Positions 1 to 64,000 of a stretch of 64,000 nucleotides of DNA are shown here, piece after piece. Made by a program: the position numbers and the translations under genes. The notes below the pieces were generated by a model. That model did not search any database. It saw only the letters and a list, made by a program, of their open reading frames with translations, and was not told the DNA's origin. Origin of the DNA: Acorus gramineus (lineage: Eukaryota; Streptophyta; Magnoliopsida; Acorales; Acoraceae); contig CM060854.1 in the NCBI GenBank assembly GCA_030737835.1, forward strand, positions 7,450,860 through 7,514,859, given 5' to 3'. Numbering within the stretch: position 1 is the first letter of the stretch; every line of letters starts with the position of its first letter.

Positions 1-140
1 CCTCCTTGTCATCCTCCCTTGAGTTTTTATGAACTATTAATAAAATCACTGGCATGACATCACCAAAAAAAAAGTTTGCTCAGTTTGAGGTTGTGTAAAC
101 ATATCTTTTATGTGATTACTAATCCTGCCTTTCTCTTCAG
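1..140. other. Intron sequence at the left edge of the tRNA ligase gene
   Basis: AT-rich sequence ending in a pyrimidine tract and AG at 139-140, which serves as the acceptor for the first recognisable RNL exon. I see no convincing coding exon in these 140 bases; the upstream exons lie outside the window. Confidence 0.6.
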
Positions 141-3100
141 GTGGCCAGGATTTGGGACCTAGCTTGCGTGACTTATGTGCAGCAAATAGGTCAGATGAGA
201 AACAGGTATCTCTGAAATTGCTGTATTTACTCTTGCCATGCCATGAGTGCGGTTTGGATTATTTACAAGTATATATGTTTACTGATCCATTTCTATATCC
301 TTCCAGCAAATACAAGCAATTCTGCTAAATGCTGGGACATCTATATGCCCAGACTATGCTGACTGGTTGATAGATGGGACTGATGCTCAGTCGAGAAATG
401 CTGATCGATCAGTTTTTACAAAATTTTTACAAGCTCATCCTACGGATTTTTCAACAATTAAATTGCAGGTTTGTTGCTAAAGCTTTTTCTTGCGTCAACT
501 ATTTGATTTTCTGTGACTTGTGAAATATTGTTGTAGATGTCTTGATGCCACTTCATTGTCTAAAGGTGTTCATGTACTTGGTTGTCTTTTTTTTGTGAAG
601 TATTTCCACATGTCATAAATTCTGTTTCCCAAATGTAGTAGAAAGTAATTTTGAGAAAGGCATGCAGAGAATGGAATATTTTTGTGAAATAAAGTGATAA
701 CGTTTGATGACGACCGTGAACTTTGTTGAACAATGTTGTAACTTTCCGAGAACTTGTTTGAACTTTGTGTGAACATGCGTGAACTTTCATTCACTTTGTA
801 CTCATTTCAACAAGACAAGCTCGCCTTGATTCTATGGATTCTCCAATAGTTCATTGGTAGTAAGCTTGTCGAGGGTATTCCAGACATGTTGGCTGTGGAA
901 AGAAGACACTATTTCTGACACTAGCCATGATTGGGAAACCCATGAATCAAGACTAAACAAAGAACTTCTTTTAGGCCGTTCCTTCGTCACCCACCGAGGT
1001 GCAGTTGGAGGAGCTTAGTCGTCGTCTCTTCTGCATGATCGATAAAATAGCTACGGTTTAGTTTACTAATTTGCTTTACTCTCTTCTGCACGGTCATTGA
1101 TTGTGTTTTTTTGAACTGATGTCTGTTCTTTTGAAAAGTCTTTTTCTTTTACCATAACCGATAAAGCGGAAAAGCAGGTTAGAGGATGTTTTCCGGGTTT
1201 GGTATTTAGTCAAAGCTTTGTCTCGTACACTTTCAATAACTGAACTGCCTTCATCTTGATATCCCATTTTGTATACAGCCTATACCCCCTGACTTTCATA
1301 ATTCTTACTCTGTGATAGGCATTGACCGTTAAGGGAGGAAAAAAAAACAGAAACAGGAGGAACTACAGTTCACACGGATAATTAACATGCATGAATGTGT
1401 ACAGGAATGATGTATTATGGCCTTAATATATATGCAAAAAATTCAGATGCAGAAAAAAGAAATTCAAAGGTGTGACTTCTAGTCACTGATTAAGTGATCA
1501 CATAGGACAGTATGGTTAGTCTATACATGTTTAATCAGAATGTCAGGTATTGCTTCATTGTTGTGGCAGACTTACTTGGTTTTGAAGTTTTTTTCTGTAA
1601 TTCTTTCTTTTCAAATGTACTTGCTTGCAGGAAATGATCCGGCTGATGAGACAAAGACGTCTTCCAGCTGCATTTAAATGTTATTGTAACTTCCACAAAC
1701 TTGATTCTATAACAGCCAATAATCTTTATTTCAGAATGGTTATCCATGTGCACAGTGACTCTGCTTTCCGAAGATATCAGAAGGAAATGAGGTTTGTCTT
1801 TTTAGTGTCACAGTGTTGTATTTTAAAAATCTTTTCATATTTTTTTGTGTTTTTCGTATTTTTTTATTATATTGAGGTGTGCAAACACCACTTTTCCTCG
1901 TACAGTATTAGCAATACATGTTGTTTTCTTCCTTGACCGATATCCATATACCCAAGATTTTGAAATGTCTTTCTTTAGGAAAACCGCACACAAAACCTCC
2001 AGTATTATGAATTCTAAAATGCAATGTTTTGATTGTCTTGCAGAGAAAATCGAGGACTGTGGCCATTGTATAGAGGTAAGCATAAATTTGTGATTCCTCC
2101 TAGATTTTCCATTTTGTATATATATCTATACTGAAATTTGTCTCCATAGAACTATAGGCTTATTATAATAAGAAGCTCCTATATTTCTTTCTCAAAAAAA
2201 GTTCATTTCTTTACGCTTTGGTTCTTCTAAGGCTATGGTGTGGTGCTATGATGAACTGCCTATATTGTGTTGGCTCCACTGGAAAGCCAAAGCAAGGAGA
2301 TAATACATGAAATAATGCATGAAAACAGTGAAAAACTTTGGAGGACTTCCTCTCTTAATCCGGAGAGAGGGGGGCGAGTGAGAGGGAGGGAGGGAGGGGG
2401 GTGAGAGGGAGAGAGGCCTCCGATTAGAGCTTTTGGTCGAGATGAAGAGGCTGTAGATGAGGCATTGCGGGGTGAAGTTCACGGTTGAGATGGAGGAGAG
2501 AGAGAGAGATAAAGAGAGTGTCTGTGTTGTAAGGGCTAGTTTCTTTTTGTGGTAAAGTTGGTTGGCGTAAAAGTTATGGTGTAGATTTTTTTTTTTTGGA
2601 TATCGGAGGGATCCCCCGTGGCTGACTTTACGGTCGAGCTGGGAAGGCTACCTCCGTCTGTTTGCTCCGGTCCCAAAGAAAATAATTCAACCTAAGTTAT
2701 GGTGTAGATTGAGACTTAATTATCAAATGGTCCAGATTTAACAAAAATGTTATTAGTGATGGGTTTGGTAAGGGTCGGGTTGTCTGATATACCAACCTGA
2801 ACCCAACCCAAAAATCTGTCAAACTCAAACACCTTAACCCCAAAACCGAATCCGAACCCGATTTTCCTAACCCAACCTGCTTAACAATCGGGTTTGCTTG
2901 TCAGGTTTGTGTTGCCCTGTTTTATAATTTATTAAATTCTCAGAGAATAAAACTGAAAAAATTAACAAGTGATACAATATAGATGATAGTGATTAGCACC
3001 ATGTTCTGTAACTGATGGGTTGGACCCAACCCATCATCCTCTGATACTTCTCTTTGTTGTAGGTTTTTTTCTTGATATTAACATGTTCAAGGTGAGCAAA

Positions 3101-6100
3101 GAGAGGGCTGCAGAACTTGTAAAAGACAGTTACTCATTATTAGCAGACCCCAGTGCAAGTTCAGATAAAAGTACAATTTGTACAGATGGTTTGGCTGATG
3201 AAGATGCTAATCTGATGATCAAATTGAAATTTCTTACATACAAGGTAACCATGGAAAATTAAATATTTTTTTTGTATGCGGCATGATTTCAGCTAGATTG
3301 TCTCTAGATAAAGTATTGCTGTTTATTGTGCATTTGATTTAGAAGATGTGTCTTTTCTCTAGAAATGTGAAATGTGTCATTCATAACGGTATTGTATGCC
3401 TTGAAGGAATTTTAGTAACTGCTAACAATTATCACTTCTAAATATCAGAACATTCTTCTTTATTTGATTGAAAATATATGAAAATGCGAAGCTTATCCAA
3501 AATCATAGATGTCTTCCCTCATTTATTTGAGGATTGAAGCCTTTCTTTAAAATAAGCTCAATATGGGGATATACCAGAACATGATAATGCAAAAAAATTA
3601 TTATGGACATGGGTCATAATGGTGATTCTGCAGAACTTATTGTTCTGATTCTGACTCATGGTTCTTTAAACCTTGTATACTGCTTAATAACATTTTTTTT
3701 GACCTTATTGAACCTGGGTTCCAAGTTATTAAACTATCTTGAATTTTGGTTTCTTTTTGAAACCTAATCCATATACCTTCTGCTTATCACTTTGGCAAAA
3801 GTTGTTGAGCTGTCAAAAATGATGGTTTTATGAGCTTCAATTGGTTAAGAATTTCACTTCACAGATAATTCATTTTGTTATCTGATTTTTGCAGTTACGG
3901 ACATTTTTGATTCGCAATGGTATGTCAACACTTTTCAAAGAAAGCCCTGGTAATTACAAAAGTTACTATCTGAGGTGTGTCTTTTCTCTTATATTTGTGT
4001 GCCTGTTCCAATTTCTTTTATAGATCGCTATATGCTTCCTTTTTTATTTGAAGAAGATGTATAACAGAGAATTATTAAGAAAAGTTCTATTGACTTACAT
4101 TTATTCATTAACTTATATTTTTAAGTGTGTTAAATAGCTTTATCTGCAGATTGAAGATGTTGGAAACCTCAATATTTGATTAACTTGTAACCGATAGTTT
4201 GTTTTGTGTCTTTTTTTTTTTTTTAACATATCAGATCCTTGAAAATTTAAATGAGGCTGAAAATTTGTCAATTATAAATTTATAAAGAATGTACATGTAA
4301 ATGAATTAATTTTTCCTCAAAAATATAATTTCAATATTAATGTGCTAAGAGAGTGTTATATGTAATTAGCTTAATCAATCTTATATTTTTTTTTGTCAGT
4401 AATTAAGCTTTTGTTGTCAAATTATAGTTGTGGTTACTTTTTTTTTTCTTCTTTGTGACTTTCTTGTCAAGTCTTATTGAATGTTTAAGATTCTTCATTT
4501 TAATTAATTTTCCAATAATATAAATTCAATAAAATTTAATGTGATAGGAGAGAGTTACATGTAATTAGTTTAATGAATTTTTTTTTATGAGAAATTAAAC
4601 CTATATTGTTGAATTATAATTGTGAGTACTTTTTTCCCCTTGTGGCTTCCTTCTCAAGTCTTTTCTAATGTTTATGAACCTTCAGTTGATTTCTCTTAGT
4701 ATGATATATATATTATATTTCTTAAATCTTGTTATGAAGAGTTGTTTGTGCTTAATAATGAAGCATAAAATGTTATATGTAAGTGATTATATCGACATTG
4801 AATCTCAATGGTTTGGGGTCAGTTTTGTTTTTCTTGCGACGCCATTAAGTCTTATCAAAGGTCATTCCTGTGGCCTTACATCTTCAGAGTGATTTTAGGT
4901 CCTCCTCTCCTCAACTTATCAACCCTAACTTGCTTCCCCTTTCATCTAGGTGCAGTCATCAGTGGCTATGGGGTGACTGCACATGTCCATCATATATGTT
5001 GATGAGCTGCCATTTGATCTTCCTTAATAGTGGACCTGATGCAACTAGGTTTATAATGCACAATTTGGGGTAGGGAAATTAAGAGACCTATTGTTGGGAG
5101 GACAAATGGCTGCAAGAGAACTTTTGGATGACTCCTTTTTATTTTTTATGTAGACGGCTAACAAAATAATTACTTGGCATCCGAGATCGCGCTTGAACTT
5201 TAAAGACACGGAAGGGATGATGACATAATTTTTAGCATCTCTCCATGAGATACAGTAATTTGGAAGGGTTCCCTTCAACATAGCTTCTCCGTGAAATCAT
5301 TCTACCAAAGACTCAATGAAGACCCTTCATGTGTGATCACCTCCTCTCGGTATTACCACCAAATTTGGGGAGTTCTCTCCATTGAAGAGTTGGGTGCTTT
5401 ATGTTGTTGTTCTCCCGAGATAAACACCTCACTAAATCAAACCATTTGAAATGGACATATGATGAAAACATAATTTGCACCCTTTGTGGAAGGGAAGAAG
5501 AAATGAGAGAACATTTGTTTTATGGTTGTCGGCATATCTCCAACATATGATCCAAGGCAGGGATGGATCTTGGATCACAATGTGATTTCTCCAATCGAAA
5601 AGGCATGTGGGAGTGATTCCAAAAAAAGAGGAATTTGGAGCTACAAAGATAAATTCAAAGTCCTTGCACACCATGTGGTTTGTTGGGACATTTGTCTCGC
5701 ATGAAATGAGCACATTTTTTAGAGGAATTTAATGTATATTGAAAACATGTGGGCGACAATTACAATGTCTCTTCGAGCTTGAGTGATGGTACTTTTTGGA
5801 GAAAAATCATTTTATAGGAAATATAATTGGAAAAATAGCTGTTACTCCATGTTATGTTGTCTTCATGACGTTTCAATATTGGTCTTTTGTATTTCATTTT
5901 CTTTTATTTCTTTGTTTCAGGAGATCCCTTGTCACCTCTTTGTTTTGAGGGGCGTCATCTTTTAATATAAATACTCCTAATCATTCTTACTTCCCCCCCT
6001 CTCCACCCACCAACACCCCCCCCCCCCTCTCCCAACACCCCAAAAAAAAAAAAAAGAAGAAGAAAAAATAAGAGGAAAGAAAGAGAGAAAGAATAAAAGA

Positions 6101-9100
6101 AAAGAGATAAACAAGAGGGAATGGGAGACATTCACGAAAAATATGGTAAACTTTATCAATTCATCAAAACTTAATTTTCTTAGCATAGACTGTGCCCAGA
6201 ACAACCATATAATTTTAAACAATGATGAATATTTACCTTATTTGGCTCCCTACTTGACTACTTGAAAATAAGAAATAAAAAACCTTTCCCTACATCAGGT
6301 AATTGTTCATTTTTCTCATGTTATTTTTGAATATCTAAAAATATCTGTTCGGAATTTTTCTGGATATTGCAAATGCTTTACTCCATGAAGGTTCATGAAG
6401 TTCTCTTGTTAAATGTTCATCTAACAGTTGGTGTTGGTAACATATCAACAAAATTTTAAATTGGATTATGAGAAATGATTCTTGTTTTCTTTTATTTGGA
6501 CAGGCAAATGAAGATTTGGGGCACATCAGCTGGGAAGCAAAGGGAGCTCAGCAAAATGTTGGATGAGTGGTATTGTCTCATTTGTGTTTGCATTGCTTTC
6601 TCTTTACTAGATTATGAACTTATTAAATGAAGTGGTGGGAGATATAAATCATCTGGCAGGTAGTGGGCTAACTGTTTTATAATCTTGATATGTAGGGCTG
6701 TTTATATTCGAACTAAATGTGGTAAAAAACCGCTTTCATCATCCATTTATCTTTCAGAAGCTGAGCCCTTCCTTGAACGATATGCGAAGCGCAGTCGGGA
6801 GAATCAAGTTCTTGTAGGATCTGCTGGTAACTTAGTAATGGCTGAAGAATTTCGGGCTATTGTTGAGGGGGGTATGGATGAAGAGGGTGATCTTGATCGT
6901 GAAGAAGAATTGCCTAGTTCCTATGATGCTGTTGCTAGGGATTCAGTTCCAAAGGCTGAGGGTCTTATTGTATTTTTCCCTGGTGCTTGCCTTATCCCAG
7001 ATCTTTCTTCTGCCTTTATTAATGTTATATTGATCATATCTGCGGTAATAAAACAGTGAGACACAAACGATGGGTTATAAACTGTCCTGATTTTAAATAG
7101 GTTTTCTCTAACTAGTCATGAGTAATTAAGAAGCTCCACTATGATAGGTAGGATGTTGATATATTATGAAGCCATTCCTGACCTTCCCTGTACACTGCTT
7201 CCATATGCATGCAGATTGCAATTTATTTTCTTAGCATTCTCTTATCTCTTTTATTGTCTTTAGTAATTTACGGCAATCAGGTGCTTCATTTTTCATTTAT
7301 GCCCTTGGTTAACAGATTTGCTAGCTTTCTTATTGTTATTACTGTTTCTGCCCCTTAACGAATAATTTTTAATCCGTTCAGGTTATCTATTATTTATAGT
7401 ATTAGTCACATCTAGAATATTAAGCTTATCTATAATGACTGCCAAAGTGATTGAATATGTGTAATTTTTGCTTTGCATTGATACTCCAACTTATCCAACA
7501 CACAATATTCTGCTAATGATCAATATTTTTAAAGTCAGATACATGTAGGGGTATTTGATCAAAAAGATTTTTCCAAAATGTTATGCAGATCTTAATTTGA
7601 GGATTAGATTTTAAAAAATCATCATTTTCTATTTAGCAAGTATGCCATTCCCCTATTACCTGTAACTCTTTCTTGCTTTGCATCCCCCATGCAGCTGTTT
7701 TTGTTTAACTGATTTAATCCTTATGCTCTATTTTTTCAGGTATACCTGGTTGTGCCAAATCTGCACTCTGCAAAGAAATATTAAGTAATCCCGGTGGACT
7801 TGGAGATGATCGTCCTGTATATAGCTTGATGGGAGATCTGATTAAAGGTTAATGGATCTCCTTTTTCTTCTTCTTCTTCTTTGTTCATCGGTTCTTCTCA
7901 TCTATTTTTTATTCTTGAACCGTGATCCGAAGATGTTAAGAGTAGGCCCTTCTTTGAGTCCATGTGACGCAACTGCAGAGATCAAATACAATAAGTGTTA
8001 GGAACCATTTCTGAATGGGAGATGCTGATTTACCACTATTGCTGGGAAAATTTACCTTTTAGTTCTTGTATCATCATCCAAAGTAGTACATCTATGTTTC
8101 ACATCATAGTTTTTAATGAAATGTTAGTCAGTGCCATATACCTGTGCTTCATGCCCTTCTAACATATATTTGGATTCTCTGCAATAATTTCTGACTTCAT
8201 GTTTATTGATAGTCTATAACAAGTCATAATTTCTTCAAGTGAAACTGTGATAGTGAGATTCATTAGTTTTGACCATGTATATCTGCTCATCTGATCTTCC
8301 CCCTATCTGGTCATTTACTAATCTCTAGGACTTACGACTATCCAGTTTTCCTTGCTCATCCATGTCTCAGCATGCAATCACACTGGAGTTTTTTTTTTTT
8401 TCTTTTCGTGGTGGGTAAAAAGGAATTTGTATTGCTATGATTGAGTAGTTACATTCAAAAAGTTACACAGGTGAAAATGCAAAATTTATATAAGTGTTTA
8501 GGCTTAAAATGAAAACAAAAACCGCCAAAGGAGGGAAGCCGCGACTAGTGAGACTACATCCCTTCAACAAGTTTTCGAACAGAGCTAGCCTAGAGGAGTT
8601 AGCGCTTGTTGGATCTAATGTAATTTTTGTCGGACACATCCTTAGCTAGGATGTGCTGCAGCGTTCCATCAAACTGGTCTGGGAGGAGATAAGTATTGCC
8701 TGGAGTCATTCTCAGCATGCTAAGTAATCAACTGCTTGGTTTCCTTCCCGAAAGACATGTGAAACTTGCCATTGAGTAAGGGAAGAGAGAATAGCACCTA
8801 ATTCATTGTGTGCACGCAAGATTCGCCATGGTAAGCAGCCTTTCCCTTGAACCCAAGCCACCGTAGTGGATGAGTCACTCTCGAGGTAGATGGAGTGTAT
8901 GCCCAACTTTTTGCAGATACGTGGTCCTTCAAGGATGGCTTTATATTCAAGAACATTGATGGATGAGAGGAGTTTGTCCTGCACCGCCACGGCACAAAGA
9001 GATTGACCCTCGCTGTTCTGAACTAGCCCACCATATCCTGCTCTGTCCTTTGCTAATGACCTGTCGGAGTTCGATTTGTACCACCCTTCTAATGGTGGCT

Positions 9101-12100
9101 GCCAGGACACCTAAAGAATGCTCCAGCGGTAGGATTGCAATATCTCATTAGGAAGCTAGTCGTTTCACCTGGTCAGTGAGTTCCTCCTTTAGACTTTTCC
9201 CCAAGAAGATGATGTGTACTGATGAGCAGATTTGTTTGTAGAGCATTGCTTTACAAACTGGAGTTGCATGCACTGAACTTGGACGCTTAATTGGCTTTCC
9301 CTGTCAAAGGTGGAAGAGTATCACTATGTAGTTTATCTTGTAAAGAATATTTCCTTTTCACTTATTTGTTGTTGTTCATTTATCGAGGGCGGCAAGTGGT
9401 TGGAAGTATAAGTTGTTTTCTCAACTATCTGGATTCACATGAAAGTGATTCTTTGCATAGTTCATAATTGTTTTGTACATTAAAGTCATTTTGAACATCA
9501 TATTCAATACTTCGCTAGCTTACACCAGAAGGGGTGGCTAAAGGTTTTTCAGCTTATCCTTTATAGTGCAATATAACTGCATGCATTCTAAGTGACCTTG
9601 CAATGGTTTGACATCATCTTTGAACTTATGCCCGAAGTTGAAAGAAAAATTGACCAAGGATTTGCTTAAACTTATGTTAGTTTTTATTTTTTTTAAATTT
9701 TTTTATATAGAGAAAAATTGGACTCTTTATTGATCGTTTTCCTTTTATTGAATGATTGATAAAAAATAATTTAATATTTCTTTCACAGAATGAATTTGAT
9801 TCATGAGGCACTATTGATTTATATTCTCAATATATCTTCTAACTTCTCTTTCCAGGAAGGTATTGGCAGAAGATTGCTGATGAACGCCGGAAAAAACCAT
9901 ATGCCATAACCCTTGCAGACAAAAATGCACCAAATGAAGAAGTTTGGAAACAGGTTATATGTTGTCCTTTTTGTATGTTGCAGTTTCTCCATTATTGTTA
10001 TCATACACCTTTCCTTTCTCTAGTTTCTGATGTATAATCATGCCAGATTGAAGACATGTGCCTAAAAACAAGGGCATCTGCCGTTCCTGTCGTTCCTGAC
10101 TCTGAAGGTCAATAGTCCATCTCAATCAAGCTATGTACTCATTTGTGTCTGAATATCTATATCCATTTCTCTACTTGGCTCTCTTTAGATGCTTTGATGT
10201 GCTCAAGTTTCTCAATTTCCTTTAAGTTATTTAAATTAAATAAATACCTAATGATGAGAAAACTTCTACTCTATAATGTTACATACGTAATTCAGTAGAT
10301 TTTTTTATTTTCAACTTCTGATTTTATTATGGCAGTTGGGGTTGGGTGTGGCACATTTAAGTAAATTTTGAAGTTAGTGATGTAGAGCTGTTGATTAAAT
10401 CACCCTGCAGTTATTATGAATCAGCCCTGGGACTCGCAAAATCCTCCTGCACTTCACATGTTTTGTTCCAGTGGAAATGCGGAGCATCACTTATTTAATA
10501 CAGCTAATTCTTTGTATCGTGTGATAAGGGCAACATTTTTTGTTATTTGATATCTCATTTTGCATTGGCAGGAACTGATTCCAACCCATTTTCACTTGAT
10601 GCATTGGCTGTTTTCATTTTTCGTGTCATCCAACGTGTCAATCATCCGGTATTTTCTCCTTTTTATGTTTATCTTATCATATTTGCAAGCAGTTTTGTAC
10701 ATAATATGTATAATAGGATGTTAATTCTTGGTTCTTTGTCTCGTATAAAATTTCAAGGGTAGTCTTGACAAGTCATCTCCAAATGCTGGTTATGTTCTGT
10801 TAATGTTTTATAATCTTTATGAGGGCAAGGTATGTATTTGGTGCTTGTCTTTCTTTTAGAATTTTGAGGTGTTTTTTTCCTGAAACAGGTTTCGCATTGA
10901 TGTATTACAAAACATTTCATCAACTTTATCACATTATTTGTTGCCTATAATTTTAGTTCTATTCATTGGAAACGATTGCAGAATCGTAGAGAATTTGAGA
11001 GTGAACTGCTTGAACGTTTTGGGGCTTTGATCAAGATGCCTTTGCTCAAGTCTGATAGGTGAATATATGCTCTCAATAACATTTTTTTGGAGCTTATTTT
11101 AAAATAGTGTTAGGGAATATCATGCGGACTGTCCGCACGTCTTGATTTTTTAAAAATAGTGAACATCATCTAATGAGTATATGCTTTGAAAAGTGTATAT
11201 TGCTCTATTTCGAATTGAATGTCAACAAATGTAAAAAAATTTAACGAGGTATATACCTCATCTAAGAAGGTATAAACCTAACCTCGCTAGACGGCTATGG
11301 AGGTTTATGGACTGTCCATGCAGACTGTGTAACAACCCTCTTTTTTTTTGCATTCATAGAATTCTTCTGATATCTAAATTAATCTGCACTAGCTAGTCTT
11401 ATTGCATGTTTGTGTTGTATAAGGTTGCTATTGGAAGACACTTATTCCAAAATTATACGTCTCTCTCTACATATTAATGTCACTTTGGCAAAAGAAACAA
11501 ACTTTAATGAAGTGTTTTATACTTTATGTGCAAAAAATGTACCTTGTTGTACTATCTGAAGCACATATTTGTGTTACCATCTAAGGAAGTTGGCTTATCT
11601 CTTGTGCAAAATATATGGGAATCTTTGTTGCAGTTCATTAAAGATTGGGGAGTATCTTGCGCTGGGGCTTTTAAGTGTGACATTGATGGGAGGGCAAATT
11701 GTAATTCAAGGGTAATCAGTCAGGAGAAAGTGTTTTTGGGGTTAGCGTGTGTAGATACCTCTTCCATTATGCCTTTGTCGGGTTTTTTTTTTCTTCTTAC
11801 TTGTACCTTTGAATTTGAGCACTTCTCTTAATGAAGTTGGGATAGGTTGCCTATCATTTTCACAGAGAGAGAGAGAGAGAGGAAAAGAGAGGAAGCTGGT
11901 TTGCCTCTTTGATTTTTTGGTTGTCCAAAAATTTCTCCCCACTATTATTTAAAGAAATTCATGAAACAAGAGATTATATAGTCCCAAACATAGACTTAGC
12001 ATGTGTGCCCATTGTTCTGATATGCGCTCTATGCGGCCGCATATGCGGTTTGCTATGCCTACCAAACCGTGTAGGCCAGAAAGCGGGGATATGCGAACAA

Positions 12101-15100
12101 CACTTGCATAGGTGGTCCAACGCCGCTTAAGCGGGCGCATGAGTTTAGTAAATTTAAACGGGTCGAGTAGGACTTTTTGTTTTATTTTGTAAAAGTTAAA
12201 CGGGTTACAAAAAAAAAAAAAACGGGGGAGTCTTCTCTCGACTAGCCGGCTCTAACACTCCCTTTCGACAAATCGACCTCCCCTATCCTCCTCCCCTTCG
12301 ACCTGCTCCTCCCCTTTGGTCACCAACCATCGCAACGATCTGCTCCTCCTTCGACCACTGACCTCCACCAAAGATCAACCTCTGGCACCACCTGAGTAAG
12401 CCGTTCTCTCCTTCATCTCTCCACCATCCGTCCTCATTCACGCCTGAACTCCGAGTCCCGTATTCACCCCTCTGTTTCTCAATCTCTGGTTCCAAAGGAG
12501 GCTTGTTTTGACTTGTTGGGGGCATCGTGAGAGGATTTACTAAATGACTTTGCCTCCAGGTGTGAATACCTCATGTGGTACTTGGACTTATCATGTGGCA
12601 CTTGGACTTAGGGGTTATGTTTTGTTATTAGTTTAATCACCACCACCACCATCACCAGTCATGAATATGTGGAGGATAAGTAGTGGTTCTTTTTGTCTGT
12701 ATGTATGAGAACCTCCACATCATGTACATAAGGTTTGCATAAGCCAGGCCTTATCACGATCAATCCAGATGAAAGAGACTCAGCGACTCAGTTCCTCTCT
12801 TTCTCTCTCACGTGCACAATTGTATCATTGTTTGAAATAATGAATTAAAAATGTATTGCATTGATATAATCATGTAACTTACGTTTATATGTTAAAATTT
12901 ATCTTGTTAACTCTTGTTTATAAATCATCATTATAGAATCATTCATTTTTTAATTTTTATTAATAAAAAATTACAGAACCACGTATACTCCCGCATACCG
13001 CATATACTTTGTGTAGTACCCCAGCCACACGCAAACTGTATATCAGAACACACACTCCCGCTAAATATAACATTACTCGCACAGGTCATGCAAGGTTCAG
13101 AACATAGATCACGATGGATGGTTCAAGATGGTGCTTTTTGTTTACTTTGGAGACTTTACTTTCAAACTTTAGATCAGGCATTTGTTTGGATGCGTTTAAA
13201 CTTAATTGGATCCAAGTGTCAGTTCACTTCGTTCACCCTTCATCTATCTTCTGCATCAATCTTTGCTCTATCTGCATCAAATCTGGATTTCTTTAGTCCT
13301 GGAATCCATTGCCACAGATGAATTGAGTTTTTGGGCGCCATATTATTGTTGCTTACGTAGCTTACAGACCTGTTTTCATCACCAATAGAGATCTTATTAT
13401 TATTTATATTGTTTGTTCCAGGAATCCATTACCTGATCCAGTGAAAGCTATACTAGAAGAAGGAAGAAATCTTTACAAGCTTCATACTAACAGACATGGA
13501 AGGTATATTAAAAGTCATCTTATGTTACTTTTCCTGTTCAACAATTTTAAAAAAATCTCTGTGTGTCAATCTCATTATGGTGTTATATATCTACCATATA
13601 ACTGGAATAGCAGGGCTCATCGCAAGCACCTCACAATCAATGTTGTCAGATAAATTCCTACGATGCAATAAACCTTTTCTGAATGTGCAGTCTGATCAGT
13701 GAAATCCTTCGGCTTCCACAACTGGCATGCACACAATTTTTTTTATTTTTCTAAAATGTCCTTGCTGCCCTTAATCTTTTCCAACACCTCATACAAGCCT
13801 CAAAATATAATAAAATTTACTGAACATATCCTAGTATTTACATGGTTCTTTTTAGAAAGGCAAAACGCAATTCATCATTTTGGAAAACCTACGTCTCACA
13901 AAAATGCTCCTATAGAATTTAGATGGACATCTCTTGAAAAACTTGTATACATTAACTGATCTCTTTCTCTTAGTCATCCTAACCTCTGCCACACATCAGT
14001 TTGCATCGCACTTATGCTTTGTTCGCACCCAATCAACAATGTCCTTTTCTCCTTAATACTGCAAAATACTGCTTATTTTGACATTATCTTATCAGAGTAA
14101 CTTTTTATTACTTTATTTAGATCAGAACCTTCCAAAGGCACATATGCTAGGGAGTGGGCTCAATGGGAGAAGCGGTTGCGAGAGATCATATTTGCAAATG
14201 CTGAGTATCTTAACTCTATTCAGGTATATTTCTTTCTGATTTCCTGTTTACAGCTTATTTTCCCCTTGGAATATCATATTAAGTCCATTCATATAATTTT
14301 CATTTCACATGCACCAATTTTTAGGTGGAGATTAATGAATCAACAATAATAATAAAAGGGAGAAATTTTTTGGTCATGGTTATTCTTGTAGATTAATCAT
14401 TCAATATGCTAGTTTGAATTGAAAGAAGCTGTACTCTTTTCATGTGTTCTCCTCCCGTCGGGCTTTTGCCTGGGGTGGATGGAATCACAAGAAGACTATA
14501 ATAGATCATTTTTATTAGCTTGATTGATTATATAAGTGCAGCTATTTCTCTTCAATATGTTTAAGTTTCACCCTTTCATATTAAGGACAATAATGATATT
14601 ATTCTCTTCGATATGCAGTCTGGTATCATTTTTATGCTATCAATGGGTACACTTAATTATCTAAAGAAGTTAATAAAGAAACCCACAGTATAATGTTGCC
14701 AGATATTTATCTTCAATATATGAAGTGCACTCTTTCGTATTAAGGACAATAATGATATCATTCTCTTCAATATGCAGTCCGGTATCATTTTTATGCTATC
14801 AAAGGGTAGTCTTAATTATTGAAAGAAGTTAATAAAGAAACCCACAATATAATGTTGCCAGATGAATGTAAATGTGCATGGTTTCTACTTGATGCATTCA
14901 TCTTTTTTAAATTTATAGTTCACACATTAGGGAGTAGTTCTGGTTTTGAATTTTTTTTAATATATCAAACTGCCATCTTATCACCCACCATCAAAGATAC
15001 ACGTCTCACAGACAGCGTTTAATAATGTTAGGCACGTAGTTTTACTCAATACGAGTGACTTTTGTAGCATGGAAGTGCTCAGATCAAGATTTAAGGGGAA

Positions 15101-16669
15101 CAAGCACATGAAAACAAGAGGAAATGGTGATTTTTTGCAACCCCATGTGTTTTATAGACTTCATGTGGGGAATGGTTGACATCCCAATTGAATCAGTGAT
15201 CGGAGGTTGAAGTCGCAACCAAGAATAAGATAGATTTAACACTTTTTTTTCCCCAATAACAGTTGCAGGAATCTTGAACACTTGGGGCTCGTACAGAGAC
15301 ATTTGGCTCTCCCGATTTATAAGCAAAGAACATCCTATACTTCTATCCTTAGTATAGAGCTTGTAGAAAGATTGAAATTTCTTTTTCCTTATCATGAACA
15401 TATGTCCAACTAAGTAAGAATTCAAACCCTCAATCTAGAGAGTGATATCCAATACTGACTCGATGATGTCTAACCTAAGATCATCCCTTTTAAGAAATTC
15501 CAATTACTCCAGGAAATGAGAAGCCTGATCTAACGACTCACAGGAAAGTCAAACTCGATACAGGCATTGGTTGAAGATCCTGTATTAGCACTTAGTAGGG
15601 ACCATAGGGAGACCGAATTCTTCTTTCCCCATTATAGACAAACTTAAAGCTTCAAAATGATGATCCAATTTGGTTCCGATGATTAATATAAAACTAAATG
15701 CTGGACCAGGCAACACCCAGAACCCAATTTTCTTTCCTTGTCTACTCTTCAATGATAAACAGATCTGGCCTACTACAACAAACTACTCAAAACTGTAAAT
15801 TCTTCCTCGTTGCAGCAGTTTGTCTACTTTAGTCTTTATCCTTTGTATATGCACCGTCTTCAGAGGCTCTGCAATTTTTGTGTTGTTTCCAGGTGCCATT
15901 TGATTTTGCAGTTAAAGATGTGCAAGAGCAATTGAAAAAAGTGGCGAAAGGAGAGTACACGATTCCCAGTACTGAGAAGAGGAAGTTTGGAAACATCACA
16001 TTCGCCGCCATCTCATTACCAATTGTCGGAATTAAGAGCCTCCTCAACGAGGTAATATGCTCATTTAAATTCTCATTTATCCCATACCATATGTACCTTG
16101 ATTAAGCATGGAAATGCATATTATGCTTTGATATTCAAAAAAAATTTAACATAATTATCCAAAATGATTTTTATCTACCTGGCCAGCTAGCAAGAAAGAA
16201 GAAGTATTCCTGTTGCATTATTTGGAAGAAAAAAAAATCACCCATCATTTTTTTTTTAACCATGTGATCAAAACAGCTGGCTGAGAAAATTCCTGGAGCT
16301 AGAGATTTCCTGAAAGACAAGGATGTGGAGAGCAAGCTAAACAGGGCCCACATAACGTTGGCTCATAAGAGAGCTCACGGTGTAACAGCAGTAGCCAGTT
16401 ATGGCGTTTTCGCCCAACAGAATGTACCAGTCGATCTCACAGCCCTGGTCTTCTCCGATAAGTTGGCAGCATTTGAAGCCAAATTAGGTGCCATAAATGA
16501 CGAAAAGATTAGTTCAAAGAACCAGTGGCCTCATGTTACAATTTGGACCGGAGAAGGTACTTCAGCCAAGGAAGCCAACATGCTTCCACAGTTGCTTTTA
16601 GAAGGCAAGGCAATACGCATAGAGATCGATCCGCCAGTCACAATCTCCGGGACATTGGATTTTTACTGA
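141..16669 (+). CDS. RNL: Plant tRNA ligase (RNL), 3' part of the gene, 18 coding exons
   Basis: Plant tRNA ligase seals tRNA exon halves after intron removal and also joins bZIP60-type mRNA in the unfolded protein response (family knowledge). Coding exons: 141-205, 307-468, 1631-1791, 2044-2075, 3063-3244, 3895-3974, 6504-6569, 6696-6982, 7740-7847, 9856-9953, 10047-10107, 10572-10648, 10758-10829, 10982-11058, 13422-13502, 14121-14223, 15893-16051, 16277-16669. All junctions are GT-AG and phases close without a stop, giving 753 residues. The kinase P-loop GIPGCAKSALCKE is encoded across the 6982/7740 junction. The last exon holds the two cyclic-phosphodiesterase (2H) motifs, HITLAH and HVTIWTG, and ends LDFY-stop. 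The N-terminal adenylyltransferase region with its catalytic lysine is outside the window, so the gene is partial. The enzyme family is of about 1100 aa. Several introns contain retrotransposon remnants; none interrupts an exon. Confidence 0.95.
2340..2930. repeat. Low-complexity and repeat-like stretch in an RNL intron
   Basis: A purine-rich G/A run at about 2360-2415 is followed by a T tract (2588-2598) and, at about 2757-2920, a segment dense in GGGT/ACCC words such as GGGTCGGGTT and its complement. This composition differs from the surrounding AT-rich intron and suggests a repeat insertion. No ends or target duplication were identified. Confidence 0.35.
5090..5860 (+). mobile_element. Decayed LINE (non-LTR retrotransposon) 3' ORF2 fragment, zf-RVT region
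   Basis: Within the RNL intron 3975-6503. At about 5278 the translation reads FSVKSFYQRL. At about 5452 it reads WTYDENIICTLCG followed by EEEMREHLFYGC, the Cys/His pattern of the zinc-binding domain at the end of plant LINE reverse transcriptases. At about 5680-5760 a degraded WDICLA...NEHIF...ENMW block follows, matching the usual WxIWxxRNxxIF end of these proteins. There are frameshifts and stops throughout, so it is not functional. The 5' part of the element is missing, as expected of a 5'-truncated insertion. Exact ends are not clear. Confidence 0.75.
5994..6120. repeat. Low-complexity C-, A- and purine-rich tract
   Basis: Runs of C broken by T and A (5994-6040), then an A run and a G/A-rich segment to about 6120. 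It lies just after the LINE remnant in the same RNL intron and could be a tail-associated simple repeat. Confidence 0.6.
8390..9160 (-). mobile_element. RNase H domain fragment of a LINE, antisense in an RNL intron
   Basis: A minus-strand reading frame (9110 down to 8712, 132 codons) reads as a plant RNase H-like domain: GWYKSNSDRS, AGYGGLV, NVLEYKAILEG, YLESDSSTTVAWV and HVFREGNQAVDYLA. The four acidic positions of the RNase H core (D in NSD, E in LEYKA, D in ESDS, D in AVDYLA) are visible. The usual DG after the first Asp is DR here. After LAC there is a stop. A shifted frame then continues with PDQFDGTLQHILAKDVSDKNYIR, so a frameshift broke the end of the domain. A T run at 8391-8403 on the plus strand could be the poly(A) tail of the minus-strand element. 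There is no start codon or 5' region, so this is a truncated retrotransposon piece and not a host gene. Confidence 0.75.
11150..11275 (+). repeat. Dispersed repeat, related to the right edge of the window
   Basis: Words such as CATCATCTAATGAGTATAT, GAATTGAATG and TTTAACGAGGTATATACCTC occur here in order. They recur on the opposite strand at about 63755-63885. Shared order over more than 100 bases indicates one repeat family, probably a small DNA element. This copy is in the intron 11059-13421 of RNL. Ends are not resolved. Confidence 0.5.
11600..11865 (+). mobile_element. LINE 3'-terminal fragment (probable)
   Basis: Translation at about 11597-11690 reads LVQNIWESLLQFIKDWG, which resembles the last helix region of plant LINE ORF2 proteins. 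The downstream text, with a T-rich stretch and CTTCTCTTAATGAAGTT, resembles the 3' untranslated end of such elements. A (GA)n run follows at 11866-11881. It is short and has no catalytic motif. Confidence 0.45.
11866..11897 (+). repeat. GA dinucleotide microsatellite
   Basis: AGAGAGAGAGAGAG followed by an imperfect GA-rich tail, in an RNL intron next to the LINE fragment. Confidence 0.8.
11990..13085. other. GC-rich insertion-like block inside an RNL intron, unrecognised
   Basis: From about 12020 the composition changes sharply. There is a GCGGCCGCATATGCGG palindrome and several GCATATGCGG-like words. An A run (12210-12222) is followed by a C/T-rich segment (12225-12520). Near 12985-13050 there are further CCGCATACCGCATA words. 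Similar words at both sides suggest the two ends of an inserted DNA element, but no clean terminal inverted repeat or target duplication was found. Short open frames here have no recognisable motif. Confidence 0.4.
14544..14863 (+). repeat. 159-bp tandem duplication, two copies
   Basis: Two adjacent copies in the RNL intron 14224-15892, offset 159 bases. For example AAGGACAATAATGATAT starts at 14583 and 14742, and TAATAAAGAAACCCACA starts at 14671 and 14830. The copies differ by scattered substitutions and a small indel near the left end, so the duplication is not very recent. No coding content. Confidence 0.9.
15084..15590 (-). other. Unrecognised open-frame stretch in an RNL intron
   Basis: A minus-strand frame of 113 codons (15425-15084) continues upstream to about 15590 with only a few stops. 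It contains no motif I recognise. The length of the nearly open frame in AT-rich intron DNA suggests remains of a coding transposon segment or a retrocopy. This is inference only. Confidence 0.25.
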
Positions 16670-19600
16670 CATCATCAATATGACACTATTTCTGCTACCC
16701 TATCTTTTGCTATTGTAACTGATGAACCTCGTGAATGTGATAGTTTTGATGCCTTCGATTGGTGATAAGAGTCGATAAGGGATCTGTTCGCAGCATGAGT
16801 GCTGAGAATTTTTGTAGGCTTGAGTTTGTGTAATTGAGGGATCTAGTGTGGTAATGGTTGTGAATTGAAATCACATATCTACATGATTGTATAGCAGGAT
16901 GTCAGAATGGTCAAATGGATTGTTCATTCAGTTTTAACTCTTTGAAAGTCCAAATCGAATTCAAGCTTTTTGTGCTTACTGATGGAGAAACATGAACAAG
17001 TAGCTCTCTGATAAAGGGAGCTACCATGTCTTGTAGTGGAGTACCTGCAGTGCCCTATGTGGTGGAGAGTGGGGAAGTAGAGTTGATTGTACATTCTTTT
17101 TAATTAAAATAAAGTTTGAGATTCTACCACCATATGTTGAATAATAGTAGTACAATGGGAAAATGATATGTTAGCCACGTTTTTAATGCTCATCGATTTT
17201 ATTTTTTTAGTAGTTATAAAAAATGAAGTATACATTAAAATGTGCTAATTTTTTTTTTAAAATGAATTTAAAAAGATATTTGTATCTTTCTTAATCTCTT
17301 GTATATGTATGTATGTATGTACATTATTGTATTTGTTTTTAAATCATATCAGATAATCCAATATTAAATTCAATATTAAATAAATTTATATTTTTTTCAA
17401 ATACAAATGAGAAGTGGATATAAATGATATGTTACACAGACTCTATTATATAAGCCTACTCATATTTTTATTGACTGCCTAGTTGACTTTAACAAAAGAG
17501 TAAAAAAAATAAAGTATCAAATTATTCTTATTTAAATCACACGTTCACGTGTCAAATCTTACTTTGTGTACGGTTTCTCCTCCCTAACACATCTCAAAAA
17601 AATTAGCAACCGTTTTTTTTTAAAAATCAACAATTTAAAAAAATCATTTCGGCTGACCTGCTCATTTTAGACGAATAGCGTTACCAGTATTGGATTCTTT
17701 TCGTCGCTTTCTATCGTATAAGAGATGGCTCGACTACCTTTTCAATCCTCCTCTGGGTTCCATCTTTTTCGACCTTCATATCCACTTTTTGATTAATGTA
17801 ACTGACTTTTAACGAAACACTAAGATCAGATAAAAAAAAGTCAGTTACATTTTATAAATATAACTTAGTTTTAAAATATATTACACAAATAATGCATAAA
17901 GGTTCATATTAGTTTAAAAATGTAACACAACCATATGTCAATATAATATCAAAATACTATAAAATCCTCCAAAAAAAAAACATATTTAACATCGAACACC
18001 AGATTCAAAGAAAAAACTGTAAACAAAAGTCACATCAAAGGCTGCCATATTTAATATCAAATAGCAGATTCAAGAAAAAATTTGCGAATATAACTTGGGT
18101 TAAAATACAAAATCTATATAATAAGTTGGTTACATTAACAAATCCATGAAGCTAGTTACAAAATTCAATACAAATATTCATATAATAGTTAGTTACATTC
18201 TCTGTTACATAGGTATGCATATGTAAGTGACATTCAAATGTTAAACAATGGATATATAGTATTGAAAACCACATTTGACATAAAAAACAACCACAATTAA
18301 CATTAAAAAATGAAACAATTGAAAAATATACAATAAAACACACACCACACCTGAATCGAACTGTTCTTTTTTTTTTTCGATCAGATTAGACGCTTAAAAG
18401 AGTTGTCCAAAAAATCAAATCCAATTGCAATCTCAATTTTTTTTTTAAAAAAAAAAAATTACCATAAAAGGAAGTTGTTGATTCAATTATGAGTGTTCAA
18501 ATGTGATATAGTCAAAAAAGAAAAAAAATTGCAATTGAATGCCCCCCCACGCACGGTTCCAAAGAAGGCAGTATTAACTGTTTGCATTAATTTCATTTAA
18601 GAAGTTACTAAAAATGGAATAAAATGACTCATAGTTCCACTAAGATCATATTAAGAGTCGATTGAAATGTAACTGATTGAGAATAACTCTTCAGCAAATA
18701 TAACTAATTATTAGAACAAATTATGAACAACCTGAAAAAAAAATTTCTACAAAAATGAATGGACGATTCAAATATTGAAATTCAAAAAAAGAAGAAAAAA
18801 AAAACAGATTTAAATGCCCAAACGGGTGATTCTAGAAATAAATTAATGTCCTATTTTCTTAATTACTCTATTAATTATGGTGAATATTAACAAACACACT
18901 TAAAGTGTATTTTTGATAATTCAATATATACCATGTCATAAGACTTATAGGGTCTACTTACAGGGTCTACGAAACCGGACTTTTTGATAATCCAATATAT
19001 GACGATCATTTTACTTTTCAAATAATTGAAAGTCTAGCTGAAGTCTTTTGACCAAAATAGTGAAAACTCAGGTCCTGTGAATGAGATGAATGCACTTGAC
19101 ACCAACCATTCATTCATGCACTGTAGATAACATTTTTTTAGATCCCCAGATATAGAAATAGTGATAACGATCAAGAACTTCATTCATATCAATCTTTAAT
19201 GGGATGCACGTGTGGAGATTGTCTTAAAATTCATTAAATACGGTCACCGTGATTATACATTTCACTAGGGTCTGCTTGCGGTGGATCGAACAAATAAATG
19301 TGGATTAATTTATTGTGCATGCTATTTTTATAACCCTCCAAACAGATATTCTGAATCCTAACCACTGAAGGCTATTTAAAAAGTTAATCTGAAGTTTTAT
19401 AATTTTACAATCTTATAAATGCTCAATTTTGAAAAGTACAATAGTGTATAATGTACATGGATTTTTTTTATAAAAAAAACAATGTGCATTCAGTTTATTT
19501 ATATTTGTTTTATTTGTCAAAGTTGAAAAGTAGAATACTTTTTCTTCAATTTTATAAATAATATATGGGGAAAAATGCATATAGCCCCCTCAAATATTGA

Positions 19601-20204
19601 GAATATACATCATCAGCCCCTCATTTTTTCAAAAACCCCCTTATTTTATAGCTTTAGTTTATCCACCCCTATCGTTAACCGTATGCAATTGTGGTGTAGT
19701 TAAATTAGTCATATTACCCCGTCTGTTTCACGCCATATTATCCATGGTTTTTTTATTTATCAAAATTACTCTTTTTTTCATCAAAAACAAGTTGAATCCT
19801 CTCCTCTACAGTCCTCCATGGCCTCAAATGCATACACAGGGGTATTTTGGTTATTTATAGGGATCTTTTTGAATTTTTTTTTAAACATCAAGAGGTTACA
19901 TGAATATATATTTTTAAGCTACTGTTGAGTATGGAACATCCCACAAATATTCTTTAGAAATAGATGATAATTCAACTCAGGTTGGCTAGACGCTTCTTAA
20001 CCATAATAAAAATCAGGGGTCCATAAGGATATTCCCAATCTTTTAGGGGGCCTATATTCATAATGACAAAAACGCATTTCAGCTTTCTCGACCAAAAAGA
20101 GTCCGCGAAGTCGTCAGAGTTGATCAGTCGACGAACGCGTTCTCACGCAACTCAACTTCCACAAATGCACCTCACTCACCGCAACCCCTCCTCACCGCCG
20201 CCAA
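16670..20204. other. RNL 3' flank and intergenic region
   Basis: The RNL 3' untranslated region probably extends to around 17100, where an AATAAA-like signal lies at 17108-17113. From 17130 to 19560 the sequence is very AT-rich, with many A and T runs, and I see no gene, tRNA or intact element. A foldback candidate lies at 19567-20080. The last 120 bases before 20205 are more GC-rich and probably form the leader and core promoter of the receptor kinase gene; I could not pick out a TATA box there. Confidence 0.6.
19567..20080. repeat. Foldback-like element upstream of the receptor kinase gene
   Basis: The left end reads ATATAGCCCCCTCAAATATT then GAGAATAT. The complement of the right end (about 20020-20060) reads ATATAGGCCCCCTAAAAGAT then TGGGAATAT. 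Both are followed by CCCC-containing words, giving inverted repeats of about 60 bases. The outer ends and target duplication are not clear. It lies 125 bp upstream of the start codon at 20205. Confidence 0.45.
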
Positions 20205-22532
20205 ATGCCTCCTAACCCCGCCGCCGCCGCCGCCTCCCTCCTCCTCCTCCTCCTCCTCTTCTCCTCCGCCGACGCCCTCGGCTCCGCCTCCACCCTCGCC
20301 GTCGTCTCTGGTACCAACACCGTCTGCGGCATCTCCGCCGGAAACTCCCCCCAGACCATCTCCTGCTCCCCCGGCGGCAGCACTCCCATCCTCCCCGCCG
20401 TCCCCTTCGACTCCCTATCCGGCGGCCGGAACTTCTTCTGCGGCGTCAGGTCCGGCGGCCTCAGACTCTTCTGCTGGAGCTCCACCACCTACGCTCGGAA
20501 GCGGATCTACAACGCGGACTTCTCCTCCTCCGCCGCCGCCGCCGCCGTCGGATTGAGGGATCCGGCGGTCGGGGACGACCACGTGTGCGCGATCGAGGAC
20601 AACGGGTCGGGCGTCGTCCACTGCTGGAGGGGTCAGCGTGGTCTCTTCCCCGCCGTCGTCCGTTCGGGGACGTTCCGGTCGATCACCTCCGGCCGGGGGT
20701 TCTCGTGCGGGGTCACCATCAGCAACAGCTCCGTCAAGTGCTGGGGGGGCGAAATCGGGGGCGTGATCGAGAGAGGGTTCGCGAATGTCTCCGTTTCGGA
20801 ACTGGTCGCCGGGGACTCGCACGTCTGCGGCGTCGATCGCCTATCGGGGCTGATCATTTGCAGTGGCGGCAACAACGATTCGGGCCAATTAAACGCACCT
20901 TCGGCTCCGGCGTTCGAGCTTTCGCGGCTCGCGTTGGGGGCGAATCACAGCTGCGCTTTGCGGAGGTCCAACGGAACCGTCGTGTGTTGGGGAGATGGAT
21001 TTCGATTCAACAGCGCTTTGAATGGGACTTCCTTCGAATTGATCGTCGCGGGTGCGAATCGCGTCTGCGGAGTAATAGCAGCCAATCTTTCAGTGATTTG
21101 TTGGGACGTTTCAAACGCGGTTTCGCTGCCACTGCCGAAGATAATTCCGGGCGCATGCGTTTCGAACGCTTCGTCGTGCAGCGGTTGCGGCGTCTTCCCC
21201 GACTCGCAAAGCCTCTGCACGGGCTCCAGATTCATCTGTCAACGTTGCGACGAAGCTCCACCGTCATCTCCACCATCGTCTTCGTCTTCGTCTTCGTCGC
21301 ATCGGAAGCCAAGCAAAGCATTGTTCGCATTCGCGATCGTGGGTTCGGTCGGGGCGGTCCTCGGACTCTGCTCCATCGTCTACTGTCTATGGATCGGGGT
21401 GTGCGCGCAGAAGAAGATACACAATTCAGTCCAACCAACCATCGCCCCCGCCGCCGCCGCCGCGTCCGACCCGGCCATGCCCCCCATCGGTGGCTCCCCT
21501 TCCAACTCCCGGACCCGGTCACGCTCGTCCATCTTCCACCGCCAGAGCTCGCGCGCGATGCGGCGGCAGAGGAGCGGCACATCCCACCCGGACCGCGTCG
21601 CGGAGGAGTTCACGTTCGCGGAGCTCGCAAAAGCAACAGAGAACTTCTCTCCGGAGAACCGCATCGGCGCGGGGAGCTTCGGGACGGTGTACAAGGGGAA
21701 ACTGGAGGACGGGCGGGAGGTGGCGATCAAGCGGGGCGAGAGGACGACGAAGAGACTCCAAGAGAAGGAGAACGCCTTCCAATCCGAGCTCGCCTTCCTC
21801 TCGCGCCTCCACCACAAGCACTTGGTGGGGCTCGTCGGGTTCTGCGAAGAAGAAGAGGAACGTCTCCTCGTCTACGAGTACATGAAGAACGGCGCGCTCT
21901 ACAACCACCTCCACAACTCGAATGGAAAACTCGAATCGTGGAAGACGAGGATCAGAGTCTGCCTCGACGCGGCGCGGGGAATCGAGTACCTGCACAACTA
22001 CGCGGTGCCGCCGATCATCCACCGCGACATCAAATCTTCGAACATACTACTTGATTCGAATTGGACGGCGAGGGTGTCCGACTTCGGGTTGTCTTTGGAG
22101 GGGGAGAACCTGTCGATGAAGGCGGCGGGGACGGTCGGGTACATGGACCCGGAGTACTACGGGCTGCACCACTTGACGGCGAAGAGCGACGTGTATGGGT
22201 TCGGGGTTGTGTTGCTTGAGGTGCTGACGGGGAGGCGCGCCATATTTAAGGAGGGCGAGGCGGAGGCGATGAGTTTGGTTGATTACGCGGTGCCGAGGAT
22301 CGGGGAGGGGGAGGTGGGGAGGGTCTTGGACCCGCGGGTCGGCCCGCCTGGGCCGAGTGAGGCGGAGGCGGTGGAGCTGGTGGCGTATGTGGCTTTGCAT
22401 TGCGTGAGTTTGGAGGGGAAGGATCGGCCGAGCATGGCGGATGTCGTCGCGAATCTCGAGAGGGCGATCTCGTTGTGCGAGGATAGCCATGGGAGCATCT
22501 CCAGTAATAACATCTCTTTAGGTTCGGATTGA
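20205..22532 (+). CDS. CRINKLY4-related receptor-like kinase (CCR type), single exon
   Basis: 775 residues without introns. An N-terminal hydrophobic segment (about 8-25) is a signal peptide. The ectodomain to about residue 300 has repeated RCC1/CRINKLY4-type units with paired Cys and Trp (CGV...CW patterns and several VAG/VxG-xxHxCGV blocks). A short Cys-rich region follows (CSGCGVFPDSQSLC...CQRC), then a Ser/Pro stretch. One membrane segment spans about 372-397. The cytoplasmic kinase has the GAGSFG loop (488-493), VAIK with K509, HRDIKSSN with D608, DFG at 626-628 and DPEYYG, so all key catalytic residues are present. ACR4-related kinases act in epidermal and root cell signalling, but the CCR members are less well defined. 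The start at 20205 gives a good signal peptide and sits in a CCAAATGC context. GC content is far above that of the flanks. I place it near the CCR3/CCR4 group by architecture only. Confidence 0.93.
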   Translation: MPPNPAAAAASLLLLLLLFSSADALGSASTLAVVSGTNTVCGISAGNSPQTISCSPGGSTPILPAVPFDSLSGGRNFFCGVRSGGLRLFCWSSTTYARKRIYNADFSSSAAAAAVGLRDPAVGDDHVCAIEDNGSGVVHCWRGQRGLFPAVVRSGTFRSITSGRGFSCGVTISNSSVKCWGGEIGGVIERGFANVSVSELVAGDSHVCGVDRLSGLIICSGGNNDSGQLNAPSAPAFELSRLALGANHSCALRRSNGTVVCWGDGFRFNSALNGTSFELIVAGANRVCGVIAANLSVICWDVSNAVSLPLPKIIPGACVSNASSCSGCGVFPDSQSLCTGSRFICQRCDEAPPSSPPSSSSSSSSHRKPSKALFAFAIVGSVGAVLGLCSIVYCLWIGVCAQKKIHNSVQPTIAPAAAAASDPAMPPIGGSPSNSRTRSRSSIFHRQSSRAMRRQRSGTSHPDRVAEEFTFAELAKATENFSPENRIGAGSFGTVYKGKLEDGREVAIKRGERTTKRLQEKENAFQSELAFLSRLHHKHLVGLVGFCEEEEERLLVYEYMKNGALYNHLHNSNGKLESWKTRIRVCLDAARGIEYLHNYAVPPIIHRDIKSSNILLDSNWTARVSDFGLSLEGENLSMKAAGTVGYMDPEYYGLHHLTAKSDVYGFGVVLLEVLTGRRAIFKEGEAEAMSLVDYAVPRIGEGEVGRVLDPRVGPPGPSEAEAVELVAYVALHCVSLEGKDRPSMADVVANLERAISLCEDSHGSISSNNISLGSD

Positions 22533-23135
22533 TTGAATTTTTTTTTTTTTTTTGCATACAGTGAATTTGATACGAAAGAGATTGAAGATTGGAATTCTTT
22601 TTGGTTTTAATGTTTATTTTGAAGTAGTTCTTTTTTAAAAAAAAATTCATGTGCTTGTGTGTATAATTGATTGGAGAGTGGCGAAAACCAACATACAAAA
22701 TTTTGTGGACATGTTGTTGTTCTTTAGTTTTGATTTTTATTTTGAGTGGAATTTTTTTTTTTTTTTTTTTGTATTATCCAGAGCAGATCATCACATACGG
22801 ATTTAACGAGCTGAAACTTATTAGACAAAAAAGACACAAAACTGACAGTGGGTCAAAAGACCCATAAAAACCAGTTCTAGAGGGACTACATTTCTTTCTT
22901 TTTTTTTGTACTCATGCATTGCAAGAATCGATTGCACGACCTTCTCGAAGTGGGGTTGGTGTTCCATCCACCACGGCAAAGCGTGCGGGGACATTTTGAA
23001 TGGCAAGTTGGTGAGTGTGTTTTTGTAACTGAGGCAGCGTTTTAGGTAGCTTTAAGATGTTATGTTTTGAGTGTTGATACACTTCGTCCGTTTTAAGAAC
23101 TTGTCTGTAGTCTAGAGACATCTCTTAACCGTTTA
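22533..23135. other. 3' flank of the receptor kinase gene
   Basis: T-rich runs at 22537-22552 and 22750-22770 and short AT-rich sequence; the kinase 3' untranslated region probably ends here. At 22912-23060 a less AT-rich segment contains no frame I can assign to a gene. Confidence 0.5.
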
Positions 23136-23509
23136 GAACATCTTCAATGGATATATTAATTAACATATTAGTGTCATGTTGTTACATAACATGTAAAAAT
23201 ATTGCTCTACTTGAGATGTTAAAAAGGAGTTAAATGTGAGCCTCACGTGTCGGGTGTTATCTTTCAAGCTAACTGAATGTGGGTCTCACGTGATAATTCT
23301 CTTTAAAGAATTTAAAAAAATACATTTAGGAGGTTGAGTGGTGGAAAGGTGGGGCTCATTATTATGTTGAGTGGTTTATTTAGCTGGTCCATTGGAGCAA
23401 CAACAACCAACTAAATAGGGATGTAGTAAATGAGCGTGTAGTTGAGGTATAAAGTGCTGACATGACACTTTAATATCTTGTTTAGCTAATATATCAATTG
23501 GAGATGCTC
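23136..23509. mobile_element. Harbinger/Tourist-like MITE with TTA target duplication
   Basis: The 374-bp element starts GAACATCTTCAATGG and ends with CCAATTGGAGATGCTC, forming terminal inverted repeats that extend through ATATATTA-containing sequence and an AGTGTCATG block. TTA lies directly outside both ends (23133-23135 and 23510-23512), the usual target of PIF/Harbinger elements. There is no coding capacity, so it must be non-autonomous. Confidence 0.75.
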
Positions 23510-25460
23510 TTATACACTAAGATTTGCAATAAAGCTGGATATACTACATTATCACAGTGGTGAAAATCAAAGAAAAAATGTATGCTAATGTATCTTGGAG
23601 TATACTTAATTTTTTATAATAGTATGTATTAAATATACAAATGTGTATTTTTTTAAAAAAAAATTGATGAGGACTATGGATTGTACACAGTGCTGAACAT
23701 ATCATTTTCATTGCAAGCATATTATTCAGTTATAAAATATAACTTACGTATTCTTCAGTATTTTCAAAAGAAAAATTTGTTCCAAATTCTTTTTCAAGTA
23801 CAGTCCCTGTTAAAAGATGGTGTTGGATTTATTTGACATAGGTTCTGGATGAGAAACAGATGGCCAGAACAAACTTTGACTTGGCAATTGAATATTGACC
23901 AATTCTACAGAGAAACAGTCATGGTGGGTGCATGCTTTTGTAGTTTTTCAAACTTTGAGGAATAATTATTAGATGATTGATTATTATGCATCAATTACAC
24001 CCCCACAAAGATACATTGATGATCGCTTCAGTGATTGGGCATACATACCCTAACATTAAATTCATTGAAGAAGAAAGCAAGTGCAGCACGGCCTATTTGT
24101 TAATAATTTCAAAGAAAAACATTTTTTTCCAAAAAGTGATTAAAGGAAATTTGAATTTTATTTTTTAATCTTGTGGGGTTGACTAGGAGGGTTTAGAATA
24201 ATAGCGTGATTATTAAAAAAAAAAAAAGAAGTTTCCTTCTCCTAACTTTTTTTTCTCTCAAGTACATGTTCTATGAATTAACTTGAAAATGAGTCTTATT
24301 TTATATCAAACCAAATTTTATGTGAATTTCATCTTTCTAGTTTGACCATGAGGGTCCCTTCGATATAAAAAAAAAAAAAAACTGTGTTTGAAAATAGATT
24401 CTCATGGAAAGCTAGCTATTCTTAAAGCTCCTCCAACTTTGTATCTTGGGTAGACTTCCCTTCACATATGAAAAGGGGTCTTTAGTTAAATATTCACTTA
24501 ATTATTTGTGTGTTTTTTATTTCTAATAAAATTTCTCTGTATCAAATCACATAATTGTTATTCCCTCTTCAATAATGGGTCATGATAGCAGTATGACTCT
24601 GAACGTTTGGATATGCAGTAACATTCTTTATGGCTTCCCACCACTGCACCATAGATCTAAATGGGGCCTGATTTTGAATCACAGCTTGGTCATAAGAATT
24701 AAGAAGACACATGGAAATATGTTTTGATATATCAATTAAGCTGTATAATTTTTACCAAAATAAAACAAAAGAATATAAAATAAAACCTAAGCTGTCTGAT
24801 GACTTTTGAGTCTAGGTCAATGCTAATTTACAAGGATTTTTTACTCTGGAAATATTATAATATTCTTCTTTCCTCACCAGTGTCCCTTATTCTCCAAGAG
24901 ATGCTTTTCTCAAGTCTTCAACAAAAATAAAAAGTATACCTACTTTAGTGATAGTAACAACATCAAAGTAAAATGAGACAAAAAAACAAGCTTCACACAT
25001 CCACGTAATTTTCTTCTCTCCAAGGATGCCTTTCAAAAGGTTACTTCTAATTTTATTTAAAAAAAACGTGTTATTTTATTTAAGAAATGTTATAATAAAG
25101 ATTTTATTGTTTGGTTGATTATTGATAAATTATTAATAAAATGTGAATAAATAATAATAAAAGATGAAAGAATGATTTGACATATATAATTCTTATTTAT
25201 AGAAACGGTGACAAAGAATTTGATATAATATGATTTATAGAAAATTTAAAATATTAATACCAACTTGTTCACTCATAAATCATAATATGAAATAATTATA
25301 CCCACTTATTCCGTGCAAACAATTAAACAGGCTTTTTGGTTTATTCATTTTTATTCCACTATATTCCGCACCTATTCCAATGCTTAGATAGGGCGATATT
25401 TCAAGATTTAAGTGTTAATTGTATTGATAAACTGGCCAAGCCTATCCAAAAATTTGTGAA
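23510..25460. other. Intergenic AT-rich DNA without recognised genes
   Basis: No coding frame of note on either strand. Around 25070-25440 is a stretch with AATAAAGATTTTATTGTTTGG and TTATTCC words that recur near 30319-30640, and partly near 60790, so it is probably a dispersed repeat. It immediately precedes the LTR element. Confidence 0.5.
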
Positions 25461-25663
25461 TGTTAGAATAAAGAAAAGGGAATTATTGTTATTATATTAG
25501 AGGAGCCAAAGGGCTCTATTTATAGATACATAGAGGAAACCCTAAAATACAGATAAGGAATCTAGGAAAACTAGGAAACTAATAATATCACAATAATGAC
25601 AATACAGATATAATAATAATGACAATAAAGATATAATATTATCCTAATAATGATTCTTTAACA
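25461..25663 (-). repeat. Long terminal repeat (3' LTR in element orientation)
   Basis: 203 bp, TG...CA ends in plus-strand reading, same length as the partner copy. A minus-strand TATAAATA box lies at 25517-25524. About 24-bp AATAATGACAATA-type words are repeated within it. It abuts the polypurine tract at 25664. Confidence 0.92.
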
Positions 25664-25672
25664 CCCCCTCCC
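25664..25672 (-). promoter_or_regulatory. Polypurine tract of the LTR element
   Basis: GGGAGGGGG on the minus strand, directly next to the LTR, in the position where plus-strand DNA synthesis starts in LTR retrotransposons. Confidence 0.8.
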
Positions 25673-25797
25673 AAACTCTGAAAGGTAGAACCCTTAGAGT
25701 TTGGACAAAAATGAGAAGGTGACGAAGGCTGGCGACAGCACGTGCAGGAGCAGCAGGGGCACGTGCAGGCGCGGCAGGGGTGCAACAAAGGCACGGT

Positions 25798-26525
25798 AAC
25801 GGCGACGTCAGCGGCACGACGGTGACGGCGACGGCGACGGCAGGGGCACGACGGCGACGGCGACGGCAAGGGCACGACGGCGACGGCGACGGCAAGGGCA
25901 CGACGGCGACGGCGACGGCAAGGGCACGACGGCGACGGCAAGGGCACGACGGCAAGGGCACGACGGCGACGGCAAGGGCACGACGGCAAGGGCACGACGG
26001 CGACGGCAAGGGCACGACGGCGACGGCAAGGGCACGACGGCGACGGCGACGGCGACGGCAAGGGCACGACCGCGACGACAACGACGACGGCAAGGGCACG
26101 ACGGCGACGACGACGGCAAGGGCACGACGGCGACGACGACGGCAAGGGCACGACGGCGACGACGACGGCAAGGGCACGACGACGACGGCAAGGGCACGAC
26201 GACAACAGCGACGACAAGGGCACGACGACGACGGCGACGGCAAGGGCACGACGACGACGGCAAAGACACGGGCACGACGACGGCAAAGACACGAGCACGA
26301 CGACGGCAAGGGCACGACGGCGACGACGACGGCAAGGGCACGACGGCGACGGCAAGGGCACGACGACAACAGCGACGGCAAGGGCACGACGGCGACGGCA
26401 AGGGCACGACGGCGACGACGACGGCAAGGGCACGACGACGGCAAGGGCACGACGACAACAGCGACGGCAAGAGCACGACGGCGACGGCAAGGGCACGACG
26501 GCGACGACGACGGCAACGCAGGGGC
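25798..26525. repeat. GC-rich minisatellite array inside the LTR element
   Basis: About 28 units of AAGGGCACGACGGC followed by zero or more 6-bp GACGGC or GACGAC additions, giving typical unit lengths of 14, 20, 26 or 32 bp. Variants include AAAGACACG and ACAACAGCG. Since most unit lengths leave a remainder of 2 on division by 3, the frame shifts at nearly every unit. The array lacks stops in several frames of both strands. The resulting long Arg/Ala/Thr- or Pro/Cys/Arg-rich frames are therefore most likely by-products of composition and not proteins. Confidence 0.9.
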
Positions 26526-26759
26526 AAAGTCAGCGGCAGCAAAGGCGTGCGGAAGACTCGCGTGGAGGGCGTGGTGGTATTACACAGCGGAGAGCAAAGA
26601 ACAACGACGGCACAAACAAATAGGGTTCGCCTGAGAAGCAAACAAAGCAATCAAAGAAAATATGGGTATCAAAAGTCCTCCCCCGCTCCAAATGAAAACA
26701 TCTTAATTTGAGGGGGGGGGAAGGAATAAAAACTTTTATATATCTAGGGTTTCAAAGGT

Positions 26760-26772
26760 GGCTCTGATACCA
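26760..26772 (-). promoter_or_regulatory. Primer binding site (initiator tRNA-Met type)
   Basis: Minus strand reads TGGTATCAGAGCC immediately after the LTR end at 26773. This is the well-known plant Copia-type primer site complementary to the 3' end of initiator tRNA-Met. It fixes the orientation of the element as minus. Confidence 0.9.
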
Positions 26773-26975
26773 TGTTAGAATAAAGAAAAGGAAATTCTTG
26801 TTATTATATTAGAGGAGCCAAAGGGCTCTATTTATAGATACATAGAGGAAACCCTAAAAAGCAGATAAGGAATCTAGGAAAACTAGGAAACTAATAATAT
26901 CACAATAATGACAATAAAGATATAATAATAATGACAATAAAGATATAATATTATCCTAATAATGACTCTTTAACA
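26773..26975 (-). repeat. Long terminal repeat (5' LTR in element orientation)
   Basis: 203 bp, nearly identical to 25461-25663. Minus-strand TATAAATA at 26829-26836 would serve as the element promoter. The LTR is followed on its outer side by the target duplication GTGAA. Confidence 0.92.
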
Positions 26976-27570
26976 GTGAAATTCATGACAGCTAAGCAAA
27001 AAACGCTTCATATGCATGTGGGAGATTTTTGAAAAATAAGTATTGTTTAAATAATTATCTAAACGGCCTTCAATTAACTTCCATTCTCATATATCAATTG
27101 GTTTATTTTTCTTCTTCTATAACATCCGCAAATGACGAAATTTGGCCAAGTTAATTAGAAGATCATTTTTCTTAACTAATTTTAGATCATTTTGTTAATT
27201 ATTTAAAAAAAAAAAAAACCATACATAGTGATATACAAATACAAGCCATACAGGATTAACAATAGGATTCACTTAATAAAAAATTTAGTCCACCAAATCA
27301 CTTATTCACATATCGGTCACTAGTCCTAACTATACTAATTTATTTATTTATTAGAAGAATGAAAACAGTTAATTTTGGTTTAATTATATGATCAAATGAG
27401 CCACTAAATATTTGATTTAGCAGAAAAACCTCAAGTGAAGCTAATATATAATTCCAGTGTTTCATAGGATTCCCGGCCAACAATTATTCTTCTTTTGATT
27501 GTTTCGGCCACATTTTTTCATACTTCAAATTCTGATGGAAGGTGAAATAGGTGAGATGTGGTATAAAAAA
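26976..27570. other. AT-rich intergenic DNA between two mobile elements
   Basis: No gene seen. Contains an A run at about 27205-27216 and the left target copy TATAAAAAA (27562-27570) of the MITE that follows. Confidence 0.5.
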
Positions 27571-27848
27571 AAAAGGATTTTTAATTTTAAGTCTCCACAA
27601 ACCATCATATTTAATGATCGATCCTTTCCTTTTTCGTATTTAGGTTTTAGTCCGTCGATTTAAAGGATAATTCATGGATAGGTCCCTCACAGGGACTAAA
27701 GAGTAAATTAAATAATTTATGGATAGGTCATTCTCAGGGACTAAAAATGAACTATCATTTAAATCTGGAGACTAAAACCTAAATACGAAGAAGGAAGGAA
27801 TCAATCACTAAATATGATGGTATGTGGGGTCTTAAAATTAAAAATCCC
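27571..27848. mobile_element. Mutator-like MITE, about 278 bp, 9-bp target duplication
   Basis: Long terminal inverted repeats of about 80 bases: the left GGATTTTTAATTTTAAGTCT... is matched by the right ...CTTAAAATTAAAAATCC. The inner words GTATTTAGGTTTTAGTC and GACTAAAACCTAAATAC also pair. TATAAAAAA lies at both borders (27562-27570 and 27849-27857). The length of this duplication and the G/C-ended repeats fit Mutator-like elements. The left outer end is blurred by an A run. Related to the element at 51085-51457. Confidence 0.72.
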
Positions 27849-28287
27849 TATAAAAAATCAAGAACATTTTTACAATGTGAACTGCACCGTCTATTTTTAG
27901 TGCATCCATCTTTGTGTTTTTGCGTACGTATCGGTTTCGGTAAAATTTATTGTGTTGTTATGACCTCCAACAATTTATGTGTACACGGTTTACATTGCAT
28001 TCTCATTATTATTATTATTAGTCAACTTCACTGCCTCACCGTCCTCCCAGCTCTACTCAACACAGTATTAATTATAGCTTCTTTTCATATATTATATTAA
28101 TTTTAATAAAATCAAGTTTTAGGTGGGTGAGATATGGTGTTATTGCTTAAAGCCAACAAAAAAAAATTCTATTTATCAACATGTTATGCATCACCCAGGA
28201 AGTGGTGTGATGTGTATGGGGACACCTTTTCATAGGGACCCATTTTGGATTTCTTGCCGACAACGAGACTCATAATTTGGTGAAAAA

Positions 28288-28516
28288 TCGTTTGGTTGCG
28301 TGATTGTGCAGCGTTTGCGGTTGTAGAAAGCTGCGTTTATAATCGTACAACTAAATAGTTTTATTGTAGCAACTTTCTGCACAAAGATTTCAGGCAAATA
28401 GTATTCAAAAGCTGTGATTTTAAAAAGCTGAGAAAGTGAGCTTCCTGCAGAATCAGTTTTAAAACCCAGATTCCTGCATAATCAGTTTTGCAATCGCGCA
28501 ACCAAACGCACCCTAA
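28288..28516. mobile_element. Candidate inverted-repeat element
   Basis: CGTTTGGTTGCGTGATTG near 28289 pairs with CAATCGCGCAACCAAACG near 28492-28509. Internal CTGCA-rich words (TTCCTGCAGAATCAGTTTT, TTCCTGCATAATCAGTTTT) are repeated. The outer left end is degraded and no target duplication is certain. Confidence 0.5.
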
Positions 28517-28540
28517 AGTCTTTAGTGGGACAAACGTTTA

Positions 28541-29189
28541 GGGTGTATTTGTGCTACATAGAAAGTGATGGAAAATAAGAAAAAATAAAAAAAATTCATT
28601 TGACCACATAAAAATCAGATGTTTGTGTCAAACAAAAAGTGAAAAAAAATTTTCCCTCACTTTCCCTTTATTATTTTGTCTTATTATGAGAGGAGGAAAA
28701 AGAATTTCCTGAAGAAAAGTGAGTTTGCTATTTTTGAGTTTGCATATTAAATGTTTAGTGATATTGAATAATTTTTTTTGTTCTTATTTTATTATTTTAT
28801 AATAAATAATAAAAGTATTTATTTAAATTTTTTTATTTATTATGTGACATGTCCTTGTTGGTTGTCTTTCAAAATTTTATTTATTTAAAATATTTGATTG
28901 ATAAGTTAGGTTGCTTTTAAATTATATTTAAAGTAGCATACAAATAATTTTTTTTTTTTGTCATTTTTCATTACTTTATCTGATAACATAAACAGTATAT
29001 TTGATTTTCCGTCATTTTCTATCACAAGCACAAAAAAACTGTTTTTATTTTCCATCACTTTCCTTAACAGGCACTAACATCATATAAATTGGTCAAAGAG
29101 AAAAATATTTCTTTTCCATCACTTTCCCTTTGACCCAAATTCCTTCACTTTCCTTTATTTTTCCTTTGAGATTATGCACAAACACACCC
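28541..29189. mobile_element. Harbinger-like MITE, 649 bp, TTA target duplication
   Basis: Begins GGGTGTATTTGTGC and ends GCACAAACACACCC, with TTA outside both ends (28538-28540 and 29190-29192). Subterminal GAAAGTGATGGAAAAT-type words recur in both orientations (CCATCACTTTCC near the right end). No transposase frame. Confidence 0.65.
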
Positions 29190-29192
29190 TTA

Positions 29193-31204
29193 GTCTATAT
29201 ACTTCACTAGCGCAGTGAATAAAATTTTTAATTTTTTTTAGAAAAAAACATATTGATTTGTCTAAATTATGTATTTTGAAATTCACAATAATACATATAC
29301 TTTATTAGGAGAGTATATTTTAAGAAAATCAAAACGGTTGGGAGCTGCAGACGGGGTTAGATATATCATTTCCCTTAGGCCCCGTTTGGTTGCATGTTTG
29401 GGACAGCTTTTGCTTTTTGAAAAGCTGAAAAGCTAAAATCGTGCAGCCAAACGGGGCAGCTTTATTTAGAATCGGAAGCTGGATTCCTTTTAATTTTTCC
29501 CTCGAAATCCGTGTTTTGAAAAGCTCAAAAACAACGTTTTTTTGTCGGAATCGATTTTTTGAATTGAAAAGCAACTTTCTCTGTTAAACATCAATTGCTT
29601 TCAAATATTGATTCATGAATTAAAAAAAAAAGTATCCTAATAAAAGTCAAAGTCTTAAATCATCTTAAAAAACAGCTTTATTCCAAAAGCTACTTTTCAA
29701 TCTGTGTTTCAAAACAGACTTTAATAGGACTGCTCCCAAAATCCATTATTGGCATGTGATGACTGTTCTTATATACTTTGTATAAAACCCAAGAAAAATG
29801 TTACACTGAATCTATTTTACCGTTCAAAATACAATCTATCTATATTTTTATTTTTTTTTAAATCATATACCTCATTTAATAAGATATTTATTTTTATAAA
29901 ATATAAAATATATAATGCATTCGACAGTGGATGATATCATCTCTTCATTCTCCTCTGAAAAGGAATGAGTGGACTCCTTTATTAAGATGTACAATGTTGA
30001 CCTCTACATCATCATAGAGTATCCTCCAGGAATGAATTTCCTGTAGTGCTATGTGATGTGTATCTTTCCCGGAAAGAAGTCCCTTTCCTGGAGTCAACAA
30101 GCTTGTTCGACGTTTTGTAAGAGAACAACACGACATTACTCTTCTGTATGTCTTCTTCACAGTTTTTTTCATTTCTCTTAAACCGTCGTACCGTCATAAG
30201 TGGATAATACAGAATAAGATTTATTCTGAGAGTATATAGTTATACCGTCATAAGTGGATATAATAGTGAAATAAATGATTTTGTGTTTGATTGTGTTTTA
30301 AATTATTCTCAATGGAAAACGTAATAATAAAGTTTTTGTTGTTCGGATAAAATGTGAATAAAGTGTGGATAAAGATTTATAAAAGATAAAAAAATGATAA
30401 TAGTTGATTTAACATGTGATTTATAAGAGATGATGACAGTTGATTTGATAGTATGACCCACATATTCTCTAGATAGAATAACCTGGAATAACTTTAATTT
30501 CAAAGGTTGATTAGAATTCATGTATCACTTTAGACCAGTTTATTCTGACATAGGTTATCCCAGAGTATTCATTGCATCTAAATACCAAAAATTACTTATT
30601 TATTTTTATTCCAGATTATTCTACGGCCTATTCTGTATCCAAACAGAGGCTTAGAGTCTCTTAACATGAGCAATCATGTCCTTTAGTTGATCATAATTTA
30701 GAATAAACGAGTCTACCATCTTGGAATTGGAATCCACGGTAAAATTCTCACACATACAATCACCACCATCGCCTAATCCAATATAGAGTAGGAAAAAATG
30801 TATACATTTAATTCATACAATCATATATTTTATATCTTGTAGAGGCATATATTTCATTAGATATTTGTTCAAAAATCAAAATATATTGGAGACTACAAAA
30901 AGAACCACATGAATGACTGTCGCTGACATTTTATTAAAAAAAGAGTTGTACCATACCTTTCAAAATAGACTGCATTTTCACAAATAGATCTCAATACAGC
31001 TTGTTTGAATTTATCAACCATCAACACAAGGAAAGAATCATCAATCAGAATCCACAGTATACACACTACATAACATTATTTTTAGTAGACAAAATTGATT
31101 CATCTCCTTTTTTTGAAGATTGTTCCCCCCATGATTTGATCCTTGATCATTCTTTACGGAGAGAGGGTGTTGGCCGACTTTTCCAAAGCTCCTTAATATA
31201 ATAA
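29193..31204. other. Intergenic region between the element cluster and NFXL2
   Basis: A short inverted repeat at 29379-29457 (GCCCCGTTTGGTTGCATG against GTGCAGCCAAACGGGGC) probably marks another small foldback element. A dispersed repeat (ACGTAATAATAAAGTTTTTG at about 30319) occurs further on. About 30900-31204 is likely the NFXL2 3' untranslated region and downstream flank. No gene recognised. Confidence 0.5.
29379..29457. repeat. 79-bp foldback sequence
   Basis: Terminal GCCCCGTTTGGTTGCATG pairs with CGTGCAGCCAAACGGGGC around an AAGCTGAAAAGCT core. The GGCCCCGTTTGG end is frequent at the ends of plant DNA elements. It may be one end of a larger element running to about 29725. Confidence 0.5.
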
Positions 31205-34200
31205 TTATATTCTTGGGTGCAGTTTGTTTAATCTCCTCCTCTCGGATTCATTCATCCAATCAGACAGCAAGAAGAGACCTTTGTAGCCGTAGTAAGCAAT
31301 TGCAACCAAAATCACAAATACAGTAACACATACAAGGCATTTCCACATGATTGCCTGGATTGCCTGCATGAAAATACAAGATAGTAACTGATGTTGGAAT
31401 TTCACGGTACCACAATTAGTTAAGAACATACCCATGATTTGAATTGCACTTACCTGCAGTTTCGATATTTGCTTGTGTTCTTGTATCCTTTCTCGTCTCT
31501 TCCTACGCTTGGTCACTTGGCCAACGTCCAATGTCAGAGGAGTCTTCCAAAGAATAGGAGATAAAAATACACCACTCAGCCAAAGGTGTAGTTTAAGAAC
31601 ACAATTCTAAAGCAAAAAGGTATGCACATGATAGCAGATGAACATTGTAAAGAAATGAAGGTTGCATTAACAAAATTCTGATCCCATTTTCTTGTAGTCA
31701 ACTGGCAAGAGGAAATGGTTGTTTACAAATTGTGAACATATAATGTCCCTGTGACATTATCCCTTTCTAAGGAACTCGCTAATTTCAGCCTAGAAGGAAC
31801 CCATAATAAAAAATAAAAGAGATTGAAAATACACCTCACTGGAAGATCAAACTCAAAAGATAGTATTGTCATTGAATATTAAAGAATGCCTTTACACAGA
31901 TTGCATCGTATCATAATATAACTCAGGCAACTTTAAGCATCTTGAGATAGAAGAAAAATTGAACAAAGACAGGCATGCCTGATGAGAAAAACATTATCAT
32001 TTTATGGAAAAATGAACTTTGCAAGAACAGTTTCATCCTTTCAATGCTTATGAAGCCCAGATATGGGTACAAACATGTCATGAACGCCAGCCATCTGGTA
32101 TGATCAGCATTCTAATATTTAAGGAAATGGATAAAAATATGTCAACAATTCTATATAATGCTAATGCTATTAACACATAATTGTAGGTGTGTGTTACATA
32201 TTTTTGTCACAAAAGATCACATCAAGGCCTGCATGGTTCATATAAATAGAAATTAGGTGGTGTGTGATGATAGAATCCAAAAGCACTAGGGGGTGCACAT
32301 AACTGTGCCCACCGGAGCCCATAACCTCAGGTTTGGTCAGGCTAAGGCTCTGGTTTGATTGTCGAAACTCTGGTCTTTGGTCCTGCTGTGCTCTGGGATA
32401 TGTTAAAAACCGGAGGCAGGCCATCTGCTCACTAATTCCAAAATCTCACCCAAAAATCACCCCATCTAGATAACTAAAACCCAAACCCTTCACCCAAGAA
32501 CAGTCTAAACTCATGGCACAAGAAAGTGACCAAATTAAAACTCAAGAAAACCATCATCCCTTCCTCCTTCCCAAGACTCTTCTTCATTCTCTCCTACAAA
32601 AACAGACTTCATATCATTGAGGTCCTCCCACAAACACCACAGATCAGGAACTCTCCATCACCCATCTCCACCTCCAACTTCCAACCAGGATAGGTGGATT
32701 ATTCAATCATCAAGAGTATCTCTCAACATCAGATCTCTGAATCCTGACCATCCACCTTAACACCCCCCCCCCCCCCCCCCCCCTCCCTTCAATGTTCAAC
32801 CTCTTCAACTATCCCTCCAAAGACCATCTGAAAAAGTCCACCTCAGAACACCACGGGATTCTCTTAAAGCACCTATCAAACAGTTAGCAATTCTCAACCG
32901 TTGGTCTTGTGGGCATATTGATGGTCAAAGCAACCCAAACTGATCATATATATTGACCTTGAGAGAGAAGTGAGACAGAAGTAAGACTGTGAGTATAATT
33001 GAGGTGCAATGGTGAGCCAAATGAAAATCCATATCTGAGGTTGGGTTAGGATCAGGTTTGCCTAGATTCCATACCTTGGGGCAGGCCCCGGACGACCCAA
33101 CCCCTGCCTACCCTCCAAAAAGTATGCAATACAATATGACTTGTCACGTCCAAGGAACATCTGGTTAGTATATGTGTTCATGCATGGGAAATCGGACACA
33201 TGTTTGTTGACCATGTAGAAATAATCATGTATCGTAGTTTGAAATGTATGAGTTGAGCAGAGTTATATTGAGCTGATGGAGATGTATATGATTGATGACA
33301 CATTAATATTGCACCAGATAGATATTATGGATGCGTATAGATAACAATGATATAAAAGAACTTTGAACTGAAGACAGGTCAGATATAATCTACGAGCGAA
33401 GAGGCAACAACAAATCAAATAATGCAGATCAGATCTTGGTAAGGAATCATGACTGTTAATGTTATAAATATGCGTAAAAACTAACTAGATCCTTTTGAGA
33501 TTTTCATCCCCATGGACGACTGTAAAATTGAAAGTAAGATATTGGAATTGAGCAATTGATACATGTCATAACATTTACACAGGCTCCTAGATAACTCTAT
33601 AAAGTTTCTGCATATGTGCCTAAAGTCAGTAAAATATTCAATAACACATCATAAAGACTGCCCAGCTGGTTGAAAAATATACCTAAATTGTAAAAACGTG
33701 TTTATAGCAGAAGCATCAAAATTGTATGCAGAGCCAAAGGGAAGATGATATTTAAACTAAATATACAACTTCAGGACAGAGATATTCAGCACATATTCGA
33801 TGCAACTTTAGATCATGATAACATAAGATCTAACAGAAGTAAAAGATCACTTCTGTATTAAAAAAATCCAAATAACAGTTACCTCAACTTTTGGTTTGCG
33901 CAATTGTAACTCTGATTCTACAACTTTCTGTCTACTAGTGCATTCTAAATTGCATGGAAGAAGACCAATCCCAAACTGGCCTTTTAAGATATCTTTAGGA
34001 TCACGACCAGTTCTGCGGTAGGCATCTTGAACATCTTTACATAGCCACTCGTTTTTCAAATGGTGACATGGACAACGAACAGTGACCTTCCAGGATTTTT
34101 GTTCATAAAAGAAATAAGTTGATTAAAAAAAATGTGCATATAACAGAAATTTTACACAGTAACCATTTATTATTTTCATGTAAAGATTCACATAAGATCA

Positions 34201-37200
34201 TGAAGGCTCTCATCATACATATCCAAACTTCACCCATTATATGTGGCTATCATTTTTCTTGACTGGAAAAGGTTATGCGCAACTAACAAGTAGGCATCTG
34301 GCCAATCGTCATGTGACGATTGTGAATTTTTATACATTTAATTAATCACATTTTTTTTTCTATCTAAGCATGGCATACATCATATTGCATGTGTATAATA
34401 TATACGTGTGTATATATGTATATATGTATATAGAGGGGTGGTATGGTGCGGACACAATACCCTCTGTCAATATGAGGTCACTTTGTAATCACCCTACAAT
34501 TTGGGTGCATCCAATCATTTGCTAAGAAAATGGTCCATAAAAAAAATCACAGAAGAGGGGAGATCATGTTGAGAAATAAGAGGGATCACAATTCATGGGG
34601 ATATATGTGAGTTCATGGGGTGGTTTTTTTAACCGTCTGATTAATCCATGTAATTTGACACTCATAGTTACGCTATAACTTTCACCCTGTCATGCTTGTT
34701 TACTTCTGCATTTCTTTTACAATGATGGGGAAAAAAAACAATATCATCCTTAGTGATGCATAGTCTGATTAATTAATTCTCAGAAAATAAAAAACAAAAA
34801 ATAATAGAACATTACCTTCTTTAAGCACTTATCAGAAGAGGGGCAATGATCAGGATGGCATATCTCTGAGCACAAATGAGGGCAGTTTCTTAACTTTCTG
34901 CAGAGTGAAACAAGAGACTTTAAAATCATTGATGAGTGACTATCAATGACCTATAAAGGCAGATGCAACTACTTACACTGTGATTGTTAACCATGCAAAC
35001 AATTCAAAATTTCAAATATGTCTAGTTACGTGCAATTTCACAAAAAATTGACATGAGACACATGCCTCACAACAGAATATCAATATAAATTGGTTTGAGA
35101 GCTGGTGTACCATGGGTATTGGCCTATGCACCAAAAAGGATCATATTGGTATGCATGTCTAAAGCATGATCAGTGTTAGGCTAATCATACCTAAGTTGCT
35201 AAGTTAACTCGGAATATATTAAAATCAAAATTGTCTTTAGTGCAAGGGTCAAGTTGTTAGCATCAGAAGTACTTGTTAAGCTAGATATAGCCAGTGATAA
35301 TCTCATTTTAGCTGGCCTAGATACTAATAAGTGGTGATGGGAATAAAAAGCAAATTGTAGAATTGTAACTTGGTTTCAATTACCTCTTCAGATTTTTAAG
35401 GCCCCACCCCTAACCACCACCAGAAAATATCATAACCACCACCAGAACAAAACAATAAATAAATATAAATTAATAAATTCTTAACATGTTGCCCTTCCCA
35501 CATAATCCTTCATCCAATATCAAATAATTACAGGTCCTGTTCAAAGGGAGCATTCCGAATGTGGAAAACATATGGAACTCTATTTTCTTATTTGTAAAAG
35601 ACCGGGGAAGATTCTGTGTGGTGGCAAAAAGGGTTGTTGTATCAGGTGGAAAATTTGTAATTGAATATAATTGGTTTTAGGGAGGTAGATACCAGTAGTA
35701 GGCCGCTCACCTGCTACGGTCTCTACTGGACAAGCATCTGTATTCTCCCTTTTTGGGCCCTATCTAACATGAAATTTGGGTAGTCTGCCAAAAAAAAGTA
35801 TCAAATAATTACCTTATACACCTCTTCAATGAGTGCGTTGGGGGACAGGGTGATATGCACATTCTTCCTCTAGTACAAAGCCTTTTAGATTTTGGGAATC
35901 GATAATACTAATGCATGCCATGCAGAAAGAGAATAATTAAAGAAAATTACAATGATGTAATCATAACCATAACCCATAATATTCAGGCCTTAAATTTACC
36001 TATGGCACGGTCCACCGCATGAGCGGGCCCTCTGTTGATCATTGTCTGACAAACTGCTAAAGTATGTGCACTCAAAAACATGGACCATAGAACTACAATG
36101 ACATGATCGTTTGATAAGCACTCGGCAAGGGGCACAATCACCAGAATGACAGGGCAATGGGCAAGGATGTATGCATGCAGGCTCCCTCTCCTGTTAACAG
36201 TAAATAAACAATGAGCAACTCAAAATTCCAATATAATCATGTCATAGGCAATGATTCCACAAACTCAACCACCTGTTACACACACTTGTAATATCTCTAA
36301 GTATTCTTAAATATCAGAGCAAAAGGATTGGTAAAAACTATAAAGATAAAGATGGCAAGAAAATAGTAGTGACGAGAACAAAATAAAGACCTTTTGACAA
36401 GGAAGTAAGCATTCTTCACATGGCTCACTAAGCTTTTGTCTTTCAGTTTTTGTGAGGGTGATAGTTCGACTGGAATAGTTCTCATTGCTTTCTGATATAG
36501 GCAGGACGGACAATACACTCATCAAAACATGGCATTGTTTCGTACAATAATGGTTTCCACACTGAAGAAGGTTCCCACAAAAGTTCCCACAGGAAAACCT
36601 TGATTTATCAGAGCACAGCATCTGAAAAGACATCAAGATGCATGTTATGATTTCACAAAATATATGCAAACCTATGATTATATTATCAAACAAGCAAGAG
36701 AAATAAACAAACCGATCTCTCTGATCCCATGTGTTCACCAAGGCATGATTTCAATACGATTTCTTGACATGGGGGGCATGTTGATCCAGGTGTACCCTGG
36801 CTCTGTTTATTAAATTTCTTTTTCTTTGGTTTCAGGGTGAACTCTGGCATGGGAGGAGGTGTTGGACCATGGCACCTGGACATAATTCAAGTCTAAACTG
36901 AACAAATAGAAATTATATGACATGCCAAGATATGTCAAAAAACCAGGGTTGTAATCAAACCTCTTTATACAGGCATGGCCGCATGGAAGCTTCTCTTCAC
37001 ACACCAGCCGACATGGAGGACAAGATCCATAGTGGCATTTGTGTGGCTGGAAAGACAGGAAAAATTTTGATATTAAATGAGAATGAAGAACAAAAAAAGA
37101 AAAGAAAAAAAAAGATTTCCAGAAGCCTCCGGCAAGGAACAGTTCAGAAAGACCTGTCTATTTTTTGTTTCTCTGTCACTCATATAAAATAAAGGTTTCA

Positions 37201-40200
37201 CTTGGTATTTATCCCCGGTTTAATCAACGTTGTACAAGTATTCAACTAACAATCCAATGATCTAAACTTTTTTTGGGGGAAATTTACATGAACCCCTTCC
37301 ATGTTCTACATCACATCACCACATTTACATCAACATTTTTTTTTATGGATACATTTACATCAACATTAGCAACTTTGTTTTCCATTTTGTGCTTTATCTC
37401 TGATTTCAAATGATCCAAGTCTTATAGTATTACTTAAATTGATACTGATCAATACAAACTACTGTTGATGTCAAAGTCGACACTCCTTATAAATATACTT
37501 TTCTTAAGACTCAACCATTAAAGTGAAAGTGCTTTGGTGGCGGTTGGGCGAGGTTGTTGTTTTAATATATGTGTTAAAGAGTCATTATTAGGAAAATATT
37601 GTGTCTTTATTATCATTATTATAATATTATTAGTTTTCTTGTTTTTCTAGTTTCCTTTTATAATATTTTAGGTTTTCTATTGTGTACCTATAAATTGAGC
37701 CTTTAGCTCCTCTAATATAATAACAAGAATTCCCTTTTCTTTATTCTAACAATATGATTTCAATACTCTTGAAGATATGTGGAAGGCCAATAAGGACCTT
37801 AAGAAAGAAGGTGATCAGAGCACGAAATTTAAGGGTTCTCATATTAATATCCTGGCGGGCTGTTGGGCAAACAGTGTCTTGAGGAACGAGCTGGTTTTCT
37901 AGGGAGTTATTCCATATGATGAAAACATATGGGAAAGCACTATTTTCTTCATCAAATATTGGACTAAGAGCTGCACCCTGGCTCAGATTGTTAAGACTGC
38001 CTCAAGGTAAGGTGTTTGTTTGATCTTTGAGAACTGGGGCTATTGTATAAAGGCGGGAAAGATGATTTGATTTTGCTTTGATATTATTGTTGTTCTCCTA
38101 TCAGGAGTTGGAGACACTTTGTAGTTTGTTCATCTACTGTGACTCCAATTCTCTTTATTTTGTATGGTGGAGCTATACCCTTAATCAATGTTAATAGAAT
38201 GATGGGAGGTAGAGTTCCATTTCTTCAATAAAAAATATCAAGAATCTACCTCTTTCTTTGTTAGGGTGCAGTCATATCGTGGACTCATCACGTATCACGA
38301 GGCAGGTGCTATTATTCCATGCAGGAAGAAAGCTACTCTGAAGACCTCCTCTTGTTCCTTTTTTCCACCTCAACATATTAGCACCTTTGCCAAGTCCTCT
38401 ATGCACTTAATATCCATTGAGCAATAAAGCATTCCTAAATCATCCTTTGTCTGGGGTATTATAAGAAGGCTCATGATAGCTAAAACTTCCATTCTAACTT
38501 GTTTGATGATCATAGATGGAGGTCGAGTGGGGTTTGCAATAGATTGCATCATGAGTGTGGTAGTTTTCTTTTTCCCCACATACTTTATCATGTTTTCCCA
38601 AACTTCAAACTCATAGGACATTAGATTTATAATATTTTTTGAAGAGGTGGTGTTCGCCAAGTTTCATTGCAAGCTGACCATGTTACATAGTACCAGGAGA
38701 GAGGAAGGTAATGGAAAGAAATGATGCAGAGGGAAAAAAAGAAAAAAAGAAACTGGCTCATGGAGGTGATAGGGCTCAGCTGAGCAGTAAGTTACGGCCA
38801 AGCAAGGTACGTCACTCAATACAGAAACTCATGTTTTCCTCAGACATTAGTTTTATAGATTGTAACAGAAAAACAGATGTGACAGACGAATCTTTAAATG
38901 GCTACGACATAGGGACAAGTCTGCAATCAAACTTAGTGTATATATTATAATAGGAGTTTCCAGCAGCAGCATCTAATAGGCTGTAATCAGTGATGATGTA
39001 TATTCCAAGTATTCCGTGACATGGACACTAGTGAGATGGAGTGTCCAATATGGGAGACGGCTCCAAATCTCAGGCATAAAGTGTGCAAATTTACGCTATT
39101 AATATTATACCCATTTCAAAAGACAACAAACAGAACGTTGTATTAGTTATATAACATAAATATCAGAGAGCCAATGCCAATGACTTCAGTGAATAATGCC
39201 AAAAGTTTCAAAATAATATTCCTATGTACATTAGGAAAAAATTGTACCTTACTCTTTGATGCATGTCTACACAAACGAGATATAGGGCAGGGTTTTGGAC
39301 ACCTTGGTGGCTTTTGATCCGCTTCAAGTCCACAAGGAACCTGTTATGCAATGCATGCAAACTTAAACATACATTAAAGTGCAGTCCACACAAATTGATT
39401 GACAGATTACATGCATCTTACAAAAGGATAGCATTTGATACACAGACAAGGATTAATCAGCTTCCTAATAACTGTATATCTAACAATTGGCAATTGTTAC
39501 ACCAAACAATAACGACAACACAGGGTAAACCAGGAGAGATCCTCCCCTCCCCCACTTGTGCGTGCACACAAACACACACAGTGATCAAATACAGTCCAAA
39601 TATTATCCAATCCAGTATTATTAATGCCGTTCAAGTATTATTCAATAATTTTTAATGCTACCTTACAGAATTGAGTAGCCTCAACCAGCTATCAAAAAAA
39701 GACAGCTACTTTTTAGCCCCTTCTCCAGAAATAATCAAATATTCAGACCTTGATTTACTAGCTTTCAGTCCCATTGTGTTTTTTTTTTTTTTTTTTGGCA
39801 GTATTTTACCCTCTCTTGGGGTTCCCTGTTTCCAAAAACAGAAAGCTTGTGACGACTCCATTTCCATCCCTGGACTCCCTTTTCCTACCTACACACTGAG
39901 TCTCCAATATCATGATCAATGCTTAGCTAATTTCTCAGCAAAAATGAAAACCCAACTTCAACAAATGGGATCAAATTTGCACAACGGACTTTGTTTCTAA
40001 AGACATTATCACGAGTGGGCAATCAATGAAATGTTTTCCATACAACAGCCATCTACAAATGCTAAGTTCTGGAACAACTGGAATAAAGCAGGAACTAAGA
40101 ATAAGATACAAGAGAAAATTCACCTCGAAGTGTGTTTCACCACATGCACATGAAATGGAGACCATCAAGGGACAAGGAGCACACACACCTCTGGAAGGAA

Positions 40201-43200
40201 AAGACACACTAGAATTACAAAAATGACAAGGACAACTGAAATTTGAATGCAGAACACTAAAATCAACAAAAGATAACCCAAAATCCAAGTTGTACCCAAA
40301 TTGAAAAGAAAAAATTAACGGCACATGGAAAAATATGTCATGATATACACAAAAAATAATATCTCAGCTAAAATAGAAAAATTCACCAATCTGATTTTCT
40401 ATTGAATATCCTAATATACAAAACCTACAGATCAAATTCAAAAAGAGAGTAAAAAATTGGATCACTAAATTTGATGTAAATATAGCAATTCAGAGATGTA
40501 AGAAACTAATAATTACCAAGGTTGGAAAGAAAACCAACTGAAGAAAGCCATCATTCTATGCACTGCTAATAAAATTATAACTAAACAAGAAATGAATAGT
40601 TCACGAACAAAAATATGGCTACAATCAGGGTGAATTTCACAATTGTAAAAATGTTCCTTGAAACATTTTCCAGCAGAATAGAACTTGAGGTCGGGTGACA
40701 GTAATAGACATTTTACTTTAGACTAAAATCAAATAAAGAAATTTACACAGAATAGTGTTCCAAAAAGTAGCTCAGCAACTTCCAGGCATTATGGCAAGCA
40801 CCCTAAGGAGGAATCAGGCAGGCCTCCAGAGCTTTGGGCCTAGGAAGCCACATATTAATGATCATGGATAAAAGCAGCCTAGTTTACCTTAACATGTGCA
40901 ACCTAGTACTTGTTAGTCCAGTTTGATATTTAATGTTTTCTCAATCAATTTTAATTTAACCCATCTCACAGGTAAATCATATATTCTTGACGAAAGCTGG
41001 ATTGCTAGAGCTGGATGCCATAAAAAGAAGGATTTTAAGTCTGAGCAGATGGAGTTGTTGCACTTGCACATGGTTCGAAGGATGGATATTGTGGTGAAAA
41101 ATTAAAGGCAAAAAATGCTCGCTGAAGTAATAGATAGAAAGGCGCTCGAACAGATGGAGGAGTACCTTCATGCCTTGGTTCTGATCTGGGAGAAAATTTT
41201 GCAGGTGTTGGAGGACGCATCGATCACTATATTGCCAGCCAGGAAGGTCATCCCGTTTTTCCCCTACCTCCCCAGTTAGAGTATCAAAATTCTCGGTGTG
41301 ATTCTATGCAAGATCTAAAGGAAGGAGGTGAAGAAGTTCATTAGAACATTATTTTACTTGTCGATCTCAATATCTAAAAATATGATCAAATATTTTAATT
41401 TTAATATTATATAAAATGTTAGAAATATTTTTGCAATTGATCTATTTGATTTTCAAACCAATTAATCAACGACATGCCAATTTTATTTGATCGAAACGGA
41501 TGAATTTGCATATCTTGATTATTTCAGATCAAGCATGTAATTCTACTTAATTTGAGATCCGGTAAGATGGAGACAACAATCTTTTACATTAAAAATTCCC
41601 TGGGAGAAAACCACAGACCTCATCCAAAAAAACAATCCACTAAGAAAGGAAAAATAGACTAATGATGAAGATGCTATAACTAAATGCTATCTACCTAGAT
41701 CATAATCCAATTATCTAGGTAAATACTATTGGTTGTTTAAACTGATAAGCAGCCCCCTAAAACACAAAGATCAAAAATCTTATTTAAGTCTTCAGAGAGA
41801 AAGTTAAACAATCATGCACAAACAGGATGAAATTACAGTGTAGCCAATGAAACTACATACCTGTGACAGGGGGAAGGGCATTTGTGGTTGTTACACCTGA
41901 GCTTCCTGCCACATATCTGAATTTCCAAAAATGAATATTGATCAAAAGTGAGAAAAATGATAATTAAAACTGAAACAAACAGTGATCTACACCTCTGGGC
42001 AAGAAGGACAATCTCCATCGCAGCAGCGACGCCTACAAGCATGACGGCCACAATCTCTAACCCGCTGGCATTTTCTCTCACAAACCAAATCTTGATAGCA
42101 AGGAACCTACAATTAAGATAGGGTCCAATCCTATTTTGAACAAAAAGTATTGTGAACAAGACAAAGTAACACACAACTGAGCCAGCTACACAAACATCAC
42201 ACTTCCAATAGGCCAAATGCCTTAAGGAATAGAAACATCAGAGCATGTGTCCATGAGTCAGCAACAGACATGGCATTGACAAAGAATGGAATAACTATTC
42301 AGGTAGGAAACATTGCGGTGCACACATGATGTTCAATGCAAGTTGGAGGAAGGCTTGTCAAACATTCCAGATGCACGAAGTCATTCGGAATGTCAATGAC
42401 ACTTCTATATTAACAATTTAACATAATAGACAAGTCAGACAGACACAATAGTAAAATGCGCAGGACCAAAAGAATGGGTTTTAAAGAAAGTTCACCTCTT
42501 TCTTCAAGCTCCCACACCGGCACGACTTGACAACAACAGCCCTACATGTCTCAATGCAAGGCCCCTTGTGGCACCTCTCGAAACACCGATGTCTCCCACA
42601 CCCGAGCACCTTCTCGCACGTCGACCCGCACGTGGGCACCAGCGCATTGCAATCCATCACCCCTCTTCGCTCCACCTTCCCGCACGGGCAATGCCTCTTC
42701 CCTTTGAGTGGGCACTCCCCGCAAGGACCCCCATGACACCCTCTCCCGCACTCGTGCTTCCCGCACTCCAAGATACCGCCACAAGGCCTATCACATTGGA
42801 AATTGCGCTCAAAACACTTCCTTTTCTCCTCAATTTCCCCGCATTGACACTTGTAAACCCCCTCCACCGCACAGGGAGGGCATTCCTCCGGGTGGCATGT
42901 TTCCCGGCATCGGTGGGCTCCACAGGGGAGAAGCTTCCCGCAGGGGGAATTGCAGGAAAAGCTCTTCTGAGCACACCTGCGGACGTCTTCGAGTGACCCG
43001 CAGAAGCATCTGACAGTGACAATCTTTGGGCAGGGCGGGCAGGGTCCGGGGTGGCACAAGAGGAGGCAGCGGTGGCCGCAATCGTTCTTCAGAGGGCGAT
43101 CGCAGATCTCGCCGCAGGAGTGGGGGAGGGTCCACGGATCGGACGGTGGGTCATAGACCTTGCCGCAGAAGCAGAGGTAGGCGCGGGGGATGGACGATCT

Positions 43201-43647
43201 AGGGTAGGTGAGGCGGCACTTGGGGCAGTGCCAGTCATCGGAGGGGGAGGGGCGGAGGGCGGAGCGGGCGGAGGAGGTGGAGGAGGACTGGGCGGCCCAG
43301 TTCTGGATGCATAGGAGGTGGAGGAGGACGTGGCAGCCGGAGGGGGAGCAGGACCAGACGGGGTCCGAGGGGCGGATGCGTTCGAGGCAGACGAGGCAGG
43401 CGAGGGAGCCGCGGCGGGAGGAGATGAGGAAGGAGTGGATCTTGGAGAGGTTGGAGGGGGTGGTGGTGGAGGGGCCGGAGATCTGGAGGTAGGCGGCGAA
43501 GATGGTGTCGGCGAAGGAGGGGGTGGTGGTGGAGATGGAGTGGTGGTGGTCGCCGTCGCTGCTGGCGGTGTCGGAGTCGGAGTCGGAGGCGGAGAAGGGG
43601 GGGTTAGGGTTTGGGGGAGGTGGTGGGAGAGAAACGGTGGACGCCAT
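31205..43647 (-). CDS. NFXL2: NF-X1-type zinc finger protein, NFXL2 type, 13 coding exons
   Basis: Exons in gene order: 43647-42496, 42106-41993, 41916-41861, 40190-40124, 39340-39248, 37046-36961, 36875-36713, 36621-36391, 36190-36000, 34897-34816, 34086-33883, 31543-31454, 31363-31205. All are GT-AG and in phase, encoding 895 residues. A Ser/Pro/Asp-rich N-terminus leads to a RING/PHD-type finger (C84 to C144, ending WHCPKC). Many NF-X1 fingers of the form CGxHxCxxxCHxGxCxxC follow from about residue 165. A basic KRRKRRER region comes near the end, then a C-terminal hydrophobic segment (about 852-876) that fits a membrane anchor. Arabidopsis NFXL1 and NFXL2 modulate stress and clock-related responses (family knowledge); the RING suggests ubiquitin-ligase ability. 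Exon 1 is much more GC-rich than the rest. Introns carry LINE fragments and a solo LTR. Confidence 0.95.
32763..32783 (+). repeat. 21-base C homopolymer
   Basis: An uninterrupted run of C in the NFXL2 intron 31544-33882, inside a C/T-rich stretch (about 32440-32880) that stands out from its AT-rich surroundings. The length may vary between individuals or be a sequencing estimate. Confidence 0.85.
35530..35790 (+). mobile_element. LINE 3'-terminal fragment in an NFXL2 intron
   Basis: Translation [20 protein letters not shown] at about 35537-35600 matches the terminal pattern FxGxxPxVExI of plant LINE ORF2 proteins, followed by a stop-riddled tail. It is antisense to NFXL2. No upstream reverse transcriptase is present. 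Confidence 0.55.
37572..37751 (+). mobile_element. Solo LTR of the 25461-26975 element family
   Basis: 180 bp beginning TGTTAAAGAGTCATTATTAG and ending TTCTTTATTCTAACA, matching the minus-strand reading of the 203-bp LTRs over its whole length with small deletions. It contains TATAAATTGAGCC in place of TATAAATAGAGCC. It is flanked by a perfect 5-bp target duplication, ATATG (37567-37571 and 37752-37756), as expected of a solo LTR left by recombination between two LTRs. It sits in the NFXL2 intron 37047-39247, antisense to the gene. Confidence 0.92.
37757..38250 (+). mobile_element. LINE ORF2 3' fragment
   Basis: Directly right of the solo LTR. The translation runs [15 protein letters not shown], then [13 protein letters not shown], stop, then [16 protein letters not shown]. 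This corresponds to the WxxWxxRNxxIF...E+IW end of plant LINE reverse transcriptase proteins with a stop in place of one residue. The reading frame decays further right. 5'-truncated and inactive. Confidence 0.65.
38270..39000. other. Unassigned part of an NFXL2 intron
   Basis: A minus-strand frame of 96 codons (38660-38370) shows no motif I know. The rest is ordinary AT-rich intron with an A/G-rich patch near 38710-38760. It may be further transposon debris. Confidence 0.3.
40923..41345 (+). other. Coding-like stretch in an NFXL2 intron, unrecognised
   Basis: Between exons 4 and 3 of NFXL2 a plus-strand frame is nearly open from about 40975 to 41277, with one stop at 41103. An overlapping frame of about 68 codons ends at the TAG near 41346 and reads [19 protein letters not shown] within it. 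Composition is more codon-like than the surrounding intron. No known domain is seen; a retrocopy or transposon piece are the likeliest explanations. Confidence 0.3.
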
Positions 43648-44899
43648 TAACGTGTCTCGGTTTGGCGAGTTCTGATGATCAACGATTGCCGGTTCGAGGG
43701 ATCTGATCTGAGAATGTTATTCGAACAAATGGAGTTTTGTTACATTTAGCGGCCCCTTAAGTCATCTTCAACCCATACTAAACATGTCTCCAAATTTGAT
43801 TAACATTTTGAGTAAAGATTTTTGTACGGTGTTTCTCCGGTTAAAAATTCTGAAACACTTTTTTAAACGCATAGTTTTTAAATATAATATTTAATAATTT
43901 ATTTATAACATGAATGATGAGGAAATAAACACTAATAAATAATAATAGATTTTCTTAGGCATTAAATTGCTCACATCTAAAAGTTTGATATTGGCATCGA
44001 TCGATAATAGAACTTTGTTGGGAAAATTTCATATTAGTATATATTGGTGGGATTATCATTAGTATGTTCTGGATGTATGATATATATCTATCAAAGTGTA
44101 TTAATAAAAATTGAATGAATATTTTGTTAATGAAAGATTTTTAACTATTTGATGGACACGTGTCATCCATTAAAACATGTACTGTTGGGAGGCGCGCATT
44201 ATTAAGCGTCAGAGCCGGTACTGTGGATAGACAACCAAGGCAACTGTTGCCTAGGGCCCCTACTCTAAATAGGGCCCCAAAATTTAGATTGCATTATAAT
44301 TGTTTGAGTATTTTTAGGATTTAGTTTTTCATATAAATTTGAAGGAACGTAATCTTTTTGTTAACAAATCCCACATTTCTAGGATTTTTTTTTTCTTTTC
44401 TTGTTCATTAAAACTAAAACTAATAATCCTTTTTTTCTAGAAAATATTTTTTGTTTGGTTTTTTTTTTTTTTTTTTTTAAGATTAATTGTATTGTTGCTC
44501 ACTATATTTTATTTTATTTTTTTTTTATTTTTGAAGCCCACTTTGGATCCCATTTTTGGATCTCACTCCCATTAAACGAATCTCCGGGCCGGCCTGCAGT
44601 AAGTGCCACGGAGATTGAAAAAAATAATAAAAGCCCCCGAGTGGGCTGGTGTTGTTGGGCTATGGCCCCAGGTCAGTTCATGGTCGTGTTGGCCCTAATC
44701 ACAGATAGCTCCAGCCCCATAGGCTGAAGTTTCAAGTGAGGTAGTGTCACTGTTATGGCAGGCCCATGCTGAACCATCGTTTTGAGGTGCTTGTAATGAA
44801 TGTCCACTATGATTGGATCATGCTCTAGACAGTCTTGTTGCCAAAAAAAAAAAAATCTTCTTTGAGTAGTTCTTAAATCAGATGATGTTGAATACGAGT
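43648..44899. other. NFXL2 upstream flank and intergenic DNA
   Basis: The first 100 bases are probably the NFXL2 leader and core promoter; no clear TATA box was seen. Beyond this the DNA is AT-rich. T runs lie at 44459-44479 and 44520-44531. A GGGCCCC-containing segment at 44265-44282 and a GCCCACTTTGGATCC region near 44536 look repeat-derived. No gene found. Confidence 0.5.
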
Positions 44900-44904
44900 T
44901 CGAA

Positions 44905-45120
44905 TTCAGTCAGGCTTAAGTTTGGTCGAACCATCAGTGTCAAATTATACATCTTATTAATCAAAATACACAGCCTATAAATAAAACTGCATAGCCAATT
45001 GTTAGATACAAATGTTATTCTATGTACAGTTTGATTTATAAGTTGTGTAATTCAATTCATATGTTGCGTAATTCAATATTGATGATACTGAACAAACTCA
45101 GACCTAACTAGATCGAGAGT
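44905..45120. repeat. Foldback-type dispersed repeat, copy 1
   Basis: Shares ordered words with 52720-52910: ACCATCAGTGTCAAATTATA, CATAGCCAATTGTT, TGTACAGTTTGATT and GATACTGA. The left part is the imperfect inverse of the right part. No coding content. Confidence 0.55.
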
Positions 45121-45544
45121 CCTTGAGTATAGTCTTAAAATATTGGATATGATTTTTTTATAATGTTCATTGACACTTTAGAAATAAATATTCACTGTGC
45201 ATTGGGACAAGGCATATGCTATGCCTTTGCGAGCTTTCTAAAGTTAACCAAACAAGATATTATGCAATTAACTGGATGTATCCCATGCAAGATATTATGC
45301 AATTAACTGGACGTATCCCATGCATCTACTACTCTTAATAAATATCTTGTACGTATAGTAGTCACATTTGCATGATCGATATCTTGCACGTATTGTTCAT
45401 GCTCATATAGTGTTCATTAGGCAGTTGTTGTGACATTCGATCACTCTACACATGAGCAAAGCCGGAGTCAGAAATTATTGAATTTAAAAAAAGGGGGGAG
45501 GGGCAATAGACTTAGAATAACAAAAAAATTATTTATAAAATGAT

Positions 45545-46082
45545 GGAAAAAAGTCCATACAACCCTTTTAAATCTGATTAAAATTCATATAATCCTCTGA
45601 CTTTTCTTAAAAGCTATATAACCTCCTGAAAATATTTAATAAATCCAAATAGCTCCCAGAATAAAATTTTCGTTTATAGATGATGAATATTTTATGAATA
45701 TTTAGTTTAATTAACCCTCACTGAAGACACAATGTATTAAAATACTACTACAATGTGTTAAAAATGTAAAAAATCATATGAAAATGACGATTTTACCCTC
45801 TCTAGATATATTATAAAACTATATCCGGATAAGTAAAATCGTCATTTATAGAAGATTTTTTACATTTTTAACACATTATATGATTTTTTTAGTATATTGT
45901 ATTTTTTATCAGGGTTAACCAAACATAATATTCATAAAATATTCATTATCTGTAAATGTAAATTTTATTCAAGGGGTTATTTGGATTTACTAGGTGTTTT
46001 CATAGGGTTATATGGATTTTTAAAAAAGTTAGGGATTATATGAATTTAAGTCAGTTTACAAAGGGTTTTATCAAATTTTTCC
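45545..46082. mobile_element. Mutator-like foldback element, 538 bp with arms of about 230 bp
   Basis: Begins GGAAAAAAGTCCATACAACC and ends GGGTTTTATCAAATTTTTCC. The arms pair imperfectly over most of their length, for instance AATTCATATAATCC against GGATTATATGAATT, and AATGACGATTTTAC against GTAAAATCGTCATT near the centre. The flanks TAAAATGAT (45536-45544) and TAAAATAAT (46083-46091) agree at 8 of 9 bases, consistent with a Mutator-type 9-bp duplication. No transposase. Confidence 0.72.
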
Positions 46083-46339
46083 TAAAATAATATAATTATA
46101 TTGTAAATCAAGAAAATTAAGGTTGTTGAATAATAACCGAGTCCTTGATGTAATGGGCAATTTAGATAGAAAGTAAGTTGTTTTTTTAATGTTTCTTTCA
46201 CATTTAGAAAACCTAAAAAATGTATTTGAAAAATTAAAAAAAAATGTACTTGAAATCTCATTATTTACCTTAAAATAAAATAAAAATAAGCTTGAAAAAT
46301 AATTAAAAAAGTCGACCGCAGGTGACACACACTTGATAT

Positions 46340-46860
46340 GAGAAACTGTACCACTACCATTATATGAAAATATAATTGATCACAACACAGCTACTGTGGA
46401 GAGGGGAAATGATTGTGTGCTCTGGGGGATCGAAGTGTGGCGGCGAAAGTGTCGCAATCTTCATCCCGACTGTGATATGGTCAATCTGGCTCACGAGGAG
46501 CCTCGCGGTGTTTCGTGGTTGTACCCCCTATGTGGAAAACATATATGTGAGGGGGTGGCATGCCTCATTTCAGAGTGGGGGAGGTTTTGTGTGGGGCCGC
46601 GTGGGGTGTCGATCAGGGGAGGGCATATTTGTGTTCAAGGATAGTCTTCTTATTGGTTTTCTTGATTTCTTAGAGGGACTCCTGTGGGTAGAACTCTCTT
46701 TTGCTTGGGGGAGGCTCTTTAGAGAGGGTTCCTTAATGCCATTTTATCTTCTTCTTTTCTTTTGTCTGGTGTCTGTATTGCCTATTTAGGTTTTCTCTCT
46801 TCTATTATATATACGAGAGTGAAAGCCAACTTTTTCTCAACAAATAAAATAAAATATAAG
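46340..46860 (+). mobile_element. 5'-truncated LINE fragment with ORF2 end and A-rich tail
   Basis: A 137-codon open frame at 46376-46789 contains IPTVIWSIWLTRSLAVFRG then CTPYVENIYVRGWHASF, the characteristic C-terminal block of plant LINE ORF2 proteins. After the stop a 3' region ends in AAATAAAATAAAATAT at about 46841-46857, a likely degenerate poly(A) tail. The reverse transcriptase domain is absent. This is the least decayed LINE piece in the window. Confidence 0.65.
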
Positions 46861-46954
46861 GATACCCTTGCCCTGTTTGGACGGGGAATAAGGGGTGGAT
46901 TAAGTGGGAATAGAGGAGAATAAACAAAAAAGTGTTTGGGTAGAGAGAATAATT

Positions 46955-47315
46955 TTTGTTGACAGACGATAAATATTACGCGAATATTCAGTTTTGTTAA
47001 TTATGATTGAAAACATAGTATGCCAAAAACACCATATAATTTGTTAAAAATATGAAAAACCTCCGTGATTTTATCTCTTCGAATAAAAATGTCAATTGTC
47101 ATTTACAGAAGATTTTTCATATTTTGAATATCACACATTAAAATTTTGTGTTTCTCTTAACCAAACAAAATATATTAACAGTCAATAAAAATTTAACTCA
47201 TGAGCTATTTGGATTTCTATAAGTGTTTTCAATGGGCTATATGAATTTCAAAAAAAAGCGGGGGTTACATGGAATGACAGTTTACTAAAGAGTTATATGG
47301 ATTTTTCCCCTGTAC
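46955..47315. repeat. Diverged relative of the 45545-46082 foldback element
   Basis: Words in the order of that element's right arm recur, including CATTTACAGAAGATTTTTCA, TTAACCAAACA, GAGCTATTTGGATTT, AAGTGTTTTCAATGGGCTAT and GTTATATGGATTTTTCC. The left arm is shorter and more diverged. Ends are uncertain. Confidence 0.55.
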
Positions 47316-48848
47316 TATGGAAACATAATTTTTGCATTATATAAAACTTTTTAAAAATCTTGGAACATGCATAGATCAAGCATTACATGTTGCTCCGTTT
47401 GGAAACACGTTTAAAAAATAAAATTTCGAATAATAAATAAATTTGATTCCTGGAAAGCGCATTTTCTGCGCTTTTTAAAAAACAATGTTTTTGTATAAAA
47501 AACTGTAAGTAATTTTATAATTAAACCCATTTTTTAGAATGCGTTTGATAACACTTTTTAACTTTTTGTTTAATTAAAAGCAAAATCATCTTTATTAAGC
47601 GTTCATCACATTTTCCATACCGCGGACTTCTTTACGAAGTCCTATCCAGTTTTTAGATTTCAATATTTTATTTGCAAACTCACATTGCTTGATTTACTTG
47701 ACTCCTAAGTTTGAAGGGGGTGTTAGATTACATGTACACGTTTATTACTATGTTTTACATATATAATATATTAGGTGTTATGTTATTATATAAAAAACTT
47801 AATCCCTCTCTCCATGAATTAGATAACGTCCTCTTTGGAATGCTCGATTCAAATGGACAAAAATTGAGTTATTAACGGGGAAAAAATAAGATAAAAAATT
47901 ATGAAGGGATAACATTAGAATATTATAATATAAAAAATAAGAATAAAATTTTGGTCATATCTTACTTATTCCAAAGCGTTGAGCTGGCATAGAACGTGCT
48001 GGATCAAGACAGAGCAATGTGCCTTTGATAGATTGGGAAATAGAAGAATTTTAGCTGTGTCTGGGGTCCATTCTGTCATAAAATCACACATTAACATGGA
48101 AAAAGAACCTTTAACAAGCCATCAGTGGTGGGTTTAGGTGACTTTGGAAATATATTGTTATATAAATATTAGTCATGATCCATGACCTGCAAGGTCTAAT
48201 GATTTGAAAAAATTCTTTGTTTTTTTTTTAAAATAAATTAAAAACTACAAAAGAATTTTCAAACACTTAAAATTTTGAACGATTAATTAATTCAGTGCTG
48301 CTACCTGAGTCTCAGAAATTAAGTCCCATTTGTGAGCTCCAATAGGTGGCACTCACCTATTGGTTACCTATTTAACTTTTTCTAACCACCAAAAATGACA
48401 ATGACAAGACTACCCTTCTTATAATTTTAAAAATTGATTCTAACTAACTATCGTAACTAAATCCCATAAAGGGTGGCACCATTAAGACCTAACATGTTTT
48501 CAAAAAAATTGAATTTTAGAGTTCCGATTTGGGCGAAATCATACGAACTAAAAAAAGGACAGATTTGTTCCCACAATCGATATTTCACCATCGCTTTTTT
48601 TTTTTGTGAAATAAACAGGTCGATTGTATCTGAAACACCATCACTGCCTAGTGAAAAAAAAGAACATCAACCACATATTATCAATTAAGATACAATAATG
48701 TATCTGAAAATCCAAATGAACAAATATGGTCTACATGCTACTGAGAACTGCACAGAAAATTCATAAAAGGTCTTCAAAATGTCAACAATAAGCAATTAAA
48801 TATTAATCAGCTATACATTATTCAAATCCATAAAAATAAAAATAACAA

Positions 48849-48980
48849 CATTAAAAAAATGGGCTGAAATTCAAATTCAAATACAAGTGTATCTGGAATT
48901 TGAATTAACAAATACATTAAAAAAATGGGCTGGAATTCAAATTCAGATACAGGTGTATCTAGAATTTGAATTAACAAATA
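48849..48980. repeat. 66-bp tandem duplication
   Basis: ACATTAAAAAAATGGGCTG starts both copies, 66 bases apart, and each ends with GAATTTGAATTAACAAATAC. The copies differ by a few substitutions. A TGTATCTGAA/TTCAAATACA-rich neighbourhood extends from about 48680 to 49210. Confidence 0.85.
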
Positions 48981-49724
48981 CACATTCCATACAAGTGAAT
49001 GTGCACTGTATTTGAAAATTTTGAATATGAATGAGTCGAATAATTCTGATACAAAGCTAAAAAATATGATGAATGACACATTATGCATAATTATACACAA
49101 AACACACAATCATAAATGATTGTATAGATCATACTTGGTACACAACAATGCATGTAAATCAAGAAACACGTCATGTATCTGAATTTAAAATGAAATTCAG
49201 ATTCAATACATGTCAAACCAAGCTAAAAAATATAATCAAAATCAGAAAATTCAAATAGTCAAAACTGAATCAAAAGAACCGAAACCTAATACATCTTATT
49301 TTGACAAAAAAAAATTGCCAAACAAAGTTTTTCATTAGAACTCCAAAAACAAAATCCAATTTTTTTACCTACCAAGATCATAAAACCCGTCTTGCCAAAC
49401 TCACCATCAATTGATCTTCATCCACAGAACTTCCAAAACCCATAACACAAGAAAAAAATTGATCGTCAATTGATTTTTCCAAACTCACCTTCAATTGATC
49501 TTCAATTGGAAGGGATCACACAAAAAAAAATTTAAAGAACAAATGAGATTGATGCAATCATTCTAAATTGTAACCACCTCCTCAAAATATGGGGAGCAAT
49601 AATAGCAAAAATATAATACAAGGGTATAATGGGTATTGTACATGTGCCAACTCATGGAGCTTTTGATGGGGCCTAAAATTTGGGGCTTAAAAATCATTAT
49701 TGTAATTGAAAAGTGTGATTTGAT

Positions 49725-50180
49725 TAATTATAAATATATCATTTTAAAATAATTTTTAAAAAAGTAAAAAAGCATGTCCTTATGATTTTTTTTTTTTTGC
49801 TTTTTGAAAATGAAACTGGCATACATGCTATTTCTTTAATAGATATGGAAAAGGAGTAGTACACGTTTCATAAGCCAGGCCTCGAGAGAATTTTTTTTTT
49901 TTTGTGAAGGATTTAAACAAAAACTTTCAAAAACATCAGAAAAAAGAAGAGAAGGCCTAATTATAAATATCATTTCAAAATAAAATTTTTAGAAGTTAAA
50001 AAAGCAGGTTCCTTGGTATTTTTTTTTTTTTAAAATGAAACCGGTAGACATGCTATTTCTTTAATAGATATTGAAAATGAGTACACTTCTCATAAGCCAG
50101 GCCTCAAGAGAGTTTTCTATAAAAGATTTAAACAAAAAATAAAAAAAAAAAAAAAAATAAGAGAAAACCTAAATCAATTT
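49725..50180. repeat. Tandem duplication of about 220-235 bp
   Basis: TAATTATAAATATATC at 49725 and TAATTATAAATATC at 49958 begin two copies. Further shared words in order are ACATGCTATTTCTTTAATAG, CATAAGCCAGGCCTC and GATTTAAACAAAAA. Indels in A and T runs change the offset from 233 to about 222. Confidence 0.8.
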
Positions 50181-51084
50181 TTTTAAAAAAGGAGATTTCT
50201 AAGTATCAAATCGTGTACTTAAATACATGATTAATTTAAGGTTCCATTTGGATATATTTTGGATAGATTTCGCGTTTGAAAAGTAAAAAATTCTCAAATA
50301 CATATCTAAACACATTTACAATATTTAATTTTTCAATACCTTTTTTTTTTCAATCCAAAAAATTCAACGAGTGAAAAGCTAATAAAATAATATTTTTTAA
50401 AAAAATTGAGTTTATAACATAAAATTTTAAAAATCTTAGTGCTTTAACCTGACACTCAAACATAAACTAATAGATTAAAACTTTTCTGGTGACTCATGTG
50501 ATGTGGCTGTCCATTTTGTTCCTAATATCACCAACCCACTTTAATAAGTCATTCTCAGTGTTCTTAAATGGTGAAAAAACAAAAGCAGAGGAAAAGATTA
50601 ATCCATGCAATTTGAATCCCCTCGATTAATTATAATGACCGGACTCTACAAGGGCTGTCTTTGTTTGGATTTACTCTACATGGAATATCTTTTTTGTGAG
50701 TGGTTGATGAGAATAGCTTTTCAACTATTACATGTTTGAATAATTTGATAACATAATTAAGGTTCCATTTGTAACCACTTAATCAATTTGATTCAATTTT
50801 TGTAAAATGTATTTTTAATATAATAATGAGTATTTTTAAACTTTAATTTTTCATATCATATTATTGATTCTATGTGAAAAGTCAAATATTTTTTACAAGA
50901 AATTTGTTGATTTTTTTTTATTTTTTGGAATTGACTATTATAATCAATCTAGAACACAACTGTTTTTTAAAATTTGTTTCAATGTGTCCAAGTGGAAGTG
51001 CAATCACTGGTTTGCTATGCTTTCAAGTTGACTTTTTACAAAATGAAGTTTTTGAAAAAAACAGATGATAAACAGTAAATTTAA
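50181..51084. other. AT-rich intergenic DNA
   Basis: No gene or element recognised. Ends with the left target copy TAAATTTAA (51076-51084) of the following MITE. Confidence 0.5.
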
Positions 51085-51457
51085 GGGATTTTTAGTTTTA
51101 AGTCCCTACAAACATATCTATTTAGGGATCGATCCTCCCTTCTTCATATTTTTTTTAAGTCATCATATTCAACCGTCTATTTAGTTTTTAGTCCATCCGT
51201 CAAACGTCCGTCTATACACCGTTAATTTGTAAATGTGATTTTATTTTAAGTCCATGTAAACTGCGTTATTTAGTGATCAGTCCCTCCCTTAAAATTAAAT
51301 AACTAAATGTCACATGGGCTAATCACTAAATAACACAGTTTACATAGACTTAAAATTAAAAATCATATTTATAAATTAACGGTGTATAGACAGTCGTTTG
51401 ACGTAAGGATTAAAAACCAAATAGATATGTTTGTAGGGACCTAAAATTAAAAATCCC
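51085..51457. mobile_element. Mutator-like MITE, 373 bp, perfect 9-bp target duplication
   Basis: Begins GGGATTTTTAGTTTTAAGTC and ends CCTAAAATTAAAAATCCC, with TAAATTTAA at both borders (51076-51084 and 51458-51466). Each arm contains a second, inner copy of the same theme (GATTTTATTTTAAGTCCATG and CATAGACTTAAAATTAAAAA), so the arms are internally duplicated. Related in its outer repeats to the element at 27571-27848. Confidence 0.8.
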
Positions 51458-52719
51458 TAAATTTAATTATCAATATATACAAGTATTTGCAAACTACTGT
51501 CATAGCAAATAAAAATCTATAATAAGATTTCTGTAAAATTCGATGTAAACTGTTTTTGATTCTTTATGTTACAATCTCCTTTTTGCTTTTGATCTAATCT
51601 CTTTTACAAAAGTAAGACATTTGAGACTGCAACTCAAATTGTATATAAAACTGTATGTAACATAATATGGTCAGTTACACTTCCTGGTACAATTAAATTA
51701 TTTTATAAAAGAAACTCATTTAGGTTATTGCTATTTTAGTTTTTAAAATGTTAAATATTTTTTAATAAGAATAAATATTAAAATATGACCCTCAAAGTGA
51801 TATAACTGTTGTTACACACAGTCTTATGCGCATCTCTATTCTTTACTTAAATCTATTTAAAACTTGAATTTTAAAAAAATGGATATTTAAAATAAGAAAA
51901 AAAGTCACATTGGACTCACAGATATGGAGACCGTAGTGGAATATTGCACAACAGAATGAGGGTAACATTTTTCAATTGATAAATTATTTGATTGAATAGT
52001 AATAACAATTAATTTCCACAAAATATGGATGAATTTTCTTTACATTACATAATATATTTATACATATATATTTATTAATATACATATACATTTTTTTTTT
52101 GGAAAGATTACACATACTAACATTAATAACACGATTTAAAGAAAGTATTAGCTAAACCCTGTAATTAATCTCACGTTCCTAACAACCGACAATGCATTAA
52201 AAAATGTGCCGTCGCTTTCATTTCCTTCTCTTAAAAATTAAATAGGGTAAATTTGGAACCCAATATCTTGCAAAATCCGTGGAGACACCTCATGTATTTA
52301 AATAATTTACAATTACATCCCTGTAGAAGAAGATGATAACATGAATGAAAGTATTATTTTACCCCTTCACCCACTTAAATGAAAGATTATGTTATCATCA
52401 TATTAACCCCTATTTAGATAATAGAATAAATGTAAAATAACAGTAGATAAAGTAAAATAAAATAAAAAAATTATTTGGGATATCATGATACCCGGGTCCT
52501 GATATGTTAAAGAGGGAAAATAATGTGTGATATTGGTATTTAAATTGTTCATCAAATCTAAACAACTAGTCATGTTAAATCATTATATCTCAACTTGTCA
52601 AATTAAATACAAGCAAGCAGAAAATAATTTATTTTATATCCATATTTAGTTATCTTGATATAATTATCCATCCCAATAACTTAATTTATCAATCCAAATG
52701 GTTGTTAAATGAGTCCGGA
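51458..52719. other. AT-rich intergenic DNA
   Basis: No coding frame, RNA gene or clear element seen. ATATATTTATATACATATATA-like words near 52050-52090 are low complexity. Confidence 0.5.
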
Positions 52720-52910
52720 TTCAGTCAAATCTAGATATCATGAGTACCATCAGTACCAAATTATACTGTCAATTAATTGAATTACACATCTTTTGAAATG
52801 AGCTACACAACCAATTGTTGTGTACCGTGTCGTTATCTGTACAGTTCAATTATTAAGCTGTGTAGTTCGATTAATTGACAATGCTATTCGATACTGATGG
52901 TATCAAGCCT
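52720..52910. repeat. Foldback repeat, copy 2, upstream of the PLC gene
   Basis: The left arm (ACCATCAGTACCAAATTATA...GTCAATTAATTGAATTAC) is the inverse of the right arm (GTAGTTCGATTAATTGACAA...GATACTGATGGTATC) around a CAATTGTTGTG centre near 52815. Related to 44905-45120. It ends about 250 bp before the PLC start codon. Confidence 0.65.
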
Positions 52911-53158
52911 TATCTCTAAACTGTTAAATGTATAAGGGTAGGGGTGTTATTGCATATTTTTTACATACAGGGGGACAAAAGCCCTTTGGTGACAAGGGGG
53001 GGGGGGGACCACACCCAACACCCAACAATCAAAGCCAAGCACAAACCCAAAAAAATCCAGCAAATGCGGATCGAATCCGATCCTTCCCTTATCACCCTCC
53101 CTCGACATCTCCGATCACTCGAAGCGCGTTCTCTCAACGCCTCGAATCATCCGAAGCG

Positions 53159-56100
53159 ATGTCGACGTACAGCGTCTGCTTCTGTTACCGCCGGAAGTTC
53201 CGGCTGGGGACGGCGGAGCCCCCTTCGGAGGTGAGGGAGCTCTTCGAGAGGTACTCGGAGAGCGGGGCGATGGGGGCGGAGCAGCTGCAGAGGTTCCTCG
53301 TGGAGGTCCAGGGGGAGGAGGGATCCACGAGGGAGGACGCGCAGGCGGTGATCGATTCGGTTTTGAGGGAGCACAAGCATCTCGTCGCGCTCTTCCCCAA
53401 GAGAGGCGGGGGCTTGCTCGGGATCGACGCCTTCTTCCGGTACCTCTCCGGGGAGGCCAATCCGCCGCTCTCGCCTTCGCTTGGGGTAATATATGGAATT
53501 GTGTCTTTAAAAGTTTCTGATGTGTTTTGAATTAAATGTGTGTTTTTGACTGAAATGGAAAGTTTTTTTTTTTTTGTTGATTGTGTCTTTTGAAACATGT
53601 TTGGGTGGTTCTGCGAATCTAATTTCAAAAGGAGCTTTAAAGTGAAAAGCTCATTTTCAGACCCGTTATCAGGCACCTACCACTAAAAATGGGGATTTGT
53701 TAATTAATGTTGTGGTGGGTTTTGTTTTCTTGCTGAATATAAATAAAGGACATATGTAGAAAGAAAAGGGTTTGGGGAAGAAGTGAAGGATTTTGATGTT
53801 GAGCGGAATGATATGGTGAAGTAGAGTTCTGAGGACATCTGGTTATGGATCTGCTGATACATTGATTTTTTTGAAATCGAGGAGTTCTTATTTTGGGTTA
53901 TTATGGATGGGTTCTCTTTAAGGTGGAGGATGAGTTTTGAACAGTGACCCGTGAATTTTTTGGAGGGGGGCTTGGAGAAAGTTACTCAAATACAAAACTC
54001 AAACCCTACAAATATACTTGTATCATTGTTACAAAATTAATGTTCATTGCAAACATTCACATAAATCTATTATATCACTCACAAGAATTAATTTTTGAAA
54101 GATTAATTTGTTATACATGGTGAAAACAATTGTTCTCAATGATTCTTCGTTTCGATACTATTAGAAAATGGGAGAGAAGCAATTATTATGGGATTTGGGA
54201 GAAAATAAGATACATCGGACCATCTTAAGTTCTTAACTTCTAATTCGATAGAAGAACTTTTTGTTTTCTTCTTTCCTTTTTTTTTAAAAGAATCTTTCAA
54301 AATATATGTACTTTTTTGACGCCCAAGTGAATGTGGGTCCTCCAGTGTTTCTGAATGATTGGTATCAGGACAAGAATGTTTGTTTATGCCCTGATCTGTT
54401 CTATTTTGGGGTGTTCCAGAAAGGAATGTACGACTACTATTAATTTTTTACACCACAAATGAGAGTTGAGGTGGAGCGGCCTGCATTAATATGTTGAGCT
54501 GGGATACTTGTTGCCTTAGGGTTCTTGTCTTACAAGGCATGCTATTATATATGCCTTTGTTCTACTCTAGTTGCACTTGGAATTCATTCTTTTCATTAAT
54601 GGAATAAATCAGCTAAGAAGTTTTTTTCTCCACTTCCAACCAGAAATTTTAGACACTATTTCAACGTTACTCTAGATGGAAAGATAATCCCTACTTGGGA
54701 GTTATGGAGTTGTACAAACAAGGCACTACACCGATTTCACTGACTTTCTCGGTGAATTACCATTCCGTGGGTAGGTGCAGGATAGTTGTTGTCCTCATCA
54801 TTGACACCAGAGGACCTTATGATCAGTTGGATGTATTTTTATTTGCTAATCCACAATGTGTACACTTTGGTAAAGCAGTTTAACTTCAATTTAAATGCCT
54901 CTACAATAGTGTTGTACCTAGCTACATGAGCCTTTTCTATACATATGCATTCACTCAAGGTTAGAAAAGGAAAATGTAACTTATAGTTATCAGACTACAG
55001 AAGAACTAATGATGGGTCAAGTTTGCATTCACTTCAAGGGGTAAATTTGTTCTTAAGTTTTTATTGCCATAGGCAATGGACTGGCATTTTCCTTTATCTT
55101 TCTTTTTTTTTGTATCAAATTAATGGTAAACTTGTCTAATAGTTCAAGTATATTACTCTGGTAATCTGCCTTCTGAACATCTCTTATTCTCTCATCATTC
55201 AACACAAGAAATTTATGTGCAGTGACATTATGCAACATTTTAAGTTTTACATCTAATGCATGTCTTTACCCAGGTTCATCAGGATATGACGGCGCCATTA
55301 TCTCATTACTTCATATATACAGGCCATAATTCCTACTTGACTGGGAATCAGCTCAGCAGTGATTGCAGTGATGTGCCAATCATAAAGGCTCTAAAGAGAG
55401 GTGTACGAGTAATAGAATTGGACATGTGGCCAAATTCTACAAAAGATAATGTGGATATTCTTCATGGAAGGTAGGGTTTCAACATGTTGAACCACGGTAT
55501 GAGATGACTTTGTTGTGTTGCAAAGCACGGTTACTATGTGATTCTATTGTTGCTCGATTTCTGAACAAAACCACTGGGTCATCTCAGGAACGAAATCTTG
55601 TTATCTCTCTCTCTCTTTGATTTTGGAGCTGGTTACTCCATTTTACCATGTGTTGATTGTAGTGGCACTTGGTGTGTCCTGGGATTCTATCTCCCATCCT
55701 TTTGTGTAATTCTTTCCACGTGGAAGCATTAACAGGGTTGGATTTTATGATCCCACTTAAACAATTTTCCAAATTCTTGGTATCATACTACCTTGGCCAT
55801 AGTTGATGCATATAGTACATATTGACTCATTCAGACATGTCACTACTCATGTGGGTTGAATAATGAAAAACAAAACTGACTTCTTTTTTTTAAATATATT
55901 ATTGAAATCTCCATCAAAGACATTTACATAAAGTTACACATCTTCATCGACCACTATAATTCTTCACATTTTCTGTAGTTAACTGTAACATATCTCCATA
56001 CTTCTAATACACATGTTACACATGTAACTAATCTCACCTAGTTGACATTGAATTAACTATTAAATATCTTATACCTATCTCCTTACACTTCGTGCCATAG

Positions 56101-59100
56101 ATGTTTTTCCTTTATATAACCTGTTCTTATGTAAAGGAAAGAAAAACTATGCATTGTGGAGGCTAAAACAGCTCTTTGTGTATGACATGCCTCACATGGG
56201 TATCAGACTGATGTATTGGACAGGATGATAAAAGAGTACATACATATATTTTGTATTGTTTTCTTGAAATTTTTTTTTACGTATTGGAGAATACTTAAAA
56301 CTATGATAGATATGGAGAGATGGAAAAAGGAAAAATGAAAGAATATCAAAGAGGTTTTGTGTCATTTCATAGGTAAAATATGTGTCCACCTGCAACTCGG
56401 ACATGTATCATATGGCAAACAATTGGACATTTTGTAATTTATTTCATGCTGCTGAGGAAATTGTTCCAAGCTTTCCCTTTCACTGGATATGATATCTTTA
56501 ATCATACTGTTTTGGAATCCCATGTTCATTTCATTATGTGTAGTAGATCTGCGATTTGGTTGTTTCTGTTTCATATTTCTAGATATTTGTGATCCATGCA
56601 AGTTTCATATTGTCAAGTAGTTCTGAACTTAATTATTTACCCCAAATTTAAATTAATTTGAGATTCACGGAAACTGTAGGACTCTGACCACTCCAGTAGA
56701 GATGATTAGATGTTTGAGATCGATAAAAGAGCATGCCTTTTCTGCTTCTCCATACCCTGTCGTAATTACTTTAGAAGATCACCTTACTCCTGATCTTCAG
56801 GCAAAAGTGGCAGAGGTAAGAATTTCTGTTCCTGTTTGTATATTAATTTCTTAGATTCATTGATTTACCACCTTGTTGCCAATAACAAAATGGTCCACAG
56901 ATGGTCACACAAACATTTGGGAATATGTTATTTTACCCAAAGTCAGATAGCAGAGAAGAATTCCCTTCACCAGAAGAATTGAAGATGCGGGTCATTCTTT
57001 CGACAAAACCACCAAAAGAATATCTTGAATCTAAAAGTATGAAGGACAAGGGCAATGGATCACAAAAGGAAACGGAAGGTGATGAGGAGGCTTGGGGAAA
57101 GGAAGTCCCAGACATAAAAGCAGAACTTGATGATGAAGATAAGGTAATTTTTAAAACTATTATTTAATATGTTACTAGCGCTTTGTTAATCTCTATAGGG
57201 GACTATATACATAATATTTTAAGCTATTTCTATGCAGAATGGTCACGATGGAAGTGAACATCACAATGATGAGGAGGATCTTGAAGATGGGGATCAGACA
57301 TCAAACCAGATCGTAGCACCTGAATATACGCGTCTGATCACCATTCACGCTGGAAAACCCAAGGGTGGATTGCGAGAGGCATTAAGGGTGGATCCCAATA
57401 AAGTTAGACGTCTAAGTTTGAGTGAACAAGAGCTTGTGAAAGCTTCAATGTCTTATTCAAAAGAAATTGTAAGGTAATCTACATTTTTTTTGAAAGTATG
57501 TTGTGCGTTTTTGTACATTCTTTATATTATCCTTGTGCATTTCATTTTTCATGGGCTAATGAAGCACTCCTTTCTAGGTTCACCCAAAAGAATATGTTAA
57601 GAATATATCCAAAAGGCACCCGTTTTAATTCCTCAAATTACAATCCATTAATTGGTTGGATGCATGGGGCTCAAATGGTTGCTTTCAACATGCAGGTATT
57701 GTTTGAGATTTAAGATTTTCCTTATACTTCTTATTGTGGTCAATAACTTTACTAGTGAAATGCATTTTATGTTGATTGTTAAATTACAAGCCATCTATTG
57801 ACCATATTTTTATTGATGATATTAAAGATCACTGACTAGTTAGGAATGTAAACAGAGATTATTCCCGTATCCCATACATCATATGATTAGTTTGGGAAAA
57901 AGCCGTCCTCCACTAAATGCTGTCCTATTCCTTGCTTTTTCAAAAATAATTCATACACCTTTATATTCTTGACTTAACCTTTTGTGAATGACCAACTAAA
58001 AATGGGAGATATAGTTGGGGTGCTCCATTGTTATTGGACTTAATTATAATCATTTATGGAACATGTTGTTTGACAAGCCTGCATAAATCATATTAGGTTT
58101 AACATGAATACATCGCTGAAAACTTGTGTACTACAATAAATGACATAGGCAATAAGGTTGTATAATGGAACATTATAAACTAGGTTGGTGGACCTGGTGA
58201 TGCATCACCCCATGCAATAATTGGCGGAGTCGAGGAGTAATAATTTTGCATTAGTTGCCCTCTTAATTCTCAAGTCCATCTATTTGCATAATTCATTTAT
58301 GAGGGAACTGCGAAAGGTTTATATGGATGGATAGACATGTTCTTTGGCATTTGTGAGTTGCAGATTATATCGTTTTACCTGAGGATACCAGTACACTGAT
58401 AGCCTGTCATTTCTTATCTGTTCTATTGTGGGCTTTTTGGTGGTGCTTTTGAAACATTCTTTTCACTTGTCTTTTTCTTTTGTAACTCTCTTTGATCTTT
58501 GATGAACATTGTGTTTACTTGACATTTGATTTTGCGGTCACTCTTTGCCTCTAATGTACCTCGACTTTCTTACATTTTTGTACAGCTCACATGATTGGTA
58601 CTGGATTTTCCTCAAGGAATATATGCTATACTGCTCTATTTCATTATATAATATTTAGATGATAGATGACTCGGGATTGTGTAGTGTGTACAAATTGTGT
58701 CCTCAAACACTTCCCTGGCCTCATGTTCAAAAGTTATGTTTAATGTACTTTTATTCAATCATGTTTGCAGACAAGGTTGAATATTTTTATTGCTTCTTAT
58801 ATTGTTGATTTATTTCTCTTTTTCTTTGGTGACATGATTTCCTTTGATATTAACACCATTTTTTTGATGCTCTGCTCTGTTCGCTTGCCAGGATTCTTAC
58901 AATTTTCAACTTAATTGACATAGTGAAATATTGTTGCCACAATCTTCTGCATCATATATATTTATATATATATATTGTTGCCACACACACACGGAGGACA
59001 ATTTATTTGTTTTTTGCATTTACTCACCGCAGTTCTTTATTCATGGAATATAGGTGCTCGTATGAATATATTATATCCACCAAATTTTGTTTTGACACTT

Positions 59101-60050
59101 CCTATCTTTTGATGTGAAATCTTGCTAGAGTAGGCATTTGAAAGATGTTAAAATGAAAATTCTCTTCAGAAGTTCTTTCATCCACTGATGGAATGTGCAA
59201 CCATCACAGGGTTCTGGAAGGTCACTTTGGTGTATGCATGGAAAATTTAGAGCCAATGGAGGTTGCGGTTATGTGAAAAAACCTGATTTTCTGTTGAAAC
59301 CTGATGAAAATGGAGAGGTATTCGATCCTAAAGCCGAGCAACTTGTGAAGAAAACATTAAAGGTTTGCACTTACACAATCTTGATTATTTTTAAAGAAAA
59401 ATGGAAATTATTTTCTACTGAATGAACCTGCAATTATATACAGGTGAAGGTATATATGGGAGATGGATGGCATTTGGATTTCCGTCATACACATTTTGAT
59501 ATGTACTCCCCACCAGACTTCTATACAAGAGTAAGATGATAAGCCTATCAATACTTTAATCATGAACTGATATGTTTGATTTGATTGTTTACCCTGCAGG
59601 TATTCTGTGTCCACAATTGTCCCTTCCTTATAGATCAAATATCAGTGTGACAGTGTGTATTATGAAAAATTGGAATCTGTCATCTTCATGGAAATATAAT
59701 TAGGTGCTCGTAAGGTCTCCATAGATGTAAACATAACCAGAATTGTTCACTTACAGGTTGGAATAGCTGGAGTGCCAGCTGATACCATTATGAAGAAAAC
59801 AAAGACAATCGAGGACAATTGGACACCGGTATGGAATGAAGAGTTTATTTTCTCACTAACAGTGCCGGAGCTGGCTTTGCTACGAATTGAAGTTCACGAG
59901 TACGATATGTCTGAGAAGGATGACTTTGGTGGCCAGACATGTCTGCCAGTATCAGAGTTGAGGACTGGAATCCGAGCTGTCCCACTTCACGACCGCAAGG
60001 GCGAGAAATACAAGTCAGTAAAGCTCCTTATGCGTTTTGAATTGGTTTGA
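53159..60050 (+). CDS. PLC: Phosphoinositide-specific phospholipase C, nine coding exons
   Basis: Cleaves PIP2 and related phosphoinositides at the plasma membrane to release inositol phosphate and diacylglycerol, in a Ca2+-dependent way (family knowledge). Exons: 53159-53485, 55274-55470, 56680-56815, 56901-57143, 57238-57473, 57578-57695, 59210-59362, 59444-59530, 59757-60050. All are in phase, 596 residues, the normal size for plant PLCs. An EF-hand-like N-terminus (1-109) is followed by the X domain with catalytic H127 (FIYTGHNSY) and H173 (DILHGR), an acidic X-Y linker (about 265-329), the Y domain (about 330-447) and a C-terminal C2 domain (about 471-590, with [16 protein letters not shown]). 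The start at 53159 opens [14 protein letters not shown], as in plant PLCs. An in-frame ATG at 52928 would add 77 unlikely residues. Exon 1 is GC-rich and a 1.8-kb intron follows. Confidence 0.96.
58955..58995 (+). repeat. AT and CA microsatellite in a PLC intron
   Basis: TATATATTTATATATATATAT followed by CCACACACACACGG. Simple repeat with no further content. Confidence 0.8.
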
Positions 60051-61800
60051 GGTTGCCATAACGGTCACATTAATCCGTCTGCGTCAATAAGTGGTGTGAT
60101 TGTGATGTATTATAGAGTTTCATTCATCTTTCAAAGCTTTGGATAGCATCTGTGTCATGTGGATCCAGAGTTTCAACATTTATATGTTTTAAATCTTTCG
60201 GGTGTGATTATGATGTATAAATGTTTGTTTATCAGCACGTGATAGTCTGAGGGTGTTTTATTTGTAAAAATATACTGTAATTAGTTGGATGAATATGTTT
60301 AATCTTGTGTTATGCATCTAGTCTACAGAAGATCTTTCATTATTAACTCTACTTAGGGAATGCGAAATCCAAAGTGTATAAGCTGTTATAGTGCAGAATT
60401 GGACAGGTTGGGAAGGTTTGTATGATGCCCATTTTACAATTATCATCGCAATTCAATGGAGGGAAATCTTTACATATATATTTTCTTTGTATGTAAAAAA
60501 ATACAAAAAAAATCACTCATTAATGAAATAGATGGTCGAGATACAATTGTGGAAAATGTTAGGGACCATCGTAATTGCATTGACTGCGTTTGAAACTTTT
60601 ATTTGGATTTTTTTATGGTACATATTTATTTATTTAATGGATCACGTATCTCTATAAAAATAAAATATATATTTGAATAAATTAGTCTCTCATTTTAGCC
60701 TTAGGGAAAGAAGGTTATTCTCGTATATATATATAGTTATTCTAGTATAAATAAAAAATAAATTATTTTTGTTTGATTGTGTTTGTAGTTTGAGAAACGT
60801 AATAATGAAGTTTTTGTTGTTTAGTTGATTATGGATAAGGTTGACCATGAATTCATAAGCTTTTAACATCTCTACTCTCCCATCACTCATCAAGCTCTTG
60901 AGACTCAACTTAAGAACATTATTAGCATTAGTTGGAAAAATTCCAGCTACATTGAATTATCCATAAAAATGAAAAAAAAAAAAAAACAAGCAGAGGATTC
61001 ACAAATTTATGACTCATCAACCTCTTTAGACACTCAACTTTTGAACACCAATAACTTTAGTAGAAAAAGCTCCAAATTCAAATAATTATCCATAAATCTT
61101 GTGAATAAGATAAACTCGAGAAGCAAACACACAACTCTAGTGAAAAAAAATGCTAGCATTTCCTCCAATAAAACTGGTATTTTAACAAAACAAAATTCTA
61201 CACTGCCTCCATAACCAAAATGAACAAACACAGAGCAAAACATCCCATAAATGGCCTCTGCAGTTTAATTTACACTGGTCTGATGATATTTTTCTTCATT
61301 AAAACAACACTACTTACTGTACACCATGATAAGGCCAACTATAGATGAAACACAACACCCCCATCACAAACTGGTCAATATTTACATCACAAACAAAACA
61401 AAAAAGACCTTCCACACATAAATGCCAGATCAACCCAGTACAATATGCAAATGCCCCTCTCTTCATAGCTAGTAAAGCTGTGCCTTCCTATCATACCACC
61501 ATCTCCACCTTCAAAACAGAATAATCCATCATTCAGTTCACACAGATTTAACATTTCAAAAATAAGCTACCATTTCAAATAATTTTTTTTTTGATCAATC
61601 TAGTGACCCAAAAATTGGTTCAACCCATTATAATTGTCGTTCTACCAATTTTCTTTTCAATTTTTTTTTTTTTTGGATAAAATCTTTCACAAAAACTATG
61701 TAATTGGCTTTCAACAAATAAAAAAGAAAATGCAAAACGATTTTGCAAAAGTAGAATCAGTCTGACAATTGGTTTCAAACATAGCCAAGACAAATTAGAA
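60051..61800. other. Region between PLC and the tetraspanin gene, convergent 3' ends
   Basis: The PLC 3' untranslated region probably covers the first 250-450 bases, and the tetraspanin 3' untranslated region the last 350 or so. Between them lies AT-rich DNA with a dispersed repeat word (AACGTAATAATGAAGTTTTTG at about 60795, also seen near 30319). No gene found. Confidence 0.55.
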
Positions 61801-63193
61801 TTAGTACCAGAAGAAGTCCCAGCGGGGGCGAACTTTGGACATGTGGTTTTCGCCGTGGGGGTAGTCAGACTCACAGCGTTGGGTGTTGCGAAACGCGCAA
61901 CATCCAATGGAATATATGCAGACAAGGAAGACAAGGACGACGATGTTGAGGACAGAGAGCTTGTGCCAGTTCCTCCTCACCTCCTCCAGAACCCCGGCCC
62001 GGCACGAGTCGCACTCGTAGCACAGGATCCCGGCCGCATTGTTCCACTTGTAGCAGTCCACGTCCTGCGCCGCCATCGCCGTCCCCTCGCCATAGCTACA
62101 CGACGTTGGCGGCTTGCAGCACCCAGACTGTATAGAAATTGGTTATTTTTTTTTTAAACTTAATGACATTCATGGATTATTATAGAAATACTACATGGCC
62201 TTTGTCATATACACAACTATCCATTGTCGTTTGGTGCTATAGAATTTGAACAAAGTAAAAATTCATCAAAAACAAGATATACGAGTGAATGACACTATCA
62301 AAGTATATAAAACTAGAATTGGGGCTAGAAAAAAGACCAGTGTGTACCAAATTTTTTTTTTTTTTTTTTTTAAAGGATGGGTGGATGTAACCGCCCCCTT
62401 TCCAGCATATAAGAAAGGCAATAAATGGAGACATTGTCCAAATTTTTTGAGGGGGTTTGGAGTCATAGCTAAGTACCAAAGAAATTTACAACCAAGAAAG
62501 AAGCCTTGTATTATTTTTTTAAGCCAAGATTATGCACCAAGCATAATCCATCACGCAAGGCATCTATCTAACAACACCTACAAATTGGAGTCACAAAAAA
62601 AAAAAAACCTTGGGACTCTTAACTCAAACATAATAAGCTGAGTAAATAACAAAAAAAAAAAAAAAAAAAATCACATTAAGAAGCAGAGGACACAAAAAGA
62701 CCTGAATAGGAGACATGTCACTCTGCAGGTAATCAATAGGAGTCCAAAATGCAACATTAGAGCAAGCCTTGGATCCAATCAAACAAGCCCTGATAGACCT
62801 CCATTCATCAACACCCTTCACTCTGCTCCTCAACCAAGGTGAATAGTCCTCCAATCTATACTCCCTATAAATCCTTCCAGGGACTTCAACACCACCACCT
62901 TTGCTGGTAACAACAAATCCAAATATGGTGAAACAGAGGAGGGTTATGATGAGAAGGACCATTACAACAAGGTAAGCCCAGAGAGCCCAAGCAACGTTGA
63001 AGCAGGCGCCGACAAATCCCATTAGAGAGACTAAGAGGACGATGAAACCGATGATCAGGAGCGGCGTTTGCAGGAAACCTTGACATGTTGTGCTGCTTTT
63101 CGCCATCCAGAGGCCTCCACCGATGATGGGTATCGACGCAAGCATAGTTAGGAGGTTCAGGTACCCGATCACGGTGTTGCTGAATCGATACAT
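61801..63193 (-). CDS. Tetraspanin, TET5/6-like, two coding exons
   Basis: Four-pass membrane protein that organises plasma-membrane microdomains. Exon 1 is 63193-62702 and exon 2 is 62127-61801, with GT-AG borders; 272 residues. Membrane segments lie at about 10-30, 43-64, 70-95 and 222-240. The large loop (about 97-220) carries the plant tetraspanin signature GCCKPP (166-171) together with CLIGSKAC, DCYKWNN and CYECDSCRAGVLEEV, a full set of loop cysteines. The single intron interrupts just before the GCCKPP motif, as is usual in plant tetraspanins. The start is set at the ATG opening MYRFSNTVIGY. The frame stays open a further 32 codons upstream but without another ATG. The WTPIDYLQ and DCYKWNNA words resemble the TET5/6 branch; the branch assignment is from memory of the family. 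Confidence 0.94.
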
Positions 63194-63321
63194 TTGAATC
63201 TCTTCTTTTCCTTCACTTGGATTGCTCTCTGAATTCTTGTGCCTTCTTTTGAAGTTAATTGGGGTGGGTGCTTCAGCTTTTGAAGCCACTTTTGCTTTTC
63301 TTCTGCCTGCCTTTCTTTTTT

Positions 63322-63338
63322 GGTGTGTGTGTGTGTGT
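63322..63338 (+). repeat. GT microsatellite in the tetraspanin leader
   Basis: GTGTGTGTGTGTGTG on the plus strand, about 130 bp upstream of the tetraspanin start codon. Confidence 0.8.
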
Positions 63339-63379
63339 TGGTCTACAATGCATGTCTATCCAGAATTTTGAATTGGAAG

Positions 63380-63388
63380 TTTTATATA
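63380..63388 (-). promoter_or_regulatory. Probable TATA box of the tetraspanin gene
   Basis: Minus strand TATATAAAA, 187 bp upstream of the ATG at 63193. The leader between them contains a (GT)n/(CA)n microsatellite at about 63322-63338. Spacing is reasonable for a plant leader of about 150 bases. Confidence 0.45.
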
Positions 63389-63527
63389 TTCTTTGAGGAT
63401 AATTAAAGGTGTGGATGATTAAAGTGGGATTTTTAGTGACAGTTGATCATTTTTTTAGAGGGAAAAGCTGGTCATACTGCTGCAACATGTTTGTGGAATA
63501 TGATGATCTTTCTGTTATCTAACATCC

Positions 63528-63650
63528 TTTTGGTAATATGGTAGACGTAACACCTCTCTACGGAGCGGATCTAAGTTCGAGTCTTACCGTATGTTGATAG
63601 GAGAAGATTTGACCTGAAAAATTATAAATAAAACTTACCAAGAAAAAAAG
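63528..63650 (+). mobile_element. Candidate tRNA-derived SINE fragment
   Basis: GGTAATATGGTAGACG resembles a degenerate A box, and AGTTCGAGTCT at 63574-63584 a B box (consensus GGTTCGANTCC), about 35 bases apart. An A-rich end (AAATTATAAATAAAAC, AAGAAAAAAAG) follows. This arrangement is that of plant SINEs, but the match is weak and no target duplication is visible. Confidence 0.35.
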
Positions 63651-63678
63651 CTTACTCAGATGAACATAATAGTGTATA

Positions 63679-64000
63679 GAGTTCTGTTACACTCGGTTTT
63701 TTTACAATCCCAAATAAAGTCCTATATACTCATTAGTACTCTCTACTCACTTTATTGAGGTATGTACCTCGTTAAAATTTTTCACATTTTCTATAAATGA
63801 TACCATTCAATTCATTGAAGCCTTCTATAGAAGTATATAACTCATTAGATGATGTATATGATTTAAAAAAAAATTAAAAACATGTACCATCTACGTTTTG
63901 GATTATAGAATGGATTGGATATAACATTTTCTTGCTGTATAATCAATTGCATAGTTAATATATGAGTTCTCTTACACTCAGTTTTTTCTCAATCCAAAAC
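63679..64000 (-). repeat. Dispersed repeat at the right edge
   Basis: Bases 63755-63885 match, in reverse complement, the repeat at 11150-11275 (GAGGTATGTACCTCGTTAAA, CATTCAATTC, CATTAGATGATG). In addition GAGTTCTGTTACACTCGGTTTTTT at 63679 recurs as GAGTTCTCTTACACTCAGTTTTTT at 63964, 285 bases away, so the unit may be tandem or have direct terminal repeats. The second copy runs off the window. Confidence 0.5.

Follow-up and report, generated by a model that had tools for sequence, protein, structure and literature searches.

A small non-coding LTR element of Acorus gramineus belongs to a large family that shares its GC-rich minisatellite module with copia loci

Introduction

Among described systems, the closest counterparts of the element reported here are the TRIMs, which the parts of the literature that we drew on define as shorter than 1,000 bp (PMC4717578, PMC6934838), with 64 of 289 TRIM subfamilies not under that length (PMC4717578). 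Short LTRs, a TSD, a PBS, a PPT and the lack of coding sequence are common to TRIMs and to our element (PMC4717578, PMC6934838), as is the usual failure to find a partner, reported for 278 of the 289 subfamilies (PMC4717578); rare capture of gene fragments (in TRIMs of 1,172-1,449 bp) and tandemly arrayed copies offer further parallels (PMC4717578). The likeness ends at length and content: 23 of the 26 two-LTR copies compared here exceed 1,000 bp (the other three measure 875, 915 and 951 bp) and their interiors are rich in minisatellites, of which the available text of PMC4717578 and PMC6934838 notes none for TRIMs. SMART, from grasses, is likewise a tiny LTR element but measures 292 bp, a comparison made by description only (PMC3281118).

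Minisatellites within LTR retrotransposons also have precedents. Soybean Gmr9/GmOgre contains a polymorphic one, and repeats occur in other Gypsy and Copia families as well (PMC3305785); hypervariable arrays are likewise described from the 3' UTR of Ogre/Tat elements (PMC7004042) and from between POL and the 3' LTR of Retand (PMC11963269), and abnormal strand transfer has been hypothesised as the source of the repeats in Ogre (PMC7004042). However, Gmr9/GmOgre is a Ty3/gypsy element of >21 kb with its array between the coding region and the 3' LTR (PMC3305785), and Ogre/Tat and Retand, too, bear theirs on the 3' side of gypsy elements (PMC7004042, PMC11963269). Neither the Ty3/gypsy pol nor the 3'-side array by which Tat/Ogre-Retand elements are recognised is found here: the relative is copia, and the array lies in what appears to be the 5' leader of copia elements and of gene-less derivatives.

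TRIMs, gene capture, tandem TRIMs and minisatellites in LTR elements are thus all on record, and the suggestion of the initial annotation that the element might represent an undescribed family stands for the combination, not for its component parts. The open-access literature (subscription papers lay outside the scope of the search) yielded no report of TRIMs with minisatellite interiors, and none of short LTR elements that lack genes and are built around a minisatellite leader found in a coding copia as well; gene-less elements of this kind are apparently undescribed, which is no proof of novelty.

Results

Anatomy of the element

The window, by which we mean the whole 64,000-nucleotide stretch of DNA that was analysed, contains a complete element with paired TG..CA LTRs, a 5-bp TSD, and a PBS and PPT adjoining the LTRs, as in LTR retrotransposons (Table 1). 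The framework read initially (203-bp LTRs with 6 differences, the GTGAA TSD, PBS, PPT and TATAAATA in each LTR) was confirmed throughout, and a non-coding interior made up mostly of minisatellite was borne out as well: Pfam detected no gag or pol domain in the scanned frames of the window or of three related copies (L053, L054 and L067). We take the PBS, TGGTATCAGAGCC, to be of the initiator-Met-tRNA type. The 6 substitutions between the LTRs (3 transitions and 3 transversions; K2P 0.030) correspond to an age of ~1.2 Myr at an assumed rate of 1.3e-8 substitutions per site and year, which may not be that of the host. The TRIM- or SMART-like label given to the element holds for its LTR length (within 100-250 bp) and non-coding interior but not for its total length, since 1,515 bp exceeds the <1,000 bp of the definition. 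An Rfam scan of 25400-27050 returned no family at gathering score, and a tRNA search of the whole 64-kb window found none. Plasmid sequences contained no match to the element, LTR and array patterns had no match in viral_contigs, a search of genome_contigs likewise found nothing, and by eye none of the 41 loci with the PBS pattern in viral_contigs had an LTR end before the PBS.

Table 1. Positions, within the window, of the element, its parts and a related solo LTR
Feature	Position	Strand	Remarks
Complete non-coding LTR element	25461..26975	-	1,515 bp; LTR pair, TSD, PBS, PPT
5' LTR	26773..26975	-	203 bp; ~2.3 copies of a 23-bp unit inside
3' LTR	25461..25663	-	203 bp
TSD GTGAA, copy 1	25456..25460	.	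exact
TSD GTGAA, copy 2	26976..26980	.	exact
PBS TGGTATCAGAGCC	26760..26772	-	abuts 5' LTR
5' leader	26530..26772	-	hairpin in PBS-proximal half; distal half matched, among loci compared, by L070/L071 only (mosaic leader)
Minisatellite	25824..26529	-	GTGCCCTTGCC + variable GTC/GCC triplets
Block D remnant, GCACCCCTGCC-type	25751..25804	-	from comparison with complete copies
Tail stem-loop CAAACTCT..AGAGTTTG	25672..25703	-	directly before PPT
PPT GGGAGGGGG	25664..25672	-	abuts 3' LTR
TATAAATA in 5' LTR	26829..26836	-	read from sequence
TATAAATA in 3' LTR	25517..25524	-	read from sequence
Solo LTR, same superfamily	37572..37751	+	TSD ATATG; 87-88% identity over aligned columns; nearest L070/L071 in LTR tree

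TRF rows on the array reach from 25799 to 26516, with periods of 20, 26 and 46, and the motif GTGCCCTTGCC is present 24 times exactly and 27 times with one mismatch allowed; 20 of the 23 spacings between exact motifs equal 2 modulo 3. The sense strand of the array is without A over 706 nt, by far the longest T-free run on the plus strand of the window (the next is 42), and the same stretch has 0 CpA against 144 CpG. Delimited as in the other copies (658 nt), the array holds 0 A and 132 CpG; the arrays of 19 other copies hold 38 A in 3,715 nt, and the seven of them that are A-free are all <=158 nt long. Under an assumed substitution spectrum, the 706-nt stretch should have gained 3.5-7.2 A given 6 LTR differences (P 0.03-0.0008), or 1.3-2.6 if the LTR count is taken at its lower bound (P 0.28-0.07). 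An A-free array therefore fits poorly with simple decay at the age of the LTRs, a mismatch that is weaker at the lower bound; low methylation would account for it, as would an array that grew recently from a few units. Because stop codons need A on the sense strand and T on the antisense strand, both of which are missing there, the array is open over long frames, which are no evidence for a gene: a Pfam scan of two of them found no domain and one sub-threshold match, to Importin_rep_4 (E 0.3). Decayed units at the 3' edge of the array were considered and dropped, as much of that stretch matches block D of the family.

Elsewhere in the window, the solo LTR lies in the orientation opposite to the element, between the frames of an NF-X1-like gene (36307-43647), of which only the frame at 42481-43647 is confirmed by Pfam and the rest was recognised by eye. 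MITE-like palindromic foldbacks occur at 27575-27847, 51076-51465, 51176-51425 and 45530-46098, three of them 77-82% self-complementary and the one at 51076-51465 judged by its ends; the stretch at 27738-27854 is related to that at 51080-51194. A 159-bp unit is present in tandem duplicate at 14539-14863 (89% match), and a reverse-transcriptase-like domain (PF13456, RVT_3) at 8712-9110 on the minus strand is probably the remnant of a retroelement.

A large family in the host genome

The search of the host genome (398.6 Mb in 137 contigs) that the initial annotation had proposed revealed a large family: the 21-mer spanning LTR end and PBS is found exactly at 316 places, the 26-mer spanning tail and PPT at 156, and a 31-mer of the array at 425 (overlaps counted), with 0 places for each of the reversed controls. 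Of 860 first-look candidates for the LTR, 40 were scored and yielded 42 matches: the two LTRs of the window, two 40-base pieces and 38 others; the surroundings of 25 of these 38 were compared as 20 regions (L050-L069). Leader and array motifs follow the 5' LTR in all 20, and 19 have both LTRs and an element length of 1,467-2,404 bp; the 3' LTR of L068 is truncated, and the 5' half of L059 is fused to other sequence. The common order in those 19 is LTR, PBS, a leader of ~120 nt, array A, GC-rich block B, blocks C and D, tail stem-loop, PPT and LTR, with block D present in 17 and undetected in L056 and L062. The 25 other family LTRs compared measure 179-190 bp, inside the TRIM range of 100-250 bp. 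Exact TSDs flank 12 of the 19; one of these lies in an AT repeat and two belong to a pair of apparent duplicates, and the other seven copies have none that is exact. Flanks are common to L064 and L065, and on one side to L057 and L058, whose TSDs are near-identical; both pairs look like segmental duplicates rather than separate insertions.

The array itself is highly variable. Across 20 copies the number of GTGCCCTTGCC motifs ranges from 2 to 37 and the K2P distance of the LTR pair from 0.000 (L054) to 0.059 (L062), and there is no correlation between array length and LTR age (Spearman 0.03, p 0.91). The window included, 26 copies with both LTRs were compared (875-2,404 bp), a non-random set, its members picked for similar LTRs, for pairing or for an RT close by. 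All 26 contain tandem repeats between their LTRs (called by TRF in 25 and seen as spaced motifs in L074): 21 have the motif of the window (19 of L050-L069, L074 and the window copy), and five have other repeats, of GCCCTGCCGACGT type in L072, L073 and L075 and of a 28-bp GACTCCGACTGACTCAACGAGCGGGAGC type in L070 and L071. Set beside these copies, the window element, which has array A, block D and the tail and in which blocks B and C are absent, is by sequence an atypical, internally shortened and mosaic member of its family.

Searching with the solo LTR, with 40 of 855 candidates scored, added seven LTR pairs, 695-1,817 bp from start to start. Four short pairs (L070-L073; 875-1,029 bp) have the same frame of LTR, PBS, leader hairpin and tail-PPT around different repeats, the 28-bp unit being present ~6 times in L070 and ~3 times in L071; in L075, a 22-bp unit is repeated 18 times. 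In a tree of 26 LTR sequences, L070, L071 and the solo LTR form one branch and L072 and L073 another, and under midpoint rooting the window LTR is sister to the set with L070, L071 and the solo LTR (node support only 0.68).

Among the first 100 listed 5' junctions, 65 are without an exact tail within 15 kb, and 20 of these were sampled. Leader-like sequence follows in 19 of the 20 (at least 102 nt in 11, 26-43 nt in eight). Within the first 630 nt, the array of the window is present in two (L081 and L094) and other TRF arrays in five (L086, L087, L088, L090 and L092), and because the remaining 13 contain no TRF array in that span at a TRF score of 60, the array is not universal in the family. 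Some of the sampled ends give way to AT-rich DNA after no more than a few hundred bases, and L091 contains an antisense piece of copia pol (PF25597, E 2e-26) that by eye resembles the protein of the second, copia family described below. An antisense frame inside another family copy (L082:278-550, minus strand; host C1:13935809) presumably resembles the N-terminus of PEX19; compared with a PEX19 chain in the PDB it gave E 0.32, Pfam gave no match, and it is possibly a captured host gene. At host C1:14038980-14054170, six 5' junctions stand in a row, four of them spaced 1,945, 1,814 and 1,814 bp apart; they probably mark copies in tandem array whose interior is different and richer in AT (L083 and L084).

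Leader and tail

Beside the PBS, 21 aligned related copies share a leader hairpin of 20 pairs, three of them compensated (in 1-2 sequences each; no shuffle control), and the window copy breaks several of these pairs. Ahead of the PPT, the tail stem-loop comprises 23 pairs in 20 sequences, with no compensation; that of the window folds with z -3.6, and one of 200 shuffles was equally good. Positions 204-322 of the window element, in its leader, are 94% identical to L054, and positions 323-446 are matched, among 24 loci, only by L070 and L071 (84 and 79%). These alignments make the leader of the window element a mosaic, which, taken with the antisense piece of pol in L091, points to template switching.

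A coding copia relative with the same module

The first 100 of the 425 array places listed were grouped by hand into 41 clusters, 36 of which have an exact junction or tail of this family no more than 2.5 kb away and in the proper order. The other five (L096-L100) sit behind a dissimilar LTR-like sequence and belong to a second, TGTTAGATTATATG.. family; they contain no match to the LTR, leader or tail of the window family. Their LTR-like stretch, ~134 bp by eye and seen as a single copy, ends before a TGGTATCAGA PBS, after which come the array and then B- and C-like sequence, as in the window family. In four of the five, a copia Gag frame follows the module (PF14223, E 5e-6 to 8e-5), with scores of 22.6-26.5, just under the Pfam gathering score of 27; L099 holds the start of the Gag frame only. 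Some 2-3 kb further in, RVT_2 is present in all four sampled loci (best E 2e-73) and, in the frames scanned, an SH3-like pol domain in two of the four (one below its cut-off), and the relative is assigned to copia (PF14223, PF07727). From the order, strand and spacing of these separate pieces, we infer that Gag and RT are parts of one element. The module of array, B and C is thus common to the small elements and to the copia Gag/RVT_2 loci, as pieces and not as a continuous read, and most likely it is the long leader at the 5' end of a copia family with coding capacity. The initial annotation had described the minisatellite as the element's only cargo; that cargo is not private to it, since the same module also precedes gag behind a dissimilar LTR-like sequence.

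Copies with intact gag-pol, it had further been reasoned, would mark the element as a simple deletion derivative. A coding relative does exist, but the junction-tail spans and RT candidates looked at held no gag-pol element with the LTR of the window family, and the coding partner is for that reason indirect. Among the first 100 listed junctions (contigs C1-C4), 35 are paired with a tail; 34 of the spans measure 509-2,521 bp and the 35th, of 3,874 bp, consists of a 1,499-bp element and a nearby remnant, so that none of the 35 has the 4-8 kb of a coding element. With 150 of 3,180 RT candidates scored, the nearest RT lies 8.0 kb downstream of a junction. An RT beside a family copy on C43 was considered as a partner and rejected, as it belongs to a neighbouring element.

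Discussion

The most probable explanation, in our view, is that the window element is a non-autonomous member of a large family related to a Ty1/copia lineage with an unusually long, GC-rich 5' leader built of minisatellite, and that the small elements have kept the leader and the cis signals without gag and pol. The signals that replication requires in cis (a promoter in the LTR, the tRNA primer site, the hairpin of the leader, the stem-loop of the tail and the PPT) have been kept along with the leader. RNA would be transcribed from the LTR and, because gag-pol is missing from the small elements, packaged and copied in trans by the proteins of a coding copia, for which the leader-sharing gag/pol family is the best candidate, and the cDNA would be integrated with 5-bp duplications. 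Slipping and template switching by reverse transcriptase within the repeats could then generate the varied array lengths, repeat types and captured fragments, and the window copy, with its mosaic leader, its missing B and C blocks and an array grown to 27 motifs, may be one such product. The direction from coding to small elements is proposed from comparisons that are not rooted.

It is quite possible, if short of likely, that the small elements are not deletion derivatives, and that an independent TRIM family acquired the minisatellite module when template switching brought it in from the leader of a copia element. Such a capture would account for the absence of any blastn match at E 1e-3 between the LTR of L060 and the loci of the second family, for the other interiors and apparent captured fragments on the same ends, and for the mosaic leader of the window copy. 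However, array, B and C follow the PBS in the same order in both families, whose PBS and LTR ends are alike, and simple descent explains this equally well.

A function of the minisatellite itself, as an RNA or chromatin module selected for packaging, dimerisation or escape from silencing, seems to us unlikely. Its occurrence in two families with dissimilar LTRs would fit such a role, as would the lack of A and CpA in the window array and a fold slightly better than that of shuffled sequences (z -2.2, 20 shuffles). A selected module would not, however, be expected to range from 2 to 37 motifs irrespective of LTR age, to be replaced by different repeats in other subfamilies, or to be missing near most of the sampled 5' ends.

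That the array encodes a long Ala/Pro/Arg-rich protein is highly improbable. Sense open frames of 568 codons in L053 (4218-5921, plus strand), 556 codons in L054 (4081-5748, minus strand) and 464 codons in L067 are matched in length by 0, 1 and 0 of 100 shuffles, respectively, but among the 17 remaining copies of the 20, 2-47 of 100 shuffles reach the length of the longest frame, most unit lengths shift the frame, and no Pfam domain is present in the frames of L053, L054 and L067. Block C is well conserved, and looks non-coding because of its 1-2-nt gaps and weak three-base periodicity (54, 41 and 38 changes). Finally, while repeats are hard to assemble, an assembly artefact confined to this locus, which the initial annotation had allowed for, or a chance pile-up of repeats can practically be dismissed, given that junction, tail and array have exact matches by the hundred across the genome, that the reversed controls gave 0, that the array units are imperfect and that the TSD is intact.

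Beyond descent from a copia lineage, which remains our preferred reading, a broader picture can be offered tentatively and with some doubt: the minisatellite leader may be an exchangeable module that moves between LTR chassis, such that one copia lineage has it before gag-pol and many gene-less elements carry, flanked by conserved signals for replication, the module itself, different repeats or captured fragments, and retrotransposition itself may make and spread GC-rich minisatellites. The LTR-element minisatellites whose descriptions we found, in the parts of the literature available to us, lie on the 3' side of large gypsy elements. The family presented here consists of many short, similar and datable copies with one array of 2-37 motifs and a coding relative with the same leader, and these copies thus provide a tractable natural series in which to follow the creation, lengthening and dispersal of tandem repeats by retrotransposition and the origin of elements without genes from coding copia.
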